Shown here: piece by piece, positions 1 through 37,007 of the stretch
How positions within the stretch are numbered: the first letter of the stretch is position 1
How the letters are laid out: every line of letters begins with the position of its first letter
Virus record (IMG/VR): IMGVR_UViG_3300005264_000759
Coordinates: 1 to 37,007 of that record
Strand: one strand, 5' to 3'
DNA length: 37,007 nucleotides
Origin: a virus
The notes under the pieces: model-generated
Databases searched by the model: none
The model's input: only the letters and a program-made list of their open reading frames with translations
What the model was told of the DNA's origin: nothing
Translations under genes and position numbers: made by a program

Positions 1-13
1 AGGAGGAAAGATA

Positions 14-394
14 ATGCCGACTTTTTGTCAATGTGAAATGTGTACCGAAATAAGAAAAAAGAATAAATACCCTTTATGTAAATATTGCAATGAACATCAT
101 GATAGTGATGTGGCGTGTTCCAAACAAGGAGTAGATTTTACAGATATGGATACAAATATTAATCCAAAAAATTGTTATTATTATCTTGAATTAGAAAATG
201 GAAAATACACAGTCTATATTGAAAAAGATACAAATGATTTTAAAGCTCTGAGACATGGAGAACCTTGGAGAGATTTAAGCGGAGATAATTTAATTTTTTT
301 CTTAATGGTTGAATTGATTAGCGCCAATAAAGAAAATAACTGTTTGCAGGATAAAATTAAAGATTTAGAATACGAATTAACCTTAGATGAATAG
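14..394 (+). CDS. Hypothetical protein with N-terminal cysteine cluster
   Basis: 126 residues. An AGGAGG ribosome site at 1-6 sits 7 bases before the ATG, so the start is well supported. The first 35 residues hold a dense Cys/His set (CQCEMC, CKYCNEHH and a later C), which looks like a small zinc ribbon. The middle is acidic and mixed, and the last 25 residues are predicted helical and charged. No family was recognised. It is the first of a run of tightly spaced small genes, typical of phage early regions. Function unknown; zinc binding is inferred from cysteine spacing only. Confidence 0.75.
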   Translation: MPTFCQCEMCTEIRKKNKYPLCKYCNEHHDSDVACSKQGVDFTDMDTNINPKNCYYYLELENGKYTVYIEKDTNDFKALRHGEPWRDLSGDNLIFFLMVELISANKENNCLQDKIKDLEYELTLDE

Positions 395-404
395 GAGAAA
401 AAAT

Positions 405-605
405 ATGATAGAACCAATATTAAAACCAGTAGTAGAATTAATTGGTCAAGATGGAAATGCCTTTTTTATAATAGGTAAAGCTTCCAAAGCTTTAAGAAAA
501 GCTGGAGCAGATAAAGAATACGTGAACAAATACAGAAATGATGCAATGTCTGGTGATTACAATCATGTACTATCCACAACAATGGAATACTGTGAGGTAG
601 AATAA
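405..605 (+). CDS. Small conserved-looking phage protein
   Basis: 66 residues. A longer in-frame reading from 387 exists, but AGGAG at 393-397 places the start at 405 (MIEPILKP). The pattern (GNAFFIIGKASKALRKAG, then DAMSGDY and a C-terminal helix) resembles a small helical protein often seen in phage accessory regions: a GNAF segment, a KAL.KAG helix and a SGDY turn. No biochemical role is known to me. It overlaps the next short ORF by a TAATG junction. Confidence 0.75.
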   Translation: MIEPILKPVVELIGQDGNAFFIIGKASKALRKAGADKEYVNKYRNDAMSGDYNHVLSTTMEYCEVE

Positions 606-691
606 TGAATTTAATGAATCTATCTGTCCCATTTGTGATCCTTTTAATTATAAGGAGAATATTTAATGAGAAAACTAAAAACAAAATTTAA
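605..691 (+). CDS. Possible 28-residue membrane microprotein
   Basis: The ATG overlaps the upstream stop (TAATG), the usual arrangement for reinitiation here. The peptide has one strongly hydrophobic stretch (LSVPFVILLII) followed by arginines, as in a single-pass membrane peptide. Its 3' end overlaps the next gene by 26 bases, and that gene's ribosome site (AAGGAG, 652-657) lies inside it. It may be real or may only carry ribosomes to the next start. Low to moderate confidence. Confidence 0.35.
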   Translation: MNLMNLSVPFVILLIIRRIFNEKTKNKI

Positions 692-959
692 AAAAAAGAA
701 GCGGAAATTAGAAAAAATTATTGTTAAAAAAAAGTTGGGTCGTTGGTGTGAGTATTATTCTGGTCGTCTTCCTTATCCAATAGAATGTCAGTGGAATGCT
801 CAAATTCCAGCAGTTATTGATAGACCTAATTGTCGAAAGTGTAAACGTAGTGTACATTTTCAAGCATGGAAATACGGTATATGGGAAAAGATTAAATATG
901 CAATAGCACAAGGAGAAGATTTAACAAATATGAATCCACCAAATCAGGAGATAAAATAA
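666..959 (+). CDS. Hypothetical basic protein with CxxC motif
   Basis: 97 residues, preceded by AAGGAG (652-657). The first 30 residues are very lysine-rich. The middle has the pattern C..., C..., CRKC (residues about 36, 47, 59 and 62), compatible with one zinc site. Aromatic residues follow. No family recognised. It sits immediately upstream of the PP-loop gene, whose ribosome site (AGGAG at 946-950) lies in its last codons, so the two are co-translated. Confidence 0.7.
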   Translation: MRKLKTKFKKKKRKLEKIIVKKKLGRWCEYYSGRLPYPIECQWNAQIPAVIDRPNCRKCKRSVHFQAWKYGIWEKIKYAIAQGEDLTNMNPPNQEIK

Positions 960-961
960 TT

Positions 962-1855
962 ATGAATATACAAACTTTATATGAACTGCAAAAACTTCCA
1001 TTAACTGAAAAAATAAAAATCACAAAAGAACGTATAATAGAATGGCATGATTACTGGGATAATAATGTATATGTGAGCTTTTCTGGTGGAAGAGATAGTA
1101 CAGTTCTTTTAGATATTGCACGATCAATCTTTCCAGATATCCCTGCCATGTTTGTTAATACAGGACTAGAATATCCGGAAATTATCTCTTTTGTAAAAAA
1201 AACTAATAATGTAAAACACACATACCCAAAAATTCCTTTTTCTAAAGTTATTAAAAAATACGGATATCCTGTTGTTTCTAAATCAAATGCACAAATATTA
1301 CATGAAATTAGAACCACGAAATCTAAAAAATTATTAAATAAACGTATGAATGGAGATGCAAAAGGAAATGGAAAACTTCCAGAAAAATGGAAATTTTTAA
1401 TAAAAGCACCTTTCAAAATATCTCATAAATGTTGTGATATTTTGAAAAAAAATCCCAGTAAAAAATATGAAAAGGATACAGGAAATAAAGGTATGTTAGG
1501 TACTATGGCTGTGGAAAGTAGACAACGAACATTTACCTATTTGCAAAATGGATGTAATTCGTTTACATCCAATAGACCAATCAGCACACCAATCGGATTT
1601 TGGACATTTCAGGATATTATTGAGTATATCAAAAAATACAATATAAAATACTCTAATATATACAAAACTGACAAAAACCGACGAGGAACTGGATGTATGT
1701 TTTGTTTATTTGGAATTCATTTAGAACCAACAGGATTCATTTATAAAAATAGATTTCAAAAAATGAAACTAACACACCCAAAACATTATAAATATTGTAT
1801 GAATAATCTTAAATTAAGAAAAGTTCTTAAGTATTTGAAAATACGACAATTTTAA
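962..1855 (+). CDS. PAPS reductase-like PP-loop protein
   Basis: 297 residues. The N-terminal half has the PP-loop SGGRDST (about residues 40-46) and the following strand PAMFVNTGLEYPEI, typical of the CysH/DndC-like adenylate-PP-loop superfamily. Two cysteine pairs (KCCD near 157 and GCMFC near 245) are the pattern seen in Fe-S-binding members carried by many phages. Cellular relatives reduce PAPS or activate sulfur; the role of the phage versions is not settled. No DndD/E or other sulfur genes are nearby, so phosphorothioation is not supported. It is separate from the queC PP-loop protein at 12.5 kb. It is the last gene before a promoter and new operon. Confidence 0.85.
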   Translation: MNIQTLYELQKLPLTEKIKITKERIIEWHDYWDNNVYVSFSGGRDSTVLLDIARSIFPDIPAMFVNTGLEYPEIISFVKKTNNVKHTYPKIPFSKVIKKYGYPVVSKSNAQILHEIRTTKSKKLLNKRMNGDAKGNGKLPEKWKFLIKAPFKISHKCCDILKKNPSKKYEKDTGNKGMLGTMAVESRQRTFTYLQNGCNSFTSNRPISTPIGFWTFQDIIEYIKKYNIKYSNIYKTDKNRRGTGCMFCLFGIHLEPTGFIYKNRFQKMKLTHPKHYKYCMNNLKLRKVLKYLKIRQF

Positions 1856-1868
1856 TTATTAATTTTTC

Positions 1869-1897
1869 TTGACTTTTACAGAAAAATGTTTTATATT
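1869..1897 (+). promoter_or_regulatory. Sigma70-like promoter for the RHH operon
   Basis: TTGACT (1869-1874), exactly 17 bases, then TATATT (1892-1897). An AT-rich upstream segment containing TATTAATTTTT resembles the UP-like elements before the promoters near 11.83 and 20.17 kb. The first gene downstream begins at 1937 with AAGGAG, leaving a leader of about 35 bases. Confidence 0.8.
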
Positions 1898-1936
1898 ATT
1901 TATATTAAATAATAACTATTAAAAGGAGATAAATAA

Positions 1937-2092
1937 ATGTCAAAAGTTACACTAAGTTTTTCCTATCAAGAGGATGTGAAAGAAAAACTTCAAAAATTAG
2001 CTGATAAGAAAGGACGTACTTTGGCCAATTACATTGCTGCCATTATATTAGATGAAGCAGTAAAAACATTACAAAAGAGAGGTGAAAAATAA
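1937..2092 (+). CDS. Ribbon-helix-helix DNA-binding protein 1
   Basis: 51 residues, start set by AAAGGAG at 1922-1928. The layout is typical of MetJ/Arc/CopG proteins: a short polar beta strand (KVTLSFS), then a helix (VKEKLQKLADKKG), a turn, then a second helix (TLANYIAAIILDEAVK). Such proteins bind DNA as dimers through the strand and usually repress their own promoter. It is first in its operon behind a strong promoter and overlaps the next RHH gene by one base (TAATG). The role as regulator is inferred. Confidence 0.75.
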   Translation: MSKVTLSFSYQEDVKEKLQKLADKKGRTLANYIAAIILDEAVKTLQKRGEK

Positions 2093-2286
2093 TGCCAGCA
2101 ATTAGACTTACACTATCATATGATGAGACAAAAGCTAAAATATTAAAAAAAGAAGCAAAAAGACAAAAGCGTCCCTTTTCAAATTATTTACAGAGATTGT
2201 TTGTGGAACATATTGAAAAGAAAAAAGTAACAAAAAAAGTAACATCAGTCAAAAAACAAAAACGGGTACGAAGACGAAAAAAATAA
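2092..2286 (+). CDS. Ribbon-helix-helix DNA-binding protein 2
   Basis: 64 residues. It begins with the same strand-helix-helix plan as its upstream neighbour (AIRLTLSY, then DETKAKILKKEAKRQKRPFSNYLQRLFVEHI). A strongly basic tail of about 20 residues follows (many K/R), which could add nonspecific DNA binding. The tandem pair may be an old duplication, or two regulators that form heterodimers. Start by TAATG coupling. Targets are not visible, but the palindrome in the 29.98 kb promoter is one candidate. Confidence 0.7.
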   Translation: MPAIRLTLSYDETKAKILKKEAKRQKRPFSNYLQRLFVEHIEKKKVTKKVTSVKKQKRVRRRKK

Positions 2287-2312
2287 TTTTAAATTAAAAG
2301 GGAGATTTTATT

Positions 2313-2720
2313 ATGGGCAAAATTCGAAAAAAAATAAATGAACAACAACAATCTGACGGCACCATCTTACTCAAAGGAAAAAAAGCTGTACTCTTGGCAG
2401 AAGCTTGCAAACTCACTACAATAAAGAAAAATGCCGAGAAAAGAATCAAACAGATTAAAACTGAAATGGATTTGAAAAATGCTGGCGAATATGTGAATGA
2501 AGCAAATGATAAACTGGTATTGTCTGAGTCAGATAAATTTAGTGATATAGATGCCAGAAAACTTTATAACAAATTCAAAGCAAAATCTAAAGCCATGGAG
2601 ATGAAATTCTTCTCTATTGTTAAAGTACAAGTTGGTCCATTAGGGAAAATATTACCGCAAAGTGTTATTGACAAAATGCGATTCCGTTTAGACCCAATCA
2701 AAAAATGGTCATTTAAATAA
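2313..2720 (+). CDS. Hypothetical helical protein
   Basis: 135 residues behind AAAGGGAGA. Mostly charged helix with a likely coiled-coil stretch (about residues 28-65, ACKLTTIKKNAEKRIKQIKTEMD), no cysteines and no hydrophobic segment. No family recognised. It sits between the RHH pair and the UvsW-like helicase operon and overlaps the following ORF by one base (TAATG). Confidence 0.7.
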   Translation: MGKIRKKINEQQQSDGTILLKGKKAVLLAEACKLTTIKKNAEKRIKQIKTEMDLKNAGEYVNEANDKLVLSESDKFSDIDARKLYNKFKAKSKAMEMKFFSIVKVQVGPLGKILPQSVIDKMRFRLDPIKKWSFK

Positions 2721-2908
2721 TGGATTTACTTATAACTGGACTCTTACTCTGGGTATATAATTTATTATTTCCAGAAACAAGACTGCCATCTAATAACACT
2801 GACATGGAAAACGGAGCAGCCTTCTTTTTCGGTTCAGAGGATTTTATGAATAATTCTGAGTCATCTGAAAAAGTTAATAATGATTATGACGATGGACCAA
2901 ATTGGTAA
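2720..2908 (+). CDS. Small hypothetical protein, hydrophobic N-terminus
   Basis: 62 residues, coupled by TAATG to the gene before. The N-terminus (MDLLITGLLLWVYNLLF) could be a membrane anchor; the rest is acidic and Asn/Ser-rich. It ends 10 bases before the helicase start, and its last codons contain that gene's AAAGGA ribosome site. No family recognised. Confidence 0.55.
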   Translation: MDLLITGLLLWVYNLLFPETRLPSNNTDMENGAAFFFGSEDFMNNSESSEKVNNDYDDGPNW

Positions 2909-2918
2909 AGGAATTAAA

Positions 2919-5129
2919 ATGTCAGTAATTCTTGAAATAGGCAAGGGTGTAAAATGTATTAATCTTCCTAAAGCAGCACAACAAAAAATTAAAAATGATT
3001 TGTGTTTTGATAATCCAGAGTATATAGCGGCAATGAAGCAAGGAAGGTTTATTTCTGCGGATATGCCTTCACATATTCACTTATATTATGCAGAAGGTAA
3101 CACTTTCTGGATTCCAAGAGGGTATATATATTATTTAAGAAAATGGTTACGAATTAATAATCATCTTGTTCAAATTAAAGATTATACATTACTTTTAAAA
3201 CCCTTGAATCTTAAATTTAATGGGAAATTACGATCTTACCAAAAAACAGCACAGAAAGATGTTTTATCATACCCGGTTGGAGTTCTCGAAGCGGCAACCG
3301 GGTGTTTAACGGGTGATACGTTAGTTCGAGTGAATAGAGCTAAAAAAGGATTTCAATGCACTCTAAAAAAATTGTATGAAAGACATAATGCGATTGTTAC
3401 AAAAGGAGTGAGTACATTCAATCACAAAATAAATGGACAAATTTCACGAAATTTTTACCATAAACAATGGGATTTATCTATTCCAACTTTTATACGATCT
3501 TATCATGAGGATGAGAATCAAATTCTACTTACAGAGATTCAGAATGTAATTTATTCTGGAATTAAAAAAGTATATGAATTTACATTAGAAGATGGTAAGC
3601 GATTAAAAGGAACTTTGAAACATAAAATTTTAACTACACAAGGATGGAAAAAATTAGGAGAAATTAAAAAAAATGATTTGGTAATGGTAGATTCACACAG
3701 ACCACAAAAAGGATTAAAAACAAATAATGTAAGAACTGATAAAAGTCGAGAAGGATTAATTTATCATCCAAACACACAAGGAAATAAATTAAATCGAAGA
3801 ACTTTACATATACTAATTTACGAAGCTTATTTGAATAAATTAAGTCTGGAAAAATTTATTCAAATATTAAAAACAGATAGTAAGAAAGCACAGAATCTTA
3901 AATTCGTTGATTCTGAAAAATACCATATACACCATAAAGATCAAGATTGGGAAAATAATGATCCAACAAATCTTGAACAATTAACAATTCTACAACATAA
4001 AAAAATACACATTAAACAAACCAAAAAGAATTTTAATCAAGGAAAGCCTCAATACGTAAGAATAATTAAGAAAAAGTATTTGGGAAAAAAAGAAACCTAT
4101 GATATTTGTTGTAAATCCCCACATAATAATTTTACAGCAAATGATATAGTTGTTCATAATTCTGGAAAAACTGTAACAGCAATTTCAATTATTGTGAAAC
4201 GAAAGCAACCAACATTAATAATAGTTCATAGTAAAGAATTACTATATCAATGGAGGGATGCAATAAAACAATTCACAGACGAAGATTGTGGATTAATCGG
4301 AGATGGAAAATTTCAAATCAAACCTATCACCGTGGGAATTATCAACACTGTCAAGAAGAACGTTCCAAAATTAGAAAAACAGTTTGGTCAAATAATAATG
4401 GATGAGTGTCATCGAATAGTTGCTTCATCCTGGTCTGAGACTATTCAAGAATTTCCTGCAAAACACTATTTAGGTTTAACTGCAACCCCATTTCGGAGGG
4501 ATGGATTGGGTCACGCCATTTTTGCCTGTATTGGCCCTAAACGACATAAAGTTGACAAAAGCATGCTATTTAAAACCAAAGCTGTATTAAAACCTGATGT
4601 TTATAAAGTGCTTTCAAATTTCAGATATGTTTTTACAAACGACTATTCAACAATGATTACAAATTTAACACAAGACAATGCAAGAAATAACTTGATTGTA
4701 AGCACTATTGTTGATGATTTAAAGCGTTACAATGAAAACATACTCATAGTATCAGACAGAAAAAATCATCTCTTAAATATGCAAGAAAAGCTTTACAATG
4801 ACTATAAGCTAAATAGTTTAGTTCTAACTGGAAGTGTAAGTAAAAAAGAAAGAACGGAAACGATTGAACAAGTCAAATCAGGAAAATGTAAAATTCTATT
4901 CGCCACTTTAAGTCTAATTGGCGAAGGATTTGACGCTCCAGATTTAACTACTCTGATTATAACAACTCCAGTTAAGTTCAGCGGCAGATTAATTCAAGCT
5001 TGTGGTCGAGTTTTACGACCGAAAAAAGGAAAAATTCCACGTATTTACGATATAAGAGATCCAGAAGTATCTGTACTTCGATACAGTGGTTTTGCCAGAG
5101 ACAGAATTTATATTTCAGAGTGGGGATAG
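2919..5129 (+). CDS. UvsW-like SF2 DNA helicase, interrupted by an intein
   Basis: 736 residues including a 286-residue intein; about 450 after splicing, near the size of T4 UvsW (503). I chose ATG 2919 (MSVILEIGKG) over the in-frame ATG at 2880 because AAAGGA at 2906-2912 is well spaced for 2919 and the upstream gene ends at 2908. Helicase motifs: Walker A split as AATG/SGKT by the intein, motif II DECH (IIMDECHRI), motif III TATPFRRDG, and motif VI QACGRVLRPKKGK. T4 UvsW unwinds branched recombination intermediates and R-loops, driving the switch to recombination-dependent replication. The protein cannot hydrolyse ATP until the intein is removed. Close relatives are RadD/SSL2-type helicases. 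Confidence 0.9.
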   Translation: MSVILEIGKGVKCINLPKAAQQKIKNDLCFDNPEYIAAMKQGRFISADMPSHIHLYYAEGNTFWIPRGYIYYLRKWLRINNHLVQIKDYTLLLKPLNLKFNGKLRSYQKTAQKDVLSYPVGVLEAATGCLTGDTLVRVNRAKKGFQCTLKKLYERHNAIVTKGVSTFNHKINGQISRNFYHKQWDLSIPTFIRSYHEDENQILLTEIQNVIYSGIKKVYEFTLEDGKRLKGTLKHKILTTQGWKKLGEIKKNDLVMVDSHRPQKGLKTNNVRTDKSREGLIYHPNTQGNKLNRRTLHILIYEAYLNKLSLEKFIQILKTDSKKAQNLKFVDSEKYHIHHKDQDWENNDPTNLEQLTILQHKKIHIKQTKKNFNQGKPQYVRIIKKKYLGKKETYDICCKSPHNNFTANDIVVHNSGKTVTAISIIVKRKQPTLIIVHSKELLYQWRDAIKQFTDEDCGLIGDGKFQIKPITVGIINTVKKNVPKLEKQFGQIIMDECHRIVASSWSETIQEFPAKHYLGLTATPFRRDGLGHAIFACIGPKRHKVDKSMLFKTKAVLKPDVYKVLSNFRYVFTNDYSTMITNLTQDNARNNLIVSTIVDDLKRYNENILIVSDRKNHLLNMQEKLYNDYKLNSLVLTGSVSKKERTETIEQVKSGKCKILFATLSLIGEGFDAPDLTTLIITTPVKFSGRLIQACGRVLRPKKGKIPRIYDIRDPEVSVLRYSGFARDRIYISEWG
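3303..4160 (+). mobile_element. HNH-containing intein in the helicase Walker A motif
   Basis: 286 residues, Cys1 (CLTGDTLVRV) to the terminal His-Asn (DIVVHN), with Ser as first residue of the C-extein. Block A and a block B-like GTLKHKILT are present; block F/G reads NNFTANDIVVHN. Between the splicing blocks lies an HNH nuclease signature (HIHHKDQDWENNDPTNLEQL), so this is a homing-competent intein, not a mini-intein. The insertion falls between Gly and Ser of the ATP-binding loop, a site where loss of the element by imprecise deletion would destroy the helicase. Confidence 0.93.
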
Positions 5130-5226
5130 GGATAATAGGGAAAATGGTAGTAAAGAATCTCGCTCAAAATTTAATATCTCATTAAACGAAGAAAATCATG
5201 GAAACATATATAAAAGGAGATGATTA

Positions 5227-5457
5227 ATGGAAAGTCTAAGTGAACAGTATCATAGAGAAACGGGGTTACATTCACATTATGTTAGACATTATAGAAAAAA
5301 CGATATACCAAAACAAGAATTAGCATTCACAAGAAAGTATGTTTGGTGGTTAGAAACGATAATCAAAGATGCTCGAAATTGCCTTGTTTGTGCTTCAATA
5401 TCAGAACCAATTGAAGCAATTTATAAAACATATAAAATTTTAGAAGGAGAAGAATAA
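5227..5457 (+). CDS. Hypothetical protein
   Basis: 76 residues behind AAAGGAGATGATT. His/Tyr-rich N-terminus (SEQYHRETGLHSHYVRHYRKND) followed by one long helix (ELAFTRKYVWWLETIIKDARNCLVC). No family recognised. Stop and next start overlap (TAATG), coupling it to the membrane protein. The 97 bases upstream of it (5130-5226) hold no gene I can support. Confidence 0.65.
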   Translation: MESLSEQYHRETGLHSHYVRHYRKNDIPKQELAFTRKYVWWLETIIKDARNCLVCASISEPIEAIYKTYKILEGEE

Positions 5458-5768
5458 TGGATACTTTACTTGGAATTATTATAACAATAGTGCTGTTTTC
5501 TGCAATATTCGGAACAATTTATTATGTTGTGAAAGGATTAAGTAGAGCTTTAAGATTATCAAATAAATCAATTACAGGAACATTATTAATCGTTATAGGT
5601 ATAATTGCCTTGCTCAGTTCACTTATGATGGATACAAGTGTTGCTGTACTTGATGGGAGAATTAATAATATAGGACTTATGGCTGATAAACAGAATTACA
5701 TTATAATTTCAGGTCTTATGTTACTTATCGGTGTATTTATAACTCTTTTTAGTAAAAATGGAGAATAA
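5457..5768 (+). CDS. Small integral membrane protein
   Basis: 103 residues with three hydrophobic segments at about 4-26, 41-58 and 81-98, linked by short loops, the first loop basic (KGLSRALRLSNKS). No signature of holin or transporter families was recognised. A holin cannot be excluded, but the location among replication genes, away from lysis genes, argues against it. Its last codons carry the GGAG ribosome site for the leader ORF at 5770. Confidence 0.65.
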   Translation: MDTLLGIIITIVLFSAIFGTIYYVVKGLSRALRLSNKSITGTLLIVIGIIALLSSLMMDTSVAVLDGRINNIGLMADKQNYIIISGLMLLIGVFITLFSKNGE

Positions 5769-5769
5769 A

Positions 5770-5820
5770 ATGATAAAATTTAATCTAAAAGTTCCTACAA
5801 GTTCAATAAAATTATTATGA
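5770..5820 (+). CDS. 16-residue leader ORF coupled to the primase
   Basis: GGAG at 5760-5763 sits at good distance from this ATG, whereas the primase ATG at 5817 has no ribosome site of its own. The leader ends in TGA overlapping the primase start (ATGA, 5817-5820). The simplest reading is that ribosomes load on the leader and reinitiate at the primase. The peptide (MIKFNLKVPTSSIKLL) has no recognisable function. A similar arrangement occurs at 36582. Confidence 0.5.
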   Translation: MIKFNLKVPTSSIKLL

Positions 5821-6743
5821 GACACATTCAAAAAAACAAGAAGAGAAAAGGACGTATTCCGATAGATCAAATTGATATACGTGAGGTTCTTGATGATTTG
5901 AACATCTATTATTCAGAAAGCGGTAAAAATGTTTCTGATGGTTGGATTGGAGTTACATGTCCATGGTGCGATGATGGAAGTAATCATTTAGGAATACGAT
6001 TAGATGCTGGCACTTGCTCATGCTTTAAATGTGGACAAAGTGGAACAATAATAAAATACTTAGCAGATGAATTAGGTTCATTTAACAAAGCAATTCAGGT
6101 ACTTGGAGATGCTGTACCATTAGAACTGAAATCATTTGAAGAATCTGAAAGAGCAAGAGCAATCAAAGTTGAGTTACCTAAAGAAGCAAAGAGGCAAATA
6201 TCAAAGTATCACGCCGGATATTTAAACTCAAGAGGTTTTGATTATGAAGAACTTACGGATAAATACAATCTACATTTCTGTGGTCCTTATGGAAAATGGG
6301 CAAATAGAATTATAGTTCCAATAATGAAAAATTACAGACTGATTACTTTCACAAGTATTGACATATCGGATGAAGTTTTTATCAGATACAAACATCTACA
6401 GGATGAACTCTCAATAATTCCAATTAAGCAACATTTATTCGGACTTGAATTTACAAACAAGCATTCAATTATCGTAGTAGAAGGCATTTTCGATATGTTT
6501 AGAATCGGTGATGGGGCTGTTTGTACTTTTGGAACAAAGATAACCTCAGAACAGAAAAAAATATTATCAAAATATTCAACAGTTAAGATTGTATTTGATG
6601 GGGATGAAGCAGGACAAATTAATGGAGAAAAATTAGCAAATGATTTAGCGCCTTTTGCAGATGTTAAGTTATTCTTTCTTCCAGAAGGCTCTGACCCTGA
6701 TAAATTGTCTCAAGACGATATCAAGGAAATTAAAAATACGTAA
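5817..6743 (+). CDS. DnaG-type DNA primase
   Basis: 308 residues, shorter than cellular DnaG (about 580) but usual for phage primases lacking the DnaB-binding C-terminal domain. The N-terminal zinc ribbon is CPWC (48-51), H57, then CFKC (69-72), matching CHC2. The TOPRIM core follows: VVEGIFDMF (E222) and IVFDGDEAG (259-266) supply the metal-binding acidic residues. It makes RNA primers for lagging-strand synthesis and should work with the DnaB-family helicase at 9209. Translation appears to depend on the short leader ORF at 5770. Confidence 0.93.
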   Translation: MRHIQKNKKRKGRIPIDQIDIREVLDDLNIYYSESGKNVSDGWIGVTCPWCDDGSNHLGIRLDAGTCSCFKCGQSGTIIKYLADELGSFNKAIQVLGDAVPLELKSFEESERARAIKVELPKEAKRQISKYHAGYLNSRGFDYEELTDKYNLHFCGPYGKWANRIIVPIMKNYRLITFTSIDISDEVFIRYKHLQDELSIIPIKQHLFGLEFTNKHSIIVVEGIFDMFRIGDGAVCTFGTKITSEQKKILSKYSTVKIVFDGDEAGQINGEKLANDLAPFADVKLFFLPEGSDPDKLSQDDIKEIKNT

Positions 6744-6755
6744 AAAGGAGAAAAT

Positions 6756-7199
6756 ATGAATCAATTAAAAGAAATGGAAAAACACAAAAAACATTTAATA
6801 AGACTCAGACCACAAAAAATATCCTATTTAAGTGATGATAATGATTTCATGGTAAATGTATATTGTGAAACTTGCAGCAAAGAATTAATTACTATATCTG
6901 AAAAAGAGGATTTATTTAATAAACCTGTTATTTTTGCTTATCTAAAAAAACCAAAAATATTGAAAGGGAAACTCAATACTAAAATAGATAAAATAGATAT
7001 TGAAAGTAAACTTGAGGAAGCAAATAGTTCCATAACAAGATTAGCTTATGTATTACGAAATAATCAAATCGGAACTGTAGGACGACTTGCCAATTACACA
7101 TTAGCAGAATTCAAGTCTTTACGAATGGTTGGAAAAAAAGTGCTTTTTACAGCAAGAAAGTATTTAAAAACATATGATACAAATTTTCAAGGAGAGTAG
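6756..7199 (+). CDS. RNA polymerase alpha-CTD-like domain protein
   Basis: 147 residues behind AAAAAGGAG. The N-terminal half is basic with one CETC pair (37-40). The C-terminal 55 residues (about 88-142) follow the alpha-CTD/helix-hairpin-helix pattern: SSITRLAYVLRNNQIGTVGR, then YTLAEFKSLRMVGKKVL. By eye it aligns with bacterial RpoA, and residues matching E. coli R265, G296 and K298 are present (R95, G126, K128). In RpoA these contact the minor groove of UP elements. A phage protein with this fold could bind UP-like DNA or replace host alpha-CTD contacts; a generic HhH DNA-binding role is the alternative. It lies directly before a promoter. Confidence 0.65.
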   Translation: MNQLKEMEKHKKHLIRLRPQKISYLSDDNDFMVNVYCETCSKELITISEKEDLFNKPVIFAYLKKPKILKGKLNTKIDKIDIESKLEEANSSITRLAYVLRNNQIGTVGRLANYTLAEFKSLRMVGKKVLFTARKYLKTYDTNFQGE

Positions 7200-7212
7200 A
7201 AAAAATAAAATC

Positions 7213-7241
7213 TTGACAAACACTGATGCATGTATTAATAT
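7213..7241 (+). promoter_or_regulatory. Sigma70-like promoter for the initiator operon
   Basis: TTGACA at 7213-7218, 17-base spacer, then TAATAT at 7236-7241. The next ATG (7425) is about 175 bases from the expected start of transcription, so the message has a long leader with the structure described separately. Confidence 0.7.
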
Positions 7242-7270
7242 ATTTTTTATTAAACAAATGATTTAAAAAA

Positions 7271-7424
7271 GTAGATTGATTACCTACTGTTTGTTTAAAT
7301 GTGAAACATAAACAGAATGATTAAAAAGACTTCTTTAAAAAGTGGTCTTGATTGTTTCAGAAATTTTCTAATCAATTATTTCATAATCATTCAGGATCAG
7401 GACCATTTTTAAAGGAGTTTTTTT
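7271..7424 (+). promoter_or_regulatory. Structured leader with hairpin burying the ribosome site
   Basis: This is most of a 225-base gene-free stretch. 7330-7353 pairs with 7395-7417: 23 pairs (three G-U) and one bulged G at 7342. The 3' arm contains the entire AAAGGAG ribosome site (7411-7417) of the gene at 7425 and runs straight into T7 (7418-7424), so the structure could act as a ribosome-site lock, an intrinsic terminator, or both. Upstream hairpins: GTAG/CTAC (7271-7287) and CTGTTT/AAACAG (7287-7315). GAATGATTA (7315-7323) is complementary to TAATCATTC (7384-7392) in the loop of the big hairpin, which would make a pseudoknot or a competing fold. Confidence 0.75.
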
Positions 7425-7793
7425 ATGTCAAAATTTATTTTAATACAGAACAATAAACCTGAAGTTAGTACAAACAGCAAAACTTACAAATCAGCCAAAA
7501 AGAAATTTCTAAAATATACTTTAAAAAACCCATCTAAAATCCAGTTAAATTCAATTCTACGAGAATTGAATCACATAATAGAGCAGTCATTTGACTTAGA
7601 AGATAGAGGAATAAATGAATTTTTTAATGGAGATATCAACTTATATAATTATTGGAAAAAAAATAAACCTCACAACATTCAAAATATTAAAAATAAAAAA
7701 TACAAAAATCACATTATAGAGCAATTATTTAATATGTCATTGGGAGGTCGTTTACTTAATATTATTGATACTTCAAGAGGATTAATGATATGA
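7425..7793 (+). CDS. Hypothetical protein under leader control
   Basis: 122 residues, lysine/asparagine-rich, mainly helical, with no recognised domain. Its ribosome site AAAGGAG is separated from the ATG by seven Ts and lies in the stem of the leader hairpin. It overlaps the initiator gene by ATGA, so control of this gene should also set initiator synthesis. A replication-related role is inferred from position only. Confidence 0.7.
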   Translation: MSKFILIQNNKPEVSTNSKTYKSAKKKFLKYTLKNPSKIQLNSILRELNHIIEQSFDLEDRGINEFFNGDINLYNYWKKNKPHNIQNIKNKKYKNHIIEQLFNMSLGGRLLNIIDTSRGLMI

Positions 7794-9124
7794 AATACCA
7801 AAAAGTCTTAATAGAAGGGGAGCCATTTAATCCTTATAATTCATATGAGGGGATATTTATTCCTACTGGCCTTGTAGAGTGTACACAAATAAATGATTCA
7901 GTTAAAATTTTATTAGGAAGATTATTTCGATATGCAGGTAAAAATGGCAAAGCATACCCATACAGAGAAACACTATTAAAAGAATGTGGATTTAGAAATA
8001 TAAAAAAACTTGATAGAACAATAAGACAAGCTAAAGATTTAAACTTAATAAAAACAACACCACATATCACAAAGAAGAAAATAGATAATCCCCCAAGTGA
8101 GTATGTTTTTTTATATTCAAAAATGTATGATTCAGGGGAAATTAGCGATGACAAAAATGTCAATAGGGTTACTGACAAAAATGTCAATAGGGGTACTGAC
8201 AAAAATGTCAAACAGAAGAGAGTCAATAAGAAGAGAGTCAATAGAAATAATATTATAAATAATATTAACGAATCCGTAGATTCGTATAAACAAGGGAACA
8301 ATGTTGATCAAAAAAAGCCAATTTTGAAAAAAATAAAAAAAAATAAAAATAAACAAAAATTGCGAAAAAACAAATCTTTTGCCGCAAAATTAAAAAAACG
8401 TAAATTAAAACAACAAAAAATAAAACAAGCAAAAAACATAACAACAAAACCAAAATACAAACACACGATAAAAGATTTAAGAAACTATAACGAACTTATT
8501 GGTCACGGCATTACTGATCACAGAAGTGATAAACCCAAGAATAACTCAATTGACAAACTACACGCTTTATTTTCTTCACAATGTAAAGATCCTTATCATA
8601 CGATTGATACCCCAGAGATTTACGTTAATTTTAAATGGGATATGGATTTATTGATTGAAGTCTTTGAATATCATCTCAAACATACTGTAAAATTTAATAT
8701 GAAACCTGTTAAATCTATAGGGAATTTTATTTTTAGTGAAGGGTATAACGGATTTAAGTCTTGGTCTCCTTTAGTTTATTGGCATCAAAAAATGACAAAG
8801 ACAGCAGAAAACGAATTAACAGAAGAAGGAAAAAAATTCTTATTATCTCTCAAGAGAGCTAAAGTACATGGAATAAGGGATATTGATTCATCAATCATCA
8901 ACAAAGTAGCAAAAGAAACCTATTATGTAGCAAATAATCATGTATTCATGGATGATAAAACAATTACAATGTCTTATCCTCGTGGTATCATAGATACATT
9001 GTCAAGTTATATCAAAGAGCAAACAAACCGAGATAATTTTAAATTAGTTTATATTACGAAAAATGGGTTTATAGATGAATTTTTAGATATCGCCAAGAAA
9101 CGAAACATAATTAAACTTAAATAG
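7790..9124 (+). CDS. Lambda O-like replication initiator (winged-helix)
   Basis: 444 residues. The first 105 residues look like the winged helix-turn-helix of phage replisome organisers (VECTQINDSVKILLGRLFRY, then KAYPYRETLLKECGF and RTIRQAKDLNLIKTT). A low-complexity basic linker (about 115-235) contains the repeated peptide DKNVNR, encoded by DNA iterons. A C-terminal domain (about 250-330) contains FKWDMDLLIEVFEYHL and a NFIFSEGYNGFKSW stretch. The next gene is a DnaB-family helicase, the same order and logic as lambda O-P: the initiator binds iterons within its own gene and brings in helicase. Initiator identity is inferred from fold, repeats and neighbour. Confidence 0.7.
   Translation: MKYQKVLIEGEPFNPYNSYEGIFIPTGLVECTQINDSVKILLGRLFRYAGKNGKAYPYRETLLKECGFRNIKKLDRTIRQAKDLNLIKTTPHITKKKIDNPPSEYVFLYSKMYDSGEISDDKNVNRVTDKNVNRGTDKNVKQKRVNKKRVNRNNIINNINESVDSYKQGNNVDQKKPILKKIKKNKNKQKLRKNKSFAAKLKKRKLKQQKIKQAKNITTKPKYKHTIKDLRNYNELIGHGITDHRSDKPKNNSIDKLHALFSSQCKDPYHTIDTPEIYVNFKWDMDLLIEVFEYHLKHTVKFNMKPVKSIGNFIFSEGYNGFKSWSPLVYWHQKMTKTAENELTEEGKKFLLSLKRAKVHGIRDIDSSIINKVAKETYYVANNHVFMDDKTITMSYPRGIIDTLSSYIKEQTNRDNFKLVYITKNGFIDEFLDIAKKRNIIKLK
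8150..8285 (+). repeat. Candidate replication origin: iterons and dyad inside the initiator gene
   Basis: Three copies begin with GACAAAAATGTCAA at 8150, 8174 and 8198; the first two full units are 24 bases with one mismatch. Each holds the dyad GACA-AAAA-TGTC. Two 15-base units starting AAGAGAGTCAATA follow (8216-8230 and 8231-8245), keeping the GTCAATA core, so five GTCAA sites lie in about 90 bases. After them come an almost pure A/T tract (8243-8267), the perfect stem ACGAATC-CGTA-GATTCGT (8268-8285), and an A-rich stretch to about 8460. This matches the lambda origin plan of iterons followed by an unwinding region. Confidence 0.7.
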
Positions 9125-9208
9125 TAGAGTATACGATTATTTTTAATCACAAATTTTTGATAACAAAATCAAATTTAAACTGAGCTAAGAAAAGGAAATT
9201 TTAAAATA

Positions 9209-10732
9209 ATGATTCAGAGTAGAAACGTATCTGTAGTGGAAGAAAAACGAATTGTAATTGGATTAATTGTTTCTTCACAATTTATTCAACAAATTTTACC
9301 TATTTTTCAACTCGACTATTTCGTGAATTCATATTTAAAAACTATTGCTTCTTGGTGTATTGTGTTTTATGAAGAACATGAAAAAGCTCCCTATCGCCAC
9401 ATACAAGACATTCATGAAGCTGAATCACTTAATTTAAAAGACTCCGACAGTGAATTAATAGAAGACTTGCTAAAACTATTAACAGAGCAGTATGATCCTG
9501 AATCAGTCAATGTAGATTATTTGAAAGATTGTGCTGTAAACTATTTCAGAAAACGAGAACTTGAAATAGTGGTCAACAATGTTTCAATTTTAAAAGAGAA
9601 AGGAGAGTATGATGAAGCTGAAGCTCAGATTACTCGGTTCTCTAAAGTCACAACTACACTTGACTCCGGAGCAATAATTAATATAGGTGATTTAGCAGAA
9701 GTTACAGAGATATACAGACAACGAGAGGAAGAAGATAAAAAGTTTTTTCATATGCCTGGCGATTTAGGAAGATATCTTGGAAATTTTAAACGTGGGGATG
9801 TGGTGGGATATTACGCACCTGCCAAACGAGGGAAAAGTTGGACTCTTGTTGATCATTTCAAACAAGGAGTACTTCAACGCAAAAAGACTTTATTCTGGTC
9901 TATTGAAATGACAAAAACAGAAATACTCCCACGAATTATGAAATCATTTAAACCGATGGTAGATGAAGAAGGGGAATACACATATCCAGTATTTGATTGC
10001 ATTCATAATCAAACTGGAGATTGTGGAGATAGGCTTTCAAATGTAATCATTCTTGAAGATGATATAAAGATAAATGACCCATCTCACACTCCATGTACAA
10101 CTTGTATGAGATATAATCACCCACATGAATTCGCAATGACTGTACATCTTGCAACAAAGTTCCGAGATTCAGATGATATCTTTACGATACAAAAAATGAT
10201 GGAATCAAAAAGATTAAAAAATCCTTTGATGTCAAAGTTAAATAAATTTGGAAGATTGTCAGTTCATCCAAAATACACTTTAACATATGATAAAATGATG
10301 CGAGACATTGAAATTTTAAATAACAAAGATGGATTCATTCCCGATATTATGATTCTTGATTATATAGATATTCTTGGAATAGATACAGGATATGATAATT
10401 ACAAAGCAGTCGATGAAGCATGGAAATTACTTGCTAAGATAGCAGGGGAATTTAATGTGTTGATGATCACAGCTACACAAGCAAATAAAGAAGGACATTC
10501 AGCAGGAGTATTAAACGCAACTCATCAGGGTGGATATTATGGAAAGAATCAACACGTTAATATTATGGTGGGTTTAAACCAAACTTCAGAAGAAAAAGAA
10601 GTAGGAGTAATTAAGTATGGTATTACTGAAGCTCGTTCTCAGTTTTTTATTCCTGGAAAAACATGTACTGTTTTACAGGATATAAAATCAGGACAAACAT
10701 ACTTGGACTCTTACTACGATTGGAATAGTTAA
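9209..10732 (+). CDS. DnaB-family replicative helicase
   Basis: 507 residues. A helical N-terminal domain (about 1-150) is followed by a RecA-like motor: Walker A APAKRGKS (203-210), SIEMTK (motif 1a-like, 231-236), Walker B MILDYIDIL, and MITATQAN. Between them sits an insertion with four cysteines (C264, C272, C296, C299) that could bind zinc; this is not part of cellular DnaB. It would unwind DNA 5' to 3' at the fork, loaded by the upstream initiator and working with the primase. No dedicated loader (DnaC or lambda P type) was recognised. Confidence 0.9.
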   Translation: MIQSRNVSVVEEKRIVIGLIVSSQFIQQILPIFQLDYFVNSYLKTIASWCIVFYEEHEKAPYRHIQDIHEAESLNLKDSDSELIEDLLKLLTEQYDPESVNVDYLKDCAVNYFRKRELEIVVNNVSILKEKGEYDEAEAQITRFSKVTTTLDSGAIINIGDLAEVTEIYRQREEEDKKFFHMPGDLGRYLGNFKRGDVVGYYAPAKRGKSWTLVDHFKQGVLQRKKTLFWSIEMTKTEILPRIMKSFKPMVDEEGEYTYPVFDCIHNQTGDCGDRLSNVIILEDDIKINDPSHTPCTTCMRYNHPHEFAMTVHLATKFRDSDDIFTIQKMMESKRLKNPLMSKLNKFGRLSVHPKYTLTYDKMMRDIEILNNKDGFIPDIMILDYIDILGIDTGYDNYKAVDEAWKLLAKIAGEFNVLMITATQANKEGHSAGVLNATHQGGYYGKNQHVNIMVGLNQTSEEKEVGVIKYGITEARSQFFIPGKTCTVLQDIKSGQTYLDSYYDWNS

Positions 10733-10753
10733 TAAAAAGAAGGAGAGACAAAA

Positions 10754-11167
10754 ATGTATCGAATTAGAAAAAAATTTAGGTTTGAAGCGGCACATGTATT
10801 AGATTCAAGTTATTCAAAAGATTGTCAAAACTTACACGGACACTCTTACATTGTGGAATTATTTTTTGAGTCAATAATGTTAAACGATGATGCTATGTTA
10901 ATTGATTTTGGACATATTAAAGACATAGTAAAACCCATCATTGATAAATGGGATCACAGTATTATTGTTTCTGGAATTGGTGAATTAGGATTGCCTGTAT
11001 CAAAACAGAAAGAATTAAATGTAGTGGAATTAGGATACAATCCTACAGCCGAAGTAATGGCATTCGTGTTGTGGGGGTTAATACGAAAACATCTCCCTAT
11101 ACTATCAAAAGTTAGAGTACATGAAACTGAAACGGGTTATGCTGAGTATGAAGGAGAAGATAATTAA
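10754..11167 (+). CDS. queD: QueD, 6-carboxy-5,6,7,8-tetrahydropterin synthase
   Basis: 137 residues, full length for the family, behind AAGGAG. Zinc ligands H14 (FEAAH), H28 and H30 (LHGHSY) and the catalytic C24 (KDCQNLHGH) are in place, followed by DFGHIK, WDHSII, NPTAEVMA and VHETETGYAEY. It converts dihydroneopterin triphosphate, the product of GTP cyclohydrolase I, into carboxytetrahydropterin, the second step of preQ0 synthesis. The C-x3-H-x-H pattern fits QueD rather than the biopterin enzyme. Next to queE, with folE and queC downstream. Confidence 0.93.
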   Translation: MYRIRKKFRFEAAHVLDSSYSKDCQNLHGHSYIVELFFESIMLNDDAMLIDFGHIKDIVKPIIDKWDHSIIVSGIGELGLPVSKQKELNVVELGYNPTAEVMAFVLWGLIRKHLPILSKVRVHETETGYAEYEGEDN

Positions 11168-11803
11168 ATGAATGTCGCAGAAATTTTTTCCTCAATTCAT
11201 GGGGAAGTAAATGGACACCATCAAGGCAGACTTGTTACATTTATTCGTTTATCTGGATGTAATTTAAAATGCTCGTATTGTGATACTAAAGAAACTCAAA
11301 ATTCTGATTATGGAACTCCGATGTCAATTCACGATATTCTTAGAAAAGTTCAAGAATTTGGGAATGACTGTATTTGTTTAACTGGAGGAGAGCCATTATA
11401 TCATGATGATGTAATAAAAGAACTTTTAAAAATATTATGGTTATCAGGATATGCTATCTCTGTTGAAACAAATGGAACAACCGACATTACTCCATTTTTC
11501 AGATATGTAGAATCTTTCGTAATAGATTTTAAATTAGACTTTGTTGATAAAATGATCCATAATAATTTTATCAAATTAAGGAAGACTGATATTATTAAAT
11601 TTGTAATTTCAGATGAAGAACAATTAGCCCAAGCATTATATTGGAAAGCAGAATTTGAACATATGGAAACTGATGCGTTATTTGCTTTTTCTCCTGTACA
11701 TTCTATTATGTCCGCAGAAGAACTTACCAATACATTAATTAAGCAACAAGAAAACAACTGCATAATATCCATGCAAATTCATAAGATATTAAATCTAAAA
11801 TAA
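11168..11803 (+). CDS. queE: QueE, 7-carboxy-7-deazaguanine synthase (radical SAM)
   Basis: 211 residues. The N-terminus carries the substrate segment IFSSIHGEVNGHHQGR and the radical-SAM cluster motif CNLKCSYC (C31, C35, C38), followed by LTGGEP. QueE contracts the pterin ring of carboxytetrahydropterin to 7-carboxy-7-deazaguanine using SAM and a 4Fe-4S cluster. Its ATG follows the queD stop directly. It is the last gene before the 11.83 kb promoter, so queD/queE and queC/folE/dpdA may lie on two transcripts. Confidence 0.93.
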   Translation: MNVAEIFSSIHGEVNGHHQGRLVTFIRLSGCNLKCSYCDTKETQNSDYGTPMSIHDILRKVQEFGNDCICLTGGEPLYHDDVIKELLKILWLSGYAISVETNGTTDITPFFRYVESFVIDFKLDFVDKMIHNNFIKLRKTDIIKFVISDEEQLAQALYWKAEFEHMETDALFAFSPVHSIMSAEELTNTLIKQQENNCIISMQIHKILNLK

Positions 11804-11804
11804 A

Positions 11805-11857
11805 TATTAATTTATTATTAATTTATCATTGACATTTTAATATTTATGTTTTATATT
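11805..11857 (+). promoter_or_regulatory. Promoter with duplicated UP-like element
   Basis: TTGACA at 11829-11834, 17 bases, TATATT at 11852-11857. Upstream are two tandem copies of the 11-mer TATTAATTTAT (11805-11826). The 43 bases from 11805 match 20141-20183 with only three differences. The expected transcript starts near 11864 and opens with the hairpin TGAAGT-GAATT-ACTTCA (11867-11883), which may protect the 5' end. First gene: 11919. Confidence 0.8.
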
Positions 11858-11918
11858 ATCTGCAAGTGAAGTGAATTACTTCATAATAATTATTACTTAA
11901 AAAGAAGGAGAACAACAA

Positions 11919-12488
11919 ATGTCTAAAACGTACCCAGTACCAGAATTTAAAGAAGCGGTAAAGTCTCTTAATGGAGTTCTAAAAAAGCTTAAAAAAGCGA
12001 CAATCAAAACTGACAAAGTTAAAAGAAATGAAGTGTACGAAGCTTTTGTCAAAACAATCCATCAGTTTATTCAAGATAACAAAGTTGAAAAACTTTCCGA
12101 CAATGTAATAGCTTTCTACAATGAGCATGTTGCGGAAGATGAAGGTGATGATAAGAAAGAAAAGAAAGATGCGGGAAAAACAACTAACAAAAAAGCTGAT
12201 AAGAAAACTACCTCTGACAAGAAAGAAACCAAGAAATCCGCTCCTCCTAAAAAAGTAGGTGTATTGGATGCAATTCATACTGCAATTGTTGAAAAAGGTC
12301 CAATATCTAAAAAAGATATTTTGGCTGAGTTAGTTAAAAAGTTTCCAGAACGAGAAGAAAAAGCAATGAAAAATACAATCAACTGTCAAATTGGTGGAAA
12401 GAAAACTCCTCGCAGATTGGAAAAATCAAGAAAGACTTCTTATGTTGTAGATGAGAATAATGCCTTTTCTATAAAAAAGAGCAAATAA
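11919..12488 (+). CDS. Putative DNA-binding protein, two domains and basic linker
   Basis: 189 residues behind AGAAGGAG. An N-terminal helical domain (about 1-75) is joined by a Lys-rich low-complexity linker (80-115) to a C-terminal segment (about 115-185) that looks like a winged helix (VLDAIHTAIVEKGPISKKDI, then LAELVKKFPEREEKAMKNTI). It is the first gene behind a strong promoter and sits between queE and queC but is not itself a queuosine gene. It may regulate this operon or package DNA; function is inferred from composition only. Confidence 0.6.
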   Translation: MSKTYPVPEFKEAVKSLNGVLKKLKKATIKTDKVKRNEVYEAFVKTIHQFIQDNKVEKLSDNVIAFYNEHVAEDEGDDKKEKKDAGKTTNKKADKKTTSDKKETKKSAPPKKVGVLDAIHTAIVEKGPISKKDILAELVKKFPEREEKAMKNTINCQIGGKKTPRRLEKSRKTSYVVDENNAFSIKKSK

Positions 12489-12492
12489 AACA

Positions 12493-13170
12493 ATGACTGG
12501 TGCTGTATGTTTATTGAGCGGTGGGCAAGATTCTACCACTGCTCTATACTGGGCTAAAAATCAATTTAAGAATGTCTTTGCTTTGATTATTGATTATGGA
12601 CAAAGACACTCAATTGAAATAGAATCTGCTAAAAAAATTGCAACCATGTCTGCTGTACCTTATAAAATATTGTATCTTAAAGATTATTTCCAAACATTAA
12701 CAACTTCTGCTTTGATTGGTGAAGGTATCATATCTGGTGCTCATCCCATAAACCCCAATCTTCTCGCTTCTTTTGTACCGGGAAGAAATTTAATTTTTAT
12801 AACTTCTGCATCAATTCTGGCACAACAAATGGGTTATAGAAATGTCGTTACAGGGGTATGTCAAACAGATTATTCGGGATATCCCGATTGTCGAAACAAT
12901 ACAATAGATTCTTTACAAGTTTCATTAAATTTAGGTATGGATTCAAATATTAAAATTCACACCCCTTTAATGTGGCTAAACAAAAGAGAAACAGTTGAAA
13001 TGTCTATGCGATGGCCCAGTTGTTGGAAAGCTTTAGAATACTCCCATTCTTGTTATGAGGGATTAAACCCCCCTTGTGGTAAGTGTCCCTCTTGTATATT
13101 GAGAGAGAAAGGATTTAGAGAGGCTGGGATGACTGATCCAATTTATAATAGGAGTATAAAAGATGAATAA
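12493..13170 (+). CDS. queC: QueC, 7-cyano-7-deazaguanine (preQ0) synthase
   Basis: 225 residues, normal length. The PP-loop SGGQDST (9-15) binds ATP. DYGQRH and VPGRN are family motifs, and the C-terminal zinc site is C187, C195, C198, C201 (CYEG, then PPCGKCPSC). QueC converts 7-carboxy-7-deazaguanine to preQ0 with ammonia and ATP. It completes a preQ0 pathway with folE, queD and queE. No QueF or archaeosine amidotransferase is visible, so preQ0 is the expected end product in this window. Confidence 0.94.
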   Translation: MTGAVCLLSGGQDSTTALYWAKNQFKNVFALIIDYGQRHSIEIESAKKIATMSAVPYKILYLKDYFQTLTTSALIGEGIISGAHPINPNLLASFVPGRNLIFITSASILAQQMGYRNVVTGVCQTDYSGYPDCRNNTIDSLQVSLNLGMDSNIKIHTPLMWLNKRETVEMSMRWPSCWKALEYSHSCYEGLNPPCGKCPSCILREKGFREAGMTDPIYNRSIKDE

Positions 13171-13654
13171 AATAAGTGCAAATAAATACTTTTGGCCTGT
13201 TATGTATATGTTATCTATTCTATTAGGTAATTTATTTGTGATTCAATTTGGAATTGTAAAAGTTTTTGGTTTAACTTTTCCGGCGGGTGTTGTTTTTATT
13301 GGGTTAACTTTCTCATTTAGAGATTTTGTGCAAAGAAAATGGGGAGATTGGGCATGTTGGATTTGGATGGGGTTAGCTATAATAATTACCTTTTTCCTAA
13401 ATCAAAAGGTTGCCTTAGCTTCTGTAGCGGCTTTCGGTATCTCGGAATTTATTGATTGGTTTATTTTTAAATTTCTGAAAGTATCATTAAAGAAAAGGAT
13501 TATGTTTTCCAATTTAATCTCTTGTCCTCTTGATTCCGCTATATTTGTTACTATTACATTTGGTTGGTTCTGGCCTGCTATTTGGGGTCAAGCATTAATT
13601 AAATATATTTCAGGACTTTTGGTTTTACCTTTCATAAAAAATGAGGAAATTTAA
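13163..13654 (+). CDS. yhhQ: YhhQ/VUT-family (DUF165) queuosine precursor transporter
   Basis: 163 residues with about five hydrophobic helices. Family landmarks are FRDFVQRKWG after the second helix, ALASVAAFGISEFIDWFIF, and SNLISCPLDSAIFVTITFGW. Cellular YhhQ imports preQ0/preQ1. Here it would sit in the host membrane and supply precursor to the phage pathway, or recover it. It overlaps queC by 8 bases and abuts folE, which ties it to this pathway. Shorter than E. coli YhhQ (about 220). Confidence 0.85.
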   Translation: MNKISANKYFWPVMYMLSILLGNLFVIQFGIVKVFGLTFPAGVVFIGLTFSFRDFVQRKWGDWACWIWMGLAIIITFFLNQKVALASVAAFGISEFIDWFIFKFLKVSLKKRIMFSNLISCPLDSAIFVTITFGWFWPAIWGQALIKYISGLLVLPFIKNEEI

Positions 13655-14218
13655 ATGAACGATAAAATTCAAAATAATATAATTGAAATATTAAATTATA
13701 TTGGGGAAGATATAAATCGAGAAGGTTTATTAGAAACTCCCAAACGAGTAGTTAATTCTTGGAAAGAATTATATTCAGGCTATGAAAAAGATCCAAAAAA
13801 ACTTTTAAAAACATTTAACTCTGACGGGTATGATCAAATTGTTTTGTTGCGGGATATTGAATTTTATTCTACTTGTGAACATCACATGTTACCTTTTTTT
13901 GGGAAAGCTCACATAGCTTATATTCCCAATAAACGAGTTATTGGCATATCTAAATTAGCCAGATTGTTGGATATTTATGCCCGTAGACTTCAAATACAAG
14001 AACGACTTGGACAACAAGTTATTGCAGTTTTAATGAGTGAGTTAAAAGCTACTGGTGCGGCATGTATTATTGAAGCTACTCACTTCTGTATGCGTAGCAG
14101 GGGTATTCAGAAACAAAATTCAATAATGACTACATCTTCTTTAGCAGGAGTATTTTTAGAAGATAGTACAAAAGGATTAGCCGCCAGAAATGAATTAATG
14201 AGATTAATTCATGCTTGA
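13655..14218 (+). CDS. folE: FolE, GTP cyclohydrolase I
   Basis: 187 residues. The zinc ligands are C74 and H77 (STCEHH) and C145 (THFCM), and other conserved segments are LLETPKRV, GISKLARL and TGAACIIEATHFCM. It converts GTP to dihydroneopterin triphosphate, the substrate of QueD, so the phage can drive deazaguanine synthesis without the host enzyme. It follows the transporter directly and overlaps the DpdA-like gene by 8 bases. Confidence 0.95.
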   Translation: MNDKIQNNIIEILNYIGEDINREGLLETPKRVVNSWKELYSGYEKDPKKLLKTFNSDGYDQIVLLRDIEFYSTCEHHMLPFFGKAHIAYIPNKRVIGISKLARLLDIYARRLQIQERLGQQVIAVLMSELKATGAACIIEATHFCMRSRGIQKQNSIMTTSSLAGVFLEDSTKGLAARNELMRLIHA

Positions 14219-15008
14219 TATTTTCCTTGACAGCGGAGCTTTTACTTTTTTTAATAAAGGGCAAAAAGTCTCGCTAAAAGAATACCATGGATTCGTAAAG
14301 GAACATCTCTCTTTATTGGGAGGTGTTTCTTCTATGGATGTAATTGATTCTGGTGAAAAATCTATCAAAAAATTTCACAGATTAAGAAAAACGGGAATTG
14401 ATTACATCCCTTGTTATCATTATGGAGAACCTCCTTCAGTATTACAAGAGTATATAAAATATTCAGAAATAGTATCTATAGGAGGGACTGTTCCAATTTC
14501 TTATGCAAAACTTTTACCCTGGCTTGATAATCTCTTTACAAAATATATCTGCGATAAAGATAGAAATCCCATTGTAAAAACTCACGGATTTGGTCTAACA
14601 GATCAAAGATTGATGTTCAGATATCCATGGTATAGTGTAGATTCTTCAACATGGATTCGTGTATCAAGAATGGGTATGCTACTTTTGCCAAGACGAGTAA
14701 GAGATAAAGTACGATGGGATAAACAACCTATGCGAATTCAAGTATCGGATAAAGGACCGATGAAAAATGGAGCAGATTCACACATTGATATAATGCCAAA
14801 AATGGAAAAAGAAAAAGTTTTAACAATCATAAAAGATAAAGGATTTAAATTAGGCAAAACAGTAAACGAAAAAGTTGTAGAAGTGGGGTTATGTAATTCA
14901 TTTGCTTTGCGAGATAAATTTAATATGCTGTATATGCTTGAATTAGAATCCAATTTGCCTGAATATCCTTATAAATTAAATATCAAACATCAAAAAGTTT
15001 TCATATGA
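14211..15008 (+). CDS. dpdA: DpdA-like DNA guanine transglycosylase
   Basis: 265 residues. TGT-superfamily marks are LDSGAFTFF (D7), SMDVID (D43), VSIGGTVP, THGFGLTD and YSVDSSTW (D144). In tRNA-guanine transglycosylases the matching segments are DSGGFQ, the GG substrate loop and the Asp nucleophile region. Phage DpdA proteins swap guanine in DNA for preQ0 or a derivative. Last gene of the preQ0 cluster, overlapping folE. Relatives I remember start with an extra module (MK-Y/F-LAG and an aromatic-rich strand) before the DSGAF motif; here the protein begins at the motif and a similar module follows as the next ORF. Assignment is from motifs and context. Confidence 0.82.
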   Translation: MLDIFLDSGAFTFFNKGQKVSLKEYHGFVKEHLSLLGGVSSMDVIDSGEKSIKKFHRLRKTGIDYIPCYHYGEPPSVLQEYIKYSEIVSIGGTVPISYAKLLPWLDNLFTKYICDKDRNPIVKTHGFGLTDQRLMFRYPWYSVDSSTWIRVSRMGMLLLPRRVRDKVRWDKQPMRIQVSDKGPMKNGADSHIDIMPKMEKEKVLTIIKDKGFKLGKTVNEKVVEVGLCNSFALRDKFNMLYMLELESNLPEYPYKLNIKHQKVFI

Positions 15009-15226
15009 AATTATATTTAGCAGGAATGGGAGCTAATGAAGTTGATCTACATAATTTAGCCAAATCCCAAAATAAAGTATTTCGTCGATTGATTACCTAC
15101 GCATATAAAACAGATGCAAAAAGAATATTAATTTTAAAAAAAGAAGGAGATAATAATGGAAAGAAAAAAATTACTAAACGCCTTAGAAAAAGTAAAGCCA
15201 GGAATTGCATCAAAAGAAATAGTTGA
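15005..15226 (+). CDS. Small ORF resembling the missing N-terminal module of DpdA
   Basis: 73 residues, coupled to dpdA by ATGA. It starts MKLYLAGMGANEV and continues RRLITYAYKTDAKRILI, which by memory resembles the first beta-strands of single-chain phage relatives, located there just upstream of LDSGAF. The last 23 codons overlap the sliding clamp gene in another frame and are likely non-native. It could provide the missing part in trans, or be a remnant of a rearrangement. Confidence 0.5.
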   Translation: MKLYLAGMGANEVDLHNLAKSQNKVFRRLITYAYKTDAKRILILKKEGDNNGKKKITKRLRKSKARNCIKRNS

Positions 15227-16154
15227 AAGTATGACGTACTTTCATTTCTCTGGAAAAAATATCGTAACTTACAATGATAAAATTTCAATTCAACATCCCT
15301 TGAAAACCGATTTTAATTTGTTCGTAAAAGCAAATGATTTATATAAAATTATTTCAAAATTGCCAGCAGATAAAATCACTCTTGCTCGAAAGGAAGATAA
15401 ATTAAATGTTCGGTGCAAAACATTAAACGCAAACCTTTCCATTATTGACGATCCTGAAGTAAAGACAAGAATAGCAACCGTAGATATGTCTTTAAAGAAA
15501 GCAAAGTGGAAAAAATTACCCAGTAATTTCAATGAGAGTATTTCTCTTTGTGCTTTTTCAGCTTCTAAACAAGAATCGGATCAAACATTGTCTTGTGTTT
15601 ATATTAATGAAATGGATTGTATTGCTTCTGATAATAGTAGAATTGCACATTCAATTTTAACCGAAGCTATGCAAAATATGTTAATTAAAGCTTCTGAAGT
15701 ACATAGCTTAATAGCTATTAAACCAACTAAATACTATACTTCAAAAGCATGGCTACATTTTAAAAATGAGGATAATTGCATTTTCTCTATTCGTAAAATT
15801 GAAGGGGACTTTCCAGACTACTTTCAGTTTTTTGATTTTGAGGGAACAGAAATTAATTTACCTAAAGATATTCTTACGGGAATAGATATTACTTCTATAT
15901 TGGCAGATCAATTAGATCCATTTATAACTATTAAAATCTCGAATGATAGTTGTATTATATCTGGAAAATCAGAAGCTGGAAAAGTTCAACATAAATCTAA
16001 AATAGATTATACAGGAAAAGAAATATCATTTGAAATAAATCCAGACTTTATTAGAGAAATGATGTCCCATTCTTCTTCCATTGTTATTTCTAAAGAAAGA
16101 GCAAAACTTCAAACTGACAGTGATTTTTCTCTTGTAACTTCTCTTTATGTCTAA
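15156..16154 (+). CDS. dnaN: DNA polymerase sliding clamp (DnaN-like)
   Basis: 332 residues, close to cellular beta clamp (about 366). AAGGAG at 15143-15148 fixes the start. Recognisable segments are LNALEKVKPGI at the N-terminus, LFVKANDLYKIISKLP, IASDNSRIAHSI (like the conserved ATD..RL region) and KIEGDFPDYFQFF. It should encircle DNA as a dimer and tether the polymerase encoded two genes downstream, after loading by the ATPase at 20505. Divergent, so identified by pattern and neighbours together. Confidence 0.85.
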   Translation: MERKKLLNALEKVKPGIASKEIVESMTYFHFSGKNIVTYNDKISIQHPLKTDFNLFVKANDLYKIISKLPADKITLARKEDKLNVRCKTLNANLSIIDDPEVKTRIATVDMSLKKAKWKKLPSNFNESISLCAFSASKQESDQTLSCVYINEMDCIASDNSRIAHSILTEAMQNMLIKASEVHSLIAIKPTKYYTSKAWLHFKNEDNCIFSIRKIEGDFPDYFQFFDFEGTEINLPKDILTGIDITSILADQLDPFITIKISNDSCIISGKSEAGKVQHKSKIDYTGKEISFEINPDFIREMMSHSSSIVISKERAKLQTDSDFSLVTSLYV

Positions 16155-16163
16155 GGATTAAAA

Positions 16164-16358
16164 ATGAAACCGCCACTTAAATATATTGGAATGAGTTTAA
16201 ATCAAGACTATGTAGATTATCTTGAAAACAAAATAAGCTCAATTAACTCCGTAGTGAAATTTGCTGAAAGATGGAGTAACGAACAAGGGAATGGATTAAC
16301 TGATGGAGAAATTTGCATTTCTGCAATGAAAGATATACGAAGACATTTAAAGGAATAA
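16164..16358 (+). CDS. Hypothetical protein
   Basis: 64 residues between clamp and polymerase, with AAGGA upstream. Mostly helix, ending DGEICISAMKDIRRHLKE. No family recognised. Its stop is one base before the polymerase ATG, so it is translationally linked to the polymerase. Confidence 0.65.
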   Translation: MKPPLKYIGMSLNQDYVDYLENKISSINSVVKFAERWSNEQGNGLTDGEICISAMKDIRRHLKE

Positions 16359-16359
16359 T

Positions 16360-19300
16360 ATGGGATTTTTCACCAGCACTGAGATAGCTAAAAAAGCAAA
16401 TAAGAAAGTTGACATAAACAACCTTGAGCCTGATTGTTTAAAATGCACTTTATATAAACAATGCAAAACTCCCAAGATGAAAGTATCTGGGGAAGGTCGA
16501 AAAAAGATTCTTGTAATATCTGATTCACCCAATTATGAGGAAGATGATTACGGAATTCAATTAGTTGGTGACGAAGGAAAGCTTTTGAAAAAAAACTTTA
16601 AAAAAATAAAACTTTCTTTAAATAAAGATTGCTGGAAAATCAATGCAGTTAATTGCAGAACTCCGAATGCAAAAAAGCCATCTCATAAAGAAATTAAATG
16701 TTGTTTTCCTTATGTGCAAAAAGCAATACTTGAATTAAGACCTAAATTAATATTGCTTCTCGGTGACATTGCAATCACTTCTGTATTTGGAGAGGAATTC
16801 TCAAATAGGAAAATAGATAGATGGCGAGCTTATGAAATTCCTGATGAAAAATTCAAATGTTTTGTCATGTCATTGTATCATCCTTCATATTTATTAAAAA
16901 GAGATAAAGATGCGAACTTAAAATCTGTATTCAAACGAGATGTTAAACGCATTTCTCACTGTTTAAAGCGTACATATGAGAAGCAAACAGATTACGAAAG
17001 CTATGTTACTATTCTAAAAGATTTTAACGCAGTTAAAAGCGTGTTAAAACGAATCATAAAAAGAAAATCTAAAATTGCGTTTGATTATGAAACAACAGGA
17101 TTAAAACCGTATCGTGATGGGCATAAAATTTCAACTATAGGAATTGCTGTTTCAGCTAAAAAAGCATTTGCTTTTCCTTTTAACTACAAATCATATTGGA
17201 CTAAAGAAGAATTTTCACAGATATATAAATTATGGAAAACAATTATACTGGATAAAAAAATCAAAAAGATAATCCATAATTCTAAATTTGAAGATGCCTG
17301 GTCAGCGATTCGGGCTGGCGGAAGAATCAAAAATATCCATTGGGATACTATGATGTCTCAACATATTTTAGATAACCGTAGAGCTTCAATCGGATTAAAA
17401 TTTCAAACATTTGTTCGATATGGAGTAAGACCTTATGATAATGTAATTAAACCTTTTTTAAAATCAAAAAATGGAGAATTTAATACGATAGAAAAAGCTC
17501 CATTTAAAGAACTTCTCATTTACAACGGACTTGATTGTATTTTTTGTTGGATGCTTTATAAAGATCAAACCAGTTATTTACCGAGAATGAAAAACATGTT
17601 CAAAGCATATAAGTTTTTCATGCGTGGATTAAGTACAATGGGAACTATTCAGTTCGGTGGCATCAATGTAGATATGAAGTATTATAAAGAAACCAATAAA
17701 AAATTAAAAAAAGATATACGTAATCTGCAACACAACTTAATCACAGGCAGAGAAGGAACAAAATTCAAAGAGAAGTTTGGCAGAGATATCAAGATCACAT
17801 CAAACCAAGATTTAGGTAAATTGTTCTATGAAATTCTTGGGAAAAACCCAATTTATACAGATGCAGGAAATTACAAAACGGACAAACCCACTCTTGAGAA
17901 ACTAAATCTACCTTTTATAGATAAACTTTTAAAAATGAAACGCCTTGAAAAAGCAAAGGGAACTTATCTTGCTCAGTTTGCTAGAGAAGCATACAAAGGA
18001 GTAATGCATCCATTTTTTGATTTACATATTCCTGTAAGTTACCGTGGATCATCGTCAATGCCAAATTTTCAAAATGTACCAAAACGTGATGCTGAAATTG
18101 CGAAGTTGATTAGAAAGGGAATGGTGCCATCAACAAACTCAGCTATAATTGAAGCTGACTTTTCAGGGGCAGAGGTAATAACGAGCGTGTGTTATCATAA
18201 GGATAAAAATTTCTATAATTATTTGGTCGATCCTTCTACTGATATGCATCGGGATAATGCAACTGACTTGTTACTTCTGCCACATGAAACTCTTGAAAGA
18301 ACTGATTACACCAAAGAACAAAAGAAAAAAGTAAAGATGATTCGATTCTTTGCAAAAAATATGTGGACCTTTGCTCAATTCTACGGGGATTGGTTTGGCT
18401 CATGTGGAAAAAGTTTTTGGGAAAATGTAGTTGATGCTGGATTAGAACTGCCAAGTGGAATGACTTGTAAACAATGGTTAGAAGATAAAGGAATTTATGA
18501 ATTAGGTGAAATTGATAGGGATGGTCCTACGCCCGGCTCATTTCTTGAGCATTGTAAAAATGTTGAAGATAAAATGTGGAATGAACGATTTTCTGGATAC
18601 ACTCAATGGAAATCTGACATAGTTGATTTCTATCAAGAATATGGATACATTGAAACATACTTTGGATTTAGATTTCAAGGTTACATGGATAAAAAACAAT
18701 GCACAAATTTCCCAATTCAAGGGTGTTTACAAGGACACTCAAAAATTTTAACATCAAAAGGGTGGAAAAGAATAGACTCGTTGATAAATAAAAAAGTTAA
18801 AGTGTGGACTGGTTTTGAATGGAAACCTGCAATAGGAGTTGATCGGGGAAAAGCTAAATTAGCAACAGTTCACTTAGAATCTGGGTTAAAACTTGATTGT
18901 GATATTAGACATGAATTTAAAAATGAAAACAATGAATGGGTAAAATTTAAAGATTTAAAAGTGGGTCATTATGTTGCTTTGCCTAAAATTATGAATCGAA
19001 TTACTAATTCCAAAATCAAAATGGATTGGTTTTTTATATTGGGATTTGCAATTGGGGATGGTTGGTTTGGATCAAAAATGATAACTGAAAACAACACAAG
19101 ATATGTTTTACAGATATCTGGAGGAAAGACAAAGTATAACGAATTGGATGAAATGTGTTCTTTTCTTCAATCGTATCATGCAAAAGGATTTACAAAAGCA
19201 AGAGTTAGGCAAACAAAGAAGAATATGCGAGTGTTGCATGTAGAAGGACGTAAAATGGCAGAAAAACTAATATCTTTTGGATATGAATGCAATAAAACTG

Positions 19301-20133
19301 CACATACAAAACACATACCAATATCAATATGGGACGGAACAAAACAGCAGCAGCAGCAATTTATGAATGGATTATGGTTATCTGATGGATCAAGAAAAAG
19401 AAAATCATTACATATGTGTAATTTTAATCTTTTACAGGAAGTGCAGGTATTATTATATGGATTGGGCTATGATTCATTTATACGAAAAACAAAAAATGGG
19501 TGGAAATTAACACCTCAAAATGTGTTGCATAAAACATTCACCAGTAGACTTTTTCCAAGAAAAACATTTGACATGCTAAGAAAAGAAAAAACTATTGCTT
19601 ATGATAAAAATGATAATTCAACGATAACGGATAGAAGAAATATTGCCTCAAACAAAGATGTATCCCAAACAGTTGCAGAACGCATTTTAAATAAATTAAA
19701 TCCTAATTGTGAATTGTATAGATACGATAGAGTAACCAAAATTGATTTAGTTGAAAAAGAAGAAAATACATACACTATGACAGTAAATGACAAACTCCAT
19801 CAATTTGTAGCTGATGGAATTATTTGTAAAAACACATCGTTTCATTTGTTGGTGTACACATTAAGTCAAGTAGAAAAATTTATCAAAAAGCACAAATTAA
19901 GAAGTAAGATGGTGGGCCAGATACATGATTCTATAATTTTAGATGCACGTAAAGATGAAATTTCCTTTTTAGTCAATGGAATAAATACAATCGTACAAGG
20001 ACTACAAGATAAATTTGATTGGTTAATGGTGCCGATGGAAATTGAAGTAGAATTATCTAAATTGAAAGAAGATGGCGGTAGTTTTGCTGAAATGAATGAG
20101 TATTCAATTGCAGAAATTAATAAAATGTATTAA
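16360..20133 (+). CDS. Family A DNA polymerase with UDG-like N-terminus and intein
   Basis: 1257 residues; 887 after removal of the 370-residue intein. Residues about 20-205 resemble a family 4/5 uracil-DNA glycosylase: cysteines of CLKCTLYKQC and NCRTPN suited to a 4Fe-4S cluster, LVGDEGKLL, and LYHPSYLL. Then a 3'-5' exonuclease: FDYETTGL, HNSKFEDAW and YNGLDC. Polymerase motifs: A, ADFSGAEVITS; B, RFFAKNMWTFAQFYGD; C, QIHDSII. SPO1-type phages also fuse a UDG fold to family A polymerase. Whether the UDG-like domain is catalytic is unclear; its motif 1 (SDSPN in place of GEAPG) is altered. Main replicative polymerase. Confidence 0.93.
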   Translation: MGFFTSTEIAKKANKKVDINNLEPDCLKCTLYKQCKTPKMKVSGEGRKKILVISDSPNYEEDDYGIQLVGDEGKLLKKNFKKIKLSLNKDCWKINAVNCRTPNAKKPSHKEIKCCFPYVQKAILELRPKLILLLGDIAITSVFGEEFSNRKIDRWRAYEIPDEKFKCFVMSLYHPSYLLKRDKDANLKSVFKRDVKRISHCLKRTYEKQTDYESYVTILKDFNAVKSVLKRIIKRKSKIAFDYETTGLKPYRDGHKISTIGIAVSAKKAFAFPFNYKSYWTKEEFSQIYKLWKTIILDKKIKKIIHNSKFEDAWSAIRAGGRIKNIHWDTMMSQHILDNRRASIGLKFQTFVRYGVRPYDNVIKPFLKSKNGEFNTIEKAPFKELLIYNGLDCIFCWMLYKDQTSYLPRMKNMFKAYKFFMRGLSTMGTIQFGGINVDMKYYKETNKKLKKDIRNLQHNLITGREGTKFKEKFGRDIKITSNQDLGKLFYEILGKNPIYTDAGNYKTDKPTLEKLNLPFIDKLLKMKRLEKAKGTYLAQFAREAYKGVMHPFFDLHIPVSYRGSSSMPNFQNVPKRDAEIAKLIRKGMVPSTNSAIIEADFSGAEVITSVCYHKDKNFYNYLVDPSTDMHRDNATDLLLLPHETLERTDYTKEQKKKVKMIRFFAKNMWTFAQFYGDWFGSCGKSFWENVVDAGLELPSGMTCKQWLEDKGIYELGEIDRDGPTPGSFLEHCKNVEDKMWNERFSGYTQWKSDIVDFYQEYGYIETYFGFRFQGYMDKKQCTNFPIQGCLQGHSKILTSKGWKRIDSLINKKVKVWTGFEWKPAIGVDRGKAKLATVHLESGLKLDCDIRHEFKNENNEWVKFKDLKVGHYVALPKIMNRITNSKIKMDWFFILGFAIGDGWFGSKMITENNTRYVLQISGGKTKYNELDEMCSFLQSYHAKGFTKARVRQTKKNMRVLHVEGRKMAEKLISFGYECNKTAHTKHIPISIWDGTKQQQQQFMNGLWLSDGSRKRKSLHMCNFNLLQEVQVLLYGLGYDSFIRKTKNGWKLTPQNVLHKTFTSRLFPRKTFDMLRKEKTIAYDKNDNSTITDRRNIASNKDVSQTVAERILNKLNPNCELYRYDRVTKIDLVEKEENTYTMTVNDKLHQFVADGIICKNTSFHLLVYTLSQVEKFIKKHKLRSKMVGQIHDSIILDARKDEISFLVNGINTIVQGLQDKFDWLMVPMEIEVELSKLKEDGGSFAEMNEYSIAEINKMY
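18724..19833 (+). mobile_element. LAGLIDADG intein in the polymerase
   Basis: 370 residues, Cys1 (CLQGHSKILTSKGWKRID) to the final Asn, with Thr at +1. Insertion is in NFPIQG/T between motifs B and C. Block B-like GLKLDCDIRHEF is present. The nuclease core has two LAGLIDADG-type motifs, LGFAIGDGWF and MNGLWLSDGSR. The C-terminal block reads HQFVADGIICKN, so the penultimate residue is Lys instead of the common His. Inteins lacking that His are known and can splice, often more slowly. Confidence 0.93.
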
Positions 20134-20140
20134 AACAAAT

Positions 20141-20193
20141 TATTAATTTATTATTAATTTATTATTGACATTTCAATATTTAGTATGTATAAT
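20141..20193 (+). promoter_or_regulatory. Consensus sigma70 promoter with duplicated UP-like element
   Basis: TTGACA at 20165-20170, 17 bases, TATAAT at 20188-20193: a perfect consensus. The TATTAATTTAT 11-mer occurs twice (20141-20162), as at 11805. Transcription should begin near 20200, which rules out an in-frame start at 20185 for the following gene and supports ATG 20242. Confidence 0.88.
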
Positions 20194-20241
20194 AAATTAT
20201 TATATAAAATAAATATTAAAATTTTAGGGGGTAAAAATAAA

Positions 20242-20508
20242 ATGACGGCATTATTCAGTAAAACAATATCAATAACCATTCCAGTTCAATTAGAAGAGGA
20301 TCTTAAAAAAGAAGCCGGTAAGCTCGGAATTTCTCGTTCAAGATTGATTGGTAATCTTCTACTTGATTGGCAAAAAGATAAAAAAGTCACAATAAATGAT
20401 TGTCTCAATCAAAGAGAAGGATGGTGTATAGAATTTGGAATTGTATGTCAAGCACCCCAATCGGAAGCAGAAACTTGCAGTGATTATTTAAAAGGAAATA
20501 ATTCATGA
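20242..20508 (+). CDS. Ribbon-helix-helix regulator with Cys-containing tail
   Basis: 88 residues. AGGGGG at 20226-20231 and the promoter position support ATG 20242 over an upstream in-frame start. The strand KTISITIPVQ, helix LEEDLKKEAGKLGI and helix SRSRLIGNLLLDWQ match CopG/Arc-like RHH. A tail with four cysteines (DCLNQREGWC, then a later C and TCSDY) follows and may bind metal. First gene behind the strongest promoter, overlapping the clamp loader by ATGA; likely autoregulation is inferred. Confidence 0.7.
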   Translation: MTALFSKTISITIPVQLEEDLKKEAGKLGISRSRLIGNLLLDWQKDKKVTINDCLNQREGWCIEFGIVCQAPQSEAETCSDYLKGNNS

Positions 20509-22466
20509 GTTTGCAAGTACAGTATCGCCCAAAATCATTAAAAACGTTTATTGGAAATGAGGCTGTAGTTGAAAGTTTATCTGCCGTTCTACAAAGAAAA
20601 AATCCTCCATCAGCATTTTTATTTACTGGAATGGGCGGTACTGGGAAGACCACTATAGGACGTATAGTTGCTCGAATGTTAAAATGTAAAAAAACAAGTT
20701 TTAAAGAGTTAAATTCCGCCGATGATAGAGGTATAGATGGAATACGAAAAATTATTAATGAAATGAAATATGTCCCATTAGATGGCGGTAAAAAAGTAAT
20801 GCTCCTTGATGAGGCACACTGTTTTGATCGCAGAACATTAGTATCCACACCAAATGGAAGAAAAAGAATTGATTCTTTAAGTATTGGAGATACTGTTTTT
20901 AATTTAAACGGCACTGACATTATTGAAAAAGTATTTATCAATAAAGTTGCATTAGATAATATTACAAGAATAAATAAGTCTGATGGATCACACACCTTTT
21001 GCTCAAAAGATCATGAGTACTATATTGATGGAGAATGGACAGAAGCAAAAGACTTGACAAACAGATTACTTGTAAAGTATAGTCAACATATGACTAACAT
21101 AAGTTTACAAGGAAATACTAAAAATGAAATGCGAATGGTGCAACAAAACAATAACAAAAAACAGATTTTGCTCCAGAAGTTGTTCTGGAAAATATGCCAG
21201 AAGTTGTGTGAAGAATACAGCTATTTCAGAAGAGAGAAAAGAGAAAATCAGAAAATCTGTTTTAGCACACAGACAAACAGAACAAGGCAAAAAGATGGCA
21301 AAAAATTCTTCAAAAAGGATGAAAAAAAACAATCCAATGAATATGCCAGGTGTGAAAGAGAAAATGATTCAGACACAACGAATAAACGGAACACTTCATG
21401 CTTGGCCAGGAAAACGTGGTGGCAACGGACAATTAACAGAGTCACAGAGATTATTGATGGTTGCATTAGGATGGGAATCGGAAGTTGTTATAAAAACAGC
21501 AGATCATTTGCCTATGCGACAACGACAGGAATGGTGTCGAAAGAAGAAAGTTCCTACCAATTACAAAGTAGATGTAGGGAACAAGAAGTTAAAACTTGCT
21601 ATAGAAATAGACGGGAAGAGTCACAATTCAAAAGTACGAAAAGCTCAGGACAAAAAGAAAGATTCTCTTTTAAAATGGAAAGGGTGGAAAGTGTTGAGAT
21701 TTACAAACAAGGAAGTAATGACAAATCTTTCACAAGTGTTATTGGAGATAAAGAAAGAAATCAAGGCTATGTAGAATTTTACGATCTTCAAATAAAAGAA
21801 AATCACTCTTATATAGCAAATAATAATATGGTTCACAATTGTTTAACCAAACCATCACAAGAAGCGTTATTAAAAGCTCTTGAAGAACCTCCAAAACATA
21901 TCCATTTCATTGTCTGTACAACAAATCCCGAAATGTTAAAACAAACCTTTAAAAGACGATGTCATGCATATGAACTTGAACCTTTAAAAAATTCAGATTT
22001 ACAAAAATTATTAAAAAGAGTTTTACGAAAAGAAGGACGTATAAATGCCGTTTCTTCAGAGGTACGAGACAAAATAAGTGAACTTGCTGATGGTTCAGCA
22101 GGGCAGGCATTAAAATTACTCGACCAAGTAATTGATATGGATAATACTGAAAGAGCAATCAGCACACTTCAATCAGCAGGAACTTCTGAATCCGAAGTAA
22201 TAGATATCTGCCGTACGTTGTGTCATTATAATATGCCTGAAAAAACAAAATGGGTAAAGATTAAAAAAATACTCAAGACATATAACGGCGATGGAGAATC
22301 AGCACGCAGACCTATAGCTGGGTATCTTTCAGCAATATTATTAAATAACGGTGGAGATGACATTGCTTATATGTTGGAAAATTTTACTGAAAAAAACTTC
22401 TTTGATTCTGGCAAAGCTGGATTGGTGTTAGCCTGTTATAAATCGGTATTTATTGGAGAAAATTAA
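20505..22466 (+). CDS. Clamp loader ATPase (DnaX/gp44-like), interrupted by an intein
   Basis: 653 residues; 313 after removal of the intein, close to T4 gp44 (319). It begins LQVQYRPKSLKTFIGNEAVV, typical of clamp loaders; Walker A is GMGGTGKTTIGR; Walker B LLDEAH is cut by the intein just after its His. The sensor/SRC region reads SQEALLKALEEPPKHIHFIVCTTNPEMLKQTFKRRC. It opens the sliding clamp (15156) with ATP and places it on primed DNA. Partner subunits (gp62 or delta type) were not recognised. The same DNA carries a nuclease gene in another frame at 21124-21774. Confidence 0.93.
   Translation: MSLQVQYRPKSLKTFIGNEAVVESLSAVLQRKNPPSAFLFTGMGGTGKTTIGRIVARMLKCKKTSFKELNSADDRGIDGIRKIINEMKYVPLDGGKKVMLLDEAHCFDRRTLVSTPNGRKRIDSLSIGDTVFNLNGTDIIEKVFINKVALDNITRINKSDGSHTFCSKDHEYYIDGEWTEAKDLTNRLLVKYSQHMTNISLQGNTKNEMRMVQQNNNKKQILLQKLFWKICQKLCEEYSYFRREKRENQKICFSTQTNRTRQKDGKKFFKKDEKKQSNEYARCERENDSDTTNKRNTSCLARKTWWQRTINRVTEIIDGCIRMGIGSCYKNSRSFAYATTTGMVSKEESSYQLQSRCREQEVKTCYRNRREESQFKSTKSSGQKERFSFKMERVESVEIYKQGSNDKSFTSVIGDKERNQGYVEFYDLQIKENHSYIANNNMVHNCLTKPSQEALLKALEEPPKHIHFIVCTTNPEMLKQTFKRRCHAYELEPLKNSDLQKLLKRVLRKEGRINAVSSEVRDKISELADGSAGQALKLLDQVIDMDNTERAISTLQSAGTSESEVIDICRTLCHYNMPEKTKWVKIKKILKTYNGDGESARRPIAGYLSAILLNNGGDDIAYMLENFTEKNFFDSGKAGLVLACYKSVFIGEN
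20820..21839 (+). mobile_element. Intein in clamp loader Walker B, hosting an out-of-frame nuclease gene
   Basis: 340 residues in the host frame, Cys1 (CFDRRTLVSTPNGRKRID) to final His-Asn (NNMVHN), Cys at +1 (CLTKPSQEALL). Block B-like SHTFCSKDHEYY and block F-like EFYDLQIKENHSYIANN are present, so splicing looks intact. In this frame the middle (about 200 residues) is polar, Arg/Lys/Ser/Gln-rich and resembles no nuclease. The nuclease is instead encoded in the +1 frame across the same bases, and no stop interrupts the intein frame for its 217 codons. Confidence 0.92.
21124..21774 (+). CDS. Homing endonuclease nested out of frame in the intein
   Basis: 216 residues wholly inside the intein, frame +1 relative to the clamp loader. 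AAGGAA (21109-21114) lies 9 bases before its ATG. The N-terminus has a zinc-finger-like set (CEWC, FCSRSCSGKYA), then basic helices with a KKNNPMNMPGVKEKM segment like NUMOD3 DNA-binding repeats. The C-terminal domain (about 110-205) has VDVGNKKLKLAIEIDGKSHN, then DSLLKWKGWKVLRFTNKEV, the layout of Vsr-like/EDxHD or DUF559-type nucleases. The likely role is spreading the intein to intein-free clamp loader genes. In contrast to usual inteins, the nuclease would be made as a free protein. Confidence 0.82.
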   Translation: MKCEWCNKTITKNRFCSRSCSGKYARSCVKNTAISEERKEKIRKSVLAHRQTEQGKKMAKNSSKRMKKNNPMNMPGVKEKMIQTQRINGTLHAWPGKRGGNGQLTESQRLLMVALGWESEVVIKTADHLPMRQRQEWCRKKKVPTNYKVDVGNKKLKLAIEIDGKSHNSKVRKAQDKKKDSLLKWKGWKVLRFTNKEVMTNLSQVLLEIKKEIKAM

Positions 22467-22467
22467 A

Positions 22468-23013
22468 ATGTCCAAAGCTGTAGAAATGCGAGATTATAAA
22501 CAAGATATAAAAATAAATGAATATGATCTGGAGCAGGAATGGGTAGAGCAAGCCTCTTTGTTCTTATATTATGCTGAAGCTCACGCTGATGCATTACATA
22601 ACAAAGATATCGCTAAATCAAAATTAGAGTATGTTTATGCTGTCATGTACTCAAAGATAAAAGCTAAATGGGAGACATATTTTGAAAATAAGCCCACAGA
22701 GCCAGCGATAAAAGAATTCATCCTGTCACACAAAAAATTTAAAATTGCAGAGAGAAAATATATGAGCGCTTGTCATGAGGCTAATTTAATGTTGGCAGCT
22801 AAGACAGCTTTTGAACATAGAAAATTAGCTTTAAGCAATCTCGCATCTTTAAAAATTGGCGGGTTTTATTCCGAACCAAGAAATAGAGTGCAAGATATTA
22901 AAAATATAAAAGAACGAAAAAAAGCAAATCAGCAAAAGATGCGAAAAAATCAAAAGATGTCATTAAAAAAGAGTGATCGTTGGGCTAAGACCCGTTTAAA
23001 CACTAATAAGTAA
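22468..23013 (+). CDS. Possible UvsY-like recombination mediator
   Basis: 181 residues from ATG 22468, chosen because GGAG at 22455-22458 is 9 bases upstream; an in-frame TTG at 22453 is less likely. All-helical and charged, with a basic Lys/Gln/Met-rich tail. No motif identifies it. Position between clamp loader and SSB/UvsX suggests the mediator that loads recombinase on SSB-coated DNA, but T4 UvsY is shorter (137) and the call is contextual. Confidence 0.45.
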   Translation: MSKAVEMRDYKQDIKINEYDLEQEWVEQASLFLYYAEAHADALHNKDIAKSKLEYVYAVMYSKIKAKWETYFENKPTEPAIKEFILSHKKFKIAERKYMSACHEANLMLAAKTAFEHRKLALSNLASLKIGGFYSEPRNRVQDIKNIKERKKANQQKMRKNQKMSLKKSDRWAKTRLNTNK

Positions 23014-23023
23014 GGAGAAAAGT

Positions 23024-23929
23024 ATGTCGTTCCGGGATAGATTGAAAAAGCGTAAAAATGCGTTACAGAGAAGACACAACAAAGGCACAAAGAAGACTGG
23101 GGGTGGAAGATGGCCAACAATCTTTTTGAAAGATAAATTACCAGAAGGAGTAGAATTCTGGGTGTGTAAAGAAGGAAAACATCTTGCAGATATAATTCCT
23201 TTTGAAGCAGGACCAGATATGCCTTTAGATGAGAAATTGCAGCCCATCACAAAAGAAGGTGATCCTGACTACGTTCTTGATTTATTTGTACATACAAATG
23301 TAGGTAACATGAAGAAACCTTTTGTATGTCCTTATGAGAACTTTGGAAAATCTTGTCCAATTTGTGAATACATTAAATCAAACAGACTTGATAAAGAAAT
23401 TTGGAAGAAACTTGTAGCCAAACATAGAGTTGTTTATTTTCTGTGGGTTCATGATAATCGAGATGAAGAAAAGAAAGGCATTCAGATTTTTGAAGCATCT
23501 CATTTTTTCATGGAAGAAAAGATTGAAGAAATTGCGAACTCTCCAAAGGGTGGAGGACAAGAAGATTTCTCAAATCCAGATGATGGTAAGTCTCTTGCAT
23601 GGACTCGTAAGGGATCAGGTATGGAAAATACTCAATATCTTGGGCACAGATTGATTGAGAGAGATGATATTATTCCTGATAGAATTCTTGAACAAGCATT
23701 TCCCTTAGACAGTGTTGTTCATATGCATCCAACTTATAAAGAAATTGAAAAAGAATTTAGAGGAACTCTTAAAAAATTAAATCTTAATTCTGATGAAGAT
23801 GAAGAAACTGATGATGATTCCATCTCTGATATTGATGATAGTAATTTTGGCAATGATCCCCGTAATCGTAAAAAACCTACTACCCGCAAAAAGAAACGAA
23901 AGAAAAGAAGTAGAAAGGTAAAAGGGTAG
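23024..23929 (+). CDS. Single-stranded DNA-binding protein, T4 gp32-like
   Basis: 301 residues (T4 gp32 has 301), behind AAGGAG. The zinc site fits gp32: H90, C102, C111, C114 (VHTNV, then VCPYENFGKSCPICEY), compared with H64, C77, C87, C90 in T4. An acidic segment (about 250-277, rich in D/E) stands where gp32 has its protein-interacting acidic tail, but a basic run of about 20 residues follows it, unlike T4. It would coat ssDNA at forks and during recombination; next to the recombinase gene. Confidence 0.88.
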   Translation: MSFRDRLKKRKNALQRRHNKGTKKTGGGRWPTIFLKDKLPEGVEFWVCKEGKHLADIIPFEAGPDMPLDEKLQPITKEGDPDYVLDLFVHTNVGNMKKPFVCPYENFGKSCPICEYIKSNRLDKEIWKKLVAKHRVVYFLWVHDNRDEEKKGIQIFEASHFFMEEKIEEIANSPKGGGQEDFSNPDDGKSLAWTRKGSGMENTQYLGHRLIERDDIIPDRILEQAFPLDSVVHMHPTYKEIEKEFRGTLKKLNLNSDEDEETDDDSISDIDDSNFGNDPRNRKKPTTRKKKRKKRSRKVKG

Positions 23930-23934
23930 AAGCT

Positions 23935-25008
23935 ATGATTCCTCGAAAGATAAAAAAAATCAAAAAAGCCTTAAAAGAAGTTGTTAATGAAAAACAAAAA
24001 CGCTCAGATTTTATTGATATAGAAAAACTTGTTCCAACAGGATCAACTATTTTTAATTTAGAATGTTCTGGTCGGATTGAAGGGGCTTTTTATCTTGGGA
24101 AAATAGTCAATTTAATAGGGGATTCCCATTCAGGTAAAACTTTATTTGGATTTACTGTATTTGCAGAATGTTCTCTGGAAGAACGATTCAATGAATTTAG
24201 ATTTATTTATGATGACGTTGAAGCTGCAAATGAATTTGATATCCCATACCTTTTTGGAGACGAGGTAAATAAACGTATTGATCAAACCATAAGAAGCAGA
24301 ACTATTGAAGATTTTAATGATAATCTGGCTCTTGCATTATCAGAAGATACTCCTTTTATTTACATTCTTGATTCATTTGATGGATTAACTTCTGAGGCGG
24401 CAATGGAAAAAGATGTTGAGAATAGATCAAGAAGACAAAAAGGGGCAAAAGTTACTGGCAGTTATGGTGATGGAAAACCAAAAAAAGCTTCTGAAATGTT
24501 TTCTCAAAGAACACAAGATTTATCAGACCATGGATCATTATTAATCATTATTTCACAAACAAGAGATAATATTGGTTTTGGTTCTATGTTTACACCTAAA
24601 ACCAGATCAGGAGGTAAAGCTCTAAAATTTTATTCGTGTCATGAAATATGGCTCGCATGTAAAAAGAAAGAAAAAAAGGGTACTCGAATAGTAAATACAA
24701 ATGTGAAAGCGAAAATAACCAAAAACAAATTAACCGGAAGACATGGCGAAGCTGAATTCCCAATATTGTTTGATTACGGTATTGATAATATTGCTTCTTG
24801 TATTGCCTTCTTAATGACTGAAAAGTTTTGGACTGGAAGCAAATCTTCTATTAATAGTAAAGGATTTGCAGAGAAAATGAGATATACAGCGCTCATAAAA
24901 CATATTGAAGATAACAATCTGGAAGATGATTTATTCGAAATTTGTCAAGAAGCGTATAATCAAATTTTTGAAAATCTAAAACCAAACCGAAAACGTAAGT
25001 ATCTTTAA
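23935..25008 (+). CDS. uvsX: RecA/UvsX-like strand-exchange recombinase
   Basis: 357 residues. Walker A GDSHSGKT (62-69), acidic IYDDVEAANEFD after the first strands, Walker B FIYILDSFDGL, and LLIIISQTRDN with GFGSMFTPKTRSGGKAL (L2-like region). RecA-family proteins form filaments on ssDNA and drive pairing. The size and neighbours (SSB, UvsW-like helicase, SbcCD-like genes) fit the UvsX role in recombination-dependent replication. Confidence 0.92.
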   Translation: MIPRKIKKIKKALKEVVNEKQKRSDFIDIEKLVPTGSTIFNLECSGRIEGAFYLGKIVNLIGDSHSGKTLFGFTVFAECSLEERFNEFRFIYDDVEAANEFDIPYLFGDEVNKRIDQTIRSRTIEDFNDNLALALSEDTPFIYILDSFDGLTSEAAMEKDVENRSRRQKGAKVTGSYGDGKPKKASEMFSQRTQDLSDHGSLLIIISQTRDNIGFGSMFTPKTRSGGKALKFYSCHEIWLACKKKEKKGTRIVNTNVKAKITKNKLTGRHGEAEFPILFDYGIDNIASCIAFLMTEKFWTGSKSSINSKGFAEKMRYTALIKHIEDNNLEDDLFEICQEAYNQIFENLKPNRKRKYL

Positions 25009-25033
25009 TAACATTTAAAATGGAGATGTAAAA

Positions 25034-25687
25034 ATGATTAAGAAAAACAAAGCAAACAAAGCAAAGAAAGTAAAGAATGTATCAAAAGCAGTTGAATCTA
25101 CCCCACAACGAAGTGTTTCCGCAAGTGTGACACGTACCTTGAATTTAGGTAATTATGAATCAATAAAAATTGGTTTCAATGTGACGGAAAGTATTAAAGC
25201 TGATGCAGATATTAAGGAAGCTCTTAATGACCTTTATGAAATTGTAGAAGAAAAGGTCAATGAAAAAATGGAATCTTATGAGGACGCTCTTGAGGAAGAA
25301 AGTGAAGAAGAATCCGATGAGAAAGACACTGAAGAAGAAGACTCTTTTGATGATGAGGATGATGAGGATGATGATGACTCTTTTGATGATGAGGATGATG
25401 AGGATGATGAGGATGATGATGACTCTTTTGATGATGAGGATGATGAGGATGATCTCACTGAAGAAGAAATAAAAAAGATGAAAAAAGCAGACATCCTCCA
25501 GTTGATTAAAAATGAAGAACTGGAAGATGAAGTTAATCCAAAAGATTATAAAAAAATTGGGGATCTTCGTAATGCTGTAATTGATGCTCTTTTTGAAGAT
25601 GAAGATGATGAAGATGAAGAAGATGAAGAAGATGATTTTGATGATGACGAATACGATGACGACGAATGGGGGGATGACGACGAATAA
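25034..25687 (+). CDS. Highly acidic Asp/Glu repeat protein with SAP-like segment
   Basis: 217 residues. Residues about 20-75 form an ordered domain (VTRTLNLGNYESIKIGFNV, then KEALNDLYEIVEEKV), a pattern seen in phage proteins of unknown function. Then come repeated DSFDDEDDEDD blocks, a short helical segment with SAP-like pattern (LTEEEIKKMKKADILQLI, then GDLRNAVIDALF), and an Asp/Glu tail. Acidic tracts in phage proteins often mimic DNA or bind SSB-like partners; that role is speculative here. It follows UvsX. Confidence 0.7.
   Translation: MIKKNKANKAKKVKNVSKAVESTPQRSVSASVTRTLNLGNYESIKIGFNVTESIKADADIKEALNDLYEIVEEKVNEKMESYEDALEEESEEESDEKDTEEEDSFDDEDDEDDDDSFDDEDDEDDEDDDDSFDDEDDEDDLTEEEIKKMKKADILQLIKNEELEDEVNPKDYKKIGDLRNAVIDALFEDEDDEDEEDEEDDFDDDEYDDDEWGDDDE
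25340..25453 (+). repeat. In-frame tandem repeat in acidic gene
   Basis: Three units beginning GACTCTTTTGATGATGAGG at 25340, 25376 and 25421, with lengths 36, 45 and 33 bases. Each is built from GATGAG/GATGAT triplet blocks encoding DSFDDEDDEDD. The length differences are whole codons, as expected from slippage expanding and shrinking the tract. Confidence 0.85.
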
Positions 25688-25726
25688 TTGCATGATGGTA
25701 ATATAAAGCTTGCATTTATTAAAAAA

Positions 25727-25782
25727 ATTTACTGTAGAATATTTGTAGTGAATTAATTTAGTATACTTATTCTACAGTAAAT
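25727..25782. repeat. Perfect 15-bp inverted repeat in an intergenic region
   Basis: ATTTACTGTAGAATA (25727-25741) and its exact reverse complement TATTCTACAGTAAAT (25768-25782) flank 26 bases. This is the only structure I see in the 161-base gap 25688-25848. On the minus strand the stem runs into a T-rich tract; on the plus strand no T-run follows. It could be an operator, or a terminator of minus-strand RNA. The rest of the gap includes a possible 14-codon ORF at 25788 without a ribosome site. Confidence 0.6.
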
Positions 25783-25848
25783 AATTTATGAGAAAATATA
25801 AAATCGCCAAAAAAGATCAAGAATTATTTTAAACTCTAAAGGAACAAT

Positions 25849-26721
25849 ATGAGAAAACGCATATTACTGGTTGACACATCTTCAATTCTCCACGCTGTAA
25901 AACATAGCGGAATAAAACAATTACGAAATAGAGATAAACCAACATACATAATGTTCGGATTCTTATTAAAATTACAACAACTTGTAAAAATGTCAAACAC
26001 AAATGTCACTGTTTTTGCTTGTGACAGTAATCCAAAATATTCTGTAAGAAAAAAATTATATCCTGCCTATAAAGAAAAAAGAAATACAAAAGAAAAAAGT
26101 AAAGAAGATCAAGAACTTGACGCCCTTGCTTTTCCTCAATTTACAACAGTAGAAAAACATATATTACCTGGAATTGGGTATAATAATATATTTTCAACTA
26201 AAGGTTTAGAAGCTGATGATATTATAGGACGTATCTGCAAGACATATGCTAATTGTGAAATTGTGATAGTCACAACTGATCAAGATATGTATCAATGTTT
26301 ATCTGATACTATATGCATTCTCAATCCACGCAATATGCAGTATTTCACAAAAGCTAAATTTATCAAAAAATATGGAATAATTCCAAAAATGTGGAAACGT
26401 GTCAAGGCTTTAAGTGGTTGCAGTTCTGATGGTGTCAAAGGCGTGCCTGGTGTTGGTGAAGCAACGGCATTGAAATATATTAAAGGGACATTACCTTCAC
26501 ATCATAAAACATTTAAAAAAATCAGAAGCAAAGAAGGCAGAAAAATCATAAATCGAAATAAAACTCTTGTCATACTTCCATTTAGGAGAACTCCAAATTA
26601 TGAAATTAAAGAAGACAGAATAAGTAAAATTAAATTGCATGGCATAGCTCAAGAATTTGGATTCATGTCAATAGTTACGGATATAGAAAGATGGACTCGA
26701 ACTCTTAAAGGTTGGGATTAA
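25849..26721 (+). CDS. 5'-3' exonuclease / flap endonuclease (FEN-type)
   Basis: 290 residues, behind AAAGGA. N-terminal LLVDTSSILHAVK and VFACDSNPKYSVRKKLYPAYKEKR supply metal and arch residues; GLEADDIIGRI and VTTDQDMYQCL follow; the helix-3-turn-helix reads GCSSDGVKGVPGVGEATAL. This is the fold of T5 D15, T4 RNase H and the Pol I 5' nuclease. The family A polymerase here lacks its own 5' nuclease domain, so this protein should remove primers and flaps, with the ligase sealing nicks. Confidence 0.9.
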   Translation: MRKRILLVDTSSILHAVKHSGIKQLRNRDKPTYIMFGFLLKLQQLVKMSNTNVTVFACDSNPKYSVRKKLYPAYKEKRNTKEKSKEDQELDALAFPQFTTVEKHILPGIGYNNIFSTKGLEADDIIGRICKTYANCEIVIVTTDQDMYQCLSDTICILNPRNMQYFTKAKFIKKYGIIPKMWKRVKALSGCSSDGVKGVPGVGEATALKYIKGTLPSHHKTFKKIRSKEGRKIINRNKTLVILPFRRTPNYEIKEDRISKIKLHGIAQEFGFMSIVTDIERWTRTLKGWD

Positions 26722-26722
26722 C

Positions 26723-27323
26723 ATGGGAACTTTTAACGATTTAACCGACAAGAAGTTTACACGACTTACCGTTATTAAAAGAGCAAGAAATAAAAATAAA
26801 AAAGTTAGGTGGGATTGTGTTTGTGATTGTGGACACAAAACAACTGTTGAGGCTTGGTGTTTAACTGCAAAGCTAACTAAATCCTGTGGATGTTTAAATA
26901 AGGAAATTATAACAAAATATAAAAAAATCAATTATAACGGAAAACTAATTCCTATTACATCTCATCCTTTATTTCCGTTATAATAAAAATTTGCCGAATT
27001 ATCATAGATGGGGAGGTAGAGGTATCCGTATGTCATTATCTTGGAAAAATTCTTTTTTATCTTTTGTTAATGATATGGGTGAACGTCCTACTGAGAATCA
27101 TTCCATTGAGCGAAAAAATAACAATAAAGGATATTCTAAGTATAACTGTATTTGGGCTACCGCAAAAGAACAAAATAATAATCAACGAAGTAATATTAAT
27201 TTAACGTATAAAAAGAAGTCAAGAACTCTTGCACAATGGGCGGAAATATTAAATATGAACTATTCTAAACTTTACGCACGGATCAATCGTGGCTGGAGTA
27301 TTGAGAGAGCATTTACAAAATGA
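26723..27323 (+). pseudogene. Broken HNH-type homing endonuclease
   Basis: Two frames contain the two ends of one recognisable family. 26723-26983 encodes FNDLTDKKFTRLTVIKRA and a zinc-ribbon CVCDCG...SCGCL, then stops. 26991-27323 continues in another frame with YHRWGGRGIRMSLSW, FVNDMGERPTENHSIER, YSKYNCIWATAKEQNNN and a C-terminal helix-turn segment. Intact relatives join these through about 20-30 residues (a SHPLY...RCYN region); here DNA at 26955-26993 still encodes RYNKNLPNYHRW in the right frame, so a short deletion plus frameshift explains the break. It sits between FEN and an endonuclease VII-like gene and overlaps the latter by ATGA. Confidence 0.75.
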
Positions 27324-27835
27324 AGCAAATTAAACAAGATGAATTGATAAAAATTAGAAAATACTTTCATAAGAGACAGAACGGAATTTGTCCTGTTTTA
27401 AAAATGAAATACCACTTTAATGAAATGGTGGTAGACCATGCTCATAAATCAAATGCAAAAAATCTTAGAACTAACGAAGGCACATTAATTAGAGGAGTTA
27501 TTCACAGACAAGTAAACACATTCGAGGGTAAAATAACAAATTCTTTCATTAGATGTGGATTACATAAATTTGATATTACTTTACCTGAGTTTTTGAGAAA
27601 CTTAGCTGATTTTATTGAAAATCCTCCGTTAGTTCATAAAAAATATATTCATCCAAGTGAAGCGCCAAAAGTTCCAAAATTAAAAAAGAATAGCTTTAAA
27701 AAGATTCAGAAATTATACAGCACTGAATTTCCAAACAGAAAAGCACTTGAATATCCTAAGTCTCAGAAATTGACAAAGAAACTAAAAGAAATTTATACAA
27801 AATATAATATAGAACCAGAATTTTTAAAGAATTAA
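27320..27835 (+). CDS. Endonuclease VII-like nuclease (Holliday junction resolvase family)
   Basis: 171 residues. Residues 25-70 match the His-Me finger of T4 gp49-type nucleases: GICPVLKMKYHFNEMVVDHA with HK, then a basic turn, TLIRGVIHRQVNTFEGKI. In T4 this region is LDHDHELN ... RGLLCNLCNAAEG; the Asp-His and Asn-x-x-Glu-Gly elements are kept, but the zinc cysteines are not. T4 EndoVII cleaves branched DNA before packaging; the C-terminal 80 residues here are different and basic. Start overlaps the broken homing endonuclease stop. Confidence 0.72.
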   Translation: MKQIKQDELIKIRKYFHKRQNGICPVLKMKYHFNEMVVDHAHKSNAKNLRTNEGTLIRGVIHRQVNTFEGKITNSFIRCGLHKFDITLPEFLRNLADFIENPPLVHKKYIHPSEAPKVPKLKKNSFKKIQKLYSTEFPNRKALEYPKSQKLTKKLKEIYTKYNIEPEFLKN

Positions 27836-27846
27836 AGGAGTTAAGC

Positions 27847-28164
27847 ATGACAATATCAACACAACAATACACAGATACAATTAAACAGCAATATTGCGAA
27901 TATTTTGGAGTAGATAAATTTGAATGTGAATATCTTTATACTTTGGAACATGCTGATATCATAGAAAAGACTGAAATTTTATACTCTTGTTTTGGTCTTA
28001 TACAACGTACACAGACTGTAAAATTTCACCCAATGCTTGTACGTTGGGAAATAAATCACTCGAAATTCAGAGTCCAACTTGATCCAATTATAGAAAAATA
28101 TAGATCTGGGCAAGATGTTCGTTATAGAGAAAATGAACCAAATTTATGGAGAAGGTGTAATTAA
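27847..28164 (+). CDS. Hypothetical protein
   Basis: 105 residues behind AAAGGAG. Mixed composition with three cysteines (CEYFGVDKFECEY, YSCFG), no clear zinc spacing, no hydrophobic segment. No family recognised. Its 3' end overlaps the following small ORF by about 30 bases in a different frame. Confidence 0.65.
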   Translation: MTISTQQYTDTIKQQYCEYFGVDKFECEYLYTLEHADIIEKTEILYSCFGLIQRTQTVKFHPMLVRWEINHSKFRVQLDPIIEKYRSGQDVRYRENEPNLWRRCN

Positions 28165-28324
28165 ATTCATAAGTAAAAGTAACTATGCAAAATTACCAAT
28201 TAAAGTGCATTTTAAAGAACGTAAAACTTATGCATTTTTTACAATGAATGGAAATGACTATATAGATGGTCCAATGAAAATGATTCATTGGCAAAATAAC
28301 AAATTAAAAAAAGGAGTTAAATAA
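28133..28324 (+). CDS. Small hypothetical protein
   Basis: 63 residues from ATG 28133 (MNQIYGEGVIKF); an in-frame upstream ATG at 28115 deepens the overlap with the previous gene and neither start has a clear ribosome site, so the start is uncertain. Beta-rich pattern (VIKFISKSNYAKLPIKVHFK). No family recognised. 28325-28390 before the ligase is gene-free, with no structure of note. Confidence 0.5.
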   Translation: MNQIYGEGVIKFISKSNYAKLPIKVHFKERKTYAFFTMNGNDYIDGPMKMIHWQNNKLKKGVK

Positions 28325-28390
28325 GAGTATTGAACAGATTGACTAAAGAAGTTAATTTAAAAATAGATTACTATAAGGAATAATTATTAT

Positions 28391-29728
28391 ATGTCATTGA
28401 AAAAAACATATGAAAAACTACTCAAAATTAAAGAAACAAGTTCAACGAATGATAAGATATCTCTTTTAACTGAATATCTCAAAAGTGATACGTTTAAGCG
28501 TGTTATTGTGTTTATGTATTCAGAAGATATGCACTTTAAAGTAAACAAGCTGATGAAGTTCACGCCATTCAAACCTGGATTGTTAAATGAAAGACCAACC
28601 ACCAAAGAATTATTTAAATTTCTTAACCAGCTTGCATTACAAAAAGGAACTACCAATTCTGATAAAATTAAATTATCAAGACTTGCTTCAGTTGATAAAG
28701 AAACATATCATGTTGTGACAAGAATAATAAATAAAGATGCGAAATGTGGTTTTGGGGGTAAAACAATCAACAAAGCTTATCCGAATTTATTATTTCTGAT
28801 GCCTTATATGAGATGTTCAACTGCCAAGAAAAAGATGGGAAACATTGATTATAAAACTGGGGCTATTGGTCAGGAGAAGGCTGATGGAATGTTTGTCAAT
28901 GTTATGATTGACTCCGAAGGCAAAACATTATTTCGTTCCAGAAATGGAAACATCATTCACCAATTAGATCATCTACATAAATTCTTAAAGCATTGTCCTG
29001 AAAAATATAGAGATACAGTTTATATGGGGGAGTTACTTATTAAAAAAGACGGTAAAATTTTCCCACGACAAACTGGAAATGGAATCTTTAATTCATGTAT
29101 TCAAAATACCGCTGACCCTGAAATGACTAAATATGCAATCGTTAAATTATGGGATGCAGTCCCATATGATCATTTTTTAAACTTACAATCTACAGTAGGA
29201 TATAAATATAGATTGGGCAGAGTAGCTAAGTTCGTGAGTGCCATGAATGACTCTCCTTTATTCAGTCGAATCAAATCTAAAACATTATTTTCTTTAGATG
29301 AAGCCAATGCGTTTTATAAAAGACTGAGACAGAATGGAAAAGAAGGAGCAATCATCAAAAACATACATTCTAAATGGAAAGACCACACCAGTCCTGACTG
29401 TATAAAGTTAAAAAATGTGTCTGATGCTGAATTGAGAATTGTTGGATGGAAACATGGAAAGGAAGATACTCGCTTCAAGGATTGTATGGGTTCGGTTCAA
29501 TTGGAATCAGATGATGGACTTGTCAAAGTGTCAGTAAGTGGATTCACGGACAAAGAACGTTTACTGGATTGGGATGCAAGAATTGGTAAAGTAGCAACTC
29601 TTGAGTATGAAGGATTAATTAAGGATAAAAGCAGAAAAGATATCTACTCACTTTATCTTCCTCAGAACCTTGAAATGAGACCAGATAGAAATGATACAGA
29701 TACTTTAAAGGATTTGAAAAACAGATGA
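28391..29728 (+). CDS. ATP-dependent DNA ligase
   Basis: 445 residues (T4 gp30 has 487). Nucleotidyltransferase motifs: I, QEKADGMF (K163 is the AMP-accepting lysine); Ia, FRSRNGN; III, YMGELLIKKDGK; IV, EGAIIKN; V, CIKLKN. The C-terminal OB domain follows (ELRIVGWKHGKED, YEGLIKDKSRK). A helical N-terminal domain of about 150 residues resembles the DNA-binding region of T4-type ligases. AAGGAA lies upstream. It seals Okazaki fragments with the FEN and polymerase. Confidence 0.95.
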   Translation: MSLKKTYEKLLKIKETSSTNDKISLLTEYLKSDTFKRVIVFMYSEDMHFKVNKLMKFTPFKPGLLNERPTTKELFKFLNQLALQKGTTNSDKIKLSRLASVDKETYHVVTRIINKDAKCGFGGKTINKAYPNLLFLMPYMRCSTAKKKMGNIDYKTGAIGQEKADGMFVNVMIDSEGKTLFRSRNGNIIHQLDHLHKFLKHCPEKYRDTVYMGELLIKKDGKIFPRQTGNGIFNSCIQNTADPEMTKYAIVKLWDAVPYDHFLNLQSTVGYKYRLGRVAKFVSAMNDSPLFSRIKSKTLFSLDEANAFYKRLRQNGKEGAIIKNIHSKWKDHTSPDCIKLKNVSDAELRIVGWKHGKEDTRFKDCMGSVQLESDDGLVKVSVSGFTDKERLLDWDARIGKVATLEYEGLIKDKSRKDIYSLYLPQNLEMRPDRNDTDTLKDLKNR

Positions 29729-29943
29729 AAAAAGACAAATTAGAAATAATCAAGAAAGGTGAAGGCATCATCGGGCATAAGTTTATGTGTCAAGAAAATG
29801 ATAACGAGATAAAATTTTTCCACGTTGATGGAGATGTTGATGATGGGGAATTTCATTTTGGAAATGCAGATGGAATTGGTGGATGGACTATCATTGGCAA
29901 AAAAGATTTATTTGCCTGCCTGAAAGAACTTGAAATTTTATGA
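29725..29943 (+). CDS. Small acidic hypothetical protein
   Basis: 72 residues, ATGA overlap with ligase. Beta-rich and acidic (FFHVDGDVDDGEFHFGN, then GGWTIIGKKDLFACLKEL). No family recognised; coupling to ligase suggests a shared transcript only. Confidence 0.6.
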   Translation: MKKDKLEIIKKGEGIIGHKFMCQENDNEIKFFHVDGDVDDGEFHFGNADGIGGWTIIGKKDLFACLKELEIL

Positions 29944-29971
29944 TTATCTTAATGAAATATTAATAAAATTC

Positions 29972-29998
29972 TTGACATTTTTAAAAATGTAGTATAAT
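29972..29998 (+). promoter_or_regulatory. Promoter with perfect palindrome in the spacer
   Basis: TTGACA at 29972-29977, then TATAAT at 29993-29998 with a 15-base spacer; a second TATAAT at 29999-30004 would give 21. ACATTTTTAAAAATGT (29975-29990) is a perfect 16-base palindrome covering the spacer, a natural repressor site. TATTAATAAAATTC upstream resembles the UP-like element of the other promoters. The next ATG is 9 bases after the first -10. Confidence 0.65.
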
Positions 29999-30007
29999 TA
30001 TAATATT

Positions 30008-30244
30008 ATGAAAAACATTAATTTATCTAAAGCATTAATTTGTTCAGCAAAATTTAAAAGTGAACATTGTCTCACTAATTGTTTTCATGGTGTTCCTCAT
30101 ATGCCAGAACGAGAGCGAGATGCTAATTGTCGAATTCCTGAAATCTGTATGTTAAGTAACAGCAAAGGAATTATTAAAATTCAGTGTAAAAAATTATCAG
30201 CCAAACAAAGAAAGGAATTCACAGATGAAAGCAAGAAAAGCTGA
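30008..30244 (+). CDS. Cys/His-rich small protein, possibly from leaderless mRNA
   Basis: 78 residues. The pattern ICSAKFKSEHCLTNCFHGVP continues with PHMPERERDANC and ICML; clustered C, H and PH resemble small zinc-binding phage proteins. No ribosome site precedes the ATG, and the promoter -10 element is so close that the transcript would begin at or beside the ATG. Overlaps the next gene by 20 bases. Function unknown. Confidence 0.65.
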   Translation: MKNINLSKALICSAKFKSEHCLTNCFHGVPHMPERERDANCRIPEICMLSNSKGIIKIQCKKLSAKQRKEFTDESKKS

Positions 30245-30683
30245 AATAATTAAAGCTTCAGAGTTGGGTATCTTACGTTCGATGCCTGATTTCTTAGCTG
30301 AACCACTAAAACCAGGACGGTTGAAACGTAAATTTATGGAAGTAGCCTTGATTGTTGATGGAGAATTACGAAAAATATATCAGAAAAATCCATCATTCTT
30401 TTCTGACAACAAGAAAGAATTATCACTCCACTTGACTAAATTCGGGAAAATAACAGAATGGGGAAATAATAAAGATGGGATTCATATAACTTCAGTTGTT
30501 TCATTTTGTCTTGCTTTTTTAGAAGTCTCTGGTTCAACATACTCACCAAAATTATTTGAACATCTTACTGATATCTTGGATTATTATGAAAGAGCAGGAA
30601 ATCTGCATCATGAAGACCTGTGGACTGGTCAAATGATCAATGAGAAATGGGAAGAAATCAATAAAAATTATGAAGAATGTTAG
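30225..30683 (+). CDS. Hypothetical protein
   Basis: 152 residues, with AAAGGAA upstream inside the previous gene. Helical, with a hydrophobic core segment (HITSVVSFCLAFLEVSG) that is more likely buried helix than membrane. No family recognised. Its stop codon is part of the first hairpin of the structured RNA at 30679. Confidence 0.65.
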   Translation: MKARKAEIIKASELGILRSMPDFLAEPLKPGRLKRKFMEVALIVDGELRKIYQKNPSFFSDNKKELSLHLTKFGKITEWGNNKDGIHITSVVSFCLAFLEVSGSTYSPKLFEHLTDILDYYERAGNLHHEDLWTGQMINEKWEEINKNYEEC

Positions 30684-30755
30684 GTAGCGCCTAACTGATT
30701 GGGTGTTGCTCAGGTTCTTCCCAATAAGTAATACCAAAATAAACCTGGGTATTAC
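30679..30755 (+). ncRNA. Compact structured RNA with three hairpins and a kissing-loop
   Basis: Nearly every base of this 77-base stretch can be placed in a fold. H1: GTTAGG/CCTAAC (30679-30695, 5-base loop). H2: ATTGGG (30698-30703)/CCCAAT (30720-30725). H3: GTAATACC (30728-30735)/GGTATTAC (30748-30755). The H2 loop contains CAGGTT (30711-30716) and the H3 loop contains AACCTG (30742-30747), which are complementary and would kiss. It ends 22 bases before the next gene, with no T-run. It could be a 5' regulator of the nuclease gene or an independent RNA; no known class was matched. Confidence 0.55.
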
Positions 30756-30777
30756 ACTATAAAAAAGAGGATAAAAA

Positions 30778-31269
30778 ATGAAAAAACTTATGATTTTGTG
30801 GATATTATTTATATTATCATTGCCTTTATTACTTTCCGCAGACGAATATAAACGATCTTATTTCAGACATTGGATTGATATTGACCAAGATTGTCAAGAA
30901 TCCAGAGCAGAAACACTTATACGTTATAATATGGGAATTCTTACTTTCAAAACAGATAAAAATTGTGTTGTGGTAAAAGGAGCTTGGATTTGTCCGTATA
31001 CAGGGATACTATATTATTTTGCAAAAGATTTAGATATTGATCATATTATTCCTCTTAAATGGGCATGGAACCATGGAGCATCTGAATGGACAGACGAGAA
31101 ACGAAAAGTCTTTGCAAATGATCCAGAAAACTTATTAGCAGTTCAAGCAAGATCAAATAGACAGAAAGGCGCAAAAGGAATTAATCAGTGGCTTCCCTCT
31201 AATACAGAATTTATTAGAACTTACATTGCAAAATGGTTTTATTTACAAGAAAAATACGGATTAAAATAA
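30778..31269 (+). CDS. Secreted HNH nuclease, GmrSD-C/DUF1524-like
   Basis: 163 residues behind AGAGG. Residues 1-21 form a signal peptide (MKKLMILWILFILSLPLLLSA), with a likely signal peptidase I site near residue 21. The nuclease motif is DIDHIIPLKWAWNHGASEW, then ANDPENLLAVQARSNRQKG, the His-Me finger pattern of this family of extracellular nucleases. The four cysteines may form disulfides. An exported nuclease in a replication region is unusual: it may degrade DNA in the envelope or medium, or act on DNA of competing phages during entry. These roles are inference. Confidence 0.88.
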   Translation: MKKLMILWILFILSLPLLLSADEYKRSYFRHWIDIDQDCQESRAETLIRYNMGILTFKTDKNCVVVKGAWICPYTGILYYFAKDLDIDHIIPLKWAWNHGASEWTDEKRKVFANDPENLLAVQARSNRQKGAKGINQWLPSNTEFIRTYIAKWFYLQEKYGLK

Positions 31270-31287
31270 ATGGAGACAGATTACGAT

Positions 31288-31485
31288 ATGAGTAAAGATA
31301 ATGAAATGTTAGAATTTACAGGAATTGTAAAAGTAGACACAGGGAAAGCTTATTTGATTGATGTTGACAGTATTGAAGTCTGGATTCCTGACAGTCAAAT
31401 AGATTGTATTGACGAACCAAGAATTGGCAAAGAATTTGATTTTGAAATCCCAAGATGGTTAGCAGAAATTAAGGAATTAATATGA
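31288..31485 (+). CDS. Small beta-rich hypothetical protein
   Basis: 65 residues from ATG 31288, preceded by GGAG at 31272-31275 with a 12-base gap. An in-frame ATG at 31270 directly after the nuclease stop is the alternative (71 residues), without a ribosome site. Pattern FTGIVKVDTGKAYLIDVDSIEVWIP resembles small OB-like phage proteins. Function unknown. Confidence 0.6.
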   Translation: MSKDNEMLEFTGIVKVDTGKAYLIDVDSIEVWIPDSQIDCIDEPRIGKEFDFEIPRWLAEIKELI

Positions 31486-31673
31486 CTGAAGTAAATAAAA
31501 TATACGCTTGGGCTGATTATACCTGGTATTACGCTGATGAAATTCCTGACATAGATGTATTTTTACAAAGTAATGGACTAAGTGATGATTATCGCACTTT
31601 GTTCATTTCAATTGAACGTAATTGTGAATGGATATCGAGGCACATACAAGATGCAATGGATGGAAAATTATGA
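31482..31673 (+). CDS. Small hypothetical protein
   Basis: 63 residues, AGGAAT upstream, ATGA overlaps at both ends. Trp/Tyr/Asp-rich (YAWADYTWYYADEIPDIDVF). No family recognised. Its stop overlaps the start of the SbcC N-terminal half. Confidence 0.6.
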   Translation: MTEVNKIYAWADYTWYYADEIPDIDVFLQSNGLSDDYRTLFISIERNCEWISRHIQDAMDGKL

Positions 31674-32764
31674 TTCAATCTCTAAGAATTAAAAATTTTG
31701 AAACTCATGTTGATACTTTTCTAAAATTACATAAAGGGGTGAATGTAATAATTGGGGAATCGGATGAAGGTAAGTCAGGAATCATTAGAGCCATAAAATG
31801 GAATACTAAAAACCGACCTCAAGGTGATTCATATAGAAATGATCAATTAAAAGATAATAAAACTTCAGTTATTGTTGATATCAAGTATTCTGAAAATGAC
31901 ATCATACGTAGAGAAAGAAATAATAAAAACAATCATTATAAAATAAATAATGGAGAACCTTTAAGAGCATTGAGAACAGATGTTCCTCAAGAAGTTCAAG
32001 ACATTGCAAAAATAAAAGATGTTAATATCCAAGGACAACACCCAACCGAACAATATTTCTTACTTGCAGATAAACCTGGACAAGTGGCAAAAAAATTCAA
32101 TGAAGTTGCCGGACTGACTATAATGGATAAAGCAATGTCTGACATTAATTCTCAGGTTAGATCATGTAACGCTGAAATAAATGTAGCTAAAAAAGAAATT
32201 GAAACAAGAGGAAATGATTTAAAAGATTCTGAATGGATACTCAAAGCTGACAAATTTGCCAAGAAATTAAAAAAAGACAAAATAAAATTATCCACAATGC
32301 AAAATGAAGCTTTAGACATTTCTCAAAAAATAAATGACATCGCAAATATCAGTCAAAAACTTGTAAATTATAAAGATATAGGAAAAGCTAAAGCTAAAGT
32401 GACCTCTTTGATATTACAAAAAAAGCAAATCAAAGATAAAAAAGATACTCAAAATTCAATAGAGCAGTTGATTTTTGCTACTACAGACGTTAATAAAAAT
32501 TTAAACAGTATCATTGATACAGAAATTGTTCAATCAGCTTTAAATGAGCTTAAAACAGTTGAAAAAGAAATCATGATAAAAGAGGATTTGTTTGAAAGAT
32601 TAACTGATCTTATTTTGGATATAGATGATAATGAAAGTGAAATCAAAAAAGCTGAATTGGAATACGCATTTGTATTGGAAGAATATGAAACTATCAGAGT
32701 AGAACAAGAGTGTCCCACATGTGGACGTAAAGGAAAAATAATAACCAATACAAAGAGGGGATAA
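31670..32764 (+). CDS. SbcC/Rad50/gp46-like ATPase, N-terminal half
   Basis: 364 residues from ATG 31670 (ATGA overlap; an earlier in-frame start would read through the neighbour). MIQSLRIKNFETHVDTFLKL and Walker A GESDEGKSG (29-37) are the N-lobe of the SMC-like ATPase, then the Q-loop region and about 190 residues of coiled coil. It ends 13 residues after a zinc-hook CPTC (348-351). There is no signature motif, Walker B or returning coil: these lie on a separate protein at 35977. The two halves add up to about 566 residues, nearly T4 gp46 (560). Partner of the SbcD-like nuclease. Confidence 0.88.
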   Translation: MIQSLRIKNFETHVDTFLKLHKGVNVIIGESDEGKSGIIRAIKWNTKNRPQGDSYRNDQLKDNKTSVIVDIKYSENDIIRRERNNKNNHYKINNGEPLRALRTDVPQEVQDIAKIKDVNIQGQHPTEQYFLLADKPGQVAKKFNEVAGLTIMDKAMSDINSQVRSCNAEINVAKKEIETRGNDLKDSEWILKADKFAKKLKKDKIKLSTMQNEALDISQKINDIANISQKLVNYKDIGKAKAKVTSLILQKKQIKDKKDTQNSIEQLIFATTDVNKNLNSIIDTEIVQSALNELKTVEKEIMIKEDLFERLTDLILDIDDNESEIKKAELEYAFVLEEYETIRVEQECPTCGRKGKIITNTKRG

Positions 32765-33109
32765 ATGAAATATCCAAAGAAAAAAGATCAAATGGGTTTA
32801 ATTGGGACTATGTGTACTTTTAAACGGAATTTGTACGCTCAATACTTTAAGAATGGTTCTCGTAAATGGGTGCGTAGTGCCCCAGAACACAAAGAACAAT
32901 TTGGCAAAATAGTAGGGTTCGGCTACACGTATAATGGTAAATATATTCCAGAAAGCGGGGGATTCTTTGACTCCGATGGTACTGATGCTAACTATGCACA
33001 CTTTAAACCATCTAAAAGAGTTGTACATATAAAAGTTAGAGTTAAAGGAGAAGGTAAATCATTAAAAATACATCCTATGGATTGCAAAATTATAAAAGGA
33101 AATTCATAG
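32765..33109 (+). CDS. Hypothetical protein
   Basis: 114 residues, GAGGGG upstream, starting straight after the SbcC N-half. Basic, Gly/Tyr/Phe-rich, probably beta (FGYTYNGKYIPESGGFFDSD). No family recognised. It lies between two subunits of the nuclease complex. Confidence 0.6.
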   Translation: MKYPKKKDQMGLIGTMCTFKRNLYAQYFKNGSRKWVRSAPEHKEQFGKIVGFGYTYNGKYIPESGGFFDSDGTDANYAHFKPSKRVVHIKVRVKGEGKSLKIHPMDCKIIKGNS

Positions 33110-33110
33110 T

Positions 33111-33980
33111 ATGAAATTTATTGCTTGTGCAGATATTCATTTATCAGATAAATGTCCTAAAAGTAGAAAAGGAAATTATTTCAAACAAATATTAGTTAAA
33201 TTTGAGTACATTCTTAAACGTACTCAAAAAACAGACTCTAAACTTTTAGTAATAGCAGGAGATTTTTTCGATACCACAAAAGCCAAATATAAAGTCACTA
33301 ATAAAATTCAGCATGATCTAAATTATCATGTATCTGGACTTGATAATACACCACTTGGGATTTTAGAAACAGCAGGAGCAATTTCAATTTTGAATAATAA
33401 AACCACAATTACAATAGGTGGGGTTACTTTTATTGGTGCAGGATGGAATGAAAAACCAAAAGAACAAGCAGATGTATTAGTGATTCATAGAATGATTGTG
33501 AAGAAAGGTGAACTGTGGGCAGGACAAACAAATTATTCTACTGCACACGCAATTCTCAGAAAATATCCATGGGCAAAGTGTATCATTTCTGGCGATAATC
33601 ATTTACCTCATTCATTGAGAACTAAAAATAAATTACAAATCAATTGTGGCTCTATGGTACGATCTACTAAAGCCCAAATAAATTATCAACCCAGATGTTG
33701 GATTATTGATACAGAAAAATGGGAAACAAAACCTATTAAAATTAAATGTCTTGCATCTGATGACGTATTTGACATGAACCAAATTGAAATTGATGAAACA
33801 AAAGATGATGCTAAAAGGGAAGCGGAAGAAAAAATTGCAGCTTTTATAGACACACTCCCGAATACAGAAAAAGAAAAACCAAATTACAAAAGTATACTGA
33901 GTAATGTAATTGATCAAACAAAACCTAAAAAGAATGTAATGAATATAATAAATCAAACAATGGAGAGGATTAACACATGA
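33111..33980 (+). CDS. sbcD: SbcD/Mre11/gp47-like nuclease
   Basis: 289 residues behind AAGGAAATT. Calcineurin-like phosphoesterase motifs: DIHLS (D8, H10), GDFFD, then QHDLNYH (the GNHD counterpart, with Gln for Asn), VIHRMI and SGDNHLPH (for GHxH). Forms the nuclease core that, with the two SbcC-like halves, would process DNA ends for recombination. Shorter than T4 gp47 (339). The C-terminal tail is duplicated at 34277. Confidence 0.9.
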   Translation: MKFIACADIHLSDKCPKSRKGNYFKQILVKFEYILKRTQKTDSKLLVIAGDFFDTTKAKYKVTNKIQHDLNYHVSGLDNTPLGILETAGAISILNNKTTITIGGVTFIGAGWNEKPKEQADVLVIHRMIVKKGELWAGQTNYSTAHAILRKYPWAKCIISGDNHLPHSLRTKNKLQINCGSMVRSTKAQINYQPRCWIIDTEKWETKPIKIKCLASDDVFDMNQIEIDETKDDAKREAEEKIAAFIDTLPNTEKEKPNYKSILSNVIDQTKPKKNVMNIINQTMERINT

Positions 33981-34171
33981 ATTTAATAGATGAATTACTG
34001 GAAGAAATTGACAGAAATAAAGAGATTCTAAAATATTATGAAGCACTTCCACAAGGAGTTTTTGGGGCAAGCTTCATTAAAAAGGACATCGAGTTTGCCA
34101 GAAACGCAATTGTTGACCAAAATACAGCGTCCATGGCACAAGCATTAAAAACTTTAAGAGAAACTAACTAA
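33977..34171 (+). CDS. Small helical hypothetical protein
   Basis: 64 residues, ATGA overlap with sbcD. Two to three helices (NLIDELLEEIDRNKEILKYY, then KKDIEFARNAIV). Resembles small helical proteins often found next to phage recombination genes, but no function is known. TAATG junction to the next ORF. Confidence 0.6.
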   Translation: MNLIDELLEEIDRNKEILKYYEALPQGVFGASFIKKDIEFARNAIVDQNTASMAQALKTLRETN

Positions 34172-34275
34172 TGAGTATAACAATCAAATGTCCTTGGTGT
34201 GACAAACCTGCATTATGTTCTGCAAGTAAAGGGATTTGGTGCTGTCATTGCAAAAATAATACTAAAAGGAAATAA
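34171..34275 (+). CDS. 34-residue zinc-ribbon-like protein
   Basis: Starts on the last base of the upstream stop (TAATG). The sequence has CPWC, a lone C, then WCCHC, a plausible four-cysteine zinc knuckle in 34 residues. Such tiny zinc proteins are common in phages and can be missed by length cutoffs. Function unknown. Confidence 0.55.
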   Translation: MSITIKCPWCDKPALCSASKGIWCCHCKNNTKRK

Positions 34276-34276
34276 G

Positions 34277-34309
34277 ATGAATTTAATAAATCAAACCACG
34301 GAAAGAATT
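34277..34309 (+). repeat. Decayed duplicate of the sbcD 3' end
   Basis: This 33-base stretch matches 33939-33971, the last codons of sbcD, at 28 positions by my count, and in its own frame reads MNLINQTTERI compared with MNIINQTMERI in sbcD. It stops soon after. It lies directly upstream of the HNH-AP2 gene, suggesting that arrival of the endonuclease, or a repair event linked to it, copied this tail. Confidence 0.65.
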
Positions 34310-34311
34310 GT

Positions 34312-34854
34312 ATGCTAACATACGAAGAACTTCACAGACAATTGGTGTATAACAAATTGACAGGGGTTTTTAGATGGAAAATTTCCAATACTAATTCGGT
34401 CAAGATTGGGAGTAAAGCAGGATGCATCGACAAACTAAATGGATATGCTGTCATAGGAATTAATAATCAAATCTATTTGACTCATCGACTTGCGTGGTTC
34501 TATGAATATGGTTATATGCCTGAAAATATGATTGATCATATTGATAGAATTAAACATCATAATTGGATTTTAAATCTAAGAGAAACTTCTCGACAATGTA
34601 ATCTTAGAAATACAGGCAATCCTAAAGACAATACATCAGGAGTTAAGGGTGTTTATTTTTGTAAAAAAAGTAATAAATGGTATGCTCAAATTCCTAAAAA
34701 CAAAAAACAAAAAGTGCTGGGGTATTATAAAGATTTTGATGATGCTGTCTGTGCAAGATTAGCTGGAGAACAATGTCTTGCGTGGGAAAGTTGTGATTCA
34801 AATAGTCCCGCATTTCAATACGTAACAGAAAATATACAAGGAGAGAGAAATTGA
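34312..34854 (+). CDS. HNH homing endonuclease with AP2 DNA-binding domain
   Basis: 180 residues. HNH part: THRLAWFYEYGYMPENMIDH with D and an N-terminal H, then NWILNLRETSRQCNLRN. C-terminal AP2: TSGVKGVYFCKKSNKWYAQI, then GYYKDFDDAVCARLAGE. This pair is typical of free-standing phage homing endonucleases. No clear ribosome site. It is placed between sbcD and the SbcC C-half. It does not lie in an intron or intein; it may use a neighbouring gene as its target. Confidence 0.9.
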   Translation: MLTYEELHRQLVYNKLTGVFRWKISNTNSVKIGSKAGCIDKLNGYAVIGINNQIYLTHRLAWFYEYGYMPENMIDHIDRIKHHNWILNLRETSRQCNLRNTGNPKDNTSGVKGVYFCKKSNKWYAQIPKNKKQKVLGYYKDFDDAVCARLAGEQCLAWESCDSNSPAFQYVTENIQGERN

Positions 34855-35078
34855 ACCTAATTGAAATACAGAAAAAAGTAAAACAGAAAGACAAAGAGCG
34901 AAACAAACTTCTTGGACAAAAAAGTATGTTGATAGATAATTTACAAAAATTAGGATTCAAAAATTTAGGAGAAGCAAAGAAGAAATTGACTACTTTAACT
35001 AATGAAATCAATAGAATGGAAAAAAATTACCAAGCTGATGTAAATAAATTTAAAACCAAATATGAGCATTTATTATAA
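34851..35078 (+). CDS. Small coiled-coil protein
   Basis: 75 residues starting at TTG 34851, supported by AAGGAG at 34838-34843 with a 7-base gap. Almost entirely charged coiled coil (KKVKQKDKERNKLLGQKSML, then NRMEKNYQADVNKF). It lies between the two SbcC-like halves and could supply or pair with the missing returning coil; that is inference. It begins MNLI, like other ORFs nearby. Confidence 0.6.
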   Translation: MNLIEIQKKVKQKDKERNKLLGQKSMLIDNLQKLGFKNLGEAKKKLTTLTNEINRMEKNYQADVNKFKTKYEHLL

Positions 35079-35152
35079 TGTTTAACACAGTCGGAGATTT
35101 AATAAATACAATACTATTATTAATTATTGCACTTTTACTTTATTTTAATTAA
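35078..35152 (+). CDS. 24-residue single-pass membrane microprotein
   Basis: TAATG coupling to the gene before. After a short polar start (MFNTVGDLINT) the rest is ILLLIIALLLYFN, enough to span a membrane. No ribosome site of its own. Comparable in kind to the ORF at 605. Function unknown. Confidence 0.4.
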   Translation: MFNTVGDLINTILLLIIALLLYFN

Positions 35153-35167
35153 ATAAGGAGTAAGAAA

Positions 35168-35434
35168 ATGAACAGAAATGAAGAAAGCGCAAATTGTGAG
35201 CATGAACAAGAGAGTTGTAACACTGACCCAGTATTAGACATTCCTATCAGCGGTAGAATTACTGCTACCTTATCAAATAAAGACCCATATCGCAGTGATT
35301 TTATGAAATATAATCTTTCGGTTGATGATTTAGTGCTTAAAGTTTTAATTTGGTATCAATCAAAAAGCGAGAAATATAGACAACAAACACTGCTTGTAGA
35401 TGCAGTAAAAGATTTTAAATTACATTCAAATTAA
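35168..35434 (+). CDS. Hypothetical protein
   Basis: 88 residues behind AAGGAG. Acidic start with two cysteines, then ISGRITATLSNKDPYRSDFM and a helical end. No family recognised. Confidence 0.65.
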   Translation: MNRNEESANCEHEQESCNTDPVLDIPISGRITATLSNKDPYRSDFMKYNLSVDDLVLKVLIWYQSKSEKYRQQTLLVDAVKDFKLHSN

Positions 35435-35482
35435 TAAAAGATAAAAAACTTGAATCGCAAAATAAAAGAGGTATTAAAAATT

Positions 35483-35708
35483 ATGAATGAAGAAAAAAGA
35501 TATATAATTAAAAAAGTGAAGCAATATTATTATACAAACAACATACACAAAAATAGGAAAATATTGGATTTTATGGGATAGGTATAAAACTTACGAAGGT
35601 GCTGTTCAAGCTGTCACACATGGTAAAGAGCAATCAATGCAGATGGAACTCAATATAAACCAATGGAAAATAAGAGACCGTTTAGACAATGGTACATCTT
35701 ATTTCTGA
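35483..35708 (+). pseudogene. Frameshifted small ORF
   Basis: ATG 35483 (AGAGG upstream) reads MNEEKRYIIKKVKQ and runs to TAG at 35579. The +1 frame across the same place reads IGKYWILWDRYKTYEGAVQA and continues as a protein-like sequence to TGA 35706, without its own start. The frames join if one A is removed from the A5 run at 35549-35553. A sequencing error, a recent mutation, or translational slippage would each explain this. Confidence 0.6.
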
Positions 35709-35738
35709 ACTGGAAAATAATACATAAAGAGGAATGAA

Positions 35739-36020
35739 ATGATTTATAGAAATGATGATAATACTATTGTTTTACAATTCGGCACAGGAGATATTGAAGT
35801 AGGGAATGGCAGGGTTATATCTAACAATAAAGATGAAATGTATCCTTGTTGTATTTTCGCTGAAAAACCGGCAGAACCAAGACCAGATGCTTGTATAAAT
35901 TTTGTTTTCACAGATGTTCGCAAATTCAGAACTTTTAGAATCAACTTAAACATTATCACAAATTTAATAGGAAACTATGATAGATACATTATTCACAAGA
36001 CTTACAGAAAAAATATCTGA
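35739..36020 (+). CDS. Hypothetical protein
   Basis: 93 residues behind GAGGAAT. Beta-rich N-terminal half (IVLQFGTGDIEVGNGRVI) and INFVFTDVRKFRTFRINLN, a pattern common in small phage proteins of unknown role. Its last 44 bases overlap the SbcC C-terminal half in another frame. Confidence 0.65.
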   Translation: MIYRNDDNTIVLQFGTGDIEVGNGRVISNNKDEMYPCCIFAEKPAEPRPDACINFVFTDVRKFRTFRINLNIITNLIGNYDRYIIHKTYRKNI

Positions 36021-36585
36021 AAGAAAATTTGCTAAAAGAGAACTTACTAATTGGGAAGATAAATTAGATAAAGGTTTAAATAATTTAGAAGACTTAGAGG
36101 AAGCAAGAATAATCTTTCAAAAGGCGGCTCAAGTAACTCAATCTCAATTATCAACACAAATTTCAAATATAGTTACTTCTGCATTGGCGGCAGTCTTTGA
36201 TGACCCTTATGAATTTATAGTAGATTTTGTCAAAAGAAGAAATGTAACAGAAGCCGATTTAAAATTTATTAAAAATAAAAATGAATTTACACCACTTAAC
36301 TCCTGTGGATACGGAGCGGCTGATATCGCCTCTTTAGCTCTTAGAGTAGCCTATTGGAAATTAGGAAATACTCGAAATACATTGATTCTTGACGAACCAC
36401 TCCGCAATCTTTCCTTAGAAAAACAACCCAAAGCATCAATGATGATAAGTCAATTAAGTAAAATGAAAGGAGGACTCCAATTTTTAATAGTCACTCATAA
36501 TTCAGCATTAAGAGAATCCGCAGATAGATCATTTAAAGTAACAAAAATAAATGATATAAGTCATATAAAGGAGATTATTTTATGA
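35977..36585 (+). CDS. SbcC/Rad50/gp46-like ATPase, C-terminal half
   Basis: 202 residues. A short coiled coil (about 10-60) leads to the C-lobe: the signature-like GYGAADIASLALRVAYW (111-127), Walker B TLILDEP (135-141), and VTHN (172-175) at the H-loop position. There is no Walker A or zinc hook; these are on the protein at 31670, 3.2 kb upstream. Both lobes are needed for one ATP site, so the proteins should assemble. The returning coil is much shorter than the outgoing one in the N-half. Confidence 0.85.
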   Translation: MIDTLFTRLTEKISERKFAKRELTNWEDKLDKGLNNLEDLEEARIIFQKAAQVTQSQLSTQISNIVTSALAAVFDDPYEFIVDFVKRRNVTEADLKFIKNKNEFTPLNSCGYGAADIASLALRVAYWKLGNTRNTLILDEPLRNLSLEKQPKASMMISQLSKMKGGLQFLIVTHNSALRESADRSFKVTKINDISHIKEIIL

Positions 36586-36617
36586 TGAAAAGAATACCAA
36601 TATGGACATGCGAATGA
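36582..36617 (+). CDS. 11-residue leader ORF
   Basis: AAAGGAG (36567-36573) is 8 bases before this ATG. The peptide MMKRIPIWTCE ends in TGA overlapping the ATG at 36614 (ATGA), which has no ribosome site. This duplicates the design seen before the primase. Likely a reinitiation leader. Confidence 0.45.
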   Translation: MMKRIPIWTCE

Positions 36618-36817
36618 ACCAGTCATACAGCACGTATATGGATTATATTGATTTCTTGAATGAAAAATTTAAACAAGAACAACAGAGATTATTTAGAGAG
36701 AATTGTAAATCTTACATTTACAATAGAAATCCTTCAGTAATTTCTGTACATAAAAATTTACATAGTTTATCGGGGTGTAAAGGCATAGGACTTTTAAAAA
36801 AGAGGGATAAGAGATGA
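36614..36817 (+). CDS. Small hypothetical protein
   Basis: 67 residues from ATG 36614, preferred to the in-frame ATG 36602 because of the ATGA coupling with the leader ORF. Helical, charged N-terminus (YMDYIDFLNEKFKQEQQRLF), basic end. No family recognised. 36817-36911 holds only very short ATGA-linked ORFs (36814-36831, 36828-36854) that may be chance. Confidence 0.55.
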   Translation: MNQSYSTYMDYIDFLNEKFKQEQQRLFRENCKSYIYNRNPSVISVHKNLHSLSGCKGIGLLKKRDKR

Positions 36818-36911
36818 ACAATGCCGTATGATTGGAAATTTAAAAGATATATAAACGTATGATTAAATCTGAAAAAACTTTTTGCAGGATGAAATAAAAA
36901 AGGAAAAAATA

Positions 36912-37007
36912 ATGACACCAACAGAAATTGAAAAAATAATTACTGATTCAGGGATAACAATTGAAGATGGACAAGCTTATAATCTTTATGATTGTGGTTG
37001 TGTTTTT
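36912..37007 (+). CDS. Start of a hypothetical gene, cut by the window end
   Basis: AAGGAA upstream and an open frame of 32 codons to the end (MTPTEIEKIITDSGITIEDG, then a CGC). Too short to assign. Confidence 0.55.
   Translation, partial: MTPTEIEKIITDSGITIEDGQAYNLYDCGCVF

Follow-up and report, generated by a model that had tools for sequence, protein, structure and literature searches.

The timing and amount of initiator synthesis in phages have mostly been studied through promoters and repressors. In plasmid ColIb-P9 (IncIα/IncB), a pseudoknot in the leader of the initiator gene repZ opens a hidden ribosome site, and a 5′ hairpin makes a loop–loop contact; this switch is translational only and is coupled to a leader peptide and to the antisense Inc RNA. 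The antisense immunity RNAs CI of phage P4 and C4 of phage P1 act by pairing in the leader of a replication or lytic operon, which results in premature termination. The pT181-type attenuator also lies in an initiator leader, where an upstream antiterminator base-pairs with the terminator's 5′ arm, a 5′ hairpin acts as the sensor and an antisense RNA is the signal (PMC4878617). The HMP-PP (thiS motif) riboswitch is a small, sequence-conserved element that binds HMP-PP and precedes thiamin genes. It is an intrinsic terminator with a pseudoknot-capable loop, has two mutually exclusive folds, and in its ON fold an upstream:loop pseudoknot breaks the base of the terminator near the U-run (PMC6478431).

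The leader described here, of ~180 nt, is located between the primase and initiator genes of an uncultivated phage. The whole stretch of DNA analysed (the window) is a 37-kb record (IMGVR_UViG_3300005264_000759; 37,007 nt) of ~30% G+C, in which the leader and the replication genes lie on the + strand; L-numbers denote related loci in viral contigs, which were found through helicase and primase queries. These leaders share their logic with the HMP-PP, pT181 and ColIb-P9 systems, yet fail tested defining features of each. As in ColIb-P9 repZ, an initiator leader has a predicted pseudoknot and a 5′ hairpin that may make a loop–loop contact, with a hidden ribosome site only in the window, L002, L003 and L014; unlike repZ, an intrinsic terminator is present and a conserved leader peptide is absent. 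The resemblance to P4 CI and P1 C4 lies in RNA pairing within the leader of a phage operon, but a second complementary copy is absent, the hairpin is an intrinsic terminator, and the window and related leaders have no match to the Rfam C4 family. With the pT181-type attenuator (PMC4878617) the leaders have in common their place before an initiator, an upstream candidate antiterminator and a 5′ hairpin suited to sensing, whereas the upstream segment pairs with the loop and not the arm, and no antisense promoter was found. The likeness to the HMP-PP riboswitch is one of design, namely an intrinsic terminator whose loop can form a pseudoknot, with two mutually exclusive folds and a putative ON fold that breaks the terminator base (PMC6478431). 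Unlike that riboswitch, the phage leaders have stems of 24–37 bp and loops of 34–143 nt, are unrelated in sequence between subgroups and precede replication genes, and they give no covariance-model match to the HMP-PP riboswitch.

Neither the window nor the leaders of 11 related loci match any Rfam family at its gathering score, and no Rfam riboswitch is matched at E-values up to 5 (window and L002) or up to 2 (L004 and L006). Low-scoring matches to microRNA and snoRNA families were set aside as generic long hairpins. Such a leader was not found described in the open-access literature; as this scope excludes most subscription papers, the evidence for novelty is weak.

The leader and its replication operon

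A DnaG-type primase gene (5817–6743) lies upstream of the leader. The operon behind the leader begins with a gene for a 122-aa protein without a family match (7425–7793), followed by a replication initiator (7790–9124; phrog_270, HTH_36-like) that contains three 24-bp iterons (8149–8220) marking a probable origin, and then by a DnaB-like replicative helicase (9209–10732; phrog_19). This arrangement bears out the link to replication that had been proposed in the preliminary description. The iterons are TGACAAAAATGTCA palindromes, and their location inside the initiator gene indicates a probable lambda-O-like origin. Iterons of 24 nt also occur within the initiator genes of L004 (at 4839) and L006 (at 3174), while the same gene of L010 holds a 30-bp repeat. 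The window also encodes a polymerase, a clamp and a ligase. At 2880–5129 it carries a DNA helicase in which an intein-like splicing domain and an HNH segment (PF14890, PF13392) are found between the helicase halves. The genes at 10754–15008 comprise QueD, QueE, QueC, GTP cyclohydrolase and a TGT-like gene, and probably serve 7-deazaguanine DNA modification.

A sigma70-like promoter is predicted at 7213–7241, with TTGACA (7213–7218) and TAATAT (7236–7241) separated by 17 nt. The terminator hairpin begins 82 nt past the end of this −10 element, and six leaders (window, L002, L003, L004, L010 and L014) have a promoter-like site whose −10 ends 82–90 nt before the hairpin. The 5′ domain that follows is closed by helix P1 (7250–7298; 7250–7258 with 7290–7298), the pairing of which is kept with other letters in L002, L003, L004, L005, L010, L014 and L016. 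Within it, hairpin P2 (7270–7288) pairs 7270–7274 with 7284–7288 around a 9-nt loop (7275–7283), and its pairs are likewise kept in relatives with other letters. Most of this loop, AUUGAUUA at 7275–7282, is complementary to 7369–7376 in the middle of the terminator loop. This kissing contact, K, comprises 7–8 bp and covaries in the window, L002, L003, L006 and L016, while in L014, L010 and L004 it is not significant; K is thus likely in part of the close group and is not claimed as established in general. A tentative third contact, seen by pairing, joins UGAAAC (7302–7307) to GUUUCA (7354–7359) at the 5′ end of the terminator loop, and L003 has GAGAC/GUCUC at the same place.

A 31-codon ORF at 7317 was considered as a leader peptide, as its GLDC and QD(R)DH segments seem to be shared between the window and L002. 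It was ruled out on reading the sequences by eye: L003 has a frame shift within the ORF, and both start and end are missing from L014. Since neither frame nor start is kept in these leaders, the likeness is accounted for by the RNA stem.

Terminator hairpin and competing pseudoknot

The long hairpin of the window pairs its 5′ arm (7324–7353) with its 3′ arm (7395–7424) at 28 of 30 positions. The preliminary description had placed the stem at 7330–7353 and 7395–7417; these coordinates are right, and pairing continues outward from them. Its reading as an intrinsic terminator also holds, as a stable hairpin is followed directly by seven Ts (7418–7424). When folded, the hairpin reaches −36.5 kcal/mol, compared with −21.4 ± 3.2 kcal/mol for 200 shuffled sequences (z −4.67; 0 of 200 as good), a stability far beyond chance, and it is the only hairpin with a long stem, a long loop and a T-run on either strand of the 37-kb window. 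Within the terminator loop, a small hairpin (7360–7382; 7360–7364 with 7378–7382) presents the K site, and equivalents are found in L002, L003, L004, L010 and L014.

In the window, the Shine–Dalgarno sequence AAAGGAG (7411–7417) of the gene starting with ATG at 7425 falls inside the 3′ arm, as had been noted. This burial extends to L002, L003 and L014, which with the window form the closest group, and fails in L004, L005, L006 and L010, where the terminator comes first and the ribosome site after it. It is this position of the ribosome site that points to transcription attenuation as the shared function. An RNA thermometer is unlikely, given a stem of 28 pairs for which energies in the closest group range from −31 to −41 kcal/mol.

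Immediately upstream of the 5′ arm, positions 7315–7323 (GAATGATTA) are the exact complement of the loop bases 7384–7392 (TAATCATTC). The two strands of this pairing, S1, are GAAUGAUUA (S1a) and UAAUCAUUC (S1b). Taken by itself, the 9-bp pairing of the window is marginal (shuffle p 0.03–0.06), and 7% of swapped controls equal it; its significance comes from the relatives and not from the window alone. In the close group, all nine positions vary in type yet stay paired, eight of them changed on both sides and the ninth being A–U or G–U, as can be seen from L002 (UUGACAGGG/CCCUGUCAA), L014 (UUGAAAGGG/CCCUUUCAA) and L006 (GAAUGGUUA/UAAUCAUUC). The sole break in this group is at the outermost pair in L003. 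A pseudoknot or competing fold had been proposed for this match, and the covariation present in relatives upholds the pairing as real. Its role is better seen as that of a competitor of the hairpin, resembling an antiterminator, than as one piece of a single static fold.

Folding of the growing transcript was computed for 15 leaders. S1 is part of the minimum-energy fold in nine of them (window, L002, L014, L006, L005, L072, L078, L082 and L096) and equals or nearly equals the minimum in L004, L010 and L070, losing to the terminator only once the last 10–20 nt of the 3′ arm emerge. If the polymerase still covers the final 10–14 nt up to the end of the U-run, most leaders have their two folds 0–6 kcal/mol apart, L083 and L088 being exceptions and L003, L004 and L070 going somewhat beyond this range at the later point; S1 is behind by 5–10 kcal/mol at the decision point in L003, L004, L010 and L070. 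S1 is never the minimum in L003, is weak relative to the terminator in L083 and L088, and does not compete with the best hairpin in L065. The full terminator beats S1 once the 3′ arm is complete, so antitermination would need kinetics or assistance.

Linkers of 0–7 nt on one side and 0–2 nt on the other in the window, L002, L003, L014 and L006 suggest, on geometric grounds, that S1, with its 9 bp, and a completely zipped stem of 26–33 bp are mutually exclusive, and that the base near the U-run must open. Because S1 would exclude the zipped stem in these leaders, it is interpreted as the antiterminator, the OFF state being the full hairpin. In L004, L005, L065, L072 and L078 the linkers measure 20–37 nt, and pseudoknot and stem could coexist. 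A covarying alternative pairing that competes with the terminator, one of the features expected of a transcription attenuator, is thus present in these leaders. The + strand folds more stably than the − strand in 15 of 16 leaders, and this asymmetry, together with G–U pairs that fall mostly on the + (transcript) strand, argues that RNA is the functional form.

Recurrence of the layout in related phages

Nucleotide searches of the window region against 50,697 phage records gave no match, and initiator and first-gene queries against viral contigs found no relatives. Among the loci reached through helicase and primase, the hairpin lies after the DnaG-like primase and before the initiator–helicase operon. 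The leader is recognisable by sequence in L002, L003 and L014, and in L002 it is the sole stretch of window positions 6705–8444 that aligns as DNA (78% over 114 nt). The layout returns, spelled in different letters, in L004, L005, L006 and L010, the terminator being the common part. A covariance model built from four close leaders also matches L010, L016, L006 (as L017) and L005 (as L015), all of which are outside the model. The covariance-model search found no convincing second copy in any record, each of which holds a single copy. L016 (5695–5960) carries only the 5′ half of the leader hairpin, which a deletion has brought next to a truncated initiator. The element looks as though it had been broken within its loop by recombination, and a second initiator comes after. 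The L006 phage contig (L043; JAVCCH010000098.1) is binned in a genome of Candidatus Tenebribacter davisii (Cloacimonadota), which is a weak hint at the host.

Primase relatives were followed down to ~30% identity, with hairpins sought by stem and T-run alone. Such hairpins are found 3′ of the primase in L065, L070, L072, L078, L082, L083, L088 and L096 and, where checked, precede an initiator-sized gene (after a small gene in L065) and a phrog_19 helicase. In total, T-run hairpins are present in 16 relatives. The distant leaders have stem, loop and pseudoknot without common sequence; upstream:loop pairings of 8–14 bp nonetheless recur in them, with unrelated letters, for example in L078 (ACGGCUAAAACAAG/CUUGUUUUAGCCGU) and L072 (GGUUUACGGG/CCCGUAAACC). 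Measured against dinucleotide-shuffled loops, the upstream:loop pairing has a combined Fisher p of ~4e-15 over 18 leaders, of which the close-group members are not fully independent, and the mean pairing score is 22.7 for own leaders compared with 14.7 (sd 3.0) for swapped leaders. A scan of both strands of the fetched loci, in which hairpins were picked solely for a long stem, a long loop and a T-run, returned 22 hairpins. The 17 on the + strand have pairing scores of 17.5–34 and, where checked, are followed by the initiator–helicase operon, whereas the five on the other strand score 12–18.5. The + strand set adds L024, with a pairing of 13 bp, and L069, which in its redefined form pairs over 11 bp. 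A further pairing was spotted by eye in L068 (GUUUUGAGG/CCUCAAAAC).

In L081 the hairpin is present and a significant S1 pairing is absent. Of the primase relatives that have a helicase downstream, more than half show no such hairpin, so that within the lineage the element is common and not universal. The conserved part is the terminator with its upstream:loop pairing, and the buried ribosome site occurs only in the closest group. In L071 (6894–7037), a long hairpin without a T-run follows the primase and buries a GGGAG ribosome site, and is perhaps a translation-only form of the same idea. The contig of L083 carries three type II hammerhead ribozymes (800–867, 1211–1281 and 2685–2750; Rfam RF02276), all above the gathering score and no more than a few kb upstream of the primase. 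Two other candidates were rejected. T5-like and SPO1-like phages that encode a related primase differ in gene order and have little room after the primase, and a 28-base match to the L002 leader in MT836540.1 overlies the ribosome site before a start codon, where the hairpin is of a different, short-stem kind.

Candidate mechanism and alternative explanations

This phage replication operon probably has a conditional transcription terminator, or attenuator, in its 5′ leader, with the pseudoknot as the antiterminator. Transcription would start near 7248, and S1a would pair with S1b in the 3′ part of the loop before the 3′ arm exists, perhaps assisted by the P2 loop kissing the central part of the terminator loop. 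S1 would then trap the 5′ arm, full zipping would be delayed or blocked, and the polymerase would read through, leaving the ribosome site open. Were S1a occupied instead, by a ligand, a protein, another RNA or an upstream pairing, the long hairpin would zip and transcription would stop in the U-run. In the OFF state of the closest subgroup, any read-through message would additionally have its ribosome site buried. The pseudoknot would thus be the ON state and would control the level of initiator, with the pseudoknot itself presumably subject to regulation.

What occupies S1a is where several alternatives diverge. The signal could be an antisense or trans-acting RNA, as in plasmid copy-number control, with either an antisense transcript or, in trans, the leader RNA left by termination binding the P2 loop or S1a, causing termination and restraining the initiator in a dose-dependent manner. 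The leader precedes a replication initiator, five leaders have a P2 loop with full complementarity to the terminator loop, and YUNR, the U-turn motif typical of antisense targets, occurs in the P2 loops of the window, L002, L003, L004, L006 and L016. There is also a precedent in pT181, where the antisense RNA first kisses the 5′ hairpin (PMC4878617). We nevertheless regard this as unlikely, because the best antisense promoter is no better than in shuffled sequences in 16 of 16 leaders, the stable fold is on the + and not the − strand, and each record has one leader copy. Control by a phage or host protein that binds the loop and blocks or promotes the terminator, in autoregulation or an early-to-middle switch, stands at a similarly low probability; a (U/C)RCCA-type loop does recur on the small hairpin of several close relatives, but the motif is missing from distant leaders and the operon revealed no conserved RNA-binding protein. 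Somewhat less probable still is a metabolite riboswitch of phage or host, in which the 5′ domain and the terminator loop would form a ligand pocket stabilising the pseudoknot. The isolated DNA alignment of the leader to L002, the conservation of loop and stem tip in the closest group and a platform geometry like that of the HMP-PP riboswitch would fit this reading, while the wider family keeps architecture and not sequence, unlike a fixed pocket, and neither Rfam riboswitch matches nor neighbouring genes point to a ligand.

Two further alternatives dispense with switching by RNA. A plain strong terminator, serving as a read-through shield for the replication genes or as an RNase III-type stem, would make the upstream:loop pairing incidental. 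The textbook combination of hairpin and T-run and the marginal S1 of the window agree with it, but a recurrent, covarying upstream:loop pairing and loops of such length would be unexpected, and at least six leaders place the hairpin 3′ of a sigma70-like promoter of the same operon; we consider it improbable. A DNA element, such as a single-strand origin or an initiator site, is suggested by the nearby probable origin and is the most doubtful of all, given that the iterons lie inside the initiator gene and not in the leader, that G–U pairs are concentrated on the transcript strand and that the other strand is 4–16 kcal/mol worse in most leaders.

The attenuator reading is directly testable by swap-and-restore mutants, because both folds can be specified base by base. 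The same two-way design in ~16 related phages suggests an RNA switch on phage replication that has so far escaped cataloguing. More tentatively, and a little short of an even chance in our judgement, it may represent a new and widespread class of phage attenuators whose members share an architecture instead of a sequence. In this class, a very long terminator hairpin would have its loop paired with the 5′ leader, and this pairing would serve as a co-transcriptional antiterminator that times or limits the synthesis of initiator and helicase. Sequence-based RNA family searches miss such elements, as none of these leaders matches Rfam. The control point looks to be built purely of RNA, and its layout survives complete turnover of sequence; its logic resembles that of plasmid copy-number leaders, but in phages that replicate through a primase, an initiator and a helicase.

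Follow-up and report, generated by a model that had tools for sequence, protein, structure and literature searches.

In the origin of bacteriophage lambda, iterons, about 39 bp of AT-rich DNA and an inverted repeat lie in the middle of the initiator gene O (PMC6022878, PMC7466680), and the lambda sequence itself reads as four iterons, the AT-rich region and then an imperfect inverted repeat. A similar arrangement is found in the RepA_N family, where the Rep boxes of pSK41 are located centrally in rep, the N domain of Rep binds them and the origin encodes the linker of the protein (PMC5703833). For Staphylococcus phage 80alpha, the sequence record annotates a putative origin inside the initiator gene (gp20). 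In oriV of RSF1010, iterons lie beside the short stem-loops of ssiA and ssiB, which become accessible on unwinding and serve as recognition sites of RSF1010's own primase (PMC4234260).

The window analysed here is the whole stretch of 37,007 nucleotides of the IMG/VR virus record IMGVR_UViG_3300005264_000759 (positions 1-37,007), a linear fragment on which all major genes lie on one strand, so that GC skew is uninformative with regard to the origin. Based on sequence comparison, we propose with a probability of roughly 0.8 that the region 8149-8285, in the linker of the replication initiator gene, is the replication origin of this phage. The features concerned are the following:

5817-6743, plus strand: small DnaG-type primase (zinc and TOPRIM; phrog_47, E 6.8e-38; TIGR01391 dnaG, E 9e-24)
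7790-9124, plus strand: replication initiator gene, 444 aa (phrog_270 match), directly 5' of the helicase gene here and in relatives
7790-8155, plus strand: N-terminal winged-helix domain of the initiator, predicted iteron binder (AlphaFold pLDDT 82; Foldseek)
8149-8172, plus strand: iteron 1, dyad TGACA-AAAA-TGTCA at 8149-8162
8173-8196, plus strand: iteron 2, same dyad at 8173-8186
8197-8220, plus strand: iteron 3, same dyad at 8197-8210, 3' part diverged
8214-8243, plus strand: two exact 15-mers, AGAAGAGAGTCAATA, predicted DNA unwinding element (Tandem Repeats Finder; AT and A enrichment in relatives)
8248-8267, plus strand: hairpin 1, TAATATTA-TAAA-TAATATTA, perfect stem (minus-strand loop TTTA)
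8268-8285, plus strand: hairpin 2, ACGAATC-CGTA-GATTCGT, 7-bp stem, abutting hairpin 1
8308-8460, plus strand: A-rich tract encoding a Lys/Asn-rich linker (read from the sequence)
8447-9121, plus strand: C-terminal domain of the initiator, conserved in relatives having other N domains
9209-10732, plus strand: DnaB-type replicative helicase (phrog_19, E 1.4e-33; 54-72% identity in five relatives)

The primase gene is located upstream of the initiator gene, and the helicase gene comes next after it. An earlier note on this DNA had claimed that the linker part of a winged-helix initiator gene, beside a DnaB-family helicase, holds an iteron-type origin, which the sequence supports, and that the replisome is otherwise T4/SPO1-like. 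The replisome is not T4-like: the phage encodes a PolA-family polymerase, a bacterial-type beta clamp and its own small DnaG-type primase. Large inserts were observed in three replication genes, namely an HNH-type insert in the UvsW-like helicase (2880-5129), an intein in the PolA-family polymerase (16360-20133), the N terminus of which is a family-4 uracil-DNA-glycosylase domain, and, as suggested by a split profile match, a third insert in the clamp loader (20505-22466); the DnaB of the related locus L006 also contains a large intein-like insert. Downstream of the helicase gene, a run of 7-deazaguanine synthesis and insertion genes (10754-15008) codes for QueD-like, QueE and QueC proteins, a Vut_1 transporter, FolE and a queuine-tRNA-ribosyltransferase-like protein (phrog_887, E 9e-47; DpdA-like by inference), from which the phage DNA may contain a modified guanine. 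Between primase and initiator genes, 6756-7199 encodes a small protein whose end weakly resembles the RNA polymerase alpha C-terminal domain (NCBIfam, E 1e-3), and the 226-bp gap 5' of the initiator operon (7200-7424), which carries inverted repeats and shows only sub-threshold Rfam miRNA matches, is probably a promoter or regulatory region.

The initiator consists of a winged-helix N domain, a low-complexity Lys/Asn-rich linker and a C domain. Residues 22-214 match the profile of the phrog_270 replication initiation protein (E 1.8e-5), and a weak match to HTH_36 (E 4e-4) is under the curated cut-off of Pfam, whose search of the initiator yielded neither Phage_rep_O nor RepA_N. Foldseek ranked the Rep-DNA complex 5kbj first for the N-domain model, although weakly (E 3e-3, TM 0.5), and the model also resembles the N domain of DnaD (2v79). 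A likeness to RepA_N initiators may be seen in the central place of the repeats within the gene and in this fold match, and differences in the missing Pfam match and in the C domain, whose model, although helical as a DnaD-like domain would be, found no match in a fold search of the PDB. The C domain is the predicted contact for helicase or primase. As judged from the sequence, the combination of iterons with AT-rich DNA follows the scheme of lambda O and of the RepA_N plasmids, while the domain of neither family was detected.

Relatives of the initiator were found neither by a sequence search of the PDB nor by tblastn of phage records nor by a single-sequence scan of viral contigs, and the helicase was therefore taken as anchor. 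The first round of the helicase search gave the five viral loci listed above, and in total 115 non-redundant viral loci were anchored on the downstream DnaB-type helicase; a scan of a genome collection returned a single MAG contig. In the closest relatives the gene 5' of the helicase is constant in its C domain and variable in its N domain, the N domain of the window being shared by L004 and L006. Despite unrelated letters and differing N domains, the order of iterons, A-rich stretch and tandem hairpins recurs in the relatives. A few relatives with an initiator but no repeats, which had been named as evidence against an origin, were encountered: no repeats were detected in the initiator-like genes of L021 and L031, and L003 shows only weak ones. 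When 43 loci were aligned at hairpin 1, direct repeats located at about -120 to -70 exceeded each of 20 shuffles in 31 of them, with periods mostly of 22-25 bp or about twice that.

Nearly every closer relative carries two adjacent perfect hairpins 3' of the iterons. The stem of hairpin 1 has 7-9 bp in these phages and its coding-strand loop is mostly TAAA, while hairpin 2, in the first set of relatives, has a stem of 5-8 bp and a loop of 3-5 nt that is usually C-G closed; the stem sequences are wholly different between phages. In the window, the A/T-only stretch noted earlier is present (8245-8268) but itself contains hairpin 1, and the 7-bp perfect stem noted separately is half of one conserved tandem-hairpin element. 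The 448 kb of sequence upstream of the helicase contain 32 hairpins with a TAAA loop and a stem of at least 7 bp, whereas the 587 kb downstream contain none, and hairpins of the reverse orientation (TTTA loop) are absent upstream, i.e., one orientation is used throughout. Of 106 loci, 30 have a tandem hairpin within the 3 kb preceding the helicase gene, as compared to 0.6 in Markov shuffles and 4 of 92 in the downstream control; the hairpin thresholds were fixed after the first loci had been seen, and, judged by contig names, about 19 of these 30 loci and 20 of the 32 TAAA hairpins come from later scans. Approximately 70% of the helicase-anchored loci have no perfect tandem hairpin upstream. 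Taken alone, the tandem hairpin of the window is only modestly surprising, as synonymous shuffles produced a tandem hairpin in 21 and a TAAA hairpin in 68 of 2000 cases. The tandem element might be restricted to the present lineage: no tandem hairpins were found in the lambda region and TP901-1, and none near the helicase in four distant cultured phages, the one match, in L056, being far from it. No description was found in the open-access literature searched, within which the conserved tandem hairpin appears to be undescribed. In L012, a tandem hairpin (6430-6475) is located downstream of the helicase gene, and an antirepressor-like gene instead of an initiator gene lies upstream of dnaB.

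The hairpins might work as RNA in the initiator mRNA, controlling its translation or stability, with the iterons alone being origin elements. The hairpin element does lie within a transcribed coding region, and the single dominant loop orientation would be expected of an RNA signal too. Moreover, computed DNA folding energies are alike for both strands, i.e., a greater thermodynamic stability of the minus strand was not seen, so that strand and molecule are assigned by inference. However, the coding-strand loops are mostly UAAA, UUC, UGAA and UNNC, unlike the classic stable RNA loops, no Rfam family matched the element at gathering score, and the position of the hairpins is fixed relative to the iterons and the AT-rich DNA. 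By contrast, the minus-strand loops are of the GNA/GNNA type in 18 of 52 hairpins as compared to 11 of 140 control hairpins (p 2e-5), and of the KN(N)A type in 36 of 52 as compared to 19 of 140; GNA loops are known to give DNA minihairpins extra stability (Yoshizawa 1997, cited in PMC6479982). This loop bias points to the minus strand as DNA, and we consider a role as RNA rather unlikely. Furthermore, different phages read the loop in different frames, hence the protein does not dictate it, and since the stems lack a conserved sequence while the minus-strand loops show a bias towards TTTA, GNA or GNNA, recognition would be by shape and loop.

With regard to the iterons, the five GTCAA copies lie where the earlier note had placed them (starts at 8159, 8183, 8207, 8222 and 8237; spacings of 24, 24, 15 and 15), but these fall into two classes, three 24-bp dyads and two 15-mers, and Tandem Repeats Finder reported a 24-bp array (8149-8211, 97% matches) and a separate 15-bp array (8214-8243, 100%). 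All three copies of the dyad TGACANNNNTGTCA in the 37-kb window, where 0.05 are expected, lie in the iteron array. The best self-repeat score of the initiator gene is 58.1 as compared to maxima of 40.6 in 30 synonymous-codon shuffles and 18.0 in 30 codon shuffles; the repeats are real and beyond chance. The 24-bp units of the window (ACTGACAAAAATGTCAATAGGGGT), L004 (ACTACTAAAAATAACAGTAGGGGT) and L006 (GTTGTTAAAAATAACAGTAGGGGT) are homologous while their letters differ: the dyad of L006 is TGTTA-AAAA-TAACA, both arms having changed together, and L004 has an imperfect dyad at the matching place. Within the unit, third codon positions are identical in 8 of 8 cases between L004 and L006 and in 7 of 8 between each of them and the window, as compared to 43-48% gene-wide, which bears out the third-position conservation proposed earlier as a check. 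The unit also includes AGG, a rare codon with 14 occurrences among the 180 Arg codons of the genes counted. The window's units of 24 and 15 bp keep the reading frame, as had been stated, but the relatives' periods of 23 bp (L017, L035), 22 and 23 bp (L033) and 25 bp (L022) break it, which indicates that the repeats are selected as DNA. In the L017 repeat, GGTGACA-CGGA-TGTCACC, the core dyad of the window recurs, and more distant winged-helix genes show a like design, L053 having three dyads of the CCGTCA-GAAG-TGACGG type followed by A-rich DNA. In the iteron zone of the 43 loci, dyads with 4-bp spacers number 25 as compared to 4.7 expected, and those with 6-bp spacers are also raised (21 as compared to 5.0).

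Dyads bound by a winged-helix protein are typical of regulators and iteron Reps commonly autoregulate, so the repeats could be operators with which the initiator would repress its own operon or set its timing, the true origin lying elsewhere. Against this speak the location of the sites about 360 nt into the coding region and not at a promoter, the recurrence of the AT-rich stretch and tandem hairpins along with the repeats, and the absence of a second iteron cluster of the same sequence elsewhere in the window, and we regard an operator function with an origin elsewhere as distinctly improbable. That the repeats are a side effect of the expansion of a disordered linker, at the protein level or by slippage, and have no function as DNA is hardly credible: the window's units do stay in frame, the linkers are of low complexity and in L005 a 120-bp in-frame duplication (6839-7084) doubles the tandem-hairpin element within the initiator gene, but the out-of-frame periods contradict it as a general explanation, and the dyad symmetry with 4-bp spacers, the third-position conservation and the reading of the hairpins in different frames argue against it as well.

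The AT-rich DNA beside the iterons spans 8214-8268 in the window. In the 43 loci, the last 40 bp before hairpin 1 are enriched in AT (+0.10) and in A (+0.13), and repeats with a period of 12-15 bp are frequent in the relatives at -40 to 0 from hairpin 1. The 15-mers of the window sit where the relatives have this A-rich stretch of about 40 bp, the presumed melting region, and were therefore assigned to the unwinding element, to which they more likely belong than to the iterons. Counting all five GTCAA copies as iterons was dropped, as the 15-mer positions of L006 keep GTC while its dyads carry AAC, and the 12-15 bp repeats in the AT-rich zone of other phages also counter it. The long A-rich tract (8308-8460), earlier taken as part of the origin, is real; however, the matching region of the relatives shows on average no AT enrichment, for which reason it was rejected as unwinding element and probably lies outside the conserved origin.

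Following this, we propose that initiator dimers bind the three 24-bp iterons via the winged-helix domain and that their assembly would melt the adjoining A-rich 15-mer region. The exposed or extruded DNA, probably of the minus (template) strand, would fold into the two neighbouring hairpins which, together with the initiator C domain, would position the phage's own DnaB-type helicase and DnaG-type primase; the single-stranded hairpins would thus serve helicase/primase loading.

The lambda O/ori logic ascribed to this locus by the earlier note holds for the order of iterons, about 40 bp of flanking AT-rich DNA and an inverted repeat, for the location of the iterons (8149-8220) within the initiator gene (7790-9124), and for their form of hyphenated dyads joined by A residues, known also from the O genes of Stx phages. 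It does not extend to the proteins: the initiator has no Phage_rep_O match and its N-domain model resembles RepA_N Rep and DnaD, and instead of a P-type loader recruiting the host DnaB, the next gene encodes the phage's own helicase, which is accompanied by its own primase and no recognisable loader. Moreover, lambda has one imperfect inverted repeat, the phage two perfect tandem hairpins. In 80alpha, repeats and AT-rich DNA are similarly followed by a hairpin (GTCGGG-CAA-CCCGAC) near the end of the putative origin, but this hairpin is single, a DnaC-like loader gene comes next and no phage DnaB gene is adjacent. The nearest precedent for iterons combined with primase-recognised stem-loops is RSF1010, by analogy with which primase recognition is a candidate function in the phage; its iteron binder RepC and primase RepB' are other types of proteins than those of the phage, and its origin is not described as lying inside the initiator gene.

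A broader proposal, for and against which we see the odds as even, is that widespread uncultured phages with their own helicase and primase use a dedicated tandem DNA-hairpin signal, coded silently in the initiator gene, where it follows iterons and a melting region, and read by a replication protein through shape and loop; such an origin would combine lambda-like iterons with single-strand-initiation hairpins. The findings suggest that initiators swap their N domains along with the matching sites and retain the C domain and the hairpins, and they raise the question whether the hairpin pair loads the helicase or starts the primer. To our knowledge, the origins of most large lytic phages with a replisome of their own have yet to be mapped, and the order of iterons, A-rich stretch and tandem hairpins would provide a sequence-independent signature by which both origin and initiator may be predicted in uncultured phages.

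Follow-up and report, generated by a model that had tools for sequence, protein, structure and literature searches.

A probable mobile intein with an endonuclease gene overprinted in the +1 frame of a viral clamp-loader gene, and its relatives in phages

Split inteins of the Dassa 2009 type, such as gp41-1, reportedly lie in fractured phage genes together with free-standing EDxHD nucleases. The nearest published case to the locus considered here is the ShiLan element, in which an out-of-frame HNH nuclease is hidden in a methylase, without a splicing domain or a ribosome-binding site (PMC11855218). For overlapping reading frames in actinobacteriophages, that paper cites both Gorbalenya 1998 and a preprint by Gosselin et al. 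(bioRxiv 10.1101/2025.01.02.630785). The preprint concerns actinobacteriophage inteins of "non-canonical architecture", and it may describe out-of-frame endonucleases in inteins. Some of the overprinted-intein architecture presented below may already have been described, and priority is uncertain.

The stretch of DNA analyzed here (the window) is the virus record IMGVR_UViG_3300005264_000759 of IMG/VR, 37,007 nt in length. On its + strand, positions 20505-22466 form a stop-free, 653-aa open reading frame (ORF) for an intein-bearing, DnaX/delta-prime-like AAA+ clamp loader (Pfam PF13177, 1.5e-16; PHROG 5846 clamp loader, 2.6e-62). The exteins occupy 20505-20819 and 21840-22466 (+). Between them, at 20820-21839 (+), lies the intein of 340 codons (Cys1 to Asn340), 3' of the Walker B motif LLDEAH and 5' of CLTKPSQEALL. 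These limits are exact because L136, a clamp loader from a different virus contig that aligns over its full length at 76% protein identity, lacks precisely those 340 codons: its DEAHCLTKP is uninterrupted, and it reads LLDEAHCLTKPAQEALL where the window has LLDEAH, the 340 codons, and CLTKPSQEALL. The nucleophile Cys1 (codon 20820-20822), the C-terminal His-Asn (ending at 21839), and Cys+1 (21840) are all present. No close DNA relatives of the window region were found in the phage collection. The coordinates given by the initial sequence-only reading for the intein and the nuclease proved right to the base.

In the host frame, the insert carries the two halves of a Hint splicing domain. IntN, with blocks A and B (CFDRRTLVST ... 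CSKDHEYY), extends from 20820 to 21083 (+) and is conserved in an alignment of 31 inteins; IntC, with block F (FYDLQIKENHSYIANN) and block G (MVHN), extends from 21669 to 21839 (+; alignment A3). The linker between them (21084-21668, +) is open and predicted to be disordered, and its conservation does not exceed that expected from stop-free recoding. The AF2 model of the intein is confident at approximately residues 1-88 (pLDDT ~84-96) and 284-340 (pLDDT ~95), with a middle that is mostly below 50, although this low confidence may partly reflect the non-conserved alignment there. A Foldseek comparison of the model with the PDB gives the gp41-1 intein 6qaz as the best match (E 6.1e-6, probability 1.00). 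The Pfam intein model PF14890 reaches 2.8e-6, but its 27.7 bits are below the gathering cut-off of 35.8. Taken together, sequence and predicted fold meet the tests for a Hint intein; splicing itself is inferred. The earlier claim that the host frame contains an intein with intact splicing ends is upheld by Cys1, His-Asn, Cys+1, and the empty site of L136, as is the claim that this frame lacks a nuclease, since it contains only the non-conserved linker.

The window also contains a second intein of ~370 residues at 18724-19833, within a family A DNA polymerase gene (16360-20133). It is inserted between NFPIQG and TSFHLL, has an in-frame LAGLIDADG-like segment, and ends in Lys-Asn rather than His-Asn. 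The polymerase ORF itself has an N-terminal fusion to a uracil-DNA glycosylase-superfamily domain (PF03167, 4.6e-17).

The endonuclease gene (21124-21774, +; 216 residues) is in the +1 frame relative to the clamp loader. The protein begins with a Cys4 zinc-finger-like segment (C3, C6, C16, C20), which is followed by helices with RMKKNNPM and GGNG and then by a DUF559 catalytic domain (PF04480; 2.9e-15, 56.5 bits, above the Pfam gathering score of 20.6). The helices had been called NUMOD3-like, a label that finds no support, as no NUMOD3 Pfam model matches the nuclease at E<=1. Residues D150, E161, D163, H167, D176, and K179 of the catalytic domain are invariant or nearly so in alignments A1 and A2; E161, D163, H167, D176, and K179 are invariant in A1. 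The AF2 model of the nuclease (pLDDT 92.5) was built from an alignment of the window and IMG/VR rows only. Its first-ranked fold match in the PDB is 3r3p, the catalytic domain of the EDxHD enzyme I-Bth0305I (E 2.3e-3, probability 1.00, TMt 0.60); a sequence comparison with I-Bth0305I gives E 0.0023, and the fold also matches the DUF559 protein 3hrl. Thus, the proposed EDxHD-like catalytic domain is borne out by fold, with DUF559 as its Pfam family.

That the host frame stays open across this gene by chance is ruled out by recoding simulations. For the 152-codon nuclease core, synonymous recoding with genome codon usage predicts 14.5 host-frame stops, and permuting the core's own synonymous codons predicts 8.5; the window has none, and no simulated sequence reached zero. 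The suspicion that a stop-free intein frame would be improbable without selection is thus confirmed far beyond chance.

The nuclease family was sought in virus contigs, genome contigs, and phage records, using the nuclease alone and then alignment A1 (36 members). It comprises 101 non-identical members, 95 of which have the nuclease in the same +1 offset and no host-frame stop across the nuclease core. In these 95 the host frame is offset from the nuclease frame by 2 bases in the downstream direction, and the remaining frame contains 3-27 stops. Whenever an intein end motif could be recognized (YDLQIKENHSYIANNNMVHNC, for example), it was in the host frame. Their mean expectation is 10.3 host-frame stops with external codon usage or 6.4 by permutation, against zero observed in 95/95. 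Since the 95 were picked for having no stops, what is informative is the proportion 95/101 together with the explained exceptions. The six members without a host-frame overlap provide a natural control, with 8-22 stops in that frame. Three of these, located in a Mu F-like head protein, are inteins of the ordinary in-frame kind (L043, L046, and L047; 17-20 stops), two are split inteins (L036 and L039; 8 and 14 stops), and one is a free-standing nuclease beside a helicase gene (L107; 22 stops). In the two split-intein helicases (L036 3193-5160 and L039 3445-5664), the family nuclease lies between the two halves and overlaps them; the insertion site of L039 is ...HR/C, not DE/C (the slash marks the junction). 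One overprinted member, L006, has a single host-frame stop (4111-4113) upstream of the nuclease core and is otherwise intact; this stop represents either an error or a transition towards a split gene.

The existence of canonical in-frame relatives might suggest that the arrangement is an artefact, created by indels that compensate each other within a normal, in-frame intein endonuclease, or by a chance open frame. This is hardly credible. The same offset is common to 95 non-identical loci, including cultured-phage genomes from several groups, so no compensating indels need be invoked, and the stop-free frame is absent from the non-overlapping relatives. An assembly artefact is already refuted by these independent genomes. 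As read from them, the two-frame design is an established and general build of these selfish elements and not an assembly or sequencing accident, because the offset recurs in this way.

In a midpoint-rooted tree of the family (101 rows, 148 columns), the in-frame members group together in a single long-branched clade (100/100), all other members are on the opposite side, and three changes of label suffice. The deep forks are poorly resolved and the root is by midpoint only; L138 was left out, its arrangement being read directly from the frames. The tree is consistent with a single putative origin of overprinting, followed by later splitting and freeing. A split stage is an attractive route from the in-frame to the overprinted state, because a direct step would expose ~10 stops, but this is inference only.

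The insertion point is nearly always after DE of Walker B and before Cys-His (DE/C...HN/CH). Host genes include clamp loaders, SF2/SNF2 helicases (ResIII/DEAD, SNF2-like, and XPD-like), and one methylase-fused protein. The window insertion is 2 codons further on (DEAH/C), and similar exceptions are seen in L109 (DESH/C), L092 (DESHR/C), and L121 (DEGHR/C). One contig, IMGVR_UViG_3300033144_006696, has two overprinted inteins, L053 and L071, in a clamp loader and a helicase, which suggests spread between unrelated genes that share the Walker B sequence. Two helicase genes (L122 2414-6307 and L126 161-4189) have an overprinted intein as well as an in-frame LAGLIDADG domain, the latter probably a second intein.

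The nuclease matches 40 GenBank phage records, among them Vibrio phages including CP-T1, Pseudomonas phage MR14, and Corynebacterium phage phi673. In all seven that were checked (MR14, CP-T1, 159E43-1b, 1.088.O, 1.194.O, K391, and phi673), the overprinted arrangement could be read directly; their annotation has only the long host CDS, as a helicase or under an uninformative name, and lacks the nested nuclease. In Vibrio phages whose helicases (exteins) are 85-94% identical, a single site exists as three kinds of allele: empty (1.024.O; the Vibrio empty allele is L140), occupied by a 150-residue mini-intein without a nuclease (268E42.1 and K459), or occupied by a 356-residue overprinted intein (1.088.O, K391, and 1.194.O). 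The mini-intein looks like a different intein lineage. Such a pattern is the one expected of a putative homing element, for which there are no cleavage data.

Phage introns often carry nucleases of this kind, and it could be asked whether the insert is removed as RNA, that is, as an intron. However, the window region has no Rfam match at E<=1 and eight family loci have none at gathering scores, the Hint halves and the HN/Cys+1 ends are intact, and an intron need not keep the host frame open. Removal as RNA is therefore scarcely tenable, and an intein remains the preferred reading.

Three nearly identical Vibrio alleles (1.088.O, 1.194.O, and K391) allow selection to be gauged in each frame. 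Within the nuclease-plus-linker part, 29/32 and 34/39 differences leave the nuclease protein unchanged (omega 0.03 and 0.04), and the closest pair, with 10 differences, gives a nuclease omega of 0.18. The host frame of the same part has an omega of 1.3-2.2, against 0.05-0.24 in IntN. In these alleles, purifying selection acts strongly on the nuclease frame (omega about 0.03-0.2), and the host-frame linker is neutral. In the comparison of rates that had been proposed for the two frames (nuclease 0.03-0.18, host linker 1.3-2.2), the +1 frame, far from being degraded in relatives, is the one under purifying selection. The earlier assertion that one DNA segment carries both an intein and, in its +1 frame, a complete endonuclease gene is supported.

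Across the family, the null for host-frame identity came from synonymous recoding in which stops were strictly excluded. In the stretch of nuclease residues 62-181, identity is approximately as expected (z -1.8 to 4.7, with an excess of at most ~0.02); over residues 182-216, it is far above this null (z 33.7, 8.7, 17.2, and 14.1). Because sequence pairs are not independent, the z values are descriptive. These figures bear on the idea that the linker is a functional domain, for example a second DNA-binding module, so that the overlap is dual-coding throughout. The linker is basic and always kept open, and the last ~35 nuclease codons are indeed conserved in both frames. However, for residues 62-181 a conserved host-frame domain is rejected by an identity no higher than stop-free recoding allows; in addition, the host omega is 1.3-2.2, AF2 finds no confident fold there, and the mini-inteins at the same Vibrio site do without such a linker. 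A functional linker is thus very improbable. Instead, outside the last ~35 nuclease codons, selection on the host-frame linker does no more than keep it free of stops.

This dual-coding segment (21669-21774, +) encodes the start of IntC in the host frame (beginning FKMERVESVEIYK) and the end of the nuclease in the +1 frame (beginning LKWKGWKVLRFTN). Within it, GGGTGGAAAGTGTTGAGATTTACAAAC is read as GWKVLRFTN in the nuclease frame and as VESVEIYK in the host frame. Both frames are conserved here because the same nucleotides encode the IntC strand RVESVEIY and the nuclease motif GWKVLRFTN. By inference, this stretch probably locks the frame offset, since a nuclease in another frame would lose the splicing strand. 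The nuclease stop codon falls at discrete distances before the intein end, mostly 65, 50, 44, 23, and 8 nt (L114, L112, L025, and L013). The nuclease tail of some members reaches into intein blocks F and G, and the open frame of L013 extends beyond the splice junction.

The nuclease ORF is preceded by AAGGAAATACTAAAAATG, and its ATG comes after AAGGAAATACTAAAA. As had been pointed out, the gene has its own AAGGAA and ATG; the Shine-Dalgarno-like site and spacer (21108-21123, +) form a moderate duplex (dG -5.4). A fair set for the family consists of the 35 loci in which only one start is possible upstream of the first zinc-finger Cys, as the figure for all loci (84%) is inflated by choosing among several starts. 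In this set, 80% have a duplex of <=-4 kcal/mol, versus 35% of the control positions taken from these genes; at -7 the values are 54% versus 11%. Production of the nuclease by programmed +1 ribosomal frameshifting, which would yield an N-extein-IntN-nuclease fusion, is compatible with an offset that is always +1 and with the ~20% of unambiguous starts that lack a strong Shine-Dalgarno site. However, there is little room for a shift, as the median distance from the nuclease-frame stop to the first zinc-finger Cys downstream is 16 codons, and in several loci an ATG immediately follows that stop; Shine-Dalgarno enrichment and the use of ATG (the best start in 85/94 loci) also favor initiation. 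Although frameshifting is unlikely, it remains possible. Internal initiation is the best reading because of the Shine-Dalgarno enrichment and the stop shortly before the first Cys.

With considerable confidence, then, the locus can be regarded as a mobile intein of a distinct and widespread architecture, in which cis-splicing is combined with a separately initiated nuclease, the gene of this homing endonuclease being overprinted on the intein in its +1 frame. Ribosomes starting at the clamp-loader ATG would read through the stop-free, unstructured linker of ~195 residues; IntN and IntC would then fold together and splice in cis, giving an intact clamp loader. Initiation by other ribosomes at the internal Shine-Dalgarno/ATG (21108-21126) would yield a free zinc-finger/DUF559 nuclease, which would probably cut intein-free copies of the conserved Walker B sequence, resulting in homing. 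Exact insertion, two intact frames, family conservation, selection in each frame, and site polymorphism can be read from sequence; in the absence of expression, splicing, or cleavage data, splicing, internal initiation and translation of the nuclease, and cleavage of empty sites are inferred, and the nuclease target is deduced from the insertion position only.

More broadly, and with somewhat less assurance, such "entangled" inteins would represent a third stable architecture beside the fused and the split. In these elements the last ~35 codons of an overprinting nuclease gene encode both GWxVLRFxN and the first IntC strand, locking the frames; they probably had one origin, and homing would since have carried them from one Walker B motif to another, in the clamp loaders and helicases of phages that infect many hosts. 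This would be a natural way to keep a selfish nuclease in an essential gene without an intein fusion or a broken host gene, and its relation to split inteins such as gp41-1 may be that of an intermediate or a sister state. The family also provides a large set of overlapping genes in which stop-avoidance and true dual coding can be measurably separated, reveals nested genes missing from the annotation of cultured phages (CP-T1, MR14, phi673, and the Vibrio lentus phages), and is a source of candidate nucleases directed against Walker B sites in replication genes.

The sequence-only reading held that this arrangement was not known among described inteins. This has to be qualified, since ShiLan, an out-of-frame nuclease insertion that lacks splicing domains, is in the literature (PMC11855218). 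Like the window family, ShiLan is a phage insertion that is stop-free in the host frame, has a real nuclease in another frame, and bears signs of mobility. However, its nuclease is HNH rather than DUF559/EDxHD-like, it has no Hint domain, and it lacks a ribosome-binding site, whereas the window family is enriched for Shine-Dalgarno sites and occurs in many genes and hosts. Split inteins of the gp41-1 type share with the window the nuclease superfamily, a location in phage replication genes, and, through gp41-1 itself, the best PDB fold match; within the nuclease family, L036 and L039 have the split layout. Only in these two is the host gene divided into two ORFs with IntN and IntC, whereas in the window it is one continuous 653-aa ORF that the nuclease overlaps, instead of lying between gene pieces. 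As in canonical LAGLIDADG or HNH inteins, the Hint halves are parted at the usual point by homing-nuclease sequence, but there the nuclease is in frame and fused, and here it is out of frame and, by inference, free. The element would work like a homing intein, but without the in-frame nuclease of the canonical type and without the two ORFs of the split type.
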